A DNA stretch of 64,000 nucleotides. It comes from Pyropia haitanensis (Eukaryota > Rhodophyta > Bangiophyceae > Bangiales > Bangiaceae). The DNA lies in NCBI GenBank assembly GCA_008729055.1, contig SDUX01000002.1, forward strand, positions 5,235,874 to 5,299,873. The letters run 5' to 3'. Position numbers and translations under genes: made by a program. This document shows, piece after piece, positions 1 through 64,000 of this stretch. The stretch's first letter is position 1. Every line of letters begins with the position of its first letter. Below the pieces are notes generated by a model, which was not told where the DNA came from, ran no database searches, and saw nothing but the letters and a program-made list of their open reading frames with translations.

Positions 1-2507
1 AGCTCTGGAATGTCCTCAAAGTTCATGCCGTACACGGAGCTCAGGAAGGTCATTGGCACGAACAGGACCGACTGGGGGAGGATGGGACAGCCAAGGGTGT
101 GCAGCACAGGAGGGGGGGGGGAACGGAGAGCAACACACTCGCAAGGGCACACCGTCAGCACACCCGTAGACAGACCACGCGGCGCGTGGGTCCACCCCTC
201 AAAAACGTCGCAGACGGGAGCGCCTCCACCAAACCCGGCGATACCACGGACACCGCCAACCTAGGTCGGCTTCCGCCGCCAAAAAAAAAAAGCCCCTCAA
301 CGTACCACTACCGTCAGCGTCTTCATGATTTCCTGCATCCGGTTATTCGCATTGCCCAGGTACAACTCCATCAGCCCCCCCACGACGGACCGGTAGCTCT
401 CCAAGATGTCCATCACCTGCAGCATGTGGTCCATCACGTCGCGCAGGAAGGGGCGCACGTCCCGCCCACGGCGCGCCCCGCCGCCGCGCCCACCACGGCG
501 GCGGCCACCCGCCGTCCGGAACACCCCCCCGACGCCACCGCCACTGTCGCTGCCCACGCTGGCCGTCGAGTCCACGGCGCGGCCCGCGGCGGCGGCGGAG
601 GCGGCGCCACTCTCTGGCACCAGCAGCAGCAGCTTGGACAGCACATCCCGCAGCGGCCACACGGTGCGGCGGAGGGTGAGCAGGTCCCAGCGGAGGCGGA
701 GGATGGCCGCCATCAAGGAGGGGGGCGTAGCGACCGACGGCGGCGGGGCGGCCGCCGCGTCGGCTGGCGGGCCGTCCCCCCCGCCGCTGCTGCCGCCCGC
801 GGAGCCCGCCAGCCGGCCGCCCACCGCCTCCTCGTCTACCGCCGCGCCGACGACGACGGCGCCGCACTCGGCAAGGAGGGCGCCCTCCAGCTCGTCGATG
901 CGGAAGCCGAAAAACTCGCACAGCACAAACAGCTGATCCACCACCGCGTCCATCATCAGGTACACAACGTGCGCCGCGTCGGGCAGTGCCCCCCGCCCCC
1001 GCGCCAGGACCGTGGCGGCGAGGGCGGAGCGGACGCGCGTGAGCCAATCCCCCGACTGGGGCGACGCCCCCGCGCGCTCTTGGAAGGAGATGACCACCGC
1101 CGCGTCGGCGAGGAGGAAGAGCGACACCTGGTTTCTCGTCAGCGCGTAGCCGCTGTCGACGCCGCGGAGCTCGTGCGAGTGGCACACCACAAAGAGCGAC
1201 GCGCCGCCGCCACCGCCATAGCCCCCACGGTCGCTGCCGTCCGACGCGGCCGCGGTGTACGACGGGGCGCGAGCCAAGGGGACGCTCCCATTCACAGGCG
1301 CCGCGGCCGAGCCCGTGCCGGCGTCCGCGTCGGCGCCGCCCGCGTCCGCGTCGCTCCCGTCATCGTCGCTGCCGCTAAAGATGCCGCTGTCCTCGCCGTC
1401 GACCAGCTCATACTGCTCCACCTTTGGGCGCTGCGGCGTCATCAGCACGTCCTCGCACGCCAGCGGGTGGAGGCCATACATGCCCGACAGGGCGTCGAGC
1501 AGCGTGGACCCGCCATACCCGTCGCAGACGCCATTGACGTGGATCCACCGCACGGCGGTGGAGTGCGGCAGGGGCGCCCGCAGCGCGCCTCGAAGCGCCC
1601 CCAGCTCGTGCACCCCAAACCGCCGCTCCACAATCGACGCGCCCACGTCCACCACCGCCGCGTAGATGCCGTCCCCGCCGTCGCCGTCCACGTCTGCTGT
1701 GCCCGCGCCGTCGGCAGCGCCTGCTCTCCCGTCCACATCGCTGTCGCCGTCACTGTCCGCCGCGGCCGCGACGAGCCGCCGCCACGACCCCCCCGACGAG
1801 AGACCACCGCCGCCCGGCGAGTCACCCGCGCCGCCGCCATCCTCCCCGCCACCGCCGCCGTCGCAGCGGCCGCCGCTGCCGACCGAGCCGCCGCCGTTGC
1901 TGGCAGACCGGCTCAGCGGCGGCGGCGACGCCGCCCCCACCGCCGCCTCTGCGTCCGCCTCGAGGACGGGCACCATGTAGCGTTCCGACGCAGACGGCCG
2001 CGCGCCGCTGCTCTCCGCCCGCGCCATCGCGCCGAGGATGGTGGCGTCCAGGCCGCCGCCGCCGCCGTGGCCGCGACGGCCGCGCCGCCGGGACGTGGCG
2101 GCTTCGACGGCGGCGGCGGCCCGCCGGCCGGGGTGGGCGTCGCCGCTGCCACCGCCAGCCGCGCCGCCCGCGCCGACCGCCGCCCCCCAGTCCGCGGCGG
2201 CCGGCGCGGGGCGCACCCGGAACGGGGACCAGGTGAGCCAGCCCGTCGGCGGGGCGGCCGGCAGTGACGTTGCGCCGCGCACGCCATCATCGGGGGCGGG
2301 CCCCCCAGCAGGGCCGCCATCCTCGCCGAGCGCGCGGGCGGGCCGGCCGCGCCGCGACGGTGGCACAGGCAGCGGAGCGAGAGGGGGTGGCGGCGCCCCG
2401 GGCGCGTGGCCGCCGGCGGCGGCGCGCGGCGTCGTCAGCAGTGGGGTGGACTCGGATGCGCGCGGGCGCTCCGCGGCGGCCGCGGCGGCGTGCTCGTCGA
2501 TAGCCAT
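1..2507 (-). CDS. CorA-family Mg2+ transporter (3' end beyond window)
   Basis: Membrane Mg2+ channel/transporter of the CorA family. Exon 1 runs 2507 to 306 and exon 2 from 71 off the left edge. The intron (305-72) begins GTACGT and ends CCCCCAG, and joining is in phase: MKTLTVV continues as SVLFVPMTFLSSVYGMNFED, giving the first membrane helix and the diagnostic GMN loop. Upstream, WIHVNG, the FGLHPLACEDV-like segment (GLHPLACEDVLMTPQRPKVE), a VVISFQER strand and the stalk helix RPFLRDVMDHMLQVMDILESY are all CorA landmarks. An upstream in-frame stretch to 2693 has only a GTG start. ATG 2507 in a GCCATGG context, giving MAIDEHAAAA, is the better start. The long Gly/Ala/Ser insertions are unusual for the family. 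The second membrane helix lies outside the window. Organelle or plasma-membrane location cannot be told. Confidence 0.88.
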
Positions 2508-3321
2508 GGCAATAACAGCATGGCCGACCACCACGGTCCGGGGCTGGAGCAACGCCGCAGACGCGCAGCTGCAGGGCGGAAATGGGCAGCGACTCGGGGC
2601 GACAGGCAAAAAACGAGAGTCGCTGTCGGCGGGCCGAGCGGACTGTCCCGCAGCAACTCCAAAGCCGCTCAGTAGGGTTCCCGCATTAGCCACGTGTTTG
2701 CGGAACTCGTGTGACTTTTGATCGTCGGCCGCGTAAGCAGCGTCGCACGTGCCCTTGGATGACCGATTCGATCGTTATGGCAATGAAATTACGCCTGGAA
2801 TCGGCTCGCACGTCTGTTGGTGGTGGTTTGTGTGCGCCCGTCCACTTTGCCGTGACGCACGCGCGGTGCGGCCGCCTCGTAGCATGCAGCGGGGTTGCGG
2901 AGGCACCAGCCGCGGCCACGTGGTCCAGCGGGGGGCGTTTCCCACTCGCAGCTGACGGCGTTGCTGGCCCTCGCGACGCGCGCTGGCCTTCTGCCATCGC
3001 CGGTGGTCTCTGGCGGCTGCTGCTTGCGGAGCTGCGCCAGTGGGCTGCGCGGGCGGGCCGTCGTCTGGGCGGGTGGGGGTCCCCGCTCTGGCGGCCGCTG
3101 TGCGTGGTGCGGCTGGTGAGGGGTGTAGCGGCGGCTGCAGCCGCGGAGTCTGGGTCAGAGTCTGCGGTCTCTCCCGGGTCCACTTTGCCGCTGGCCGCGT
3201 CGGCTGCCTTCGCCTGCGCGGCGGCATCGCCGCCCCCCTCTGCGCGGGTTCCCCCGCAGGGTGCGACGGCGGCAAGGTCCGTACCGCTGGGCTCGCTGGC
3301 GGGCCCTAGCGGGAGACCACC
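2508..3321. promoter_or_regulatory. Divergent intergenic region between CorA and CNOT3
   Basis: This 0.8-kb stretch separates two genes transcribed away from each other, so it should hold both promoters and 5' leaders. I see no TATA box, no conserved ORF and no repeat. Only relatively AT-rich sequence around 2700-2800 stands out against the GC-rich surroundings. Assignment rests on position only. Confidence 0.4.
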
Positions 3322-5469
3322 ATGGCTAATCGGAAGCTACAAGGGGAGATTGAGCGGGTCCTGAAAAAGGTGGACGAAGGCATGCAAGTGTTTGAGTCCA
3401 TCTGGGACAAGGTCTACTCTGCGCCGACGACCGCGCAAAAGGAGAAGTATGAGGGGGACCTGAAGAAGGAAATTAAGAAGCTGCAGCGGCTACGAGACCA
3501 GATCAAGACGTGGCAAGGGGACTCGTCCATCAAGGACAAGACGAAGCTCGACGTCAACCGTAAGCTCATTGAGGAGAAGATGGAGAAGTTCAAGGTGTGC
3601 GAGAAGGAGACCAAGACCAAGGCCTTTTCCAAGGAGGGCCTCGCGCAGGACCGGACAGACCCCAAGGAGAAGGCCAAGCGGGAGGTGGGCGAATGGATCA
3701 CGGACTCCATCTTTAGGCTCCGCGAGCAGTGCGACGAGTTTGAGGCGGAAGTAGAGTCCCTGTCGGCCAGCGGTGGCTCCAAGCGGTCCCGCAAGGCGGA
3801 CAACCCGCGGATATCGGACCTGCGCACCCACATTGAGCGGCATCAATTCCACGTCAAGTCGCTCGAGCGCATCCTCCGCGCCGTCGACAATGACGCGCTG
3901 CCGCCAGAGAAGGTCAACGAGCTCCGCGACGGTGTTGACTACTACACCGACGCGAACCAGGAGCCTGACTTTTATGAGGACGAGGAGATGTACGACCAGC
4001 TGAACCTGGACATGCTCGGCGCCGCCACCGCGCCACCGCTGCCACTACCCAAGACGAAGAAGGAGGAGGAGGCAGCAGCGGCCGAGGCGGCAGCCGGCGC
4101 GGCCTCGGGCGGCGGCGGCGGTGCGTCTGACCCCTCTACGGCTGGCGGTGACGGCAAGGCCGGAACCAGCAACGGCAGCAGCGACGCCCTCACGCGCGCG
4201 TCGTCGGCATCGCCGCGGGCAGGCAAGGGCGGCAACCCCGGGGCGGTGTCGTCGCCTCGAAATTCCAAGGGTGGCGGCGGCCGTTCCTCGTCCTCGGGGC
4301 CGTCTGGGCGGGGAAGCATGAAGGGCAACACGCCAAAGGCTGGCGGCGGTGGTGCGGGCCTGTCGGCAAACTCCCCGATGCTCACGGTGCTCCCGTCATC
4401 GGTCGGCCCGCCGCAGACGTCGCCTAAGTCGGGGCGGGGCAAGGCGCTCACGGCGGCCATATCGCCTGCGCAGCTGACTCCATCTCGCAGTGGCAGCGCC
4501 AAGGGCACCAAGCAGTCCCATGCGGCGGGGGTGGGGTCCGTGCTGGGGTCTCTTCCGACGTCGTCTGTGTCCGTGAGCGGCCACTCGCCGTCAACCACGG
4601 CACCCGCGCCGACGTCGGGGCCGCTGATGAGCGCGGTCGTGCGTGGGGTGAGCAGCTCGTCGGCAGGTGGGCATGCGCCTTCACCGTCACTGCGGTCGTC
4701 GTCAGGGCTGGCGTCTTCGCCGCCAGCTGCGGCGGCGGCGTCCCCGCGGGCACCGCTGCCGCCGTCTGCCAGGGGGGGTGCACAGCCAGCAGCGGGCGGC
4801 AAAGCGACCAGCGGTAGTGGGACCGCCCTCGAGGAGTTGCCCCTGTCGGCCTCTGTGTCCAGTGGTCCAGCAGCCCCACCTGTGGGGCGGGCACCGTACG
4901 CATCACCAACCGTGCCGCGGCCGGCTGAGGCGGCTTCGCATTTGGGTTTGCTGGACTCTGCCCTCAGCTTCATGCCCGAGAGTGCGTACGGAGCGGACGA
5001 AGAGGCGGGCGGTGGCGGCGGTGGTGTCGCTGCGACGGCCAACGGTGGCGGCGGTGTCCAGGGCGGGGGGCCCGGGCTGGCATCGAGTGCGATGCGGAGC
5101 GCGCGCAACCCCGCAGCGACGCCGTCGTGCTTCCCGTCTGTTCCCGCCACGGCGTTCAATCAGGCGGCGCTGTTTGAAAAGTTTGACCTTGACACCCTCT
5201 TCTTCATCTTTTACTACCAGCAGGGCACCTACCAGCAGTACCTGGCGGCCAACGAACTAAAACGTCAGTCGTGGCGCTTCCACAAGAAGTATCTGACCTG
5301 GTTCCAGCGGCATGAGGAGCCCAAGATTACGACGGATGAGTTTGAGCAAGGCACCTATGTCTACTTTGACTACCACCTCAAGGCTGAGTCAGCCAACGGC
5401 AGTCAAGAGTATGGGTGGTGCCAGCGCGTCAAGAGCGAGTTTGTCTTCCAGTATGAATACTTAGAATGA
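3322..5469 (+). CDS. CNOT3: CCR4-NOT complex subunit 3 (NOT3/NOT5 type)
   Basis: Scaffold subunit of the CCR4-NOT complex, which drives mRNA deadenylation and decay in the cytoplasm and also acts in transcription. This is a single exon of 715 residues. ATG 3322 sits in an ideal context (ACCACCATGG). Residues 1-230 are the charged, coiled-coil NOT3 N-terminal domain: MANRKLQGEIERVLKKVDEG, then VFESIWDKVYSAPTTAQKEK, then KEIKKLQRLRDQIKTWQ. Residues about 240-600 are a disordered Ser/Gly/Ala/Pro linker. Residues about 610-715 are the NOT2/3/5 box, with FEKFDLDTLFFIFYYQQGTY, RQSWRFHKKYLTWFQRHEEP and a final VKSEFVFQYEYLE. Length and order match the family and no frameshift is needed. The only neighbour on this side is the divergent CorA gene, with no functional link evident. 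Confidence 0.97.
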   Translation: MANRKLQGEIERVLKKVDEGMQVFESIWDKVYSAPTTAQKEKYEGDLKKEIKKLQRLRDQIKTWQGDSSIKDKTKLDVNRKLIEEKMEKFKVCEKETKTKAFSKEGLAQDRTDPKEKAKREVGEWITDSIFRLREQCDEFEAEVESLSASGGSKRSRKADNPRISDLRTHIERHQFHVKSLERILRAVDNDALPPEKVNELRDGVDYYTDANQEPDFYEDEEMYDQLNLDMLGAATAPPLPLPKTKKEEEAAAAEAAAGAASGGGGGASDPSTAGGDGKAGTSNGSSDALTRASSASPRAGKGGNPGAVSSPRNSKGGGGRSSSSGPSGRGSMKGNTPKAGGGGAGLSANSPMLTVLPSSVGPPQTSPKSGRGKALTAAISPAQLTPSRSGSAKGTKQSHAAGVGSVLGSLPTSSVSVSGHSPSTTAPAPTSGPLMSAVVRGVSSSSAGGHAPSPSLRSSSGLASSPPAAAAASPRAPLPPSARGGAQPAAGGKATSGSGTALEELPLSASVSSGPAAPPVGRAPYASPTVPRPAEAASHLGLLDSALSFMPESAYGADEEAGGGGGGVAATANGGGGVQGGGPGLASSAMRSARNPAATPSCFPSVPATAFNQAALFEKFDLDTLFFIFYYQQGTYQQYLAANELKRQSWRFHKKYLTWFQRHEEPKITTDEFEQGTYVYFDYHLKAESANGSQEYGWCQRVKSEFVFQYEYLE

Positions 5470-6097
5470 CGTGCGGGCCACTCCCTTGGGGTCGCTTCTG
5501 GCTTGATGCTGATGGTGTCGGTGCCTGCCGGCCTGGACATTATTATCCCTCAAGAGTGCGTTTTCTCTGTTGCTACACACCTTTTTTTGTCGCCTGTTGT
5601 TGCGTGGGCGTCGGCCCCCACCCCCGCTCATGGACACCCGGTGGACGGCTTTGCGTGGCCTCGACGAGGCCGCGGCGAGCCAGGGCGGGCCCCTCGGCGG
5701 TAGAGGCGGCGGCGAGGTTACCGCCAACGGCGGCGCTGCAATCTCAAGCGGCGTTCCAGACAGGAGCGGTGGAACAGACGGTGCCATCCTACCGCCGTGC
5801 CTTCACGCAGCAGGTCTGCCGGCGATGGTGTCTGCCTGGGGTGTAAGGAAGAACAACACATGCACTCCCAGTGCGCGTACAATGTCTTCGTTCACCCCCA
5901 CCCCCATCCATCGCGATGCCATCCCCCACGCGATTTCCCCACTCGCCATTCCCCGCCATGCCATTCCCCCTCACGCCAATCCGCCTCACGCATTCCCCCC
6001 ACACCACACCCTTGCCCACATGACCCACCCACGCACAATCCACTCCCACCCTTGTCCACCGTACGCAGTACCAACCCCCACCTCTGGCGGGGCGTCG
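5470..6097. other. Convergent 3' region with C-rich, G-poor strand asymmetry
   Basis: Lies between the stop codons of CNOT3 (+) and the RCC1-like gene (-), so it should contain both 3' UTRs. From about 5895 to 6080 the + strand is almost free of G and made of imperfect repeats of CATTCCCC, CCACACC and CCATCC. No ORF here has a recognisable product and I see no clear polyadenylation signal. Confidence 0.5.
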
Positions 6098-8117
6098 TCA
6101 GCCCTGGCACCTCGGCGCCTGGTTGGTCTGGTCCGCCCGGTCCATAAAGAAAAATGGTACGCCCGCCACCTTGTGGCAGTCCGTGCTCCCATCACTGCGC
6201 CCGCCCACCGTCGCGCCCGCGTTGGCCACCGAGATGCTTGACAGCTTGTAGAAGCAGCCGCACGGCGCGTCAAAGCGCCATGTGTAGCCGGCCGTACACG
6301 CGCGGGACTCACACACCCCCGACGAGACGGAGCGGAGGCACGTGCCCCGCGCGGCGTGGCGCTCACAGGGGATGCGGTTGAACTCCACCGGCGGGTCGCA
6401 CCTGCGCGCGGGGAACAGACGGGGAGGGGAAAGAGGGCACACAAAGAAGCGGCGCAGAAAAAAAAAAAACCCAACAAGCAGTGGCAGCGCAACCGCAGCA
6501 CACGGCAGCAAGAAAAAAGCAACAATCCACCAGTCAACAACTGCTGCGTAGCGCACGAGGGCCACGAGTGTCATGGCCGGAGGTGCCGGACTGCCTGCCG
6601 ACGCCGGCAGCCGCCAGCTGGGACCCAACCGATGGGGCGAACCGCATGGGCGCGGGCCAACCGACCAGCCGACCCACATGCACCCCACTGCCCACCTGTA
6701 ACCACCAATCCCTCGCCACCCCCCCCCACCTCCACTCCCATCGTCAAAACAAACGTACTCGCCAAAGGAGCACTCGCCCCAGCACGCCGCGCGCGTGTCG
6801 TTGCGGCGGATGCCGCACGTGTGGCTCATCCCTGAGTTGATCTCAATAAACTCAGACGCGACCGGCGTGCCGCGCGGCCAAAAAGTCCGCCCCCAGCAGT
6901 GCGGCCGCAGCTGCGTGTCGAGGGCGCACGTGAACATGCGGCCGGCCGACAGGCTGCCCTCGGCGCCCGCCCACGTCACCCCCGACGGCGCGGTGCACTC
7001 GTTGAGGGAGGAGCAGTCCCCCCAGGCGCGCAAGTCGGCCGTGTCCATCACCACCCCCGCCACGTGCTTCTCCCCTACGGTGAGGGCGGAAAAGAGGACG
7101 CCGTCGGGGACGAGCAACTCGGCAGCGCCGGGCTGGCTGCCGTACGCGCCAGAGCACTGGACGCGCCCCTTGAACGTGCGGACGCACGTAAAGCCGTCGC
7201 CGGCGCGGACAGACACGACCGGGTCATTGTCGGCGGCGTCGCCAATCGCGGGGGGGACCAAGTTATCGCTCGACGCCGGCCCGCTGCTGCCCCAACAGAC
7301 GGGGACGAGGGAGTTGAGGAAGGCGGCGTTGCTCTCGGGCGTGTCCGTCTTGAGCGCCAGGTGCTGCAGGTTCACCAGCTCCGCGTCAAAGGTCAGGGCG
7401 CAGGCATGGCGCGAGCCGGTGCTGATTTGCAGCGCAACCTGCCCGGCCGGCGTCGCGCTGACCACCTGCGTGGGTGGCGGGACAAACCAACAACGAGGGG
7501 TGGTGCCACAGAAGAAAACAAGCCAAGAACAGAGAGGAACGCAACAGGGGGAACGGTGGGGGTGATGGTTAGCAAGAGCTGAACACAATCAGGGCGCCGC
7601 GCCGCACATGAACGTATCGCCGAGGGTGGCGTCAAGTGCCACGGGAGTGGAAAGGGCGCAGCCGCCCACCACCACTCCAGCCACCACACCCACCATCAGC
7701 CCACCCTTAACGAAAAACGACCCCTCGGCGTACCTGCTTGTCCACCCCCCAGCACATTATCTGCAGCGTCACCCGCTCAATGCCGCAGGCGTAGCCCGTG
7801 TGGCTGTCCACCGACAGCCACGTGTACTGGCTGGTGCTCTGCTCCGAGTTGACTGGGATCTGGTCGCCCCAAAAGTAGAGCGCGTCGTCGAGCGCGCGGA
7901 TGGCCGAGCTGCTCCCCTGCGCCAGGCCCATCAGCTGAAAGTTGCTGAGCATGTACGTGACGACGGGCAGCTCCGCCATGGCGGGGGTGGGGGCCGCTCC
8001 GAGCGCCGCCGCCACCGCCGCCGCCGCCGCCGCGCCAGCGGCGGCCAGCAGCCGCGGCCGACGTCGCACCGCCGTTGGCCGGCGCTGCGGTGGGGTACCT
8101 CCGCCATGCACCGCCAT
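6098..8117 (-). CDS. Secreted RCC1-like beta-propeller protein with Cys-rich C-terminus
   Basis: Three exons join in frame: 8117-7734, 7465-6759 and 6401-6098, giving 464 residues. Introns are 7733-7466 (GTACGC...GCAG) and 6758-6402 (GTACGT...GCAG). The N-terminus has RRRPR followed by an Ala-rich hydrophobic core ending APTPAMA (residues 18-48), a likely signal peptide; a thylakoid-lumen transit sequence is the alternative. Repeating blades follow: GYACGIERVTLQIMCWG, ISTGSRHACALT, VRAGDGFTCVRTFKGRVQCSG, LSAGRMFTCALDTQLRPHCW, INSGMSHTCGIRRND. These resemble the RCC1/BLIP-II-like repeats of plant CRINKLY4 ectodomains. The third exon adds about 100 residues with ten cysteines and no membrane helix. 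The hydrophobic segment seen if introns are read through is intronic. Ligand and role are unknown. Fold call is by motif only. Confidence 0.78.
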
Positions 8118-10403
8118 GAGGGAGGGGTGGTGGGGGACGGCAGCAGGGAGGGGAGGGGGGGGGAAGGGGGGGGCGACAGAGGCAGCCTAGTCACCCACGT
8201 CGAGCGCCACCGACGCAGGTGGACGAAGAGGGGAGGGAGATGGAGGGGGAGGATGGGCGTGAGAACGGCCGGCCGCCCGTGTCGACAGTGGCGACAGTGG
8301 TGAGCAGCAAAAGCGACACCGCAGCGACCGAGGTGCACCCGAATAAAACAGGCAAGACTGGCCGGTGGCGGCGGCGGCGGCGGCGGCAGTGGCGGCGGCG
8401 GAGGCGGCGGCGGCGACGACACTTTTCGTCGACACAGAGGAGCCTCTCACGCGGTGGTCCCACCCGTCGCCCCACGGGCCACAGGCAGTGCGGGGGGGCG
8501 GATGGGGAGCGACGGCCGCCTCGGCGGCACAGGAGGGCTGTGGCAGCCAGCAAACGCGTCGCTCACCCCCCACAGGGCATTGCCGCGCCAGGGCCAATCG
8601 CCATCCGCCCATCCCCCCCCCACCAACGGCCGTGTCACCTTGGCCGCCCCCTCCGCTACGGCCGCGTCGCCTTGGCCGCCGCCCCCCCCCCCCCGGGATG
8701 GCACCGGCGCAGGGGCGCGAAAGCGAATTACGCCCCCGCCATGGCGGCCACCGTCCCGCGGCCGTGCTTGTGCCTATGCCACGCAGAGTGGGCCGTGGGC
8801 GGCCGCCGCCGACGGGCGGGTCGGCCCCGCGCGCCGCCCCGGCTCTGACGTGGCCACGCCGTCACTGCCGCCGGCCGCTCGACGCAAACCCGGCGCATGG
8901 CCACCGCGTGCGTGTATCGTCGTGTGTTGTGAATGGCAGCGGGCGGGGGAGATGCGCCGCCCAACGTGCCACTGGTGAAGGCGCTATGGCCAGGGGCGAT
9001 GGCGTTCGCCGGCAGCGCGTGGATCCTCGCCTCCCCAAAAAAGGCGTGATGCATCTCCACAGCGCCGATGCTGCCGCGGCCACAGCGACACGGCAAAGGC
9101 GTTGACGGGGGCCATCGAATTGGACGGGGTGCCGCACCTATCGCATGAAATTCGTGTCTCCGTCCACACCACCCATGATAGGTCACTTGGGGTCCATTAC
9201 TTTAGAAATACATTGTAATTACATACGCCACCAACAATCTCCACATCTCCCCACCTTTCGCTTCCAGCTCTGGCCCAAGTATTCTTTTGCATGGGACCAA
9301 CGGTGGGCCGCGTCCGGCACAGGATCGCCACCCCATTGGCTCGCCCGCCCGCTCTGGCCGTGGTGGTGGCCCGAGATCCGGCCACCCACCCAACTGCGGG
9401 CTGCACCGTCACCCTCGAGAGACCCCACGGGCCAGTGCTGGCAAAGGGGGGGGCGGCCCGTGCAGGGGGCTGGTGGCCCGCCAGCCCCGTTGCGGCTGCG
9501 CAGGGAGCTCGTGGCACGCACACGCGCGCCGGCTGTCCCCCGTCCTGGCCTGGTCTGGCGGGGGCGGGGGGGGGGGGGGGGCGGGAGAGGCGGGGCCTGC
9601 GAGCACGCCGACCAGACGCCCAGCCGACCGACCACCTCTTTGGGGAGGTCCAGCTGCTGCTCAGACAGACAGGCAGCCACCCACCCCCGCGTGGCCGCCA
9701 CCCAGCCGCCCGCGCCTGGGGGGGCGCGGAGGCCGGTCGTGCCACCGCCGGGCCGCCAGCGGCGGCGCGCCGGCTGTCGTGTATCTCCGCCCGCCCCGCC
9801 GCGCGCTGTCCGCGAGACGTCTCTGCCCGCGGCGGGGGTGTGCGCGAGCGCGAGCGCGCCAACGTCTGGCAGCCTGCGTGGCGGCCACCCCCGCCCCGCC
9901 CCCTCTATTTTTCCGACAGGGGGTTGTTCTCTCTTCTTGGTCTGGGTCTGCATTGCTTTCCTCGCCCCGGCCTGTTCCGGTGCGGTGGAGGCCGCCTGGC
10001 TGGCCGGGTCGCGACGCTTGCGCTTTGTGTCTCCTTTGCTTCTTTGTTGCTGTCTGTGCTGGCGCGGTGGGCGGGTGCGTGGCTTTCGACGCGCACCCGC
10101 GCGCGCGGGAGACGGCGACCGCCACGCTCGCCGCCACCGCGGCCCGTCCCCGCTGCCGCCTGCCGTTCCCCGTCCTCCACCCTTCCCACCGCTCGTTTCA
10201 GTCCCCTGCTCTTCCCACCGCTCGTTCCCGTCTCCCCAGCTCGTCCCACCACCCTCTCCGCCTGAGCCCCCCCCCCCCCCCACCCCCCTGTCTCCCTCGT
10301 CTTTTGCCTGTTCATCTGCCCCTTCTCCCCCCCCCCTCCCCTCCCTCCCCCCGTCATCCTCACCGGCGTCTGGCAGCTCCCGAGCAGCGGCGTCGGCGGC
10401 GCC
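8118..10403. other. Intergenic region between divergent RCC1-like and UBX genes
   Basis: About 2.3 kb with no ORF I can tie to a family. 8118-8240 is purine-rich on + (pyrimidine-rich toward the RCC1-like gene), the expected leader of that gene. 9180-9250 is a short AT-rich island. 10180-10400 is strongly C/T-rich (long C and CCCTC runs) directly upstream of the UBX start. Long ORFs on both strands here use non-ATG starts and look like by-products of high GC content. Confidence 0.5.
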
Positions 10404-10529
10404 ATGGAGGACCTCTCCCTCTCCTCCCTCTTTGGCCCCGTCTCGGCCGACCCGTCGGGGTCACCGTCGCCGCCGCGGCCGCCCGCGCCCCGCGGGGCGG
10501 CCAGCCCGGCGCGCAAGCGCGGGCCGCCG

Positions 10530-10561
<32 letters not shown>

Positions 10562-10581
10562 CCACCCGTCGCGGGGCTTTC

Positions 10582-10617
<36 letters not shown>

Positions 10618-12799
10618 ACGGTGACGGGCAGCCGCCGCTCCTGCCACTGCCGCCACCGCCGCCGCCGCCGCCGCCGCCACATCCGCCGTCGTCGCTGCTG
10701 GGCCGGCCGCCGGCAGACACCCCCCCCCCCCCGCCGGCGCTGCCGCGTCGCCCGTGGCGCCCGCCACGGGCGGGCACGACGGCGGGGGTGGACCGCCGCT
10801 GCCGCCGCCGCCGCCGCCACCGTCCTTTGCTCGCTTGGCGGCGCCGCCCCTGCCGACGCCGGTGCTGCTGCCACAGCTGGCGCCGCCGCAGCCGTCGCCG
10901 CCACCGCCGCCGCCGCCGCCGCCGCCACCGGGTCCGGCCCTTGCCCCAGCATTAGCCGAGAGCCCCCGCGCTGCGCTCCCGCCGCTGCCACCGCCGCCCC
11001 CCCCCCCCCCGCAGTTTGCGCCCGCCCCGCTGGCGGGCCAACGGGTGCTGCCCGCCGCCCCCGACGTGGCGGCGCCCGCGGCGGAAGCGACCCCCCTGGA
11101 CGCGGCTTTTCGGCCGCCCGCGGATATCGTCTTTCGTGGTAGCCTGGCGGCTGCCATGGCCGCGGCGGTGGCGGCCAAGCAGTGGCTGCTGGTCAATGTG
11201 CAAGAGGCGGGCGCGCTGCCGTCGCTGGTGCTCAACCGGGACGTGTGGGCGGACCGGGCGATGCGGTCGCTGCTCGGCACCAGCTACGTGCTGTGGCAGC
11301 GGTCCCACATGAGTATGGACGCGTCTGCGTACGGGGCCTACTACCCAGCCGAGCGGCTGCCGCACGTGGCGGTGCTGGACCCGCGGACGGGCGAGCGGCT
11401 GCTGGTGTGGGGCGAGCGGCCGGGGGAAGCCGTCAGCCTTGCCACCCTCCTCCCCGCGCTCACCGCGTTTGCGGCGCAGCACGTGTGTGAGGGCACCGCC
11501 CTCGGCCCGGCGCACGCGGCGGACAAGGCGCCCGAGGTGTCGACCCGCCGCGACGGCGTCGGCTCGTCGGCGGCGGACCGGGCGCGGGCGGCGGCGGCCG
11601 AGGCGGCGCGCCAGGCGGCGGTGGCGGAGGAGCAGGCGCAGCTGATGGCCGCGATTGAGGCGTCGCTCGCCGAGTGTGGGGCGCCGGGCGGGCTGGGCGG
11701 CGCGGGCGGGGGGGAGGGGGGCCTCGCGCCAGACATGCTGTCGCCAACCGAGGAGGAGATGGCGGCGGTGGTGCGGGAGATTGAGGAGGAGGAGGAGGCG
11801 GCCGCGGCAGAGGCGACCGCGGCAGGAGCGGCTGCGTCTATTGCCGCCACCGTGGGCGCCAGATTGGACGACGCGTTTGACGATGAAGAGGCGGCCATGG
11901 ACGATGGGAACGACGACCCGCACCGGCCGCCCGCGGCGCGCCCGCTTGGCGGCAGGGAGGGCGTTGCCGCTGGTGCACCCCGCAGCGACGCGGGTGGTGG
12001 CGCGCCGCGGTCGTCGTCGTCCTCCCCCCTGACGGTTCCAGCGCAGGGCACCCCCTCCCCACCCGCTGCCGTTCCCGCTCGGTCGGCGCCCATCTCCATC
12101 CGCCCCCGGCGGGAGGCGTCGCCGAGTGTGTCGTCCTCCTCGCTCGGTGGCGCGGCAACGTCTGGCGGGCTCGGCACGTCGGCCGCGTCCACCTCCTCCC
12201 TCACCTCCCGCGCGCTGTCTCGCGGCCAGTCGGCCGTCGACGCGGCGCTGTGCGCGGAGCGGGTGCTCAAGGCAGAGCAGGACGCCGAGTACCACGCGGC
12301 GCTCGCGGCGGACCGGGCGGCCGAGGCGGCCGCCGCCGCGGCGGCTGCCGCCGAGGCTGCTGCCGCCGCCGCCGCCGCGGAAGAGGTGGCCGCCATTGCC
12401 ACGGCGGCGGCACGGCTGGGCGACGAGCCCGCCGCGGGAACCGCCGGCGTGCTGGTCGTGGCCCTCCGCCTGGCGTGTGGCCGCCGCGTCGTCCGGCGGT
12501 TTGCGACCGCAACGTCGGGCGCGGCGCCCGCGCGGGCGGTGCTGGGCGACTGGGTGACGGTCGCGTCGGGGGGGACGGCCTGGGCGGCCGTCTCGCGGCT
12601 GGGCTGGCCCTACCCGTGGGCCCCCCTGACCGACGCGGAGCTCGACGGAGCGCTCGGTGACCTGGGGGGGGGGGGAGGGGCGGCGGCGGCCGCCTGTCGT
12701 TGGCGCTGGGCCGTGCCGAGTGAGGGGGGGCGGCGTTTTCGGGCCGAGGGGGCGGCGGCGCCCCGGCGAGTGCGAGGGGCAGAGGCGTGCGGAGGGTAA
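10404..12799 (+). CDS. UAS/UBX-domain protein, FAF1/UBXN7-like (one apparent frameshift)
   Basis: Likely p97/Cdc48 adaptor linking ubiquitinated clients to the unfoldase. ATG 10404 (GCCATGG) opens MEDLSLSSLFGPVSADPSG. The frame must change at the 13-C run 10720-10732: the second segment only has a GTG start at 10754, and reading on as PAGAAASPVAPATGG is smooth. Product is about 798 residues. Residues about 20-230 are Pro/Gly-rich. About 245-345 is a thioredoxin-like UAS domain: AAKQWLLVNVQEAGALPSLV, DVWADRAMRSLLGTSYVLWQ, LPHVAVLDPRTGERLLVWG. A UIM-like helix AQLMAAIEASLAE follows. The family hallmark EQDAEYHAALAADRAAEAA precedes an Ala-rich coil and a C-terminal UBX fold (VVALRLACGRRVVRRF ... 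GWPYPWAPLTDAEL). The UBX cis-Pro loop FPR is not evident. An N-terminal UBA domain is not seen. Confidence 0.83.
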
Positions 12800-13104
12800 G
12801 ACCGCCTGGCGGTGCGGTGCTGCTGCCACTCTAGTTCCTCTGTTTTTTTTTGGGTTGCACAAGCGTGGACGGTGACGGTGACTGCATGGGTGTCGCACCC
12901 ATCCCCCTATACCCTGTACTTTTTCGCTGCAGACTAGCTGTGCGGACGCCAGCCGCGGTGTCCCGCTCCCCGCACTCCCCCCTTAGCCTCGCAGCGGGCC
13001 GCGTCCACGAGTCACCGCCCCCACCCCCCCCCCCCCAGTCGCCGCCACCGGCACCCCGCCCCACGGCGCGGCCGACAGTGTGGGCAGTCCCCGCAACGGC
13101 GGGG
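12800..13104. other. Convergent intergenic spacer
   Basis: Three hundred bases between the UBX stop codon and the stop of the minus-strand low-complexity gene. It includes a T8 tract near 12842 and a CTATACC stretch near 12907, compatible with 3' UTR sequence. No gene seen. Confidence 0.4.
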
Positions 13105-13452
13105 TCAGGCAAACATGTCCACTTCTTCCGGTTGGGGCGGTGCGGCGGCGGCAGCCGACGCGACGCCGGCGGCAGGCGCCGCGGCGGGCGCGGCGGCGGC
13201 GGGCGCCACAGCCGGCGGCGGCGGCGCTCCCCCCCTCCCCCCGGCGGTGGGGGCGCCCGCCGCCGCGAGCGCCGCCAGCACCTCTGGCGGGAGGGACAGG
13301 GACACCCACGGGGGCTCCCCCGCCCTCCCGCCCCCGGGCGGAGCCGCCGCCGCCGGGGCGGCCGCCACCACCGCCGGCGCCACCGACCCGTCGGCAGAGA
13401 GGACCAGCAGCCGGCTCCCCGGCGGGGGGGCACCCGCCCTGCCGCCGCCGAC

Positions 13453-13489
<37 letters not shown>

Positions 13490-14089
13490 TCGCTGCCGCC
13501 GCCGCCGCCGCCGCTGCCGCCACCGCCGCGGCGGCGGGGGCGGCAGCCGCCACCACCGCCGCCCGCATCGCCGCCTCGTCGGCGGCCTCGTCAGCAGCCG
13601 CCGCGGCGGCGGCGGCGGCTGCCGCCGCCTCGCCATCCACGTCCGCATCCGCCGCCCGGGGGTGGCCCCCCGCCAGCCCACCACCACCACCACCACCACC
13701 ACCACCACCACCACCACCACCACCACCACCACCACCACCGCCGCCGGCGCCACCCCCCCCCCCGCCGCCTGCCACACCGGCCGCCGCGGCGGGCGTCAGC
13801 TGCGCGAGCGACAGCACCCCCGCCGCGGGCGCGCCGCCGTCGCCGCCGCCGCCGCCGCCCCGCCGCCGCTCCGCCGCGCGGTCCCGCCACGCGCCCCGCG
13901 CGGCGGCGGCCGCGCCGGCCACGCCGCCGCCGGCAGCGTTGCCCGTGGCGGCGGCGGCGGCCGCCGAGCCAAACCGCGACGCCCGCCGGCGACGGGCTGG
14001 CGGGGCTGCCGCGGCGATTCCCCGCCCGCCGCCGCCGTCGCGCGCGCCGCCACCGCCGCCGTCGCGCGCGCCGCCACCGCCGCCGCCGC

Positions 14090-14120
<31 letters not shown>

Positions 14121-14365
14121 GCCACTGTCCGCGGTGCGGTCATCGTCGTCGTAGCCCGCGACGGCGGCGTCCCCGTCGTCCCCGTCGTAGTCGTCGTCGT
14201 CGTCCGAGTGCCGCCGCCGCCGCCGGCGGCTGCCCCGCGCGGGCGGCGCCCCCGCCGCCGCCCGCCGCACCGCCTTGTCCGACGCCGCCGCCGCGACGGC
14301 GGCGGCAATCGCCGCGGCGGTCGCGGGGTCCCGCTCTTTTTGGGGGATTGGGGGGGGGGTGCCAT
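13105..14365 (-). CDS. Low-complexity Gly/Ala-rich protein, unknown family (apparent frameshifts)
   Basis: I do not recognise the family. The best model starts at ATG 14365 (CCGATGGCACCC) and changes frame in the adjoining C run to read PPIPQKERDPATAAAIAAAV. It continues RRRRRRHSDDDDDYDGDDGD, Gly-rich tracts and LSLAQLTPAAAAGVAGG. It then needs a second shift at the 7-G (+ strand) run 13424-13430 to reach PGSRLLVLSADGSVAPAVV and WVSLSLPPEVLAALAAAGAP, ending QPEEVDMFA at 13105. The ordinary-looking segments on either side of each run support the minus strand. A (CCA)n microsatellite, 13678-13739, encodes polyglycine. The + strand gives only Pro/Arg-rich readings. A basic-acidic mixture suggests a nuclear protein, but that is weak. 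Exons further upstream are possible. Confidence 0.45.
13678..13739. repeat. (CCA)n / (TGG)n microsatellite, about 20 units
   Basis: An uninterrupted CCA trinucleotide tract lies within the minus-strand low-complexity gene. In the preferred frame it encodes Gly (GGT). Its neighbours are GGC/GGN Gly codons, so it looks like a slippage expansion inside an existing polyglycine tract. Confidence 0.95.
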
Positions 14366-15007
14366 CGGACTGCGCGGCGGGAGGGGCTGACCAGAAGCAG
14401 GGAGTCAAAGGCAAAGGCGCGTTGCTGTGACTGGGAGCCCCTGCCTCTGACGGGGGACCTGCCGGGGCGTCCACACCTCGAGGAGGCGTGGCGGCGAGAC
14501 GCGTCGCCGGGAGAGGTTGGTGCAAGGCGGCAAGTCGGAGGAGCTGGTCGTTCCGAGGAGGCCCCCGGAAAGATCGGTCGCTCGACCAACCGGATGAGAG
14601 GAAGTTTTTTGGCCCGACAAGTCCGCGGTTCGCGTTGGTTGCGGTGAGGGTAACCCCCCTCCCGTGGACTGACTTGTGACCCGGTGCTGGAGAGCACTTG
14701 ACGAACCAAGTCGCATCGTGCGGCCGCACACGACGCGGGTCGTCGTGCGCGTGGAGCGTCAACCCGTCCAAACCGAACCGTCGCGCACCTCCCCCACCCC
14801 ACCCAGCAGCCTGCGCTTGGCTCGCCTGCGCTGTGCCGACTCGTCTTCCTGCCGGCCCCTTCATCCGCCAGGGGTGTACCGTACGTACCCTGCCAGCACC
14901 GTCCCGGCTGTCGTCTTCTCCGCGCCCCCTCCCAGCGCACTCCCGCGCGTCGTTCACGCCGCGCCCCCGCCCCGGGCCCTACGATTTCCGCTGCGCTACG
15001 CGGCACC
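14366..15007. promoter_or_regulatory. Divergent upstream region of the low-complexity gene and ISU
   Basis: No recognisable ORF. The part nearest ISU (14785-15000) is C/T-rich on the + strand, with CTCCCCCACCCC, TCTTCCTGCC and CTTCTCCGCGCC blocks. It carries an ACCGTACGTACCCTG segment but no TATA box. It probably contains the ISU promoter and leader. Confidence 0.4.
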
Positions 15008-15994
15008 ATGTCGCTCCTCCGCACCGCCCTGGCGGTCGCGTCCGCGTCGCGGACGGCGGCGGCGGGCCGGTCGGTCGCGGCGCCCGCGGGCGTGGCGGGC
15101 GCGCGGGCCTACCACGCCAACGTCATTGACCATTATGACAACCCAAGGTAGGCAACGGTGGGGTGTGTGCGAGCTGTGACGTGTGGGGGCGCGCCCTCGG
15201 GTGGGGCGGCTGCGTGGGTAGGTGGTTGGTGTGTTTTTTTGTTGTTTTTTTGCTTTGAACTGGGTCGGCACACCACGCGTTGTTGGAGAGGGAGGCGACC
15301 GGTGGGAGGTGGCGCAACGGGCTCTCTTGATGTGGCTGTTGGCCAGCGCCCGCTGCATCCATTTTGGGGCGGCGGCTGAGGTGTCTGCGTTTCCCCGCTG
15401 GCCCACGCTCTGCTTTCTGCTTGGTTAGCGTCGTTCGTGTGTGTGTGTGCGTGCGTGATTTTTCTCACACGCTTGCGCTGCCCCCTTTGTTTTGTTGGCC
15501 TGCGTCCATGACGGACATTGTGCTGTGGGGGTGTCCTTTTTTCTTCACCGCACGTGCCTACCCCCCCCCCCCCCCCCCCCCCTCCCATTGTCGCTGCCGC
15601 GCGTCTTTCCGCTCTTGACAGGAATGTGGGGAGCATGGACAAGGCGGACGTCAATGTGGGCACCGGCCTCGTCGGCGCGCCCGCGTGCGGGGACGTGATG
15701 AAGCTGCAGATCCGGGTGGACCCCGCGACGGGCACCATCACCGAGTCGGTGTTCAAGACGTTTGGGTGTGGCAGCGCGATCGCGTCGTCGTCGCTCGCGA
15801 CCGAGTGGATCAAGGGCAAGGGGCTGGCCGAGGCGGGGGGCATCAAGAACCGGGATATCGCCAAGGAGCTGCGGCTGCCGCCGGTCAAGCTGCACTGCTC
15901 GATGCTTGCCGAGGACGCGATCCGCGCCGCGATTAAGGATGTCAAGGGGAAGCAGGCCGCTGCGGCGGAGACGGTCAAGGTGGCGGCCGCCTAG
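15008..15994 (+). CDS. ISU1: Iron-sulfur cluster assembly scaffold, mitochondrial IscU/ISU type
   Basis: Scaffold on which 2Fe-2S clusters are built before transfer, normally in the mitochondrial matrix. Exon 1 is 15008-15147 and exon 2 is 15622-15994. The intron 15148-15621 starts GTAGGC and ends TTGACAG. The split codon AG|G gives Arg47 and 170 residues in all. Residues 1-34 (MSLLRTALAVASASRTAAAG...) are Arg/Ser/Ala-rich without acids, a typical mitochondrial presequence, before the conserved AYHANVIDHYDNPRNVG. The three ligand cysteines are Cys69 in PACGD, Cys96 in FGCGSAIASSS and Cys139 in LHCSMLAEDAI. Asp71 is the usual Asp ligand. LPPVK (132-136) is the Hsp70 chaperone-binding motif. 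Length is normal and all catalytic residues are present. ATG context is CACCATGT. Confidence 0.97.
15561..15582 (+). repeat. C22 homopolymer in the ISU intron
   Basis: An uninterrupted run of 22 C begins about 60 nt before the ISU acceptor. It may serve as part of an extended polypyrimidine tract. It is also a likely site of length error or polymorphism. Confidence 0.9.
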
Positions 15995-16327
15995 GCGGTT
16001 GCTGCTGGCACCAGGGGGCTTGCGTGTCTGGCGCGTGACGGCCGAGAGCTGAGACGGGGGACGAGCGGGACTGAATGATGAGGGCGCACGCTTGACGGGA
16101 CGCTTGCGCTTGCGCTTTTGAGACCCCGCTGAGCGGGACGCGCTGTGAATAGACGTATCCATCCATCGTTTGTTTTCCACCCGCGGTCCAGTGGCGTGCA
16201 CGAGCCCAACAATGACGGGGTCCGACGTGTCGGTGCGCCCCGCCCCCGCACCGACCGCCGGCCTCTGCCACCCCCACTGTCGTTGCCCGCGTCGACGCGG
16301 CGCCCACCCACCCCCCCCCCCCCCCCG
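15995..16327. other. Convergent spacer between ISU and SAC3
   Basis: Holds both 3' UTRs. Mostly unique sequence up to about 16300, then long C runs (16311-16326) that continue into the SAC3 coding end. No gene seen. Confidence 0.4.
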
Positions 16328-16510
16328 TCACCCCCCAAACGCGCGCCACCCCCCCCCCCCCCCCGCCGGCGCGAGCACCCGCGTGCCCTCCACCTCCCCC
16401 AGCAGCGCCGCGACCAGCGCCGGCAGCAGCCGGCCGAGGGCGGGCCCCAGCGGCACCTCCCCACCGTCGTCCCCCCCCCCACGTTGCCGTCGACCGCGGC
16501 GTCCGCGGCA

Positions 16511-16542
<32 letters not shown>

Positions 16543-17282
16543 CTTGCCGTCGCCCCGCGCCAGCCGCGACAGCGCGGCCACGTACGCGCCCCCCCCCCCC
16601 CCCCCCCCCCGTGGGGCCGGCGGCAGCACGAGGCGGGCGTCCATCGCAGCCGCCACCGCCTCCCCCCCCCCCCCCCCCCCCCCCCCCCACCGCCGCCACC
16701 GCCCGCACGCCCGCCGCCACCCGCCGCCACGCGGCGGTCACCGCCGCGGCGGCGGCGGCGGCGGCCACGTCGGCGGGCAGCGCCGCGACGGCGGCGAGGC
16801 CCGCGGCGGTGGCCAGGTCGCCCGCCGCGACGGCAATGGCGGGCGGCTCGGCGGGCGCCGCGGCGACCGCCGCGGCGGCGGCGGCGGTGAGGGCGGCGGC
16901 GGTGGCCGGGGACGGCGGCAGGGACGGGTGGATGGAGACGTGCGTGATGGTGGCGAGCGTGCGGTCGGCGAGGAGGGGGGCGAGGCCCAGCTGGGGGGGG
17001 GGGGGGGGGGGTGGCCGCCAGGTAGGGCGCGTGGGGGGACACGACGAGCAGCGGGAGGGGGGGGGGGGGGGGGACGCCCGCCCGCCGCCACCGCCGCCAC
17101 CGCCGCCACCGCCGCCACCGCCGCCGCCACCGCCGCCACCGCCGCCGGCCGGCCCCACGGCGGCGGCGGCAACGACCGCCGCGCGCATCGCGGCGGCGGC
17201 GGCGGCAGACAGCGGCGGGCGCGCCCTCCCCCCCCCCCCCCCTCCGGCAGACACAGCAGCAGCAGCGACGGCGGCGGCGGCG

Positions 17283-17340
<58 letters not shown>

Positions 17341-17443
17341 GCCGCTCGCGGCGGCCGCCCCCGCCGTGACGGTCACGTAGACGCGGCCGACGCGGTCCGC
17401 GGCCGGCAGCGGCGGCAGCGCGCGGGCGGCCCACGGCGAGCCG

Positions 17444-17474
<31 letters not shown>

Positions 17475-17768
17475 GGTGGCCGGCGCGGCCGCCCGCCGGC
17501 GCCACGGCCGCCGCCGCGTCGACGAGCCGCACGTGGAGGGTGCGGCGGCCGGCGGCGGCGGCGGCGGCGGCGAGGAGCGCCAGCACCGCCCGCGGCTCGC
17601 CGCCGCCGCCAGTGGCGCGCCGGCCGCCGCGCGGCACCGCCGCGGCGGCCGCCACGGACGGCGCGCCGCCGCCGCCGCCGCCGCCGCCGCCCGCCGCGGC
17701 GTCGGCGGCGCCCGCCGCGGCGGCGAGCGCGGCGGGCGCGGCGCCGTGGCACGAGCGGCGGCGCTTGC

Positions 17769-17800
<32 letters not shown>

Positions 17801-17839
17801 GGGGGCGCGGCGGCGACCCCCCCCACCGCCGCCGCCGCC

Positions 17840-17882
<43 letters not shown>

Positions 17883-18117
17883 GGCCGGCGGGCGGCGGCG
17901 GCCGGCCGGCGGCGGCGGCGGCCGCCCGGACGGCCGCGTCCAGGCTCTGCCGCCGCAGCCGCTCGGCGCGGGCGCCGCCGCACACCGCCGCCGCGGCGGC
18001 AACGGTCGCGCCGGCGCGGTCCGCGGCGGCGGCGAGGCGGGCGAGCGCGTCGGCGCGCCACCGGTCCGCGTCGGCGCCGAGGCGCGGGGGGGGGGGCGCG
18101 GGGGTGGGGGGGGGGGG

Positions 18118-18159
<42 letters not shown>

Positions 18160-18210
18160 CGCCGTCGCCGCCGCCGCCGCGGCGGTATGGGCAGACGGCG
18201 GCGGGGCGCG

Positions 18211-18248
<38 letters not shown>

Positions 18249-18322
18249 CGCCGCGGCCGGCCGCGTCGGCAACGCCCAGGCCGGCCACCTCGACGACGAG
18301 CGCGGCGATGCCAACGACGCGC

Positions 18323-18363
<41 letters not shown>

Positions 18364-18735
18364 CCCGCCGAGCGGCGGCAGCCCCGCGGCGGCGCCGACC
18401 GGGTCGGCCGCCGCGATCGCCGCCGCGACCGTGGCGGCCGCGTCGTGGGCGGCGGCGTCGCCGCCGGCGGCGCCACCCCCACCCCCACCCCCAACCCCAC
18501 CCCCACCCCCGTTGCCGCCGCCGCCGCCGCCGCCACTGCCGCCGCCGTCGCCGCCGCCGCCACCCGCCGCCGCGGCGGCCTCGTCCACCGCCGCGGCGAG
18601 GCCCGCCGCGAGGCGCAGGTCCGCCGCCCGCGTGCGGAGCGCGCCCGCCCGGCCGGCGGCGGCCGCCGCCGCCGCGCGCGCCGCGGCGGCGGCGGCGGCG
18701 AGGCGGTCCGCGGCGGCGGCACGGGAGCGGCGGCG

Positions 18736-18781
<46 letters not shown>

Positions 18782-18878
18782 GGCGAGGGGGGGGGGGGGG
18801 GAGCGGCTGCAAGAGGGGGGGGGGGGGAGGGGGGGGGGGGCGGGGGGGGGGCCCTGCCCGCCGGCTGCCGCCGCCGCC

Positions 18879-18918
<40 letters not shown>

Positions 18919-19264
18919 GGGGCGGCCCGCCGGGGACGGGCGCCGCCGCCGCCGCGGCCGCCGCGGCCGACGGGCGCACCACGGGCGCGGCGGCGGCGGC
19001 GGCGGCTGACGGCGGCGGCCACGCTGGCGGCGGGCCGCCCGGCGGGGCGGCGGCGGCGGCGGCGGCGGGCGCGGCGGCCGCCGCGGGCGCCCCCGCCGGC
19101 CGGCCGGCCGCGCCGGCCGCGCGCGGCGGCGGCGGCGGCGGCCGCAGCGGCGGCGGCGGCCACGCGGCGGGCGCGACGCGGGCAGCGGCGGCAGCGGCGG
19201 CGGCGGCGGCGGCGGCGCCGACGCCGCCAGCCGGCGGCGCCGCCGCCGCCGCGGCGGTGGCGGG

Positions 19265-19309
<45 letters not shown>

Positions 19310-20609
19310 CAGCCGCGCCGCCCAGCTGGTCCGCGGCGCCGCCGGGCGGGCGGCGTCCCCCCCCCGCGCGGCGCCGGGCGGCGGCGGCAGGCGGAGCGCC
19401 CACACCCCCCCGCCCCCCCCCCCCCCAGCCCGCAAAGCCGCCCCCCCCCCCTCCAGGTGCGCCGACAGGGCACCCCCCCCCGCCTTGGCGGCGAGGCGGG
19501 CGGCGACGCCGCCTCCCCCCCACGGCGTCGACGGCGCCGCCACAAACGCGTCGGTGCGGGTGCGCACCCCCCCCGCGTCGACGGGCAGCCCGTGGTGGGC
19601 GGCGACCGCCTCGGCCGCCGCCGCGTCGTCCACCCACAGCCCGTCGACGAGCTCCCACAGCGGGAGGACCTCCCCCTCGCGGCCGCGCCCAACGACGCGG
19701 CACGCGACGCCCAGCACCGCCGCGCGGACGCGCGGGAGGTGCGCGGCGAGGAGGCAGGCGGGGAGGTAGGGCGCCGCGTCGAGGCCGCCGAGCACCCGCG
19801 GCGCGTCGACGGCGCCGCCGCCGTCGGCGCCGCCGCCAGACAGGCCCGCCGCCAGCGACAGCGCCCACCGCACGGGGGGGGCGGCGAGCACCGCCGCGGG
19901 CGCGCCGCGGAGGAGGCCCGCCACCGCCCACGGCGCGGGGTTGGACAGCACCCCATAGGCGGTCATCTCGGCCTCGGCGGCGGCCTCGGCGGGCGTCAGC
20001 GGCGGCCGCCGGCCGGTCGCCGCCGCGTGGCGGCGGCGGCCGTACAGGTCCCGCAGCGACACGAGGCACTTGTCGAGGAGGTCCGCGTTTTGTTTGGCCG
20101 AGTAGCCCTCGGCGACGGTCGCGACGCCGCCGAGGCGGCCGCCGCCGAGGATGTGGAAGCGCGCGCTCACCTCGTGCGCGCGCACCGCGAGGGGGCCCGC
20201 CAGGCCCTGCAGCACCGCGTCCTGCCGGATCCCGCGCAGCCGGTCGCGGAGAAAGGCGTAGACCTCGAGGAACGGGTGCTCGGCGGGGGGCGTGTCCGCC
20301 ACCGACACGAGGTGGGCGAGCGTCCGCGCGAGCACGGGCGGCGGGCGCACCGACGAGGGGGACGGCGCCTCGGCGGCCGCCGCGGAGCGTGCGTACTTTT
20401 TGACCGTCCGCGCGGGGTCGGCGGCGTAGGTGGGGGACCCGGCGAGCCGCTCCAAGGGGGACAGGTCGTGCGCCGCGGTGCGCGCCGCGCGCTCCGCGGG
20501 CGGGCACATGTCCGCGCAGGTGCCGACCAGGAGCGTCGCCTCGGGGAGCGCCGCCCGCGCCGGGGGGGGCCCGCCGCCGCCGCCGTTGCCGCCGCCGGCT
20601 GCCGCGGTC

Positions 20610-20640
<31 letters not shown>

Positions 20641-20646
20641 TGCCGC

Positions 20647-20707
<61 letters not shown>

Positions 20708-21021
20708 GCCGCCACCCCCCGCGTCTCCGTCGCCGGGCAGCGTGGTCAGTGCAAAGCGCTGCCGCCGCGCGGCCCGGTCGGCGGCCTTGCCGCCCAAGGG
20801 GTCCACCGCGGCGCCCCCCCCACCGCCGCCACCGCCGTCCGCCGTGCCGCCGCCGCCGCCGCCGCCGTCGCCGCCCCCACCCGCACCGTCACGCCCGCCG
20901 CCGCCGCGGCGACGACGGCGGCCAGCGCCGCCCGGCCGGTCCTCGTCCTTGGCGGCGGCGCCCCCGCCAGCGTCACGGTCGTGGGCGCCCGGCCCGGCGG
21001 GCGCGCCAGCACCACCACCAC

Positions 21022-21061
<40 letters not shown>

Positions 21062-21270
21062 GCGGCCGCCACCGCGGCCGCCAGCCGCGGCGTCCCCTCC
21101 CGCCCACGCCGGCGCGTCCTTCCCCCCCCCCCCCGGCGGTGGCGGCTTCCCCCCCCCCTCCGCGGCGGCCTCCAGCCCGGGCCGCACGTACACCTTGTGC
21201 GTAAACAGCCGCGGCGGGCCGTCGACCCCCCCCCCCCCCCCCGTCCGCGACCCGCCGCCGCCGCGCCGCG

Positions 21271-21305
<35 letters not shown>

Positions 21306-22283
21306 GGCCGCCGCCGCGGCTGGCCGCGCCGCCCCGCCCAAACGCCCCCCCGCCAGCCGCCGCCCCGGGCGCCGCCGCCGGCGCCCCCGCCGCGGTGCCG
21401 CCGCCAAACACCCCCGCCGCCACGGGCGCCGCCGCCGCCGCCGATGCGGCGGCGGCGCCACCAAACGCCGCCGCGGGTGGCCCACCAAAGGCGCCGCCAC
21501 CGGCGGCGGCAGTGCCGCCGCCGCCCGCGGCGGCGGCCGGCAATGGGCGAAACGCCGGGCCGGGCTGGGCGGCGGCCGGCGGGGGCGCACCACCAAAGCG
21601 ACCCCCCCCCCCACCGCCACCGCCGCCGCCGCCACCGCCGCCACCGCCACCGCCGCCGCCGCCGCCACCCCCACCGCCGCCGCCGCCGCCGCCGCCGCCG
21701 GGGCGAATCGCGACGCCCGCCGCAAAGTACGAGCCCTGCCCAGACTCATCCGTCATGGGCGCCGGGGAGCGGGTCGCGGCGGGGCGGGGCGGCCCGCCGG
21801 CGGCGGCGGCGGCGGCGCCCCCCCCCGGCGGGCCGCCAAACCCAAGCGCCCGCCCGGCGGGCGGGGCGGGCGCCCCAGCGGCGGCCGCCGCCGCGGCGGG
21901 CCGCCCAAAGGGGGTGCCGCCGCCCGCGGCGGCGGGGGCGGCACCAAACACCGCGCCGCTGCCGCCGCCGCCGCCGCCGCCGGGGGGGGCCCCCGCCCCA
22001 CCAAAGACCGCGCCGCCGGCAGCGGCGGCCGGGGCGGCGGCAAACGGCCCGCCGCCGGCGGCGGGGACGGCCGCCCCAGCCGGCGCGCCACTGGCCGCCC
22101 CGGTGATGGCGGGCGGCCCAAACGCGGCGGCCGCGGTCAGCGCAGCGCCGGTGGCGGCGCCGCCCGCGGGGGCCGCCGCGCCGCCGGTGGTGGCCCCGCC
22201 GGGGGCGCCCAGCGCGGCGCCCCCAAACGGCACCACCCCCAATGACGTGGCGGGCCGCGACACGCCACCAAAGGGGGTAGCCG

Positions 22284-22314
<31 letters not shown>

Positions 22315-22664
22315 CGTCGGCAGACCGCCAAACGGCGGTGGCGCCCCCCCCCCCCCGCGGCCGGCGGGGCGCCAAACGCCCCCCCCGCCGCCGGCGGGGC
22401 GCGAAACGGCCCGCCCGCCGCCGCCGCGGTGGCGGGCGCGGCGCCAAACGCGGCGGCCGCCGCCGGTGGCGGCGCACCAAACGGCCCGCCCGGCACGCCG
22501 GCCGGCGGCGGCGGCGGCGGCGCGCCAAAGGGGGTGGCGGCCGCCGCCGCCGCCGGCAGTGGCGGGCCGCCGCCGCCGGCGGAGGCGCCGGCGGGTGCAC
22601 TGGAGGGGGGGGGGAAGGCGAGGCCGGGGGGGGGGAACGGGCCGGGCGGGCCAAAGGGGTTCAT
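16328..22664 (-). CDS. SAC3/GANP mRNA-export scaffold with N-terminal FG repeats (many apparent frameshifts)
   Basis: Scaffold of the TREX-2 complex, which couples transcription to mRNA export at nuclear pores. ATG 22664 opens MNPFGPPGPFPPPGLAFPPP. Residues 1 to about 480 hold dozens of FG dipeptides (PFGAPP, PFGG, VFGGG) as in FG-nucleoporins and animal GANP. The SAC3 domain follows at about 20,550-19,450: LVGTCADMCPPAERAAR, HPFLEVYAFLRDRLRGIRQD, VSARFHILGGG, then SAKQNADLLDKCLVSLRDLY. A very long Ala/Pro/Gly region follows. A hydrophobic C-terminal part includes LLVVSPHAPYLAATPP and LGLAPLLADRTLATITHVS, perhaps the GANP C-terminal region. Continuity requires frame changes at or near runs 22344-22356, 21226-21242, 18787-18855, 17228-17241, 17056-17073, 16997-17013 and 16591-16610. 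The exact stop is therefore uncertain. The SAC3 identification is firm; full length (about 2,100 residues) is inferred. Confidence 0.85.
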
Positions 22665-24099
22665 CGTCGCCCCGCCCCCTTGTAGAGGGGGGGGGGGGGA
22701 GTGGGGCAGACGGCGCAGCACCGGAGGAGGGGCGGCAGGGGCGGCGATACGGCGGCCGGTGGGGGAGAGAGGAGGTCGATCGGTCAATGCCAGAGGGCGG
22801 GCCACCCCGTAGGTCGAATGATATGGAGGGGATGGTAGGAGGCTCGAGGGAGGAGCGTTGAGGGAGGAAGACGGACGCTCCCATCCGGGATCCGCCGTCA
22901 GAGGCAGTGGGGGCGGGGCGGCAAGGGCGGAGCGTGAAGCGCGTCCGTCCGCACGGAGACGGGCGGGCACGCGCAAGTGCGCACACAAAGACAGCCGCGT
23001 CGCGATCAACACAGTACACTCAAGAAGAAATTTCAAAAATACATCTATTTCGAACATGATTATTCTTCAAGAAACTTGACTGAGCAAAAATAGTTCAATC
23101 AGCGCTGCAGACAATGCAAGTGAGGCTCGAGACCGATACGCTCCCAACCGACCCCACGCAGTTCCGGTGCCGCGCCCGCGACCCACATTACTGCTTCGTC
23201 ACACAGGCGCTTCACCCGTGCGCCCCCCCCAAGCCGTCCCGGTCCCCAGGCGGGGGATGGCGGCTACCGCTGGCCGGGCGCATATCAAAGGCGGTGGTTT
23301 CCTCGGTTGGGAGGAGACATCCCAAAACTTGCGGTCGAGACTGCCTCATCCGCGTCGGCGAGGGCCGCATTTCGGGGGCAGGCGCGCCCAAGCGTCGGCA
23401 TTCCTGCGCGCCTACAGGTCCAAGATGGACTCTCGAGCCGGAGTGAATCGTTCTCAGCCACAAGCAGCCTGCTTCGGTTGCGTCTGTGACGAGGACCCGG
23501 AGTGGACAGTCTCGACTCGGAGTGATTCCTCGACCAGCTGGTCCTGCAGGAGTGTCCATCCGGATCGGCCTTGCTCCCCCTCCACGCATTTGATACCTCC
23601 ATTCTACCTCTTGCCCAGTCGTTTAGGCGACCGGGAGGAACAAGGTGAGCTCTCCTGGGTCGCGGGCTTGCGATCCTGAACAACTGCGACTGGTGTGAAA
23701 GTCATCACCTGATGCGGACGGACTTGCCGGATCTTACGACCCGACAGGTCTCAAGCTGTGGCCGGCTGCTTAAGCGACCGGTCGTCGAGATATTGTTGTG
23801 CGATTGCGTCGTCAGCCACGGAGGACGAGATGCCGCATTGGGCGGTGCCACGCCTGGCGCCGCAAGCGTACGCCCGCAGCGAGACACTGGCTGCTGTTGG
23901 TCCGTGCGGGCCCCTGCCCCTGTTCCGGCGGGACCCCTGCGGATGGTACTGCCGGGTCGAGTGCTGCGCTCGCCCAGCATGTGCGGGGCCGAAGGGCCAC
24001 CCCCTCTGGGCGGGGCCATAGGGGGGGGTAGCCTGGCGAGCGGACGCGTGAGGAGTCCCACGAGAGAGGGGGGGCCCGAGTGAGAGTAACCGGGGGGTT
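22665..24099. other. Intergenic region upstream of SAC3
   Basis: 22680-22860 is purine-rich on + (pyrimidine-rich in SAC3 sense), with a G13 run near 22690, and is probably the SAC3 leader. 23010-23110 is an AT-rich island. 23110-24099 has more balanced base composition. Its overlapping ORFs on both strands match nothing I know. Confidence 0.45.
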
Positions 24100-24102
24100 T
24101 TA

Positions 24103-25859
24103 GAGCATCTCCACCAATGCAGCCAAAAGCCAAAAGCCAACTACGTAGCAGCCGTTTCACCGGTTTGGCTTTGGCTCTGACTGGTGGGGCGTGTGACGGT
24201 CTAAAACAAAGACAGTATCACAATTCTTAATCGCTCTGGAGATCACCTTAATGCGCCTCGAGAGCACTCGAGTTTTTGGCTCTCAACGGCAGCGGAGCCA
24301 ATCCCCGCGCCAAACGAGCCTTTTTGGCGCGGTGTTTTGGCTTTTGGCCAAACGCGGAGCCAACCTGCGCCAATAGGAAGCGTGACCCGTGGCTTGCAGA
24401 CAGTCCGACAGGACGCTAGTACGGCGTGGAATTGGCTGCTCTCTCCAGGCGCCCCACTATCCGTCTGACACCAGTTTTTCACAAGTGGCACCAGTTTTTC
24501 ACAACTTCCCATCTGTGGGATGCCCACAGTGTTTACATAGAAAAACTGACAAAAACGCTATTCGAGATCGTGCCCCAGTCGTCTATCGACTCGCGCCAAA
24601 AATACAAGTCGAGGCGTAGGCAAACGGTGAGTCACACTGCTTGACGCGCCAACTCAAGGGCTCTCCAGCGGTGTAGAGAGACCCCAACAAGGCCGGCCTC
24701 CGGGCGCGCTATGTCGCGCCGCGTAGAAAAAGGTGCGGCTTCCCGGAGGGAATTAGAATTCAAGTACCTGGCCTGACGCTACTTCTGGCTGATTGATGGG
24801 CGAGCCCAGCGCTCCTCGGCGCGGCGTACAGCCGGCGCTCGAGAGGCTACGAGGTTTCTTCCCCTCCTGTAGACACTATACCCTCTTCTAGCACACCACC
24901 GGGACACAGACGCCTCCTCTACCCATTTGTCTGCCTTTGAACGCTGCAGAAGCGCATGTGCGGTTCCGAGGATGGACGGCAGTCGCGCCACAAGAAGCCC
25001 GCTTGCCCCAGCTTACCCCACTTTCCTTCCCTTTGCGGCCTGCGCACCGTATCCCCTCCGTCCCCTGACTGCGGACATACCTGGTGAGGGCTCCACATCT
25101 CCTCCTCCACCGGCAGCGGCCCTGTCTGGTCGGGGCGCCCCATCCCCCTCCCCCTGGCAGCGGTAATGCCGGCTCGGACCCCCCACCCGCCGCCCGCTCC
25201 GACGCCCCCCCCCACCCGCTCGGACGCCCCCCCCCCGGCCCCTCAAGTTGATCTGGGTGACCCCCCCACCTCCCCCGCTGCGAGCCGACGTGTGCTGCGG
25301 ACCCCCCGATGGAGCAGCGGTGGCATGGATGACCGCCCGGTGGCGATGGGACGGTCCGCACACCGTGCTCTGAGATCTGTCAAGAGACTACCCGGGTCCG
25401 ACTTGTCCGAGGCACGATCTCTGCGTGCTCATTGGTCGATAACCGCGGGATGCGGGCCCAGGAATGTAAATACAATCAAGTTTTTCCGGGGTTTCTTTGC
25501 AACATCGCGCTCTGGGGCCTGTCCTGGTACAGATCTCGAGTTGTGAAAAACTAGTGTCACCCCCCAAAGGAGGGTACCTTTTTCAAAAAAGAAGCGCTCC
25601 TCGCCTTGAGAAACGGAAAAAACGCCCGGCCTCGTGAGGAGCTACGGAGTCCGCTCATATTTTTTTGGAGAAAAAAACGTCCTCGCATCCTTCTCTCATA
25701 CCCGAGTTGTGAAAAACTGGTGTCAGACGGATAGGTGCTTTGCTTGAGACGTGACGTGCGCGGCGTTGGCTTCTCGGTTGGAGTGGCCATTCACAGTCGC
25801 CCACGTTGCGCCACGTGTATCGTTTGGGTTGGCTTTTGGCTCCATTGGTGGAGATGCTC
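24103..25859. mobile_element. Non-autonomous TIR transposon, PIF/Harbinger-like (TTA target duplication)
   Basis: The ends are perfect 17-bp inverted repeats GAGCATCTCCACCAATG (24103-24119 and complement 25843-25859). Each is followed, after one mismatch, by AGCCAAAAGCCAA. Both ends are flanked by TTA (24100-24102, 25860-25862), a 3-bp target duplication typical of PIF/Harbinger elements. Subterminal sequence repeats GGCTTTTGGC and GGAGCCAA several times on both arms, possible transposase-binding sites. The 1,757-bp interior has no transposase ORF, so any movement would need a protein supplied elsewhere. Superfamily rests on target-site length and TIR form. Confidence 0.82.
24460..25731. mobile_element. 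Nested TIR element flanked by TA
   Basis: A perfect 25-bp inverted repeat, 24460-24484 and 25707-25731, contains TCTGACACCAGTTTTTC. It lies inside the TTA-flanked element, with TA dinucleotides immediately outside both ends. A second, imperfect inner pair of CACCAGTTTTTCACAA copies lies at 24489-24506 and 25539-25556. TA flanks fit a Tc1/mariner-type insertion, but could also be chance, with the whole being layered subterminal repeats of the outer element. No transposase ORF. Confidence 0.5.
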
Positions 25860-25862
25860 TTA

Positions 25863-27831
25863 GTGCTAGCTAGAGCGCACTTCGAATGCACTCATCGCAC
25901 AAGTTCGGGAACACAGTGCTATCGTGCACTGACAGTGTGCGCTCGGAGACCTCGAGAGCTGCGCAGATAGATCACTCGAATCAAGAAGCTTCCGCTCCAA
26001 CGACCGATGGAGATACAAATCGAGGGTTAATAAAAATGAATTTTTGTCGCGGCATTGTGTAATGTATACAGTGATTTCCTTCGTTTCATTATCACTATCA
26101 TCAACTTGTTGGCGTTGGTAATTATGTCCTAAGTCGTATTTAGTGGGGTTGTTCTGGCGGCTCGGCGCTCCCGGCCCCGCGCCCCAGCATTGGCTCAGGC
26201 CGCAGGGCGAATGACTCGAGGCTGGAGTTTATATTGCTGCCTGGATAAGGAGCTGAACTGCACTCTGCTGGCGAGCCATCTTTACAACTGCGGCCGCCGC
26301 GGGGGCGTCGGGCAGACCGCCGCCGCGGGTGGCCACCACCGCCACAAGCGCCGTGCTGGTGGCAGGGGGGGGCATTGCCACGGCGGCGCCGTCGGCCAGG
26401 ATGTGGGGGGGGGGGGCGGGGGGGGGCCCTCGACTGTGACATTCCCTGGGACTTAGCGGGGACGCGAGAGGTGGGGCAGCAGTGTCTCTCGCGTTGTGAC
26501 GCGGATCGCTCAAGTTGTGACCGGCCGATGCAGATCGGCGGCAGGAGAGGTGGGGTATGCGAGACAGTGCTCTCGAGTGGTGTGGCCAAGCACCGGGGGC
26601 GTCTTCCCCTGTTGGTCACACTGCCCCTGGCTCGCTGCCACTGCGCCAGCGCGGGCCAGCGTACACTCGGCGTCGCGAGCGCGGCACCGTCGGACGCCCT
26701 GCACCGCTAACGCGGTGCCGGTTAGTTGCCAAGCCTCGACAACGCTGGTGCGGCACGGGTATTGTTGTGATTGGACATTGAGGGACATTACTGACGATGG
26801 ACATGCTGGAGGTGCTCCCGAGGCGAGAGGGGGGAGTGGTTTGAGTGGGGCGTGGCGTGTAACCGCACAGTGCACGTCCGCGTGGGGAGAGGGTCTTCAG
26901 GGGGCCGGCGCACCGCCGGAGGCGGCCGGCCGTCCTTGTCCGTTGTTCAGACTTCCTCCTAGTAAACCGCATTCTTTGAAATTGCCGATCGCACGGCGCT
27001 TCGCTGACTGTGGCTACAGGCGCCGATTGCACGGCCCTGGAGGAGCTGGACCCTTGCGCTTCTTCTCTGTTCATCGACCCGACTTGTGACGACTCCCTTT
27101 GCTTCCCACATCGACGCCGACTCCGACGCCGACGTCGACGCTGCCAGGGGGGGGGGAGGGGGGGCGGGGCACCTCTGCGCCCCCACAGGAGGGGGGGGGT
27201 GGTGCGTCGACTCCGCCTCTTAGCTGGGCCATCGCGCGGCCTCGACGGAGGGGCACTCGAAAGTGGCAGTGGACGGGGAGGCGTCCGTGCCTCAGTCGGC
27301 GAGGCGGGCGTGTGGAGAGCCCACCGGAACAACGACGATTCCAGTTCAAGATGTTCATGGTTTCCACTCTGAGTCTTCTTATAAGGATGTATTTACTTGG
27401 ATTAATTGAGATATCAGTCAAATCAAAATGAAATCACTGAACCTCATAACAACCCTGTCAAGAGCCGTAGTTGACGCCTATGCTGGACGCGGCAGTATAA
27501 ATTGACAGCCGAGGCTTTCAGGGGGGACTGATTGTTCTCGGTCCACAAGTTTCAGCCGAAGGATCTGCCTGCACAGCTGAGGCGCCTACGTCGTGGGCGG
27601 CGGTCGCTGCTTGACAGCGAGTTAGCAATTGAGCAGCTAAGGGTCACATGAACTTTGGGGGCGAGCGGAAGACGAGCCAGGGCAGAGCCGCCCTGCCATG
27701 TCAAGCATCGATGGATGACGTGGGTGAGTCCTCTGGGACTTGCGCGAGAACGGCACGCAGTCCCTGCCACACAACAGCGCCGTCGACACCACCGGGCTCG
27801 GCGTGGGAAACCGTTGGCGGCGGGCGCGGTC
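25863..27831. other. Gene-poor region upstream of the methyltransferase
   Basis: No ORF with a recognisable product. AT-rich patches occur at 26010-26140 and 27350-27440. G runs occur near 26370-26430 and 27150-27200, and a short GACGCC repeat near 27105-27145. A TATAAATT motif at 27496-27503 lies 330 bp before the methyltransferase ATG, far for a core promoter unless the leader is long. Confidence 0.4.
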
Positions 27832-29019
27832 ATGGCGCCGTCGCTTCGGTCGTCACTCATGCGGGTGCCGGTGGCCACGGTCGTACGCGTCGGGGCGGAG
27901 GTGGTCTTGGTGACGGCGCTGCTGCTGGTTGCGTTGGCAGTGCGGGACCAGGCGTGCATGCCGGTGGGGCGCTCGGCGATGGCGGCCACCCGCCGCTGGG
28001 CGTGTGCGCCGGCGGTGGTAGATGCCAAGCCGGCGTGCTGTGGGCCGGGCTGCCGCGGGGACCTGGGCAAGGCGGCCAGCCATTATGACAAGAAGTACTT
28101 TGAGTGGCAGGTGCGTGCGAGTTGTGTTTGTGGGGGCTATCTCGATGTGCTTTGATGTGTGGTTTGGGGGTCGCTCGGCGACGAGCGGGGATGAGGGGGT
28201 GTGGTGTGGGGTCAGAGGGGAGTGGATGTAGAGGCGTTAGCGTACATGTGGCACCGCCCGAATCCTGGTAGCTGTTGGTGGGACGTGCTGGGCTGTGCGG
28301 GGGTTGCAATTGAAGATGGGTTGAGAAGGGAGAGAGGTGCCACAGCGCGGATCTTCCTAATGACGCACTACCGTCCCTCTTTCTGCGTACTTCCGCTCTC
28401 GTGAGTACAGACCGGCCAAGGCCTGGCCAAGGCCCAAGGCACGAACTTCAACAGCGTCTTCCAGACGCGCCCCACTGACGTGGTGGGCGACTTGGGCGCC
28501 GGCGGCGGCCACATCCTGGCCACCCTCAACGTCAGCGGCAGGGTGGCGATTGAGATCAACCCCCACGCGCGGGCGTTGATGTCCGTCGCCTACCCCGACG
28601 CGGCCATCCACGCGGTGCCGTACATTGAGGATGTGGCGGACGACTCGCTGGACCTCCTCTACTCAACGAGCGTCATTGAGCACCTCGAGTGCCCGCTGAC
28701 GGAGCTCCGGGCGGCGGCGGCCAAGGTCAAGGTCGGCGGCCGCATCATTGTGGGCATCAAGAACGAGGGCGTCCAGGTGGGCCGCGTGTGGACCGACCCG
28801 GCCAAGGACATCGACATGCACCTGTACACCTGGGCGCCACAGATGCTGGCCAATCTGCTCTACTCGGCGGGCTTTCGGGTGGACCGGGTGGACCCGCCTG
28901 CGGCAGTCGCCGAGCGTGCCTCGACTACCTGGACGGCCAGCGACCGCGCAAGCTACAAGGCGTTTGTGTACCACTGGGCGTTCGCGACCAAGGTAGCGGC
29001 AGACGCGGGTGCTGTCTAA
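27832..29019 (+). CDS. Membrane-anchored SAM-dependent methyltransferase
   Basis: Two exons, 27832-28110 and 28411-29019, joined by intron 28111-28410 (GTGCGT...GTACAG) in phase 0, give 295 residues. ATG 27832 has a GGTCATGG context. Residues about 12-40 (VATVVRVGAEVVLVTALLLV) form one hydrophobic segment, likely a signal anchor. HYDKKYFEWQ ends exon 1. Exon 2 carries motif I VVGDLGAGGGHILATLN, the acidic ribose-binding strand VAIEINPHA, VADDSLDLLYSTSVIEHLE (motif IV/post-IV) and VGGRIIVGIKNE. This is the Methyltransf_11/23-like Rossmann fold. The DKKYFEWQ plus (D/L)GAGGG arrangement resembles uncharacterised algal methyltransferases. Substrate is unknown. Location would be Golgi or ER membrane if the anchor is real. 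A start upstream at 27655 is possible but would precede the anchor with Arg-rich sequence. Confidence 0.85.
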
Positions 29020-29562
29020 GAGGGAGAAGGTCGTGCGCCGTGAGGCCTGAGGGAGGGTTGCTGGTGGTGGGCCGTCCATGAGGGCGCCGCACCCTTGCAG
29101 GTGAATGGAGGCAAGAGCGGCGAGAGTACACCAGGGTATACTATGGCGTTGGCACTTCTACGTGAGGGCGGCACGTCTCAGAGTCAAGCACGTGTTGGCG
29201 ACTGTCATCTCCATCTGCTCCCCCCTTTGGTCGGCAGCGACGGGAGCCGCGGCCGCCCGCCGCCGCCGTATCTGCCGTGGCCGTCGCCGCTGCCGCCACC
29301 TCTCAACGAGGAAGCAGCCCGGCCGCGTGGGGTTCTCCCCAGCCAGAGGGCGTCCCCCTTGGCAGTACTCCCCTGCTTGGCTATCCGCCTCGCCATCTGG
29401 CCGCGCACAGCGGCCGCCGCCACGCGGTCGCCGCCCCCAGCACGTTGGGGCGACCCGCCGACCGCCCCTGGGCGGACATGCCGCCCAGGCGGCCCAACCG
29501 ACGGGCGGAGGCGGCAGCGGTGGTGACGGCGGCGCCACAGCGGCCGCGCAGTGGATCCAACA
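29020..29562. other. 3' flank of the methyltransferase
   Basis: GC-rich sequence with no recognisable gene. The ORFs on either strand are Arg/Pro-rich readings without a supported start. Confidence 0.4.
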
Positions 29563-29685
29563 CACCCTGTACCTACATTTCCAAGCAAAGCGGCGCGTAC
29601 GGCCTCCGTGGGGGGTGCGGCTGCTGTAAGCAGGCCCTCCTGACCCTGTCAGGGCCACCTTGCACAGAAATGTAGGTACAGGGTG
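29563..29685. repeat. 123-bp hairpin with perfect 19-bp inverted ends (MITE-like)
   Basis: CACCCTGTACCTACATTTC at 29563-29581 is repeated in perfect inverted orientation at 29667-29685, enclosing 85 bp. The interior carries a second short inverted pair, GGCCCT...AGGGCC. Size fits a miniature inverted-repeat element or a structured 3' RNA. No clear target duplication flanks it. Confidence 0.75.
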
Positions 29686-30534
29686 ATAGACCCACTGCGC
29701 CGCCACCGTGCCCCTGCCGGCCGCCCTGCACACACGAGAGCCCGATTTCATTCTATTAGTAGAAATCGAGGTGGGGACGATGCGTGGTGATAACTGATGG
29801 ATGGGTGCGCGAGCTCTGGACCGTTCTCAGCCGCAGCCTGTATGTAGCGGCGCACAGCGCTCGGGCTTGAAGCAGCATCAGCCAGTAGAACCTCTGGGAT
29901 ACACATCTTACACAGCTATTTTCGATCGTTGTCAAGCTTTGTGAAAGTTCACTTCAAGACTTGGATAGATGGATACCTTTAGCAGTGTCCTCCAATGGCC
30001 GGACGTATTTTGGACCGAGAGGGGACTGCCGATGTCGCGCTTGTGTATGTTCTATTCGTCATGTATGTAAATACTGGTTCTCGTTAAGATGATGCGGGGA
30101 GGACACTCGCCGGTTGGGGGCGTCCGCCAGCGGCGACGGCAGTCCGCCGAAGCGTAAGAGACTAGTGACGGCTACCAGCGCCCACAGGCCGGCGGGCGGC
30201 CGCCGGCCAATGGGGGTTGGGTGTCGGTAGCGCTAGCCGCTGGCGGCGGGGGGCAGCGGCAACCGGCGGGGGTTGGGGTTGGTGGCGAGCGGCGGTCGCC
30301 GCTCTCCGAGAGGCAGGCGCCGGCCGGATGTGGCCGGCTGATTACCGCAGCCGAAGCTCGCGGCGATGATAAAAAGTAGTAGTGGTGGTCGTCAGCGGCC
30401 GGAGGCAGGGCAGCAGTTGCCGGCTGATGGAGAGTGGACGCTCGTCGCGCTGGTGGCTGGTACCAGTCGGCGGCGGCTAACAGAGGGGTTAGGGGATGGC
30501 AACGGGCGGAAGTGGATGCTGGTGGGGGGAGGGT
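29686..30534. other. Flank left of the candidate large transposon
   Basis: 29750-30100 is AT-richer sequence with no ORF. From 30110 the sequence becomes G-rich, with GCCGG and GGTTGGGGTTGG blocks that lead into the minisatellite. The true outer end of the transposon may lie in this interval. Confidence 0.4.
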
Positions 30535-30809
30535 GTAACTGGGCGTGCCCACACATGTCGTCGAGGTTCGCGTTCGGCCAATGGCATGGTCGTACGCGAA
30601 AGGGGCCAGGGAGCCCCTCGATCGTGCTCCTGGGCTCACCCAGCGATCGTCTGAACAGCGCATATTCGTCGACTCTGCCCCACGATCGTATCGCCACCTG
30701 TCCTCGTCGAGACCGGCCGGATGTCTCCCCGGCCCGCGACGCCGCCGCGGGCCTGCCGCGTTTTGGCGCCGCCGCCGCAGCGGGGGGACGGCGCGCCACC
30801 GCCGCTCGC

Positions 30810-31800
30810 GGCGGGGGGGGGGCGCGCCGCCCCGCGCGCCGGGGCGGGGGGGGGGGGGGCGCACGCTGCCGCGCGCGCCGGCGGGGGGGGGCCCGCCGCC
30901 GCGCGCGCCGGGGGGGGGCGGGGGGGGGCGCCCGGCGGGGGGGGGGGGGGGCCGCGCCGGGGGGGCGCGCCGCCGCGCGCGGCCGGGCGGGGGGGGGCGC
31001 GCCACCGCCGCCCGCGGGGGGGGGGGGGCGCACGCTGCCGCGCGCGCCGCGGGGGGTGGCCCGCCGCCGCGCGCGCCGGGGGGGGGGCGGGGGGGCGCGC
31101 CCGGGGGGGGGGGGGGGCGCGCCGGGCGGGCGCGCCGCCGCGCGCGGCCGGGCGGGGGGGCGGCGCGCCACCGCCGCCCGCGGGGGGGGGGGGGCGCACG
31201 CTGCCGCGCGCGCCGCGGGGGGTGGCCCGCCGCCGCGCGCGCCGGGGGGGGGGGCCCGCCCCCCCCCGCGCCGGGGGGGGGCGGGGGGGCGCGCCCGGGG
31301 GGGGGGGGGGGCGCGCCGGGCGGGCGCGCCGCCGCGCGCGGCCGGGCGGGGGGGCGGCGCGCCACCGCCGCCCGCGGGGGGGGGGGGCGCACGCTGCCGC
31401 GCGCGCCGCGGGGGGTGGCCCGCCGCCGCGCGCGCCGGGGGGGGGGGCCCGCCCCCCCCGCGCCGGGGGGGGGCGGGGGGGCGCGCCCGGGGGGGGGGGG
31501 GGGCGCGACGGGCGGGCGCGCCGCCGCGCGCGGCCGGGCGGGGGGGCGGCGCGCCACCGCCGCCCGCGGGGGGGGGGGGGGGCGCACGCTGCCGCGCGCG
31601 CCGCGGGGGGTGGCCCGCCGCCGCGCGCGCCGGGGGGGGGGCGGGGGGGCGCGCCCGGGGGGGGGGGGGGGGCGCGCCGGGCGGGCGCGCCGCCGCGCGC
31701 GGCCGGGCGGGGGGGCGGCGCTCTACCGCCGCCCGCGGGGGGGGGGGGGGCGCACGCTGCCGCGCGCGCCGGCGGGTGGGGGCCGCCGCCGCGCGCGCTG
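30810..31800. repeat. G-rich minisatellite, six units of 166-195 bp
   Basis: The anchor CGCACGCTGCCGCGCGCGCC starts at 30860, 31029, 31195, 31388, 31583 and 31751 (first and last variant), so units are 169, 166, 193, 195 and 168 bp. Two units carry an extra block containing a C8-C9 run. Between anchors, G runs of 7-14 alternate with CGCGCGCC, almost all on the + strand, so G-quadruplex potential is very high. Degenerate copies continue to about 31930. Proline/Arg-rich readings on the other strand are by-products. Confidence 0.93.
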
Positions 31801-31930
31801 GTGGGGGGGGCTGCCACCGCGCGCGCCAGGGGGGCCCGCCGCTGCACGCGCCGGGGCGGCCGCCGCAGCGCGCGCCAGGGGGGGGGCCTCGGGCGGGGGG
31901 CGGGGGGCCCGCCACCGCGCCGGGGATCTG

Positions 31931-32548
31931 GGGCCACCACCGCCGCTCTCACCGGGAGGGTGGGTCCGCCACCACCGCACGCACCGGGGGTGGGGGGGCT
32001 GCGTCGCCGCCGCCGGCACGGGCGGCGCTTCCGGCGCCGCGCCGGGGGCCCTGCGGCGGCACCTGCGGCACCCCCCGGCGCGGCTGGGCGCGCGTTTTTT
32101 TGGCGCCGGTCGCGGGCGGGTGTGCCGCCGCAGTGGGCGGTCCTTCCTCTCCCGCGCTGTGACGTGCTGTGCGGCGTTCTTGGCTGACCCGCCGGCGTTG
32201 TATCGTAGCGGTGCGTCCGTTGTTTTGGCGCGGCCCCTGTGTGACGGGCTGTGAGATCCCTGTAGCCGACGGTTGGGCTCTCCGTCTTGGCGGTCGCGGT
32301 GCGGGAGTTCCGTGCATGGCCATCTCTCCGCCTGCTCGTTGCCGGGGGTGTGTGTGGTGGGTCCGTAAGGCTTCCCTACAAGAAGCGTCGTCGACGGCGG
32401 CCACTGCGATGAGTGCACCAATCCCCTACTCGCCCACTCGCCTACCCCCCTCCCACGTGCACTCACCTACCCGTCGCCTCGTTGGCCCCGATTGCACCCT
32501 CCCGTCCCCGCTTCCTCGATCCACGTGCGTCCCACCACAACTTCCCTG
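31931..32548. other. Region between minisatellite and first transposon ORF
   Basis: No gene seen. Sequence normalises in composition after 32080. 32440-32540 is C/T-rich before the ATG at 32549 and is the likely leader of that gene. An in-frame TTG at 32492 is not taken as the start. Confidence 0.4.
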
Positions 32549-35500
32549 ATGGCGGTGAATGTGCTCTCCGTGTCGTCGGCTGACGCGACCTCCATTCACG
32601 TCGTAGTCACCCCGCCCTCCACCGCTGACAGTGTGGCTCCCTCCGTTCCCGGCGGGGCAGCTACAACGGTCTCCCAACCTGCTCCTCCTCGTCGTGCCGC
32701 GGCTGCCCGCATAGCGGCGCCCCCCGCGACAGGCCACGTGCCGGCGGCTCCGGCAGACGCCGCCCCTCTCGCTGGCGCGGCTGCGGCGGCGGTGGCGGCA
32801 TCGGCGACGGCGGTGGCCACGGCGGCGGCGGTGGCAGCCGCAGCGGCCCCACCTGGGGCCTGCCTCAGTGCTGACTTCCCGCCCGCTGCCGCTCCCCACA
32901 TGACGGCGCGCCCCGTGGCAGGGCAAGCGCCGACGGCTGCGGTTGACGCCGCCCCTATTGTTGCGGCGGCCGTGGCGGCGGCGGCAGCATCGGCGGCGGC
33001 GGCAGCACCCCGACGTGCCACCTCCCCGCCCACCGCTGAGGTCGGCGTTGCAGCACGCCTGCCGGCGGGCCCTTCGCTGGCGGCCGCGACGGCGGCTGGA
33101 CCCCGACGTGCTGCCTCCTCTCTCGCTGGCGCTGTTGGCGTTGCCGCTCGCCTCCCGGCGGGCGATGTACCCACGGTGGCGGTCGGCGTGGCGCCCCGCG
33201 TTGCGGCAGCTGCCCCAACGACGGCGGCAGCGACGGCGGCAGCGGCACGCCCTCGTGCGCCCTCCGCGTCGGCCGCGGCTCCCAGCGCTGTGGCGCATCC
33301 CGCAGCAGGCCGAGTGCCGACGGCTCCGGTTAGCGCCGCCCCTTTGGTTGCGGCGGCCGCGGCGGCCGCCGCAGCATCGGCGGCTGTGCCACCACCCCGA
33401 CGTGCAACATCTTCTCCAACGACGGCGGCAGCGACGTCCGCAGCGGCACATCCTCGTGCTACCTCCGCGCCGGCCGCGGCTCCCCGCGTTTGGGCGCGCC
33501 CTACGGCAGGTCGAGAGCAGACGGCCGCGGTTGGCGCCGCCCCTATCGTTGCGGCGGCCGTGGCGGCGGCGGCAGCATCGGCGGCGGCGGCAGCACCCCG
33601 ACGTGCCACCTCCCCGCCCGCCGCTGAGGTGGGCGTTGCAGCACGCCTGCCGGCGGGCCCTTCGCTGGCGGCCGCGGCGGCGGCTGGACCCGGACGTGCT
33701 GCCTCCCCTCCCGCTGGCGCTGTTGGCGTTGCCGCTCGCCTCCCGGCGGGCCATGTACCCACGGTGGCGGTCGGCGTGGCGCCCCGCGTTGCGACAGCTG
33801 CCTCATTGACGGCGGCAGCGACGGTGGCAGCGGCACGCCCTAGTGCGCCCTCCACGACGGCCGCGGCTCCCAGCGCTGAGGCGCGCCCTACGGCAGTCCA
33901 AGCGCCGACGGCTGCGGTTGGCGCCGCCCCTGTTGTTGAGGCTGCCGTGGCGGCGGCGGCAGCATCGGCGGCGGCGGCAGCACCCCGACGTGCGACCTCC
34001 CCGCCCACCGCTGAGGTGGGCGTTGCAGCACGCCTGCCGGCGGGCGCTTCGCTGGCGGCCGCGGCGGCGGCTGGACCCGGACGTGCTGCCTCCCCTCCCG
34101 CTGGCGCTGTTGGCGTTGCCGCTCGCCTCCCGGCGGGCCATGTACCCACGGTGGCGGTCGGCGTGGCGCCCCGCGTTGCGACAGCTGCCTCATTGACGGC
34201 GGCAGCGACGGCGGCAGCGGCACGCCCCAGTGCGTCCTCCACGACGGCCGCGGCTCCCAGCGCTGAGGCGCGCCCGACGGCAGTCCAAGCGCCGACGGAT
34301 GCGGTCGGCGCCGCCCCTCTGGTTGCGTCGTCCGCTGCTGCCGGGGCGTCGCGCGGTGTTGACCCAGAGTCAGGGACGTCGTCGGGCGCTCGTGGTCCGA
34401 CTGGGCAGGGCATGCGGAGCGGTCGCGCAGCTGCTGATCGCCCGGGGGCGAGGAGGAGCCTCGCTGGGCATGCCCGCGCACGTGCTCGGTCTCTGGCCGC
34501 GGCTGGCTACAAGAGCCCGCTATTGCACCGGCTTGCCATGTACGTGGCCGCTGTCAAGGGAGGCGGGAGGGTGGACGACAAGACGCTCGCGGCGACGGCG
34601 GACATGGTGGCCGCTGCCACGAGGCTTGAGGAGCTGAACCCGACCTTGCGTATGATGGTGCATATGTCGGGCGTCGACGGGGCCGGCGCGGTCACTTTCG
34701 CGAGCATCTACGGGACGGACCGGGCGGTCGACTCCGACGTGCTCCGCGTGATGTCCCAGGTGCATCAATTTGTGCGCGGACGTGACTCTTTGCGCGGTGT
34801 CACGTTGCCCGTAGGTGGACGACCTGCCCAATTAGTTGATGACGACTCCCAAGGCTTTGGGACCCTTCCCCCGGGCATGACGCTGAGGGACTACGTGGAC
34901 CTTATGACATCCGCGGCGGACGACTTGCTGCCGCCGCCTCTGAGCATCCAGAGGATGGCCAGGCGATTGTCGAGGACTGCTGCGGGCCTGTCCCCCGTGG
35001 GGCCATCGTCTGAGAGCGACTCTTCCGGGTCGGAGAAGCTCCCCGGCACGGCGTTCACCCTCGAGACGGCCGAGCGCCCCAGTCCCCACAACCCGTCGGA
35101 GCAGGCTTTCAACTTCGTCAACTCGTTGCTGTACATCAACTCGGCCACCGGGACGCTGCTGCGCGCTGTTCTGAAGGCTGCAATCTGCCATCTGGTCACG
35201 CGGGCTGGTACGCTGCCGCGGTATGTGACGGAGTGCCTTGCCCGGTGGTGGCCACACAAGCTGCCCACCGCTGTCGTGCCCGACGATGGCATCCCGGGCG
35301 AGCGGTGGCCAGTCGAGGTCCTAGTGGACAATCGCCTTCTAACGAAGACCAGGCGGACGCGCGACAACCGGGCGGTCGGCTCATCCACTGTGACCCTGGA
35401 CGCCATTCCGACGAACAACTCGGCGTGCCCGCAAGACTGTGCGGTGGCGTCGATTCTGCTTCTCTGGGACAAGGAGCCTTCTGCGCGCACGCCGATGAGG

Positions 35501-36151
35501 CAATGCCGGTTCCGTGCCGAGGTCGTGCAGATCGGGCAAAGCCGCCTTAGCGCCTTGTCCGCGGCGGCTGTGGGCACGTCGCCCAACACCAGCACGGCGC
35601 CGGCGCCGGCCCCTCCCAACACCGGCACGGCGGCGGTCACGGCTGTCAACACCGGCACGGCGGCGGTCACGGCTCTCAACACTGGCACGGCGGCGGCCGG
35701 CGTTTCCAACACCGGCACGGCGGCGGCCGGCGTTCCCAACACCGGCACGGCGGCGGCCGGCGTGTCCGACACCGGCACGGAGGCGACCACGGGGGCGACG
35801 GCCGCCGCCCGCGTCGCAGCCGTTCCGGCTGCAGGCTCACCGTCCGTACTGGTGGCTCCCGCCGCACCTGCATCCATCGTCGTCGCGGCTGCTCCGTCGG
35901 CGGCCCATGCCGTTGCCATTGCGCCTCGGCCGAGCACTGTGGAGCCGCAAGCGTCCGGGGGCGCCAGCACACCTGCTGGCATGTCTGCGGCTTTGGCCGC
36001 GCGAGCGGCTGCTCGAGCGTCTGCCGCGAGTGTAGTTTACACCCCCAAGCCACGCGCGTCGCGTGCGCGTGGCAAGCGCGCTGCGGAACCCGTTCCTGGA
36101 AAGGGTCCCAAGCGCGCGCGTCGGGCTGCTGCCGCATCATCAGCACCTTAG
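32549..36151 (+). CDS. Unknown 1,200-residue repeat protein, probable transposon accessory ORF
   Basis: I recognise no family. ATG 32549 (CCTGATGG) opens MAVNVLSVSSADATSIHVVV. Residues about 119-595 are Ala/Pro-rich and built from tandem 129-residue units (see repeat entry). Residues about 650-1010 look globular: SPLLHRLAMYVAAVKGGGRV, TLRDYVDLMTSAADDLLPPP, EQAFNFVNSLLYINSATGTL, then CPQDCAVASILLLWDK with paired cysteines. Residues about 1020-1080 are 10-residue repeats of NTGTAAAGVS type. The last 40 residues are basic (SRARGKRAAEPVPGKGPKRA), a likely bipartite nuclear localisation signal. The gene lies 2.8 kb upstream of the transposase on the same strand, inside the shared inverted ends. 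A DNA-binding or regulatory partner of the transposase is my inference. No catalytic motif is visible. Confidence 0.7.
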   Translation: MAVNVLSVSSADATSIHVVVTPPSTADSVAPSVPGGAATTVSQPAPPRRAAAARIAAPPATGHVPAAPADAAPLAGAAAAAVAASATAVATAAAVAAAAAPPGACLSADFPPAAAPHMTARPVAGQAPTAAVDAAPIVAAAVAAAAASAAAAAPRRATSPPTAEVGVAARLPAGPSLAAATAAGPRRAASSLAGAVGVAARLPAGDVPTVAVGVAPRVAAAAPTTAAATAAAARPRAPSASAAAPSAVAHPAAGRVPTAPVSAAPLVAAAAAAAAASAAVPPPRRATSSPTTAAATSAAAHPRATSAPAAAPRVWARPTAGREQTAAVGAAPIVAAAVAAAAASAAAAAPRRATSPPAAEVGVAARLPAGPSLAAAAAAGPGRAASPPAGAVGVAARLPAGHVPTVAVGVAPRVATAASLTAAATVAAARPSAPSTTAAAPSAEARPTAVQAPTAAVGAAPVVEAAVAAAAASAAAAAPRRATSPPTAEVGVAARLPAGASLAAAAAAGPGRAASPPAGAVGVAARLPAGHVPTVAVGVAPRVATAASLTAAATAAAARPSASSTTAAAPSAEARPTAVQAPTDAVGAAPLVASSAAAGASRGVDPESGTSSGARGPTGQGMRSGRAAADRPGARRSLAGHARARARSLAAAGYKSPLLHRLAMYVAAVKGGGRVDDKTLAATADMVAAATRLEELNPTLRMMVHMSGVDGAGAVTFASIYGTDRAVDSDVLRVMSQVHQFVRGRDSLRGVTLPVGGRPAQLVDDDSQGFGTLPPGMTLRDYVDLMTSAADDLLPPPLSIQRMARRLSRTAAGLSPVGPSSESDSSGSEKLPGTAFTLETAERPSPHNPSEQAFNFVNSLLYINSATGTLLRAVLKAAICHLVTRAGTLPRYVTECLARWWPHKLPTAVVPDDGIPGERWPVEVLVDNRLLTKTRRTRDNRAVGSSTVTLDAIPTNNSACPQDCAVASILLLWDKEPSARTPMRQCRFRAEVVQIGQSRLSALSAAAVGTSPNTSTAPAPAPPNTGTAAVTAVNTGTAAVTALNTGTAAAGVSNTGTAAAGVPNTGTAAAGVSDTGTEATTGATAAARVAAVPAAGSPSVLVAPAAPASIVVAAAPSAAHAVAIAPRPSTVEPQASGGASTPAGMSAALAARAAARASAASVVYTPKPRASRARGKRAAEPVPGKGPKRARRAAAASSAP
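32906..34330 (+). repeat. 387-bp in-frame tandem repeats in the accessory ORF
   Basis: Unit starts (GCGCGCCC or GTGGCGCATCCC) fall at 32906, about 33293, 33494, 33881 and 34268. Steps are 387, 201 (a partial unit), 387 and 387 bp. Each unit encodes 129 residues beginning ARPTAVQAPTAAVGAAP and including PRRATSPPTAEVGVAARLPA. High nucleotide identity and constant length indicate recent, frame-preserving duplication. Confidence 0.88.
35587..35790 (+). repeat. 30-bp in-frame repeats encoding NTGTAAxxxx
   Basis: Six to seven tandem copies of a 30-bp unit beginning AACACCGGCACGGCGGCGG encode NTGTAAVTAV, NTGTAAVTAL, NTGTAAAGVS, NTGTAAAGVP and so on. They lie near the C-terminus of the accessory ORF. 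Confidence 0.9.
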
Positions 36152-36475
36152 GCGGCGCTTTTGGGAGGCTGCTCTGTCGCTAGTATAGTCAACGCTCGTG
36201 AGACGTATGGAGAAAGGTTGTATTGTTTTTTTGTTCTTCGTATCCGTCCACATTCGTGGCTATCGTTCTAGCTCTCTTCTCTCGCACAAACAGAGATGCA
36301 TCGACGACAACATGAGCCCGTTCAGTCCCGCGCACAACTCAAAAAAGTACGACGCAGTCCGCAGCTCTCAACCCGTCCGCTACAGCTGCTGGCCGGTGGT
36401 GTTGGTTAGGGAGGCTGCCAGGCATCCAGCCATCCTCTCACTACCAACCACCTAAAATGGCTTCACAGGAAGCCG

Positions 36476-37087
36476 CTATTGCTGCCGCACCAAGCCGTTC
36501 GATGCCACGTAAGTCACCGTTGCTAACTGACTCCCTCTCACCTCCAGGACGACCAGTCGACAGGTTGACCGGTCGCCAAAGTTGTCCCTGTCCACACCCG
36601 GCACCCCATCCAGGTCGTCAAAAAGTGGGGGGGCGTCAATCATCCCACTCCGTCCATCCAGCCCTGCTCGCGCGTGCGCATGCAGCCCCCAGAGAGGCCG
36701 TCGCCAGGACCGCACAGGAAGGGGGCAGCTTCGTAGCGGCCGTTGGGGGGAAGGCCATATCGACACAAGGTCGTCGTGGTGTCGCATGGAAGGAGCGGGG
36801 GAGCGCAGCCATGGCTGGCCTACAGAAGCCCTTCCCCGCCTCGCCTCGAACAGCTCCCAGTCCGCCCCCCCAAACGGACCGGCGCCAAGGAGAGAGACCG
36901 CGGGCGGGCAACGCTTCCGTTCTACGATAGTGCGTTGTTGGCGGTGGGCTGCGAATAGTTTGGCTAGATGGCGTTCGACGGGTGCGTCCCACGCGAGCGT
37001 GCTGCACGACACTTGGACGCTTGTCCAAAGGGGGTTGCTCGGGGGTCGGCGGACCTCTCGCGATGGAACAATCCGCCACCACATCAT
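36476..37087 (-). CDS. Hypothetical ORF, 203 residues
   Basis: Starts at an ATG inside the 35-bp palindrome (MMWWRIVPSREVR). It contains PVERHLAKLFAAHRQQRTIV and MIDAPPLFDDLDGVPGVDRD, which look more protein-like than the surrounding readings. I do not recognise it. A donor-like GAG|GTGAGAGG lies near the 3' end (about 36548), so the last residues could be intronic. It may be a remnant of another transposable element. Confidence 0.25.
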   Translation of the reverse strand: MMWWRIVPSREVRRPPSNPLWTSVQVSCSTLAWDAPVERHLAKLFAAHRQQRTIVERKRCPPAVSLLGAGPFGGADWELFEARRGRASVGQPWLRSPAPSMRHHDDLVSIWPSPQRPLRSCPLPVRSWRRPLWGLHAHARAGLDGRSGMIDAPPLFDDLDGVPGVDRDNFGDRSTCRLVVLEVRGSQLATVTYVASNGLVRQQ

Positions 37088-37102
37088 GTGGTGGCGGATT
37101 GT
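37068..37102. repeat. Perfect 35-bp palindrome
   Basis: Arms of 17 bp (A plus CAATCCGCCACCACAT, 37068-37084; its complement 37086-37102) are separated by a single C. It would form a cruciform or hairpin. No matching arm was noticed elsewhere in the window. Confidence 0.95.
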
Positions 37103-38053
37103 GGTGAATCTACTTGCCGGTGATAGTTGTAGTCATGTGCGCTGTACATGTGATGACAATGCGCCGAGCGTGGGGCTGACAAACGCAGTTAGCATCCACC
37201 CACCGCCCCGATGAAGAATTGGCGACAGAAGGAAGTACCTTGTGGGAGGCGGTGCCTTGTTCCCCCCCCGTAGCTCGGCTATGGTTTCCGGCTCCCAAGT
37301 GGTTCAAGAAGTTGTCGGCCGCAGTGGCAGCCTTCTATGCTGCACCTATCCACCCCGCCTGCAGAAGAGTTGCTGTGGGCGTCCGCGAGAGACCGCCATC
37401 CAAGACACCTACAGATGGACTGTTGACACCACAGAGCGTCACAGCCAGCGCAGCAAGCAGCTGACAAACAGTCCACACATGAAGTCTGCGACGGAGGGAC
37501 AGAAGAAGAGCCACTCGATGAGGGCTTAGGCAGAGTTGGCGGCCGAGACCCTGGGTGCCTCGCTAGTGATTCCTCCTTTGTTGCGCGTCTTCTTGTATCT
37601 CGCTTGACTAGTACGTCATATGCGCGCGAGCTCAGAGCTTGCGTTTACTCACACCAATGGAACTATATCAAACGAGGTCACCCTGAGGGCAACGCTCGGG
37701 AGCCGTCGCGCCGCCTGGAACAACAAAAGTACTGGACACCTCGCAGCACGGATCGATTGCGAAGGAAAGCTCTTTCCCAGCACTTTGGACGGAATCTTCA
37801 CCCCCGTATGGACGTCACTCCCACGCACATGCCAGATCTTCGGCCCAGGCAGGCGTCCCAACGTCGGCCGGCGGTGGCCCCAGACTGTCACAGCGGCGGT
37901 CGGGAGGCGCGCCAGCCGAGACCGCCGTGATGGCGGAGCCTGGGCAGGGCACTGTTTGCTTCGTGGCCGACACCGCGACAGAGTGGGTCACGCCCCCCCC
38001 GCCTCTGAGTTCTGCTCCCTTCCCGTACCGATCATGGGCGGCCTCCCTAGCAA

Positions 38054-38332
38054 CTATCCCTCATGCGGCACGTTTTGGTTGCAGAGGGCTCCTCCGCAAC
38101 GGTGGCCAGCTGGTACATGCAGCCCCATCGCGGTGTCGAGCGACATCCTGGATGGCACTGCCACTGAGGCGGATGTGTGCCCCTGAGGGCGCCCACCTGA
38201 CTGCGCGGCTGTCGAGAGCAAGTTGTCGATCGCCGTGGGGGCCCCATGATGACCATGCATGTAGTGGTCTTGCTCTCTGAGACTTCGTCCATCGTCGCAG
38301 ACAATTTCCCACTTGACGGTGTATTCCACCAT
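38054..38332 (-). CDS. Hypothetical small ORF, 92 residues
   Basis: ATG 38332 (TCTCATGG) opens MVEYTVKWEIVCDDGRSLRE and reads QDHYMHGHHGAPTAIDNLLS, with ordinary composition and two His/Cys-containing segments. It runs opposite to the two transposon ORFs. No family recognised. The neutral composition, unlike the Arg/Pro readings around it, is the only support. Confidence 0.28.
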   Translation of the reverse strand: MVEYTVKWEIVCDDGRSLREQDHYMHGHHGAPTAIDNLLSTAAQSGGRPQGHTSASVAVPSRMSLDTAMGLHVPAGHRCGGALCNQNVPHEG

Positions 38333-38451
38333 GAGAATTTTACTTCAGAAAGGACATCATGTCGCGAGAAATACACGTGTCTACCGCTCAGACGTCTTCC
38401 TGGCCACCCGTTTCGTGCTGATGGAGACGCCCTCGTCGACGCCGGCCGCCG

Positions 38452-38754
38452 ATGTCGCCATCGCTGCCGTCCGCCTCTGCTGTGGCGCCGCCCCGCTTCT
38501 CGCCGCCCGCGCCCACCCCCGCCTCCAGTGTGGCCACCTGCGTGTCTGTGCCGCCGGAGCACCTCCCCTCCCCCACTGCCCATCTCTGCCCCCCCCATCC
38601 GTGCGCTCCCGCCCGCCGCCGTCACCGCGGCTCGGTCGGCGCCGACGGTCGGCTCCACGCGTCTGCCATCCTCGAGGCGCGGCGCTTCCCGTCCGCGGCC
38701 ACTGCGCTGGCCGCCGTCTCCAAGGTCATTGCCTGCGGCGTGGTTGCGGTGTAG
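38452..38754 (+). CDS. Possible upstream exon of the transposase gene
   Basis: The open frame ends GSVGADGRLHASAILEARRF and ALAAVSKVIACGVVAV before a stop at 38752. Its start codon is not ATG (an ATG 12 nt downstream of the upstream frame at 38420 is out of frame). A GTAGGT donor overlaps the stop and a strong acceptor ends at 38984, but the splice would not preserve the transposase frame. Kept as a weak candidate. Confidence 0.15.
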   Translation: MSPSLPSASAVAPPRFSPPAPTPASSVATCVSVPPEHLPSPTAHLCPPHPCAPARRRHRGSVGADGRLHASAILEARRFPSAATALAAVSKVIACGVVAV

Positions 38755-38998
38755 GTGGCGTTCGCCTCCCCGACGGCGTGTGTCATTGGCACGCTGCCGG
38801 CACGGCCCCCGGGGGTGGCGGTAGCGGCGGGCAAGTGCTGGAGGCGCGGGGCGCGGCGGCGGTTGCCGCAGTTGTTTCTGCGGATCGCCTGCCCGCGGCG
38901 CGACCATCCTTCCCGAGTCATCAGGCGCACATCACTTGCGCTGGAGTCACCCCCTCCGGCTGGTTCTCCTCCCCTCCTCGGCAGCGGTCGAGGGCGTC

Positions 38999-41900
38999 AT
39001 GGACGAGGACGTCGTGGACGGGGCTGGCGCGCCTGATCGGCCACCCGGCGGAGCCTCGCCCGCCGAGTCGGATCTTCCCTGGCGGGTGGCGACGCTGCGC
39101 CGCTGCACACCCGCACTGCCAATCGTACTGCCACAAGACCTGCAGACGGCGCTGGCAGCAGCTACTTTGGGGGAAGACGACCCCCCAAGTCGCCCGCGGC
39201 GGCGACAACGTAAGCGGGCGCGCCTCAACCCCCCCACTGGCGGTACCCGTGCTGCGCCTCGACGCCGGGCGCGCGTGTCGGGAGGGGGCGAGAGCTCGTC
39301 GAGCTCTCCCTCTACACCCGACCCTCCTCCGAGCGCGACGGAGGCGTCCGACGTCGACAACGCGACGGCGGGCGTCACTGAGGACGAGCTCGACATGCGG
39401 CAGCGCGTCCTAGACTCCATCGCGATGTACAAGCGCGTGATATTGCGCGATCTGGCAGCCGTGTTGGGTGGGCAGGCGCGGACGACCTTCTTCGGCGGCG
39501 CTCTACGCGTTACCTGTGTTGCTGAGGGAGCTGCTGTTGTGGTGTCCGAGGGGGAGCGGGCGTGCGTGACTTGGTGCACCCGAGCACACGGCTCCGCCAT
39601 ATTCCTGTGCACCTGTGGAGGACGGCTTGGGGCCGAGTCCATCGAGGTGCGGTCATTTGTGGGCTCCTCGTCGACGTGCGCTCACGCCCGCGCGCTACAC
39701 GCGTCTTTCTCGGAGCTGGCGCAGGCGGTCGGCGTGGTCAGCATCATTGGCCTGCTGGAGAGACACGCGGCTCTGGACAACTCTGCGGCTGAGCCGTCTA
39801 CAGCCTGCGTGGTGCATCTGGCGACCAAGACGGCGAGCAAGATGGCTGTTTTTGCCGTGCTGGACGGCGGTGCGTGGGCGGCCGTGACGGTCCGGCGTCG
39901 TCTCGGCAAGAAGAAGACGCCCAAGAGAACTATGCTGCGGGCCGCCTGCACGCAGCTGAGCTGCGCCAAGATTCACTGGTGGTGCCCGCACGTCGCGGCC
40001 GTGTCGGCTTGGAGCGCGGAGCTCCGGGAGGCGATGGCGCTTGCTGCCGGTTTGGGTAGTGGACTTCTGCCGGAGGGTCTACAAGACGTGCGGCTTCCCG
40101 CGAGCGCGCCAGCCCGAGCACGCTTGACGCCAGTGCAGCAAGCCGCAGCGGACGCCGCGTTCTCCGACGAGAAGCGGTGGCGCAACAGCCGGAACTTGCT
40201 GCCGTGCTCCGGCGAGATCGCCGACTGCTTGTTGTTTGACAAGCTGGCGTCAATGGCCAGGGAGGCGGGTGAGCGGGCGGTCTTGCCCGAGGTGCTGTGT
40301 GAGCAGGCGTGCTTCCAATGCGGCTCTTTGTACAACGGGCTGAACGTCAAGAACACGGGGGCAACCCTTCATACCCTCCAAGGCCGGGTTGCGGTTTCGC
40401 TTCGTCAGTGGACGTGCGGCTGCGGTAAGGACGTGCTCTACGACGGTGCGCATTCCTCCCTTTTTGCGTCCACCACCAGGACGGTCTTCACGAGGACGTT
40501 CATGGACGTCGTGATTCAGATGGTCTTCACCGGGCACAGCACGCTTTCATCGTCCACGTCCGTCATGTGCTTCCTCCTGGAGTGCACCGACTCGCTGTCG
40601 GGGGCGCCCGCGGGCTTGGCCCGTCAAACTCTCACTGCTGCTGTTCACCGCTTTGCTCGCACCCTCATCGTGCCGGCGGAGCTGTACCGGTGCAAGAAGT
40701 GCAAGCAGGCGGGGGATTGCCCGTACTCAGCGATTGTGGTCGACGGCGAGGTGCTCTCCATCTTGCGGAACCTGTCACAGCCGCTGGTGAGGGTGACGGA
40801 CGATGTGCGCGTCGTGCCGCTGGACATCAAGCACGGGTGCTGTGTGCCTGTCGCCGCCATCAGGGGCGCGGTGCGCAAGCGCTTGTCAGCTGATCGCGGT
40901 GCCGTCGTGCGGTTGACGAAGGGCGAGAATTCTGCGCTCGCTCGGCTGGGGCAGGAGCTGGTGTCGGTCCCTGATCCGCACGTGGTGGGGGAGGAGCGTA
41001 CGTCGGCCCGCGCTGTGAGGTGGGCGGCGGCCTTTCTTTTTTTCTCTTTCTACACCAACGAGGAGGGGGACTGCCTTCCCGACGTCGAGGGTGCGGATGC
41101 CGATGACGACAACGGCAACGGCGGGGAGGGCAACGATCTCGGCGGCAATGACGGCCCTGACGGCGGTGGCGACGGCGGCGCTGCGGCTGCGCTCGGCCGT
41201 GTCGGTGGCGACATGGTCATCGCAGCGGCAGCTGTTGATGACGGAGGCGGTGCTGTTCAAGGCGGCGTGCAGCAACCTCCTGCAGACGCCAACCTCGTCG
41301 TCGCTCCTGGCGCGTCCGCCGTGTTCTTCAGCCGGCAGGTCACCGGCGCCTTTCACGGGCAAGGAAACGAGGGGCGACCTGCGGACAACTGGCGCAGCGT
41401 GCGCCAATTTTTGACGACGTTTGTCGCCGAGCCTGTCCTGGGCGTATTTGCAGGCCTGCGTGTGGACCGCATCGAGCTGCTGGCCAAGCAGCTGGTGCTG
41501 GGCAAGCCCGTCAGCGTGTGGCGCCCGTTTGCAAAGGCTGTCGAGTCGGTCGGCATGGTGTGGCCGTTTCTGCGCCTGATCGGCTCCGCTGACGATGTGG
41601 ACCCGCTCATGACGCGGGCTATTGGGGAGCTGCTGCTGTTTTCATGCAGCGTTGATAAGACCTGGGAGACCCTGTGGCGGCAGCAAGCGCCCGACGCGTC
41701 AACGGCGTTCGAGACGCAGTGGAAGGTGACGTCGATCGAGAAGTACCGGGCTTTGAGGTCCACTCGCCCCGATCCAGCGCCGCCGTCGTCGCAGCTGCTT
41801 TCCAGCGTGTACTCCTACGAGCGGGCGACTGCCCAGGCGTTGGAGGTTCGCAGTGGCCACGTATGGCCGGACCTGGCAGCCGTGCGTACCTTCATGACGG

Positions 41901-43792
41901 ACGGCAAGTCGGACGCGGTCAGCGCGGCACGAGCCGCCAAGATAGGGGCTAACCGTGATGCGCTGCAGGATCTACTCAGCAGGGAGCTTGGGGCTGACGA
42001 CTGCCGGCACGCCTTCCTTGACTCCCAGGCTTTTATGCCGGGCATCGAGAACTTCCTTTGCCCGTGCGGCATGCTGATCGGCTACGACTTTTTGGACCGC
42101 GCGGAGAGCCCTGCGCACGTGCTGGCATCCCTCGTCCAGCGCTTCCCCGTGCTGCCGTCGGTCGTGTACTTTGACACGGCCTGCCAGTTGGCCCGCAACG
42201 CCTCCCGGCGGATTCCCTGGCTTGTCTCCCGGTCAGGGACGGCCTTTAGCGTGGACCGGGCGCATCACCAGAAGAATCAGCACAAGTGCTCTCCTGTCTT
42301 TGATGCCGACGCCTACCCTTCGCGGTCTGTGAGGCATCGTACCGCTTGCGCCGAGAGCCGTCACTCCCTGAACAAGGCGTACAAGACGCACCTCGTTCAT
42401 CTTCGGCAAGACCACTTCATCGTCCAGATGCGTCTTCTTGGCGCGATGATCAACCTGCGGGTGATGATGCGCAAGGCGCTGGGGAAGGAGACCAACCACC
42501 GGCTTATGTGCGCCTTTTTCCACGCACGTGTACAGTCCTACTGTGACCGGCGGGACTGCTCTTGCTTTCATGGAGAACGCCAAGCAGCGGACCGCGCCGC
42601 CGCAGCAGGGGATGCCGCAGCTGCCAACCTGGACGACGACGTCATCCGCGCAGGCGGCAACGACGCCGCAGTAGCCGCCGGTGCTGGCGGTGCTGCCGGC
42701 GCTGCCGGTGGAGAACATGCCGCTGCTGATGCGGCTGCTGGCGCCGTCGACGCCGATGCCGCTGGCGTCGCTCGCATGAACCACGCCGCGGCCGCCCCTG
42801 GTGACGTCGGACCTGTCCAGCTGGGAGCTCTCCATCTGGTCCAAGACGCTGTGGCCGACGCGGTGGTGGTCGCCGCACAAGCTGCAGTAGATGACGCGGC
42901 CCAGGCGGCTATTGAGCCCATCGGGTACGCGGTTGGTCTTGCTGTCGGGGTGGCTGTTGGTCAGGCAGCAGTGGAAGGCGCCTATGCTGCCGCCGGAGAT
43001 GCCGCCGCACCGTTCGGCGCTATCGGCGCCCGTAGCGCTGACGATGTTCGTTTCGCAGCGCAGACCGCTGCCGCTCGCTCTGTTTCGTGCGCCGACGTCC
43101 AGCGTCCTGTCCATGCTGCAGTACAAGCTGCCGTGCAAGCCGCCCTTGTCGATGCTGCTCGCAGCGCCGGACGTGCCGCCGCTGCGACCGCTGGACACCA
43201 AGCGGGAGTTGCCGCCGGGCTCGCTGCTGCCCTTGCTGTGGCGAACGCCCCTCAACCTGCTGGCGTCATTGAAGGGGGTGGCGTAGGAGTCGGAGATGGC
43301 GGCGGCATGCCCGCCGGCGGGGGAGCTGGTGGTGGGGGGGCACAGGAGCAAGACACTGCAGGTGCCCAGGGTGGTGGCCCCCCCCCGATTCAAGGCGGTG
43401 GTGATGGAGCAGGCCATGTCCATGGCGCTGCTGCACTGGGCGATGACGCCGACGTTGCTGATGTGATCTTCGGTCAAGCGTCGGTGCAAGACGCGTTGCG
43501 TGCTGCCATGAGATCCTACTACGGGCGCGGTACTGTTCGCGCCTCTGACAGCGGTAACGGTGTGAGCGGTGAGGCCATTGGCGACGGGGGTGATCTTGAC
43601 GGTGGTCGTGGGGTGTTCGATGGTGAGGATCTTACGGGCGGCGTTGGGGAGCAAAGAGGCGCTGGGGGTTTGGGCGCTACGAAGAGGGGGAGGGATTCGG
43701 CGGATGAGGCGGCCTCTTCCGTGGAGAACTTCTCGAGCTCCAGCGATGAAGAGGCCGCACCGGGGGAGGTCGTTGATGTAGTACGGGAATAG
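38999..43792 (+). CDS. KDZ/HMGXB3-like transposase with SWIM zinc finger
   Basis: The uninterrupted 1,597-residue ORF starts at ATG 38999 (GTCATGGACGAGG). A SWIM zinc finger is formed by Cys204-x-Cys206-x20-Cys227-x-His229. Cysteine clusters follow at about 434-480 (CEQACFQCGSL ... WTCGCGKD) and about 562-575 (CKKCKQAGDCPYS), like the CxC modules fused to Kyakuja-Dileera-Zisupton transposases. An acidic Asp/Gly insert spans about 695-735. The core has LCPCGMLIGYDFL, then VVYFDTACQLARN (Asp1059, Cys1062), VDRAHHQKNQHKCS (His1089, His1095, Cys1097) and TACAESRHSLNK (Glu1119). This order (CP.G, DxxC, HxxxxxHxC, E) is that of the KDZ RNase H-like core and of animal HMGXB3-type domesticated relatives. 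The first catalytic Asp may be in FMTDGKSDAV. Residues about 1195-1460 are Ala-rich helices. Intact, so possibly active. Confidence 0.8.
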   Translation: MDEDVVDGAGAPDRPPGGASPAESDLPWRVATLRRCTPALPIVLPQDLQTALAAATLGEDDPPSRPRRRQRKRARLNPPTGGTRAAPRRRARVSGGGESSSSSPSTPDPPPSATEASDVDNATAGVTEDELDMRQRVLDSIAMYKRVILRDLAAVLGGQARTTFFGGALRVTCVAEGAAVVVSEGERACVTWCTRAHGSAIFLCTCGGRLGAESIEVRSFVGSSSTCAHARALHASFSELAQAVGVVSIIGLLERHAALDNSAAEPSTACVVHLATKTASKMAVFAVLDGGAWAAVTVRRRLGKKKTPKRTMLRAACTQLSCAKIHWWCPHVAAVSAWSAELREAMALAAGLGSGLLPEGLQDVRLPASAPARARLTPVQQAAADAAFSDEKRWRNSRNLLPCSGEIADCLLFDKLASMAREAGERAVLPEVLCEQACFQCGSLYNGLNVKNTGATLHTLQGRVAVSLRQWTCGCGKDVLYDGAHSSLFASTTRTVFTRTFMDVVIQMVFTGHSTLSSSTSVMCFLLECTDSLSGAPAGLARQTLTAAVHRFARTLIVPAELYRCKKCKQAGDCPYSAIVVDGEVLSILRNLSQPLVRVTDDVRVVPLDIKHGCCVPVAAIRGAVRKRLSADRGAVVRLTKGENSALARLGQELVSVPDPHVVGEERTSARAVRWAAAFLFFSFYTNEEGDCLPDVEGADADDDNGNGGEGNDLGGNDGPDGGGDGGAAAALGRVGGDMVIAAAAVDDGGGAVQGGVQQPPADANLVVAPGASAVFFSRQVTGAFHGQGNEGRPADNWRSVRQFLTTFVAEPVLGVFAGLRVDRIELLAKQLVLGKPVSVWRPFAKAVESVGMVWPFLRLIGSADDVDPLMTRAIGELLLFSCSVDKTWETLWRQQAPDASTAFETQWKVTSIEKYRALRSTRPDPAPPSSQLLSSVYSYERATAQALEVRSGHVWPDLAAVRTFMTDGKSDAVSAARAAKIGANRDALQDLLSRELGADDCRHAFLDSQAFMPGIENFLCPCGMLIGYDFLDRAESPAHVLASLVQRFPVLPSVVYFDTACQLARNASRRIPWLVSRSGTAFSVDRAHHQKNQHKCSPVFDADAYPSRSVRHRTACAESRHSLNKAYKTHLVHLRQDHFIVQMRLLGAMINLRVMMRKALGKETNHRLMCAFFHARVQSYCDRRDCSCFHGERQAADRAAAAGDAAAANLDDDVIRAGGNDAAVAAGAGGAAGAAGGEHAAADAAAGAVDADAAGVARMNHAAAAPGDVGPVQLGALHLVQDAVADAVVVAAQAAVDDAAQAAIEPIGYAVGLAVGVAVGQAAVEGAYAAAGDAAAPFGAIGARSADDVRFAAQTAAARSVSCADVQRPVHAAVQAAVQAALVDAARSAGRAAAATAGHQAGVAAGLAAALAVANAPQPAGVIEGGGVGVGDGGGMPAGGGAGGGGAQEQDTAGAQGGGPPPIQGGGDGAGHVHGAAALGDDADVADVIFGQASVQDALRAAMRSYYGRGTVRASDSGNGVSGEAIGDGGDLDGGRGVFDGEDLTGGVGEQRGAGGLGATKRGRDSADEAASSVENFSSSSDEEAAPGEVVDVVRE

Positions 43793-44040
43793 ATGAGTTG
43801 ACTTTTACAAGCAGTGCGGTACGATGTGCCTCATGGAGACCTAGACGATTTTCTACGTCAGCAAACGTGCGCTTTGCACTCGTGTGAGACGGTGTCGCGT
43901 ACGCAGGGATGGGAAAAAGACAACGTGTTGGAGAATAAAGGCCAAGGCCTCGGCAGCAGCAACCGGGAATTGCCGGCCGATCATAAACCCTGACCACAAT
44001 GCTCAGCGGCCACAATGCTCAGCGGCGAAGAGGCCGACGG
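43793..44040. other. 3' flank of the transposase
   Basis: Short stretch of ordinary composition, probably the 3' UTR. A tandem duplication of CAATGCTCAGCGGC occurs near 43998-44025. Confidence 0.5.
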
Positions 44041-44950
44041 CCAAGCGGGGGCGACGGCGGTGGCAAATGTGGGCAAAGGCCGCCGCGGCCGAGGGGGACT
44101 GCCAAAGCAGTGGCGGCCAGTACCACGCGGCAAACAGAAGAGCCGGCCGCCGCGGCGGTAGCCGCCGCGACGGCGGGCAGCAGCGGCGGCCGCGGGCGGC
44201 GGCCGCGCCAACGGGCGCGGCCGCGGCCGCGAACAGCGGCGGCCGCGGCGCCAGCGTCGGGTGCCGCCGTGAGCAGCGGCCGCGCGCAGCAGCTGCGGCC
44301 GCCACCGCCAGTAGCGGCGGCCGCAGCGGGCGGTGGCAGCGGCGACCGCGGGCAGCGCGTGCGGCCGCGGCCGCGAGCAGCGGCGGCCGCGGCTCCAGCG
44401 GCGGGTGCGGCCTCGGGCGGCGGCCACGGGCAGCGGCCGCGGCCGCGACCGCGAGCAGCGGCGGCCGCGGCAGGCAGCGGCGGCGGCGGCCGCGGGCAGC
44501 GACCGCCGCCCCGGCCGCGAGCAGCCGCGGACGCAGCCGCGAGAAGCGGCCTCCGCGGCTGCGGCCGCGGGCACCGGCGGCCGCAGCGGCGGCATGGGAC
44601 GCGGGCACGGGCAGCGGCAACGGCGGCGGCAGCGGCAGCGGCAATGCCGGCCACGGGCAGCGGCAGCGGCGGCCGCGGCAGCCGTGGCCGCGGGCGGCGG
44701 CAGCGGGGGCGGCCGCGGCGGGGGTAGCGGCTGCGGCGGCCGCGGCCGTGGGCGGCAGGGGCGGCGGCCACGGCAGCAGCCGCGGGCGGCGGGGGCGGCG
44801 GCGGCAGCGGGCGGCGGGGGCGGCGGCGGCAGCGGGCGGCGGGGGCGGCGGCGGCAGCGGGCGGCGGGGGCGGCGGTGGTGGCGGGCGCGATCGCGGCCG
44901 CGGGCGGCGGGGGCGGCGGTCGCGGTCGCGGGCAGCCGGGCGGGCTGGGT
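44041..44950. repeat. GCGGCC/GGC-rich repeat block with 25-bp minisatellite
   Basis: Dense GCGGCCGC and GGCAGCGGC repeats fill 900 bp. From about 44775 to 44930 they resolve into 25-bp tandem units (CAGCGGGCGGCGGGGGCGGC core, A at 44806, 44831 and 44856). Long ORFs exist in all frames on both strands and are poly-Ala/Arg/Pro readings, so I call no gene. Confidence 0.85.
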
Positions 44951-45345
44951 GCCGATTTGGCGCAGCGGGGGGCCCGGTGCAGCCACGGAAGTGGCCCCGG
45001 TCACGGGCCACGCGTCGCGCTCCTGTGCTTCCGCTCGTACTGCTACACACTATCCCAAAGATAGCGGGTGCGGTTGGCTCTGAGGGCGCGAGTACGAGCC
45101 CGTCGTCGTACTCACTGCGAAAGCATGCGTGCAGCCCACGAAACGCGGGAGGTGGCGGGCAGGCGGGCAGGCGGATACTGGACAGCTGCGGCAGACAGGT
45201 GTCTATCGATCGTCACCAGTATTCAATATTGTCGATTGGGAGGCCTTGAATTGAGCCATTCTGAACGATCGCCGCTGGGTTTCCTTGACGCCTTCCCATT
45301 GGCCCAGCCCGAACCTCGACGACACGGGTGGACACGTCCAGTTAC

Positions 45346-46089
45346 TACATGGGTGGGGGGGGGGATCCGAGGCCGCGGAGAGCGTCCGCCTTTGTCGGCG
45401 GCGGCTGGAGGCGCGGACGGGGGCTAGCGACAATAGCTGGTCTCAGCTGTAGTAAGTCGTACATCAAATAAGTGCATTAGGTTCATGCATTAGGTTCACC
45501 TGAGGTTGGTGGCTGCCGTCCGCTTTGTCGTAGAGTCGCGGTGGTGGCGGACGTGGCGGGAGGTTCTGGTGGTGCTCGTGTCTGCGTGGCTGCTGCCGCT
45601 GCCGCGATGGCAGCCTCGAGCTCTCCAGAGGGCAACCTTATATGCGGGTGAGCGGTTGCTGTGGGCAGAGAGCGCGTCGCTGTCCGACGTCGGGGACCGC
45701 CAACAATGGCAACTGGTGTCCATCATGTTCCACCGCTGGATGCGGACGCGTCGTACAAGCGGCGCGTGGGGGACCGCTCTGGGGGACAGTGGAAGTGGTG
45801 ACCAACGCCGCCGACGTTACCGCCCGTGCGGACGTGGTGCGATGCAATGCGCCGACCAGCCGCCTGCGACCGGGACGCGAAACAGACCAGGTGCGCACAC
45901 GGACAACCGTGCTCGACGTGCAGGCAACGAAAAAGCAAGCGGTGCGCACACCCCCTCCGCTCACTGCGCACTCGCCTCCCTCACTCCACGACGCCCTCAT
46001 CCCCCGCAAGAAAAGCACGCCGTGCGCACACACCCTTGCCGCTCAATCCGCACTCACCCCTCATCCCCCCCCACCCACCCCAGCCGCCC
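45346..46089. other. Right flank of the candidate transposon and NDRG 3' region
   Basis: Contains a 13-bp tandem repeat GCATTAGGTTCA(T/C) at 45474-45499. A roughly 70-80-bp imperfect tandem duplication, starting with AAGCAAGCGGTGCGCACAC and AAGCACGCCGTGCGCACAC, lies at about 45935-46075. That duplication is C-rich and G-poor on the + strand, like the spacer at 5895-6080, and lies just past the NDRG stop. An ORF from 45506 begins with TTG/GTG and is not supported. Confidence 0.45.
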
Positions 46090-47114
46090 CTACACACACC
46101 CCAAGCCCAGAAAGAACAGCCGCACCGCCTCGACCACCTCGTGCGGCGCCTCCTCCACCACCCCCGCGCCCGCCCCGTCGACGCCAATGAGGCTCGCCGC
46201 GGCCGGGCTCCAGCAGCCGAGCGCCTCGACGACGGCGTTGTACCCCCCCCCCCCCCCTCGGGCGCGGCGCGCCCCCCAAACAGCAGCACCCGGCCACCCA
46301 CTGCGCCCACCGGCGCCGCGCGGAGCGCCGCGCCCACATCCCGCCGCTGCGCGTGGGCCCACACGTAGCGCCCCACGTTCGCCGCGCACAGCCGGTCGAG
46401 CGCGTCGCTGTACTTGGTGGTCAGCTCTACGTTATTGGCGACCGCGTCCGGGGAGAGCCAGCGCGCCAGCCAGCCCGCCTTGGCCGCCTCCCCCGTCCCG
46501 TTCCACCCGCCTGCCGCGGCGAGGCGCTCGCGCACCGCCTCGGCGGTCGTCGCGCCCGACAGGACGGGCGAGAAGAGAACCATGCCGGCGACGGCCGAGC
46601 CCAGCCGCAGCGCCGCCTCGGCGGCAATGACGCAGCCCGCGCCCGACGCGACGAGCACGACCCGCCGGAGGCCCGCCGCGGCCGAGGCGCGCAGGGACGT
46701 GACGAGGTCCGCGACCTCCTCGCCCAGGTCGGCCAGGGACACCCACGGCTCGGCGGCGGGGATGGGCGGCGCGTCGTCTTCGGCGCCCAGGATGTCCACG
46801 TGGTACGCGTCCGCCCGGTGGAGCGCCGACTCGGGCGCCGACGCGGACGAGACGGCAAAGAGGGTGGAGAAGGCGGCCGCCGCGTTGAGGCCCATGTCGT
46901 GGAGGGTGACCACCGCGAATGGGTAGGGCGACGCGCCCGCCGCGGCCGCCGCGGCGGAGCGGACGTGCGTGACCCGCAGGTGGGCGGTGGTGCGCACGGT
47001 CACCGCGTCGCCAGGGCGGGCGAGTGGCAGCGACCGGGGGGCGGTCTCGACAAGGATGTCGAGGTCGTCGGCACCGCCGGGGGGGGGGGGGGTGGGGGGG
47101 GCGGGCGTCATCAT
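46090..47114 (-). CDS. NDRG family protein (alpha/beta-hydrolase fold; one apparent frameshift)
   Basis: ATG 47114 (GTCACCATGATG) opens MMTPAPPTPPPPGGADDLDI. The fold markers are those of N-myc downstream-regulated proteins: FAVVTLHDMGLNAAAAFSTL, the YHVDILGAEDDAPPIPAAEP loop, VSLADLGEEVADLVTSL, VVLVASGAGCVIAAEAALRL (nucleophile-elbow position without Ser), then VAGMVLFSPVLSG. After GGRVLLFGG the frame must change at the C15 run 46243-46257. The new frame reads YNAVVEALGCWSPAAASLIG and ends EAPHEVVEAVRLFFLGLGCV at 46090, a typical NDRG C-terminus. Total is about 341 residues, normal for the family. NDRG proteins lack hydrolase catalytic residues and act in stress and signalling; no substrate can be given. 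Confidence 0.78.
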
Positions 47115-47959
47115 GGTGACGTCCGCAGTGGGCGAAGGAGAGGGGGGGTGGGGGGGTGGGGGGTGATGGGGACAGGGGGGGAAGGGAGAATGATAGAGCA
47201 GCGATGGAGGGGGAGTGGATAGGCTGCGACGGGGCAGGTCATGAAAAGCCACAACAGGAAGAGCGCGTCGCGGCAGCGGGAGCGGCAGCGTGACGAGCTT
47301 GGCAGCACGGGTGGACGGGCAAGTGACGAAGAGGGCGGGGGGGGTGGGGAGGGGGAGAGCGGCCACACGCCGAGACAGACGGCGAGATGGATGCGGGCGG
47401 GTGACACGACGCTGCCGAGCGCTGCCGCCTCCCCCCCCCCCTCCTTTCTCTTCCGATGGCAATCAAACAAAGGGGGGGGGGGAGGGGGGGTGCCACGGCG
47501 GCGGCTGCAGCGGGCGGGTCGGCGGCGGGGGAGGGGTGCGTGGTTGGCCGCGAGTGGCGGCGCGGGACGGGTGACTGCTCAGGCGGCAGCCGGTGCGCTG
47601 CGATTGGCCCGGCTCTCGCGGTTTGCTGCCGCAACCACCCTCGCCCGCGCCCATTTCTGACAGACACGCGCGGGAGACGCGGCGGCCGCAGCTGCGACCG
47701 TCACCACCACAGAAAAAAAAAAACACATCCTTCTGTCCCTGGCAGAAAGGGGGCAGTAGTAGTAAGGGAAGACCCAGCGGCGAAGACCAAAATGAAAAGG
47801 AGAGAAACCAAGCGGCGAAGACCCACAGCACGAACCAAGACGGAAAACATAGGCTGGGGCAGGGGTTGCCGGCGGTCTGGGCCGTGCAGAACTCCCTTCC
47901 TACCCATTCCACCTCACCTCCCACCCCGGGTCCTCCCCCCCCCCCGCCGTGGGAGCGCC
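47115..47959. other. Region between NDRG (5' side) and the giant ORF (3' side)
   Basis: 47120-47230 is purine-rich on +, therefore C/T-rich in NDRG sense, and is the likely leader. 47460-47500 has further G runs. 47690-47960 is A-rich then C-rich and probably 3' UTR of the giant ORF. No gene recognised. Confidence 0.4.
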
Positions 47960-50900
47960 TCAAACATCCACCCGCGACGGGCCGGCCGCGTCGGCCGGCT
48001 GCCCCACACCGGCGGGGCCCCCCCTCTCCACCTTTGGGCAGCCGCCCTCCTCGGCGACAGCGGGACGTGCTGCCACCGCCCCCGCCGCTGCCGCCCGGCC
48101 AGAGACGACGGCGCGCTCCGCTGGTAGCCCCGCATCCTCCCCCACCCCCGCTGTCGGCACCGACGCGGGCGCCGCCGCCACGGGCGCCGACGCCGCGGGC
48201 GCTGCTGCCGCGGGCGTCGTGACCGCGGGGGCGGGCGCGGTGGCCTTCCCGAGGGGGGGGGCGGGACGGGCACCGGCTGCGTCAGCGGCGGCGGGGGCGG
48301 TTGCGATGGGCGCCGTCGCCGCGGCGGCGCTCCCGCTCGCAAGTGTAGCGGTCACAGCGGGAAGCGAAGAGGCGGCAGCAGCGGCGGCCACTTCTTCCGC
48401 TGTTGCCGGCGTAGCCGCAGCGGGGAGCGCCGCGGCGGCACGGGGGCGGCCCTTGGGGTCTTGCGTCTGGGTCGGTGACACCTCCGTCAAGACCCTAGCG
48501 CCAGCGCCACCATCCGACGGCGCCGGTGGCGTGGCTGTCGCCGCCGCCGCCGCCTCAGCAACGGCGGGCGCGGCGGCGGGCGTGGCGATGGAGGCTGCGG
48601 GGGCGGCAGGGGCGGCGGCCGACGCAGCGTCCACGCCAGCAAGGGGACCGCCGACGGCACCACTTTCCAACGGCGGCCGGGGCGTGGCTGCCACCGTCAG
48701 CTCCGCGGCCGCTGGCGGGGTGCCCACGCGCGTCGCCGACACCTCCGCCACGGTGGGCACACCATCGGGCTTGGCGTGGGCGTTTCTGGCAGCATCAGGG
48801 GCGGCGGTGCCGGCAGCGAACGCACCAGCAACGGGCTGTCTCGGCAGCGCCGCGGTGGGCGACCGCCAGACCAGCGGGGGCGGTGACACTAACGGGAATC
48901 CCTTGCCGCCGGCCGGCGGCGGGCCCGTCGAGAGCACCACTGACGGCAGCGACGGCGTCGTCGGGGGTGCCAACGACGGAGGTGGCAGCCGCGGCGCCGC
49001 GACGGCAGCCGGTGGCGGCGGCCGCGACACCACGTTGGCAGTCGGCGGCAGCGGCCGCGCCGTCGCGTTGGCAGTCGGCTTGACCGACCCTGCCACCCTG
49101 GTGGGCGGCACGTCGTTTGCCGCCGCCACGGGAGCACCCTCAACTGGTGACACGAGGGTAGGGGCGGCGGTGGAGGAGGCGGCGTCGGCTGGCAGCACGG
49201 CGGCCACGGCATCTTGTGGGGCGGCGGCCCCTCCCGTTGTGGCGCCGGTTGCCGCGGTCGCCTCGGAGGGAGCAACGGTGGCGATAGCGGTGGGAACCGG
49301 CGCGGCGACCGGCGCGGCACCCCCTAGCGCGGCCACCTCTGCCTTGGGACCGGCCGCAGTAGCGGGCGGCACCGCCGGGACAGGGGCGCCGGAGGCGGCG
49401 GGTGGGGCGGCAGCGGCGGCCGCGATCGCAGGCTGGGCCGCCTCGGCGCGTGACGTAGTGTCAGCAGCGGCCGAGGCGCGCGGCAGCGTCGAAGGCGGTG
49501 TCCCGGCGCATGGGGTGGCCACCTGCATCGAGGCGCCGGCCGCCGCCGCCGGGCCACCCGCGGCGAGTACGGCGGAGGGGGTGGCGTCGGCGGGTGCGAC
49601 CGCCGGGGCGGCACGCAACGCGGTGCCGGTGACCGCAGCAGCGCGCGGTGACGTCGACGGTGTCGCCACAATCACGGGTACCACCGCTATGGCCTTTGGC
49701 ACGGTGGTCCCAGCTGTGGGGGCGGGGGGAGGCGGCTGCTCAGTCGCCGTTGCTGTTGTGGAGCTCGCTGCGGCCGCCCGCGGCGGGTCCGCCGCAGCGA
49801 CTAGCGGTCGGGCAGCGGTGGCTGTCGCTGGCAGCGCGGCCGCGACCGCCGGCGATATGCCAGCGGTGGCCGCCGCCGGCCGCACGGCCGCAGCAAATGT
49901 CCGCGTGCCGGACGCCGTCGTCGTCGATCGCAAGGCTGCGGCCGGCAGCGGCACGGCGACAAGGGTCGTAGTCGGCTGCACAACCGTGGCGGCCGGCGGT
50001 GTGGCTGCGGTGACCGCCGGTCGTACGGCCGTGGCCACCCGCGGCGACTCGGCATTCTCGACAGACGGTGCGGCAGCAGAGGCCACGGGATCCACGGCCA
50101 AGGCCACCCGCGGCGGATCGGGCGCGGCGGCGAGCGGTGCGACAGCGGTGGCCTCCGCAGACCCCTCCGCCGTGGCAGCACGTCGCACAGCGGCAACGGC
50201 AGCGGCAGCCGGCCGGGACGGCTCAACAGGTGCGGCCACTGACGCCGGCGCTGGCGCCAGCGACGGCCGGTAAAGGCTGGGCGCGACCGCCGCCGGCTGC
50301 GGCACGACCGCCGGCAGCGGCACAGTGGCCGGTGGTGATGGCGGCGGCGACGATGAGGTCGGCAACGGCGGCGGCAAAGACGTTGACGGTGGCGGTGGCG
50401 TCGGCTGCTGCGCCGCTCCCCCACCGCCAGACAACACGCCCCCGACTGTAGCCGTCGCAGTGGCGGGCGTGGACACCACGACGCCGCCATCCGCAACGGC
50501 GGCAGTGGCAGCGGAGGCGCCCAGCGCGGCGGCAGCGTCCAACAGCGGAACTCCATACGCGGGCGACCCCGCCGCGGGCGTGGCGGCCGCCGGCGCGCCA
50601 GGCCTTGTCGTGACCACTTCTTCGCGTGTCGCCACGGAGGAGAGCGGCGCCTCCGCGGGCCGGGAGTGGGTGGCGCCGCTGTCGCTGGTAGTGGGCGCCG
50701 TCGATGGAGGCCGCGGTGCCGTCGTCGCCACACCGAGTGCAGATGCCCTTGCGGAAAGGGTGCCAGACGGGGCCGCCCCTGCCGCTGCACCCGCAGCGGG
50801 CGACGCCACCGCGGGCGCGCCCGCACTGGATGCAGCCGCGGCGGGCACGATCTCAGCGGGCACCCCCGCGACCGGCGCGGCCGCCTCGGCGGTCGGCGCG

Positions 50901-53900
50901 GGAACAACCACGGTGGACGAAGCGGGAGCGGGGGCGGCCGCCGCCAGCGTCGTCGGTTCCGCCTGCCCTGCCGTCGTTGCTGCCGCAGCGCCCACGCGCG
51001 GTTTCGCGGGCGCTGCGGCCGCGCTCGAAGACGGCTTGACCGGTGCGATGGCAGCGCCGGCCTCGGTGGCTGGGGCCGCTGGAGCCACCGCCACGGGCGC
51101 CGAGACTGCCACAGCGTTCGTCGAGTCCTTGGCAGGTGTCACGCGCGTCGAAGGTCTCATCACTGCAGTGGCGGGTTCCCCCGCCGTGGCGGGTTCCCTT
51201 GAAGGTGCCGCGGTCGTGAGAGGTACCGCGGCCGTCGTGGCTACGTTGGTGGTTGCTAATGCCGCGGCCGTTCTGGAGTCCGCTGTGGGTGCCGCGCCCG
51301 TCGTGGGTGCCGCGCCCGTCGTGGGTGCCGCGCCCGTCGTGGGTGCCGCGCCCGTCGTGGGTGCCGCGCCCGTCGTGGGTGCCGCGCCCGTCGTGGGTGC
51401 CGCGCCCGTCGTGGGTGCCGCGCTCGTCGTGGGTGCCGCGACCGTCGTCGGTGCCGCGACCGTTGTGGGAGCACTAACCGCTGCAGGTGACGCAGCCACG
51501 GCGGGTGTGGTAGCGGTGTTGAAAGCCGCAACCGTAACGGGCGCAGCGGCTGCAGTGGCCACAGCGTCCGTGGCGGCTGCCGCTGCAGTAGGGGGAGCGG
51601 CAGCAGGAAAGGGTGCGACACTCGTGGTGGGTGCAGCGTCCTGGGCCGGTGCCACGGCCGCAGCCGCCGGCGTCACGTTGTCACCAGTGGCGGCTGCCCC
51701 CCCTGGAGATGAGGCAGAGGGTGCCTCCTGACCAGGCGCGGCTGCCAGTATAGCCCCGTGCGGCGACGCGGCGGATGCCACTGCATCCATGGTGGGAGCA
51801 GCATTCGTAGTGGGTGCAGAATCCGTGGCGGGCGTCCCAGAGCCAGACACTGCCGCGGGCGTAGCACCCGCATCGGCTGGTCCCCCTGCAGATGCAGCGG
51901 AAACAGCAGCTTCCTTGGCGGGAGCAGCTTCCGTGGCGGGTGCCGTGTCCGCGTTTGCCGCCGCAGGCGTGTTGCTCGCAGTGGCGGCCTCCCCCGCAGA
52001 CGGTGCAGCGAGCGCCTCCGCGGCCGGCGCGCCCTCCCCCTCCCCGTCATCCAGGCCGTACCACGCGCGGGCAATCGGCCCAAACTCGTCCAGCGGCGTC
52101 TTGGACGCGATCAGCGCCCACTTGTTCCGCCCCGTCATCGTGTCGGCGCGCGCAACGACCGCCCCGCCCAGCCGGAGCAGCCCATCGTCGGCGCGCGTCA
52201 ACAGATGCAGCGCGCGGTCGCGGTCACCTCCTCGGGCGACGTGCTCAAAGATCTCGGAAAACTCGTCGACGCGCCGCAGTAGGCACTCGGCGACCATAAA
52301 GATGGCGCTCCCGTCCGCGCCGGGCGGGTGGCACGGCGGCGGCACGGGGCCGCCGGGGGACGGCTTGGGCATCCGCTCCCGCGCGGCGAGCAGCTTGAGC
52401 AGCGACGCGTGGATCTTGGTCCGCGACCGCGCGTTGGGTTTGGACGGCTCCAGCTTCTCCGCCGCGTCCCGCGCCGCCTTCATCTCCGCCTCAATCATCT
52501 CATCGTACGGGATCTCGGGCGCCTCGGGCCTCCGCTTCTTGGACTTGGAGCGCGACCGCGGCGGCGCGCTGCCAGACGCGGCGCCGCCGTGGGTGGCGTT
52601 GCTCGTACTGCCGGCGGCGGCTGCAGGCCCCGCCGACGATGGCCTGGTGCGCTTTCGAGACCGCCGCCGCGACGATGACGATAGCCGCGCCGTCGACGCT
52701 GCCGCGGCCGTCGACGCTCCCGCCGTCGTCGACGCCCCCGCGGCCGTTGACGCCCCTGTGGCGGGCGACGCCCCCGCAGCGGTCGACGCTCCAGAGGCCG
52801 TCGACGCGCCCGCGGTGGTCCCGCCGCCAGTGGGGGTGGGAGACACCCGCGTCGCATTGCCCGTCGGCGGTGCCGACGCGGCTCCCCCAGCCGCGGCGAT
52901 AGGCTGCACCGTTGGCCGCGCGGCCGTGGTCTCCGTCGCCGGTGGCGGGGTGGCCACCCAGCGCGGCCCCCGCGGGCGGATGCCCCCGAACGTGGCCGAC
53001 ACGGCAAACGCGGGGAGCTCCACGTGCGGGCCCGTCATTGGCGGTGGTACCCCCGGCGGCGGCGGCGCGTCCCGGCCGCGAGAGGCAGAACCTGTGGGAG
53101 GACGCCGCACGCCACCCGCTGCGGGTGTCGGCCGCCGCGGTGGCGGTGGCGCCGCCGCCGCCGCCAGTGACGGTGGCTGGGACGACGACGGGCCGCTAGC
53201 GCCAGGTCGCTGCGCCGACGGTGTCGGCCGCTGGGGGGTCTTGGCCGCTTTCGCGACTGGCGGAGCCGGCACCGCACCGCGCGGTCGAGAAGGGGTGGAT
53301 GGGCCCGCCGGCCGAGTTGCGCTCGCCGGAGGGGCCGCTGCCACGGCGCGAGGGGCGTTGGGCTCGGTGGCCTCCCTCCGAGACGCCGGCGGGTCACGTT
53401 GTGGCGGCTGCGGCGGCGACGGCGGCGACTGCGGCCCATCCTCTCTATAGTCTTCGCCTTCATGCGCGTCCGCGTCCATCTCGTCAAACGGCGCCGACGG
53501 GGGTGACACCGCTGACGCCCTGCCTCGTCGTATCAGTGCCAAGGCAATGAGACTTCCGCCGCTGCCCATTACCGCCGGGGCGGTTGCCGCGGGCATACGC
53601 GCGGCAGTTTGCCGCGTTTGCCCCCCATCGCACGTGCCCGCAACCGCGTTCGACGTTGCGGGAGGGTTCCATGCCGTCACGGGCCCTGACCTGTCTGGGT
53701 TGCCCCTTGCCGCTGTCGCGGCCCGTGTCACCACCGGCACGGGTGGCGACAACGGATTGCCAGCCCGCCGTGGGCGGGGAGGGGTTGACCGTCGCGGCGG
53801 GGGGGGCGGGTTCACCTCTGCCGCGCGGTCTTGACGTGGAGCAGCAGGCGGCCCCCACAGTGGTAGCGCGAGCGGCGACAGGGGTGGAAACGCGGCGCCG

Positions 53901-56900
53901 ACGCCGCGACGTCCCTCGTCGTCGCCGCGTTCGTCGTCGAGCAGCGGCGGCGGTGGCGGCGGCGGCGGTGGTGGTGGTGCAAGGGGCACACGCGGTGTGG
54001 CAGCAGCTCCCGCTGCACCACCCCCCCGCGTCGACCGACGGTGCTGGGAGGCGCGGACGCCCCGTGGTGGCGGCGGCGGTGGCATCAGCGGCGGCGGTGG
54101 CACCAGCGGCGCCGGGGGCGCCTGTCCGTGGGTCGCGGATGATGAGCTGCGGTGGCGCTTTGCGAGTGGTGGCGCCTCCTCCGCCGGCCGCCTCGCGGCG
54201 GCACTTGTCGGTGTCGACGACGCGGGCGTGACACGCGGCGGCGGCCGCGACTCAACCGGCGACGGCGCTGGGTACGTCCCGTCTAGCAGTTCCATGGGCT
54301 CCAGCTTGGGCAGTGCTGGTAGCGGCGACTGGGGTGCCGCCGGCAGTGGCAGCGACCGCGAGGGAGGTGGGGAGGCCGGCGGCGGCGGCGGCGGCAGAGG
54401 CAGGCGTGGCCGCGAGAGTGACGGCGGTGGTGGCACCGATGGCGGGCAGCCTGGCCTCCGTGGTGTCTCGTCGGTAAGCGGGTGGCTAGCCGCGCCAGAC
54501 AGCGGTGTCCTCCGAGAGACCGGCGTCGACGTTTGCCGAGGGGGGTCGACGGCCTCCTGCGCGGGGAGGTCTAATAGACCGCCGGCCCCGTCGGTACCAG
54601 CCATCGTGCCAGTAAGCTGCTGGCTGTCACCTGCGGCGGGCTGGTTGGGCCACGGCAACAGCTCGGAAGGAATGATGGAGCCGTTTCGTCCTTCATCCCG
54701 CGCGCGCAACGCTCCCTTGGATGCCGGGAGTGCCAACTGCCCGTCGCGGTCCGCGAGGACGCACTCGTTGCCGCCATTGTCTCTGCCGCCGTGACCGCCC
54801 GCGCCGCCGTGGTAGCCACTGCCTCCATGGCTCGTGCGGTCCCCCTCGTCCTCCTCCAGCCGTAGAGGCAAACCGCTTGGGCGACGAGGGTAGAGCCCCA
54901 CCCCGGTGGCCCCCAGGCTGCCGACGGGAAGAGGAGGCCCGACGGCAACCGCATGGGGAACGGCGTGCGCACCTGGCAAAGGACCTCCCCCCCCTACAGC
55001 CCCATCGTAGCCGCCGCGGACAGTGCCGCCGCGGCCACCACGGACGGTGCCGCCGCGACCGCCACGGACAGTGCCGCCGCGGCCGCCACGGACGGTGCCG
55101 CCGCGGCCGCCACGGACGGTGCCGCCGCGACCGCCACGGACGGTGCCACCACGACCGCGTCCGCTCGGCGGCGATGACAACACCGGCCAAGGGAACTCAC
55201 CCACTGCGGTTTGCAGAGTCCCCGGCGAGGCAGCGGCAGCCGACCTGCCGTGATTCCCGCCCGGCAGCAGTGGGGGTGCGTGAGCGTCAGTGTATCGCCC
55301 CTCCCTGCTCTGCCTCACCACATGATGCGGTAGCGGCCGGTCTTGTGCTGGGTCCAGCGCAATGCCATCCTGGTCCGCGCCAGGCCGGATGGACACGTAG
55401 GTGCGGGCGAGATGAATCGGCTCAGACGCAGGTGGGGACGGGCGGGCCGGCTGCGACTCTTCCCACGTGGCACCACCAGCCTCGCCGCTCAACTGCATGC
55501 GATGGGCACCCCGCTGCGAGTCGCCAGCCCCCCGGCCGGTGCCAATGTGATATCCACCTCCTCGCCGGCTAACGTAGCGGGTCGAGCCACGGGCATGAAC
55601 ATCCCGAATAGGGGGGCCGACACGTTCTTCATCAGTGCGCCCCCGCCGTGGGTGATACTCACGCGGCGGCGGGGTCGGCGCAGCAACACCGCCGCCCCTT
55701 GCGCGTTGACCTCCCGAGCCCTCAAAGCCGCCAAGGAAGCTGTCATTTCCCGGTGGTGCAGTCGTTTCCGTGGCCGTCGTGGCCGGCGACGCCGGCGGGC
55801 GCGGCGCCACGTCCGTCGACACCGTGCCGTCCCCAACCGGCTCACGCAGGGGGAATGACCGATGGGATGGTCCCGCATCCGCGTGCGGGGGGGCGGTCCG
55901 CCGTGCAGGTCCCGTCACCCGCTGCTCGGCCGCCGCAGCTTCGGCCGCACGACGCTCTGCGCTGGGCAGTGACGATACTGACGGGGCCGCCGCCGAATGG
56001 GACGCCACCTCCCCAACATGGCGCATCAGCAGACGATTCTTGGGCTTGAACGGCCCCGTCGACCGGCCCGGGCCAGTCGATGGCGCCACCCGTGGGGGGG
56101 TGGTTGCAGGCGGGCCGACAGCGGGGGCCGGTGACAGGGATGCGGCGGCCATGACGGGTGGAGAAGAGAGTGCAGCCAAACTGGAAGAGCGGGTAGCCAC
56201 TGGCGTGGAAACAGGCTTGGCAGTGGGAGGGAGGCGAGAGGAAGAGCCACGGTCCGGCACCATAAAAGAGGTGTCGGCGGCAGCCGACGTGCTGGCGCGA
56301 ACCGCCACTGCTGGAACCACACCTGTGGCATCGTCGGACACCCCCTTTGAGGCAGCAACGGGGATGGCCGGCAGCGGTGCCACCCCCCGGTCGTCTGCAC
56401 CCGTAGAAGGCCCTGCACCGCCCTTCCGACTTGATTGCTTAACTGTGGAGGCCTTGCCCCCCTTCAGACTCCCTGCACCGCCCCGACGAGGCGGCGTGAG
56501 TGACGTCGATCCCCGCTTCCTCTTCAGTGTCTCTGGGCCGCTGTTTGCAGACGGCGTCGTCGATGCCGAGCGCCTCCCCCGCCCCGCGGCTGGCCTTGTC
56601 GCGGCCTCACGCCGTAGCTGCTGCATACGCTGTATCGCCGCCGACCGTTGGGTAACGTTGTTGCAAAAGCCGATGAGCGCGTCCTCGTTCAGCTCCTCCA
56701 GCCCGTCCGGCACCCGTACAGGACCGGCACCACGCGCGGCCAAGCCACTCAAAGTCGGCGGCGCACGCATGCTGCTACCCTGGAGGCCACGTTCAATGGG
56801 TAGTTGAGGAGGCGGAGGCGGTAGAGGCGGCGGGTCTGGTGCCACTGCCGCCGCCGCGGTCGCCTTCTTGGCCGCAGCCGATGCCGACGGTGTCGAACGA

Positions 56901-57685
56901 ACTCGTCCACGCGCACGTTTGGCCGGAACCGCTGGGCCGCGGCTGCGAGCGAGTGCCTGTCGACGGGCGGCGCGGGCAGCAGCTGCTCTCTCGGCCGGTG
57001 ACAGCCGCTGTACCAGCAGTGCCGCGGTCGGAGTCCCACCTATTTGCGCCGCTGCCGTGGAAGTCCCGTTTATCGCTGCCGCCGTCGACGGCCCGTTCAT
57101 CAATGCTGCCGCTGCCGAGCGCCCGTTCATTGGCGCTGCCACAGTTGAGTGCCCATTCATCGACGCTACCGGTCCCGTAGCCACTCCCCCGACACCAAAA
57201 CCTGACGGTCGGTGCGCGGCCATGGAGCGCACATACGGTCCCTGCGGCAACCGCAACGGCTGCGACAGTCGCTGGGACGGCGGCGGTGGCGGAGGCGGTG
57301 GCGGCGGTGGCGGAGTTTGGAGCGTTTGAGGTGGCGGCAGCGACGGTGGCGCGGCAAACCCGTGGCCCACCGGTGGTGGTGCGGCCTGCCCCGCCATGCG
57401 GTGGTCATACATGGACGAAGCCGCGTGCGGGAGAACCCCCCCCCCCCTCTGCCCAAACGCGGGTCCATTGACGAGCCCGTGCCCAGAGACGAGCTCGCCA
57501 GGCCTCGCCATCGCCGGGTGGCCGACTGGCATTGGCAGCGGCGTGGACGCGGCAGGAGCGCCCGCCGGCGTGCCATACACCATTCCGCCGCCGCCATCGG
57601 CGTAGACCACTTCGGTGGCACGGCTGCGCCGCGACGTCTTGGGCACGTACACCGCGCTAACACCTCGCTCAACCCGGGGCTCCAT
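47960..57685 (-). CDS. Giant single-exon protein, 3,241 residues, RGG and Pro/Thr/Ala repeats, unknown family
   Basis: ATG 57685 (CTCGATGGAGCCC) opens MEPRVERGVSAVYVPKTSRR and the frame stays open for 9.7 kb, while the opposite strand is broken many times. Features in order: Pro-rich N-terminus; LEELNEDALIGFCNNVTQRS (about 320-345); an RGG tract of 8-residue GGTVRGGR units (about 840-892); a basic patch SSSSRRRSRKRTRPSS and RSRSKSKKRRPEAPEIPYDE (nuclear localisation-like). The most globular part is residues about 1710-1880: EMIEAEMKAARDAAEKLEPS, KIHASLLKLLAARERM, FMVAECLLRRVDEFSEIFEH, LIASKTPLDEFGPIARAWYG. The last 1,300 residues are Ala/Pro/Thr-rich, with AAPTTG repeats (about 2078-2132). 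RGG plus basic signals suggest a nuclear, RNA-associated scaffold. I do not recognise a family and assign no function. Confidence 0.72.
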   Translation of the reverse strand: MEPRVERGVSAVYVPKTSRRSRATEVVYADGGGGMVYGTPAGAPAASTPLPMPVGHPAMARPGELVSGHGLVNGPAFGQRGGGVLPHAASSMYDHRMAGQAAPPPVGHGFAAPPSLPPPQTLQTPPPPPPPPPPPPSQRLSQPLRLPQGPYVRSMAAHRPSGFGVGGVATGPVASMNGHSTVAAPMNGRSAAAALMNGPSTAAAINGTSTAAAQIGGTPTAALLVQRLSPAERAAAARAARRQALARSRGPAVPAKRARGRVRSTPSASAAAKKATAAAAVAPDPPPLPPPPPQLPIERGLQGSSMRAPPTLSGLAARGAGPVRVPDGLEELNEDALIGFCNNVTQRSAAIQRMQQLRREAATRPAAGRGRRSASTTPSANSGPETLKRKRGSTSLTPPRRGGAGSLKGGKASTVKQSSRKGGAGPSTGADDRGVAPLPAIPVAASKGVSDDATGVVPAVAVRASTSAAADTSFMVPDRGSSSRLPPTAKPVSTPVATRSSSLAALSSPPVMAAASLSPAPAVGPPATTPPRVAPSTGPGRSTGPFKPKNRLLMRHVGEVASHSAAAPSVSSLPSAERRAAEAAAAEQRVTGPARRTAPPHADAGPSHRSFPLREPVGDGTVSTDVAPRPPASPATTATETTAPPGNDSFLGGFEGSGGQRARGGGVAAPTPPPREYHPRRGRTDEERVGPPIRDVHARGSTRYVSRRGGGYHIGTGRGAGDSQRGAHRMQLSGEAGGATWEESQPARPSPPASEPIHLARTYVSIRPGADQDGIALDPAQDRPLPHHVVRQSREGRYTDAHAPPLLPGGNHGRSAAAASPGTLQTAVGEFPWPVLSSPPSGRGRGGTVRGGRGGTVRGGRGGTVRGGRGGTVRGGRGGTVRGGRGGTVRGGYDGAVGGGGPLPGAHAVPHAVAVGPPLPVGSLGATGVGLYPRRPSGLPLRLEEDEGDRTSHGGSGYHGGAGGHGGRDNGGNECVLADRDGQLALPASKGALRARDEGRNGSIIPSELLPWPNQPAAGDSQQLTGTMAGTDGAGGLLDLPAQEAVDPPRQTSTPVSRRTPLSGAASHPLTDETPRRPGCPPSVPPPPSLSRPRLPLPPPPPPASPPPSRSLPLPAAPQSPLPALPKLEPMELLDGTYPAPSPVESRPPPRVTPASSTPTSAAARRPAEEAPPLAKRHRSSSSATHGQAPPAPLVPPPPLMPPPPPPRGVRASQHRRSTRGGGAAGAAATPRVPLAPPPPPPPPPPPLLDDERGDDEGRRGVGAAFPPLSPLALPLWGPPAAPRQDRAAEVNPPPPPRRSTPPRPRRAGNPLSPPVPVVTRAATAARGNPDRSGPVTAWNPPATSNAVAGTCDGGQTRQTAARMPAATAPAVMGSGGSLIALALIRRGRASAVSPPSAPFDEMDADAHEGEDYREDGPQSPPSPPQPPQRDPPASRREATEPNAPRAVAAAPPASATRPAGPSTPSRPRGAVPAPPVAKAAKTPQRPTPSAQRPGASGPSSSQPPSLAAAAAPPPPRRPTPAAGGVRRPPTGSASRGRDAPPPPGVPPPMTGPHVELPAFAVSATFGGIRPRGPRWVATPPPATETTAARPTVQPIAAAGGAASAPPTGNATRVSPTPTGGGTTAGASTASGASTAAGASPATGASTAAGASTTAGASTAAAASTARLSSSSRRRSRKRTRPSSAGPAAAAGSTSNATHGGAASGSAPPRSRSKSKKRRPEAPEIPYDEMIEAEMKAARDAAEKLEPSKPNARSRTKIHASLLKLLAARERMPKPSPGGPVPPPCHPPGADGSAIFMVAECLLRRVDEFSEIFEHVARGGDRDRALHLLTRADDGLLRLGGAVVARADTMTGRNKWALIASKTPLDEFGPIARAWYGLDDGEGEGAPAAEALAAPSAGEAATASNTPAAANADTAPATEAAPAKEAAVSAASAGGPADAGATPAAVSGSGTPATDSAPTTNAAPTMDAVASAASPHGAILAAAPGQEAPSASSPGGAAATGDNVTPAAAAVAPAQDAAPTTSVAPFPAAAPPTAAAAATDAVATAAAAPVTVAAFNTATTPAVAASPAAVSAPTTVAAPTTVAAPTTSAAPTTGAAPTTGAAPTTGAAPTTGAAPTTGAAPTTGAAPTTGAAPTADSRTAAALATTNVATTAAVPLTTAAPSREPATAGEPATAVMRPSTRVTPAKDSTNAVAVSAPVAVAPAAPATEAGAAIAPVKPSSSAAAAPAKPRVGAAAATTAGQAEPTTLAAAAPAPASSTVVVPAPTAEAAAPVAGVPAEIVPAAAASSAGAPAVASPAAGAAAGAAPSGTLSARASALGVATTAPRPPSTAPTTSDSGATHSRPAEAPLSSVATREEVVTTRPGAPAAATPAAGSPAYGVPLLDAAAALGASAATAAVADGGVVVSTPATATATVGGVLSGGGGAAQQPTPPPPSTSLPPPLPTSSSPPPSPPATVPLPAVVPQPAAVAPSLYRPSLAPAPASVAAPVEPSRPAAAAVAAVRRAATAEGSAEATAVAPLAAAPDPPRVALAVDPVASAAAPSVENAESPRVATAVRPAVTAATPPAATVVQPTTTLVAVPLPAAALRSTTTASGTRTFAAAVRPAAATAGISPAVAAALPATATAARPLVAAADPPRAAAASSTTATATEQPPPPAPTAGTTVPKAIAVVPVIVATPSTSPRAAAVTGTALRAAPAVAPADATPSAVLAAGGPAAAAGASMQVATPCAGTPPSTLPRASAAADTTSRAEAAQPAIAAAAAAPPAASGAPVPAVPPATAAGPKAEVAALGGAAPVAAPVPTAIATVAPSEATAATGATTGGAAAPQDAVAAVLPADAASSTAAPTLVSPVEGAPVAAANDVPPTRVAGSVKPTANATARPLPPTANVVSRPPPPAAVAAPRLPPPSLAPPTTPSLPSVVLSTGPPPAGGKGFPLVSPPPLVWRSPTAALPRQPVAGAFAAGTAAPDAARNAHAKPDGVPTVAEVSATRVGTPPAAAELTVAATPRPPLESGAVGGPLAGVDAASAAAPAAPAASIATPAAAPAVAEAAAAATATPPAPSDGGAGARVLTEVSPTQTQDPKGRPRAAAALPAAATPATAEEVAAAAAASSLPAVTATLASGSAAAATAPIATAPAAADAAGARPAPPLGKATAPAPAVTTPAAAAPAASAPVAAAPASVPTAGVGEDAGLPAERAVVSGRAAAAGAVAARPAVAEEGGCPKVERGGPAGVGQPADAAGPSRVDV
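51288..51450 (-). repeat. 18-bp in-frame repeats encoding AAPTTG
   Basis: About nine tandem copies of an 18-bp unit (GCGCCCGTCGTGGGTGCC on +) encode AAPTTG, with AAPTTV and AAPTTS variants at the edge. They lie in the Ala/Pro/Thr-rich tail of the giant protein. Confidence 0.95.
55003..55170 (-). repeat. 24-bp in-frame repeats encoding GGTVRGGR
   Basis: Six to seven tandem copies of a 24-bp unit (core ACGGACGGTGCCGCCGCG on +) encode GGTVRGGR and so form an RGG-box tract. RGG boxes commonly bind RNA and are arginine-methylated. Confidence 0.95.
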
Positions 57686-58850
57686 CGAGGGGTGTCAAGT
57701 GATTGAAAGAGCAACACCCAGAGAGGTGGGGAGAGGTGGGGAGCGGGGGTGAGGTTTGTGGTGAAGGTCCACCGCACAAACGGACCCCGAGTCCAACGGG
57801 GGACATGCAACAATGAGAGAGTGCAAATTCAAACGGCCGGCCAGGGTGTACCAACGGAGCGTGACGGTGCCGCGGACGTCCACGCAATGGTGCACGCGGT
57901 GACGGCAGCACACACAAGAGTACACCCGGTGGTGGCAGGGTGGTGCGCGGAAGAACAGGGGGGGGGAGAACGGGGGAAGGTGCCGACTCAAACTTTAGCC
58001 GCGACAAGGGCGCCGCCCAACGTGCAGTCGGAGGACAGCCCAACACGAACCGAGCCAATGTCCTCAAGACGGCGGCGGCGCGCAACGCCACGCAGCGCGG
58101 CGAGACCGTCAATGGGTAGCGACCCGCAACGCAACATGCAGCAGCAAGAGGCGTCACCAACACGGCGGTACGCACAGGGTCTCGGTCCGGGGGTGAAGGA
58201 AAACGTGGTGTGGAGGGGGCAGAGGGGGGGACGGGGGGGGTGGTAGGTAGCGAGGGAACCGGAAAGAAGAAGGGGGGAGGGACGCGGACACCGCAACCAC
58301 ACGCGGAAGCACGGCTGGTGGCTCGTCCCCACGCGTGGCGGGGAGTGCGTCAAAACGGTGCGGTGGTGTCGGGGAAAAGGGTGGTGGTGGGGGGGGGGGA
58401 CGAATGGGGGGGGGAAAGAACGGGACAGGGGAGGGAGAGGGGGTGTGGTGGGAAGGGAAAAACCCGTGGGTGTGAAGACCCGAGGGCTTGACAGGGTACA
58501 GCGCTGTTGTGGTGGCGAGAGTTCACGCCCCCCACAATCGGTACGCGGTGGTGTCTGGGAGAGCGGCGCGCGAGCGGGGTGTCCGGGGAAAAGAAAGGGC
58601 GGCGGCGGCGGTTGGGGCCCCCCTAGACGAGATAAATGGAAGGGGGGAGGGTTGAGGGGCAGGTCCTCCACGTCGAGAGGAAGGAGATTAAGGTGGGCTG
58701 GGGGAAGCACACATAGGAGAGGGCAAACGGGGGGACGAGGAGGGGAAGAGAGAGACAAACACGGGGAACAACACAACCAGGGGGAACGCGCGAACCGGCA
58801 CACCGGGCCGAGGACCGACAACGGCCAAACGTGGTGCGCGACGCTTGCCA
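57686..58850. other. Upstream region of the giant ORF, with polypurine tract
   Basis: 57690-57750 carries the repeats GAGAGGTGGG (C/T-rich in gene sense), the probable leader. 58195-58480 is strongly purine-rich on the + strand, a candidate triplex-forming tract. No ORF here is supported. Confidence 0.45.
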
Positions 58851-61800
58851 AGCGTGACAGCGGGCGAGGGGGGGGGCACGGGGGCGGCGGTGGCGGTCAG
58901 CGGGCGCCACCCCCCCCCCCCCCCCCTCCAGTGCGGCGTGTGCCGGGAGGGTAGCTTGTGGTGGCCGTGGCCACCGGGCCGCCGCCGCGAGCGGCGCGCC
59001 CGCGGGGGCACCCCCCACGCCAGCACCCGCGTCTACGGGGGTCGTGGCAGGGTCCCCACCGTCCGCCTCCCCCCCACCCCCCCCCTCGGCGGGGTGCCCA
59101 CCACACCCCACGGGGGCTCTCAATCGACGACGCGGCGGCGGCGGGGTGGGCCGCCACGACCGGCTCGGGGCGCCGGGCAGGCAGCGGCGCGTGTCTGCCT
59201 CGGCGGCGTCTGCCAGTAGCCTCTGGCACGCGCCATGGCCACCGGCGCGCCAGGGGGGCAGGTGGCGGACGCGGCGACCGCGGGTACGGGCAGCGGCGGC
59301 GGGCGAGGGTGCCGGAGCGGCGTGCGAGGTGCGAAAAGAGGGGGGGCGGCGGGGGTGGAATGGGGCCAGGGGGGAGGTGTCGGTGACAAGGGTTTTCTGC
59401 AGGGGGGGGAGGGAGCGAAGCGTGCGGTGTGGCAAAGCAGACGGCCGCAGCCGGGGATGGCCGCGGCTAGGGTGGCCTCGCGTGTGCGCCAGCCGCGGCG
59501 GGTTGGCGCGCGCGCGCGCGCGCGTCGCCGACGTGCCTTCAATCGCGCGCTTCGCCGCCCGGCGGGGTTACGCCGCCGCCACGCTTCGTCGTCCCCATTT
59601 TGGCGCTGGGTGTCTGTCCTAGAAGGCCCGCGCAAGGCCACTGCCGGGCAGGTTGGCCGAGCGTGACCCCACGTCGCCGCCCCCGCAGATCGACAGGCGT
59701 GGGAGCAGCGGCAGGTGGGGAAATTCGGCCGTCGCGGGGTGGGTGGCGCTCCCCAAAGATCATTGGTCAGATTTCTCCATTCTCCAGGCAGTCCAACGAC
59801 GACCTCTTTCGTTTGCCCCCACCCGTTGGGCTCTCGCTGGCTTCGGGCAGTGTCGCTCCAGTTTTCTCCGAAAATCACATACAGAATGAACAAAGATTGA
59901 GTCACGTTTCTCGACTATTTATGAGGCGTCCGCGTCAAAGCTCAAACATGGTGAAATAGTTGATCAAACAAAAGATCTGGCGTTCTCCGGAGAAACCGTT
60001 GCAGCCGTAAGAGCACATCCAGCAACGTCGGGACCAACGGTTAAATAATTCATTTCAGCGAACACGTGCGCGCTTCTGGTTGGATGCCCATTTCTGTTGG
60101 GGCGTGCCCCAACCGGTCTTGCAAGACTTGTATAGAACGGGGCGCAGACTAGCCGAAAAGGCGGAAGGATGGGTTCACGCCGGTGGGAGAACAAAGACCC
60201 AACCCCATTCCTCGAATGTAGCTTCAAATCGGGATCAGAGAAGCAGCTGGGATGCGAGCCCGCGATCGTCCACAGCCACGTTTCAGTCACCCCATTGGTC
60301 CGATTTCGTTTCACAGGTCGCCAACAGGATGGGGATGGTCCCGCTCGCTCCCCATTCTCGCACAAAATGGGGCGCAGGAGAGACCAACCCCATCCTGCGA
60401 TCCGAATATGCAGAGTACTTACCAAAAATATATGAATCAGATTCGTAATATATGGCCTGCCGTTGGGGCGTCATGTGGCCGTTTGTATTGACTGCTGAGC
60501 GTTCGAACCCCATCCAGCAAATATGAGAGCCACGTGTACGTATTCGCGACCATCCTGGCATTGTTGGATGTGCTCTAAGGAAGTAACAGGAGGTTCGAAT
60601 GCTCGAAGAAGTGTCAAACGATTAACATCCAGTGTGACAAACCTCAGCAGCAGGTGCAGTGAACAAGATCTGTTCCAGGAGCAGCTGCTTCGTTGATCGC
60701 CTGCGCACTGCCCCCCACAGATCCATTTCCGGCAATGAACCACTGCAGGCTCGCGCAAGTGCGCGTGAGTCTCCCTCTCTTGCGGCAAGACGGGCGCCCT
60801 CAGGAAGCGACATCGGGTACCCCGCTCCGCGTGAGCTGGAGCACCATGGCGGCCGCTTGGAGATGGTGACCGCCTGGCTTGATGACTTCCGTACAGCAGC
60901 TCACATGAGCGCAGAGTTCGACGCCAGCAAGGGTCTGTTGAACATCGATTGAGTCGCTCCTCAGGCCAGTCACACCAGTCATGTGGCGTAGATGGGTTCT
61001 ACGTGGAGTGTTCAGTTTCATCAGGATTTGAAGCCTTTGGTTCAACTGTATGAAGTTTTGGGGACTCGCTTGTATGTTTTGCCACGTTGTTATGCAAGAC
61101 TTGTTTGGCGCCATTTTCTGGGAAATATACCGGACCGTAAAGCGCGTCAGGGCAAAGTTGGGTTTCAACATTTTCATGAACATTGACACTTCACGCGCCG
61201 TCCGTACGTGTGCACGAGCAGTCACTCGCTTTTTGGCGGGAACAAACTGCATGGACTCCGGCATCTGGGGATGATGCATGCGAGTCCCACCTGGTCGCGT
61301 ATGGTCCGCCTCGGCTGTGTTTGCATCCCAGTCAATGGACTTGACTCGTCTCTTGGTCGACTTCTGGTGTGCTCTGCCTCAGCTCTGAGCGCTTGATGAC
61401 AGAGGTTACAAGGTTTCATGGCGACGCGAACACTTCGGCGTTTGGGAAAGATCAAGGTGCGTGGTAGTGGCGGTCCGTTGCAGACAGAGATCGATGTGGG
61501 CCAGTGCGGTGTTCCCCACTGATGCTGGTGTGCTTGTCACCTACCTTTCGTTTCCGATGCGCTGTTGTCTGCTGTGTCTGGTAGCGCCAGGGGCTTCTCT
61601 GGCATTTTGACGTGGCCGATCTGGAAGAGGCACCACTGCCACTCGTGAGCTGCAAGATGGCGTGCGTTCGTGTACAGCCAGATTGCACGCAGCATTGCTT
61701 TCCAATGCACCGGGCTCTGAGGCAAGCCCATCTGACCGGATGCCGCTCGCTTGTCCGCTTGTCGAGCAATGAACCGCGGTTGTCACTACTGTGGAGGTGA

Positions 61801-62992
61801 GGCTGGGGTTGCGGTCCTAACTGCGTCGGCTTTGCTGTCCCATACTACTCTTCACGCCCACGTGGCGATTCTCTGTCTGCGCCGCATCTGAAGGAGGTCA
61901 AGCAAGCCTGCCCACCCGTGAATGGAACGAAGACTTGCGTGTCGGGCATCTCATCTCCTGGGAGTCGACCGCGCGTATTGTGTCCACTCCCCAGACGAAC
62001 AGCCGAGGGTGTGAGGGCGTCCCAGGGACTACCCCATCCGACCCGCAAGGGAACGACATAAACTGGGCCATCATGGGTGGTCCCTATCATTCAAGGGTGT
62101 ATGATAGCGCATCCTGAGGAGAAGCCTCGGGACGGTGAGACCACAAGGTGGAAGCGAGGGTCATGCAGTGCCAGATCAGATAGCCCAACAGTACGTGGTT
62201 ACCGCGCTTCATTGTCAATACCTTGGGCGCGCACCCGGCTTTAGGAGCACTCACGGCAATCTCTGCACTTCGCGCGGTGGTCCGCTTGTACTTGTCTCTC
62301 ATAGTGGACAGCCTTTCATTACTTGTTCGTCGAGAGTAACAGAAGCGTAGGGTCCTCTTGCTCCTGTCAATAGCACAGTCAATTCGAGAAAAGAAAGGTA
62401 ACACGCACCGGGAGTGGGTTCGGTAGGAATAGCACGTGCCGAGTAGCTGTCGATGGCTTTGATAGAGAACGGCTTGTGGTGTGTCATTCCAAACGACGGG
62501 CCACTCTGTAGAAGCGCAGCTGACGCAGTTGGAGCTCGCGGCCCGCAACGTCGCCGGCGAGGGCGCGCCGCTGACGCCCGGCATGCTAAAACGCTACCAA
62601 TACCAACATCTCCGACGCGTAGTGTAGGCCCGTCCTCACGTCCGACGCGGTGGCGGACACTGGATGGACGCCTCACTGTCTCAGCCTGCTCCGCTTCAGT
62701 CCAACATGCGCGTGACTGTTTTCACTGTCACCACATTACGCTCCAACAAACTTTCCTTGTTGCTCCTACGTCTGCGCTTGCCACTACCCCCCAAAACAGT
62801 ACACGTTGTGGAGAGACACGTGACCCTTGACCAAGCGGGGTCATACAGCAGCCACTGTGTACACACACTGACAACTGGTCCCCGCCGCAAGCCTCTCCCT
62901 GTCCACCCTCACGTCCGAGCGTCCACTTCCCGCCACGCACCGGCAACGTGCACCGCCATGCCGGATAGTCGTGCGCCAAGCAACCAAAAGTT
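58851..62992. other. Gene-poor region left of the ABC-F gene
   Basis: 58850-59650 is GC-rich and includes a (CG)n stretch at about 59508-59524. Overlapping ORFs meet at a CCATGG (59234-59239) on both strands but neither product is recognisable. 59700-62990 has near-balanced composition with no convincing ORF. Several stretches repeat imperfectly, such as CCAACCCCATCC and CATTGGTC(A/C)GATTT, which suggests decayed transposable-element sequence. A hairpin CTATCAT/ATGATAG lies near 62085-62107. Confidence 0.45.
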
Positions 62993-64000
62993 CTAGGCGC
63001 CTGCCGCCGCGCGCTCCTCCAGCTCCACCCACCGCTCTGTCTTGGCGTCCATCTCCTTTGTCGTCGCGTCAAGCTCCGTGCTCCACGCTTCCAGGTCGGA
63101 GAAGCTGGCGGATCCCCCCTGCGTGGCCAGCATGTCCGACAGCTCCGCGTGGCGAGCCGAGAGTGCCTCGATTTCCCCCTCCAGCGCCTCATACTCCTTG
63201 CGTTCCTTGTAGCTGAACCGCTTTGGCTTGACCGCCACCCCCGACAGGGTCGGCGAGTCGGACGGTGCCACGCGTGCACGTGGGGCGGTGGGTGAGGCAC
63301 TCGAGGTGGACGCCACCGCCCGGTCCGCGGCGGCCAGCGCAGCAGACTCAGAAACCGCTTTCTTGGCCGCGTTCTCCTCCGCAGCTTTGGCGTCAATGTA
63401 TTCGGTGAAGGTACCCTCGAAGCGGCGCACCCGGCCGCCGCCTTCAAACACCAGCAGGTGGTCCACCACCTTGTCCATAAAGTACCGGTCGTGGGAGACC
63501 ACCACCAGGCAGCCAGCGTACTCGGCGAGAAAGTCCTCGAGCAGCCCCAGGGTGTCGAGGTCCAGGTCGTTGGACACCTCGTCAAGGACGAGCATGTTGG
63601 GGTTTCGCAACAACAGCGACAGCAGCTGCAACCGCCGCTTTTCTCCACCCGAAAGGCGCGAGATGTACGTGTACTGTTGGGTGCGCTCAAAGCCAAACTG
63701 CTCCAGCAACTGCAGCGCGCGCACCTTGGCGTCGCCACCGGTGTTGGCGCCCGAAGAGGCCGAGACGCTCTCCAGCTCCAGGCCCGTAGACGAAGAGGTG
63801 GAGTAAAAGTTGACCCTTGGCCCGCCAGTGGAGGACAGCGCTGCAAGGTCGGTCACATAGTCCGACACCCGCACGTCGGCAGGCAACGACAGACCGTCCT
63901 GGTCAAAGTGGCCAAACACCACCGTCTCACCCACCGAGATACTACCCGAGTCGAGCGGCAGCTCCCCGTAGAGAGCCTTGAGGAAGGAGGACTGCACGCA
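62993..64000 (-). CDS. ABC-F ATPase, Uup-like, last exon (5' part beyond window)
   Basis: ABC-F proteins act on ribosomes or, for bacterial Uup, also on DNA junctions. The last exon runs 63991-62993 (332 residues). The bases before it, CGTGCAG, are an acceptor, and the first codons SSFLKALYGEL complete a Walker A motif, so the intron splits GK|SS. Further motifs: FGHFDQDGLSLP (Q-loop area), LSGGEKRRLQLLSLLL (ABC signature), NMLVLDEVSNDLDLDTL (Walker B), VVVSHDRYFMDKVVD (H-loop), then FEGTFTEYIDAK. The C-terminal SYKERKEYEALEGEIEALSA ... DAKTERWVELEE is the coiled-coil Uup-type C-terminal domain. An insert of about 30 Ser/Gly-rich residues precedes the signature. The usual DEPTNDLD reads DEVSNDLD, with the catalytic Glu kept. 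Organelle targeting cannot be judged without the N-terminus. Confidence 0.93.
   Translation of the reverse strand, partial: CVQSSFLKALYGELPLDSGSISVGETVVFGHFDQDGLSLPADVRVSDYVTDLAALSSTGGPRVNFYSTSSSTGLELESVSASSGANTGGDAKVRALQLLEQFGFERTQQYTYISRLSGGEKRRLQLLSLLLRNPNMLVLDEVSNDLDLDTLGLLEDFLAEYAGCLVVVSHDRYFMDKVVDHLLVFEGGGRVRRFEGTFTEYIDAKAAEENAAKKAVSESAALAAADRAVASTSSASPTAPRARVAPSDSPTLSGVAVKPKRFSYKERKEYEALEGEIEALSARHAELSDMLATQGGSASFSDLEAWSTELDATTKEMDAKTERWVELEERAAAGA

Follow-up and report, generated by a model that had tools for sequence, protein, structure and literature searches.

Two long open reading frames lie on the forward strand near the middle of the window, the 64,000-nucleotide stretch of Pyropia haitanensis DNA analysed here (bases 5,235,874-5,299,873 of contig C11; the genome searched was a 52.9-Mb assembly of 136 contigs). 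The upstream gene, ORF1 (32549..36151, +), encodes 1,200 amino acids from its first in-frame ATG, a start that agrees with its homologues, and the downstream gene (38999..43792, +), a single open reading frame with a start picked from homologues, encodes a 1,597-aa transposase of the KDZ superfamily. Both are enclosed by a 14,823-bp interval (30529..45351, +) with the structure of a complete KDZ-type transposon, delimited by an inverted repeat, an 8-bp duplication and ends that match those of related elements on contigs C6 and C23. An original prediction, made from the letters of the window, had placed here a two-gene element of ~15 kb with a KDZ-type transposase; this description stands, with both frames on the + strand and the KDZ assignment reached via intermediates.

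The left terminal inverted repeat (30529..30588, +) and its right counterpart (45292..45351, -) share a significant core, 30535-30584 against 45296-45345, in which 43 of 50 positions are identical without gaps (86%; E 6e-13 in a comparison of 600 bp with 600 bp), and the predicted inverted match of the ends is therefore real. Further inward, the blocks ACCCAGCG, ACGATCG and CACCTGTC do occur in the claimed order in a gapped alignment of the two ends, but this stretch is weak when taken alone (best local match E 0.15). The span first proposed, 30535..45345, was likewise right in that inverted ends bracket both reading frames, although the true ends lie 6 bp further out on each side. There, a scan of offsets revealed the 8-bp sequence GGTGGGGG as an exact direct repeat flanking the element at 30521..30528 and 45352..45359, which supplies the target duplications to be looked for just outside it. 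Because the window flanks are G-rich, a chance control was run: 0.15% of the trials with random flank pairs turned up an exact 8-mer at offsets that were symmetric and no larger than 10 bp. The outermost bases on the left, GAGGGT, have no inverted counterpart at the right end, where the outermost bases on the minus strand are CATGTA. The left ends of the window and C6 elements alike read GAGGGTGTA, their right ends read inward as CATGTAGTAA in the window element versus CATGGAGTGA in the C6 element, and three more KDZ copies have a left end starting GAGTCAGTAAGTG. The outermost bases are thus conserved for each end and not mutually inverted, which accounts for the earlier inverted match having stopped 6 bp short.

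In the genome, the sequence of these ends was found only in the element itself. A 171-bp left-end query matched two places in the whole genome, itself and the right end, and a 191-bp right-end query returned the same two. Single or non-bracketing copies of the end repeat were the outcome that would have counted against a composite element, and the only two places found bracket both reading frames. No solitary ends or small derivatives of the window element were seen in this whole-genome DNA search, which skips very common words. Among 42 pattern matches in IMG/VR and 51 in GTDB genomes, none was confirmed as a copy, and Rfam gave no match in the window or in sequences L041-L043. Two pieces searched in PHROGs had no match.

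Homology through intermediates connects the window transposase to known KDZ proteins. The KDZ profile PF18758 gave no match by hmmscan of the whole protein or of pieces of it, and the CxC4 profile PF18717 matched a segment at E 0.023, below the cut-off; ten of 25 aligned members match PF18717 at E up to 0.1, the best at 6.2e-6. PF18758 exceeds its cut-off at nine other loci of the genome, and in none of 14 control genomes. The transposases at C10, C11:7215785 and C6:2485589 pass this cut-off across the region that matches the window core, and their alignment with the window protein spans 463 columns at 38% (E about 1e-88). Because it is homologous to these intermediates, the window transposase is a KDZ member. 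Named relatives make up three of its 33 matches, all of them hypothetical proteins of Porphyra umbilicalis with 48-58% identity over the aligned part; in public data generally, relatives are listed as 'hypothetical protein' or are unnamed.

Alignments of the transposase point to a conserved architecture. An N-terminal Cys/His cluster (39608..39685, +), which we take to resemble SWIM, contains C225, C227, C248 and H250, invariant in all 15 rows of an alignment of the window protein with 14 of its 33 homologues. A CxC4-like cysteine region extends to the proposed first catalytic Asp, in the motif VVDGE (40298..40750, +; assigned from the weak sub-threshold Pfam match together with the alignment), and the second Asp (YFDTACQ) and the Glu (CAESRHS) of the proposed DDE triad lie at 42167..42367 (+). 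These residues, D603, D1080 and E1140, are invariant in 15 of 15 rows. In a wider alignment that took in 24 of the 33 homologues (25 rows with the window protein, several of them partial proteins), D603 stays invariant, and D1080 and E1140 are at least 90% conserved. Within the genome, the second Asp and the Glu are found in all nine readable rows and the first Asp in all eight rows covering it (counted from 14 rows minus five in the wrong frame, L012, L018, L020, L023 and L024, with L011 partial). We infer that D603, D1080 and E1140 are probably the catalytic DDE residues. A PDB sequence search with the transposase returned no match, and its predicted structure was too poor for use (mean pLDDT 52.9).

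ORF1 begins with a long, repetitive Ala/Pro-rich N-terminus, followed by a conserved C-terminal domain of ~350 residues (34466..35611, +; the query of the genome searches). Its basic tail at residue 1176, KRAAEPVPGKGPKRARR, resembles an NLS. Nine homologues were collected (six, and three more), all of them unnamed and drawn from JGI, ENA and Logan sets. For the six ORF1 domain sequences searched against Pfam, no family was matched at E up to 1, and a TET/JBP dioxygenase was not found as the second gene. A PDB sequence search with ORF1 gave one unconvincing match (E 0.66), the predicted domain structure (mean pLDDT 54.7) was too poor for use and a fold search with that model returned nothing below E 6. 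From its tail, its association with the transposase and what large transposons generally do, ORF1 is predicted most likely to act in the nucleus as a DNA-binding partner of the transposase, or else to protect the element against silencing.

Outside the two genes, the element contains two GC-rich minisatellite blocks identified by TRF, one near each end (30766..31888, with units of ~166-192 bp, and 44144..44943), and a near-perfect palindrome of 35 bp between ORF1 and the transposase (37068..37102). The window as a whole is rich in GC-rich repeats that yield many inverted matches. In the C6 element, a unit of ~126/253 bp is repeated in two places (3319-4001 and 13229-14196, counted along the element), in part inside an inverted repeat of 1.4 kb with 98.6% identity; long near-identical inverted arms of this kind are absent from the window element. 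The blocks of the two elements are about 65-68% similar, which may reflect no more than a shared GC-rich composition. Tandem-repeat blocks thus recur between elements at differing positions, so that a minisatellite beside each end, as originally described, is a feature of the window element but not a constant one, one C6 block lying 3.3-4.0 kb inside and the other close to the right end.

Related insertions at two other sites carry both genes, both ends and a target duplication each, a result that also favours the composite element. The first was traced from the KDZ copy at C6:604520, around which a 27-bp inverted pair (96%) is located where homology to contig C23 stops. This pair was one of two with the same score among 30 listed and was chosen for that coincidence; the other coincides with nothing, and the choice was borne out afterwards by the duplication and by the C23 copy. 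The element so defined (C6:593746 to C6:608310, 14,565 bp) is flanked on both sides by the exact direct repeat ATCCGGGT, the 8-bp limits of which are fixed by the terminal motifs within an outer direct match of 10 bp. It is diverged from the window element and has both genes in the same order with matching terminal motifs. The inverted repeats measure 86% over 50 bp in the window and 96% over 27 bp in C6. Independent support for the ends proposed for the window element comes from the C6 element, whose ends and 8-bp duplication fall at the corresponding terminal positions.

The second insertion, on contig C23, is ~99% identical to the C6 element over the parts compared (C23:1-9808 and 50000-57662). 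Its left end at C23:44707 and its right end at C23:9808 each adjoin the flank CGATCCGC, a duplication that differs from that of C6, and an exact 8-bp target-site duplication is therefore present in all three insertions with both ends read. The two ends of contig C23 overlap by ~8.3 kb at 99.92% identity, with six gaps and no mismatches, so the contig would close to a circle of ~49.4 kb (or is a tandem array), and both halves belong to one insertion. A gap in this overlap probably explains the broken transposase frame near the contig end. ORF1 of the C23 copy is known from a search match, with an open frame of 853 aa like that of C6, rather than from its letters. In C6 and C23 alike, 1,406 bp separate the left end from the start of the match, and in each of the three elements ORF1 precedes the transposase on the same strand. 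Two-gene units at two sites with different duplications indicate that the transposase and ORF1 move as one unit. From these near-identical copies we infer that the sister lineage has probably moved recently. Between them, the transposases show 34.7 synonymous and 41.3 nonsynonymous differences, and the resulting pN/pS of 0.42 is consistent with selection on the transposase protein.

Taken together, the interval 30529-45351 very probably represents one two-gene KDZ (Kyakuja-Dileera-Zisupton) DNA transposon, in which ORF1 is an accessory gene that travels with the transposase. What ORF1 contributes to the element is a separate question, on which its distribution across the genome bears. Searched with 241 aa of the transposase core, the genome gives 46 matches, representing 43 loci after three second fragments were merged, and 42 at most given that two C23 entries are one element. 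The ORF1 domain, by contrast, has six loci, the same set being recovered with the window query and with a distant-homologue query; these ORF1 counts are lower bounds. A KDZ core lies within 10 kb of four of the six (the window, C6, C23 and C9:2349641), compared with ~0.016 expected per locus, a comparison in which nominal probabilities overstate independence, the C6 and C23 elements being copies of one another. The ORF1 match at C9:2349641 is weak and on the strand opposite to the neighbouring KDZ core.

A rival reading makes ORF1 passenger cargo, a gene of host or foreign origin that an ancestor of the lineage captured once and that plays no part in transposition. It draws on the remainder of this distribution and is a possibility of some weight, if not one that we favour. 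Two of the six ORF1 loci lack a neighbouring KDZ core: at C9:4414186 none lies within 30 kb, the nearest being 33.7 kb away, with a weak N-terminal transposase fragment (C9:4437006-4437203, E 9e-4; left out of the core count) at ~23 kb, and contig C117 is devoid of KDZ matches. No ORF1 match is seen near most of the other KDZ loci listed, nor in the 10 kb read upstream of C9:4447846, the closest relative of the transposase (69%). According to PMC12477816, giant DNA transposons of Ectocarpus, KDZ elements included, moreover commonly carry accessory genes of unknown function. On the other side, the ORF1 copies near a KDZ core all belong to the window lineage or its sister, with the exception of C9:2344464, and ORF1 has stayed in frame and alignable between these two lineages at about 33-38% identity, which, with the nine homologues, suggests that it is under selection. 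On these matches, ORF1 is a mark of one part of this genome's KDZ elements. For the three near-identical copies that lack ORF1 (C10, C11:7215785 and C6:2485589), no right ends were found in the ~24-25 kb downstream (C10 +1 kb); the region searched is confused by inverted arms and by assembly gaps, which in the case of C6 include a run of N of 11.4 kb.

A stronger role for ORF1 can be proposed with less assurance. In Harbinger, CACTA and Mutator elements, second proteins are said to be required for transposition, and ORF1 could by analogy belong to a new class of transposon-encoded partners in an obligate two-component KDZ lineage of bangiophytes, a unit that might also be carried on a circular 49-kb molecule. 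In such a system ORF1 would bind the ends or the subterminal repeats and would be needed for transposition; we regard this as a tentative proposal and rather doubtful as it stands.

Whether the element may instead be dead, and its transposase a domesticated host gene, is raised by the presence of just one genome copy with these ends. This seems quite unlikely: both ends and the duplication are intact, the frame is open, a transposase homologue of 98-99% identity is present in another sequence set and the sister lineage appears to have moved recently. That a KDZ element and an unrelated adjacent gene are bracketed by a chance inverted match, of which GC-rich window repeats give many, is exceedingly improbable and was rejected as an explanation, given that searches found the end sequence nowhere else in the genome and that the same arrangement, duplications included, is seen again in a diverged lineage at two other sites.

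The founding member of the KDZ superfamily is reportedly the fish element Zisupton of Bohne et al. 2012. Its 8-bp duplications (PMC12730594) are shared by the element described here, while fish Zisupton is described as multi-exonic (PMC9297572) and each gene here is one open reading frame. KDZ1, KDZ2 and KDZ3 of Cryptococcus neoformans are mobile elements of about 9.2-11 kb with inverted ends of 139-241 bp and target duplications of 8 bp (KDZ1) or 4-8 bp (KDZ2/KDZ3) (PMC12810828). They are alike in large size, inverted ends and, for KDZ1, 8-bp duplications, whereas the accessible text names only their transposase, and the present element has a CxC4-like region, ends of ~50-60 bp and a second gene. 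In fungi, Kyakuja and Dileera/Zisupton elements carry TET/JBP genes, the Dileera-lineage Zisupton-1_PGr has 8-bp duplications and the two Kyakuja families described have 7-bp duplications without inverted ends (PMC12730594). A transposase and a second gene on one element are common to both settings, but the fungal second gene is a TET/JBP dioxygenase and ORF1 matches no Pfam family.

Algal hosts offer further parallels. Ectocarpus KDZ elements reach 30.3 kb, accessory genes, for the most part without a known function, are present in many giant DNA-transposon families of that alga (KDZ, EnSpm and Sola-1), and an active 31.7-kb KDZ element of Chlamydomonas is cited in the same source (PMC12477816). 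These elements likewise exceed 10 kb, and extra genes are frequent in the Ectocarpus giant families; they belong, however, to brown and green algae. Large KDZ elements with accessory genes are therefore already in print, and the view that such a pairing is undescribed survives for ORF1 and this lineage, not for the pairing as such. In the literature searched, which covers few subscription papers, none of the papers listed was evidently about KDZ elements of Porphyra or Pyropia. The kind of element is known, and what is new is this KDZ lineage and the ORF1 protein.

The features read directly from the DNA (ends, duplications, gene content and two near-identical sister insertions) would fit a cut-and-paste cycle. 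The 1,597-aa transposase would recognise the asymmetric inverted ends, its predicted DDE active site would cut and paste the entire 14.8-kb unit, repair of the staggered cuts would leave the 8-bp duplications, and ORF1 would move alongside as an accessory protein. A KDZ lineage of a bangiophyte red alga is thereby documented by its exact ends, its target duplications and the genes that it carries. ORF1 also delimits a family of uncharacterised proteins that travel with a KDZ transposase, and this family makes directly testable the question of whether KDZ accessory genes aid transposition.

Between the two genes of the KDZ-type transposon in the window, ORF1 (which encodes a putative accessory protein) and the transposase, lies a 35-bp near-perfect palindrome (37068-37102), possibly a terminator or regulatory hairpin. 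Elsewhere in the window, an inverted-end stretch of approximately 1.76 kb (24102-25860) has the ends GAGCATCTCCACCAATG, both flanked by TTA, and contains a nested inverted pair (24457-24484/25707-25734); we take this stretch to resemble a PIF/Harbinger-type element. At 3322-5469 lies a host gene with an open reading frame, whose product is a CCR4-NOT complex subunit of the NOT3 type (Pfam Not3, E 3e-88).

The diverged two-gene relative on contig C6 (C6:593746-608310) contains a 1.4-kb inverted repeat of 98.6% identity, with arms at element positions 3319-4724 and 12506-13908. The two-gene element is also present on C23, a contig of 57,662 bp with a GC content of approximately 75% (first 30 kb), where eight ORFs from C23:10001-30000 had no Pfam match (E up to 0.01). 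The ends of this contig overlap by approximately 8.3 kb at 99.92% identity with zero mismatches, an overlap that would make C23 either a circle of approximately 49.4 kb or a tandem array. On C9, an ORF1-like match (C9:2349641) is located 5.2 kb downstream of a match to the transposase core (C9:2344464) on the opposite strand, and the pair is possibly a variant arrangement of KDZ core and ORF1.

Three further KDZ copies, at C10:3693382, C11:7215785 and C6:2485589, are mutually 99.1-99.6% identical over 6.7-6.9 kb. No ORF1 was found near any of them, the C6 region being partly N. Internal inverted arms span approximately 4.3 kb in the C10 copy and approximately 4.7 kb in the C11 copy. The shared identity runs from a sharp left end while the flanks differ, and near-identity together with differing flanks indicates that this KDZ lineage has been recently active.
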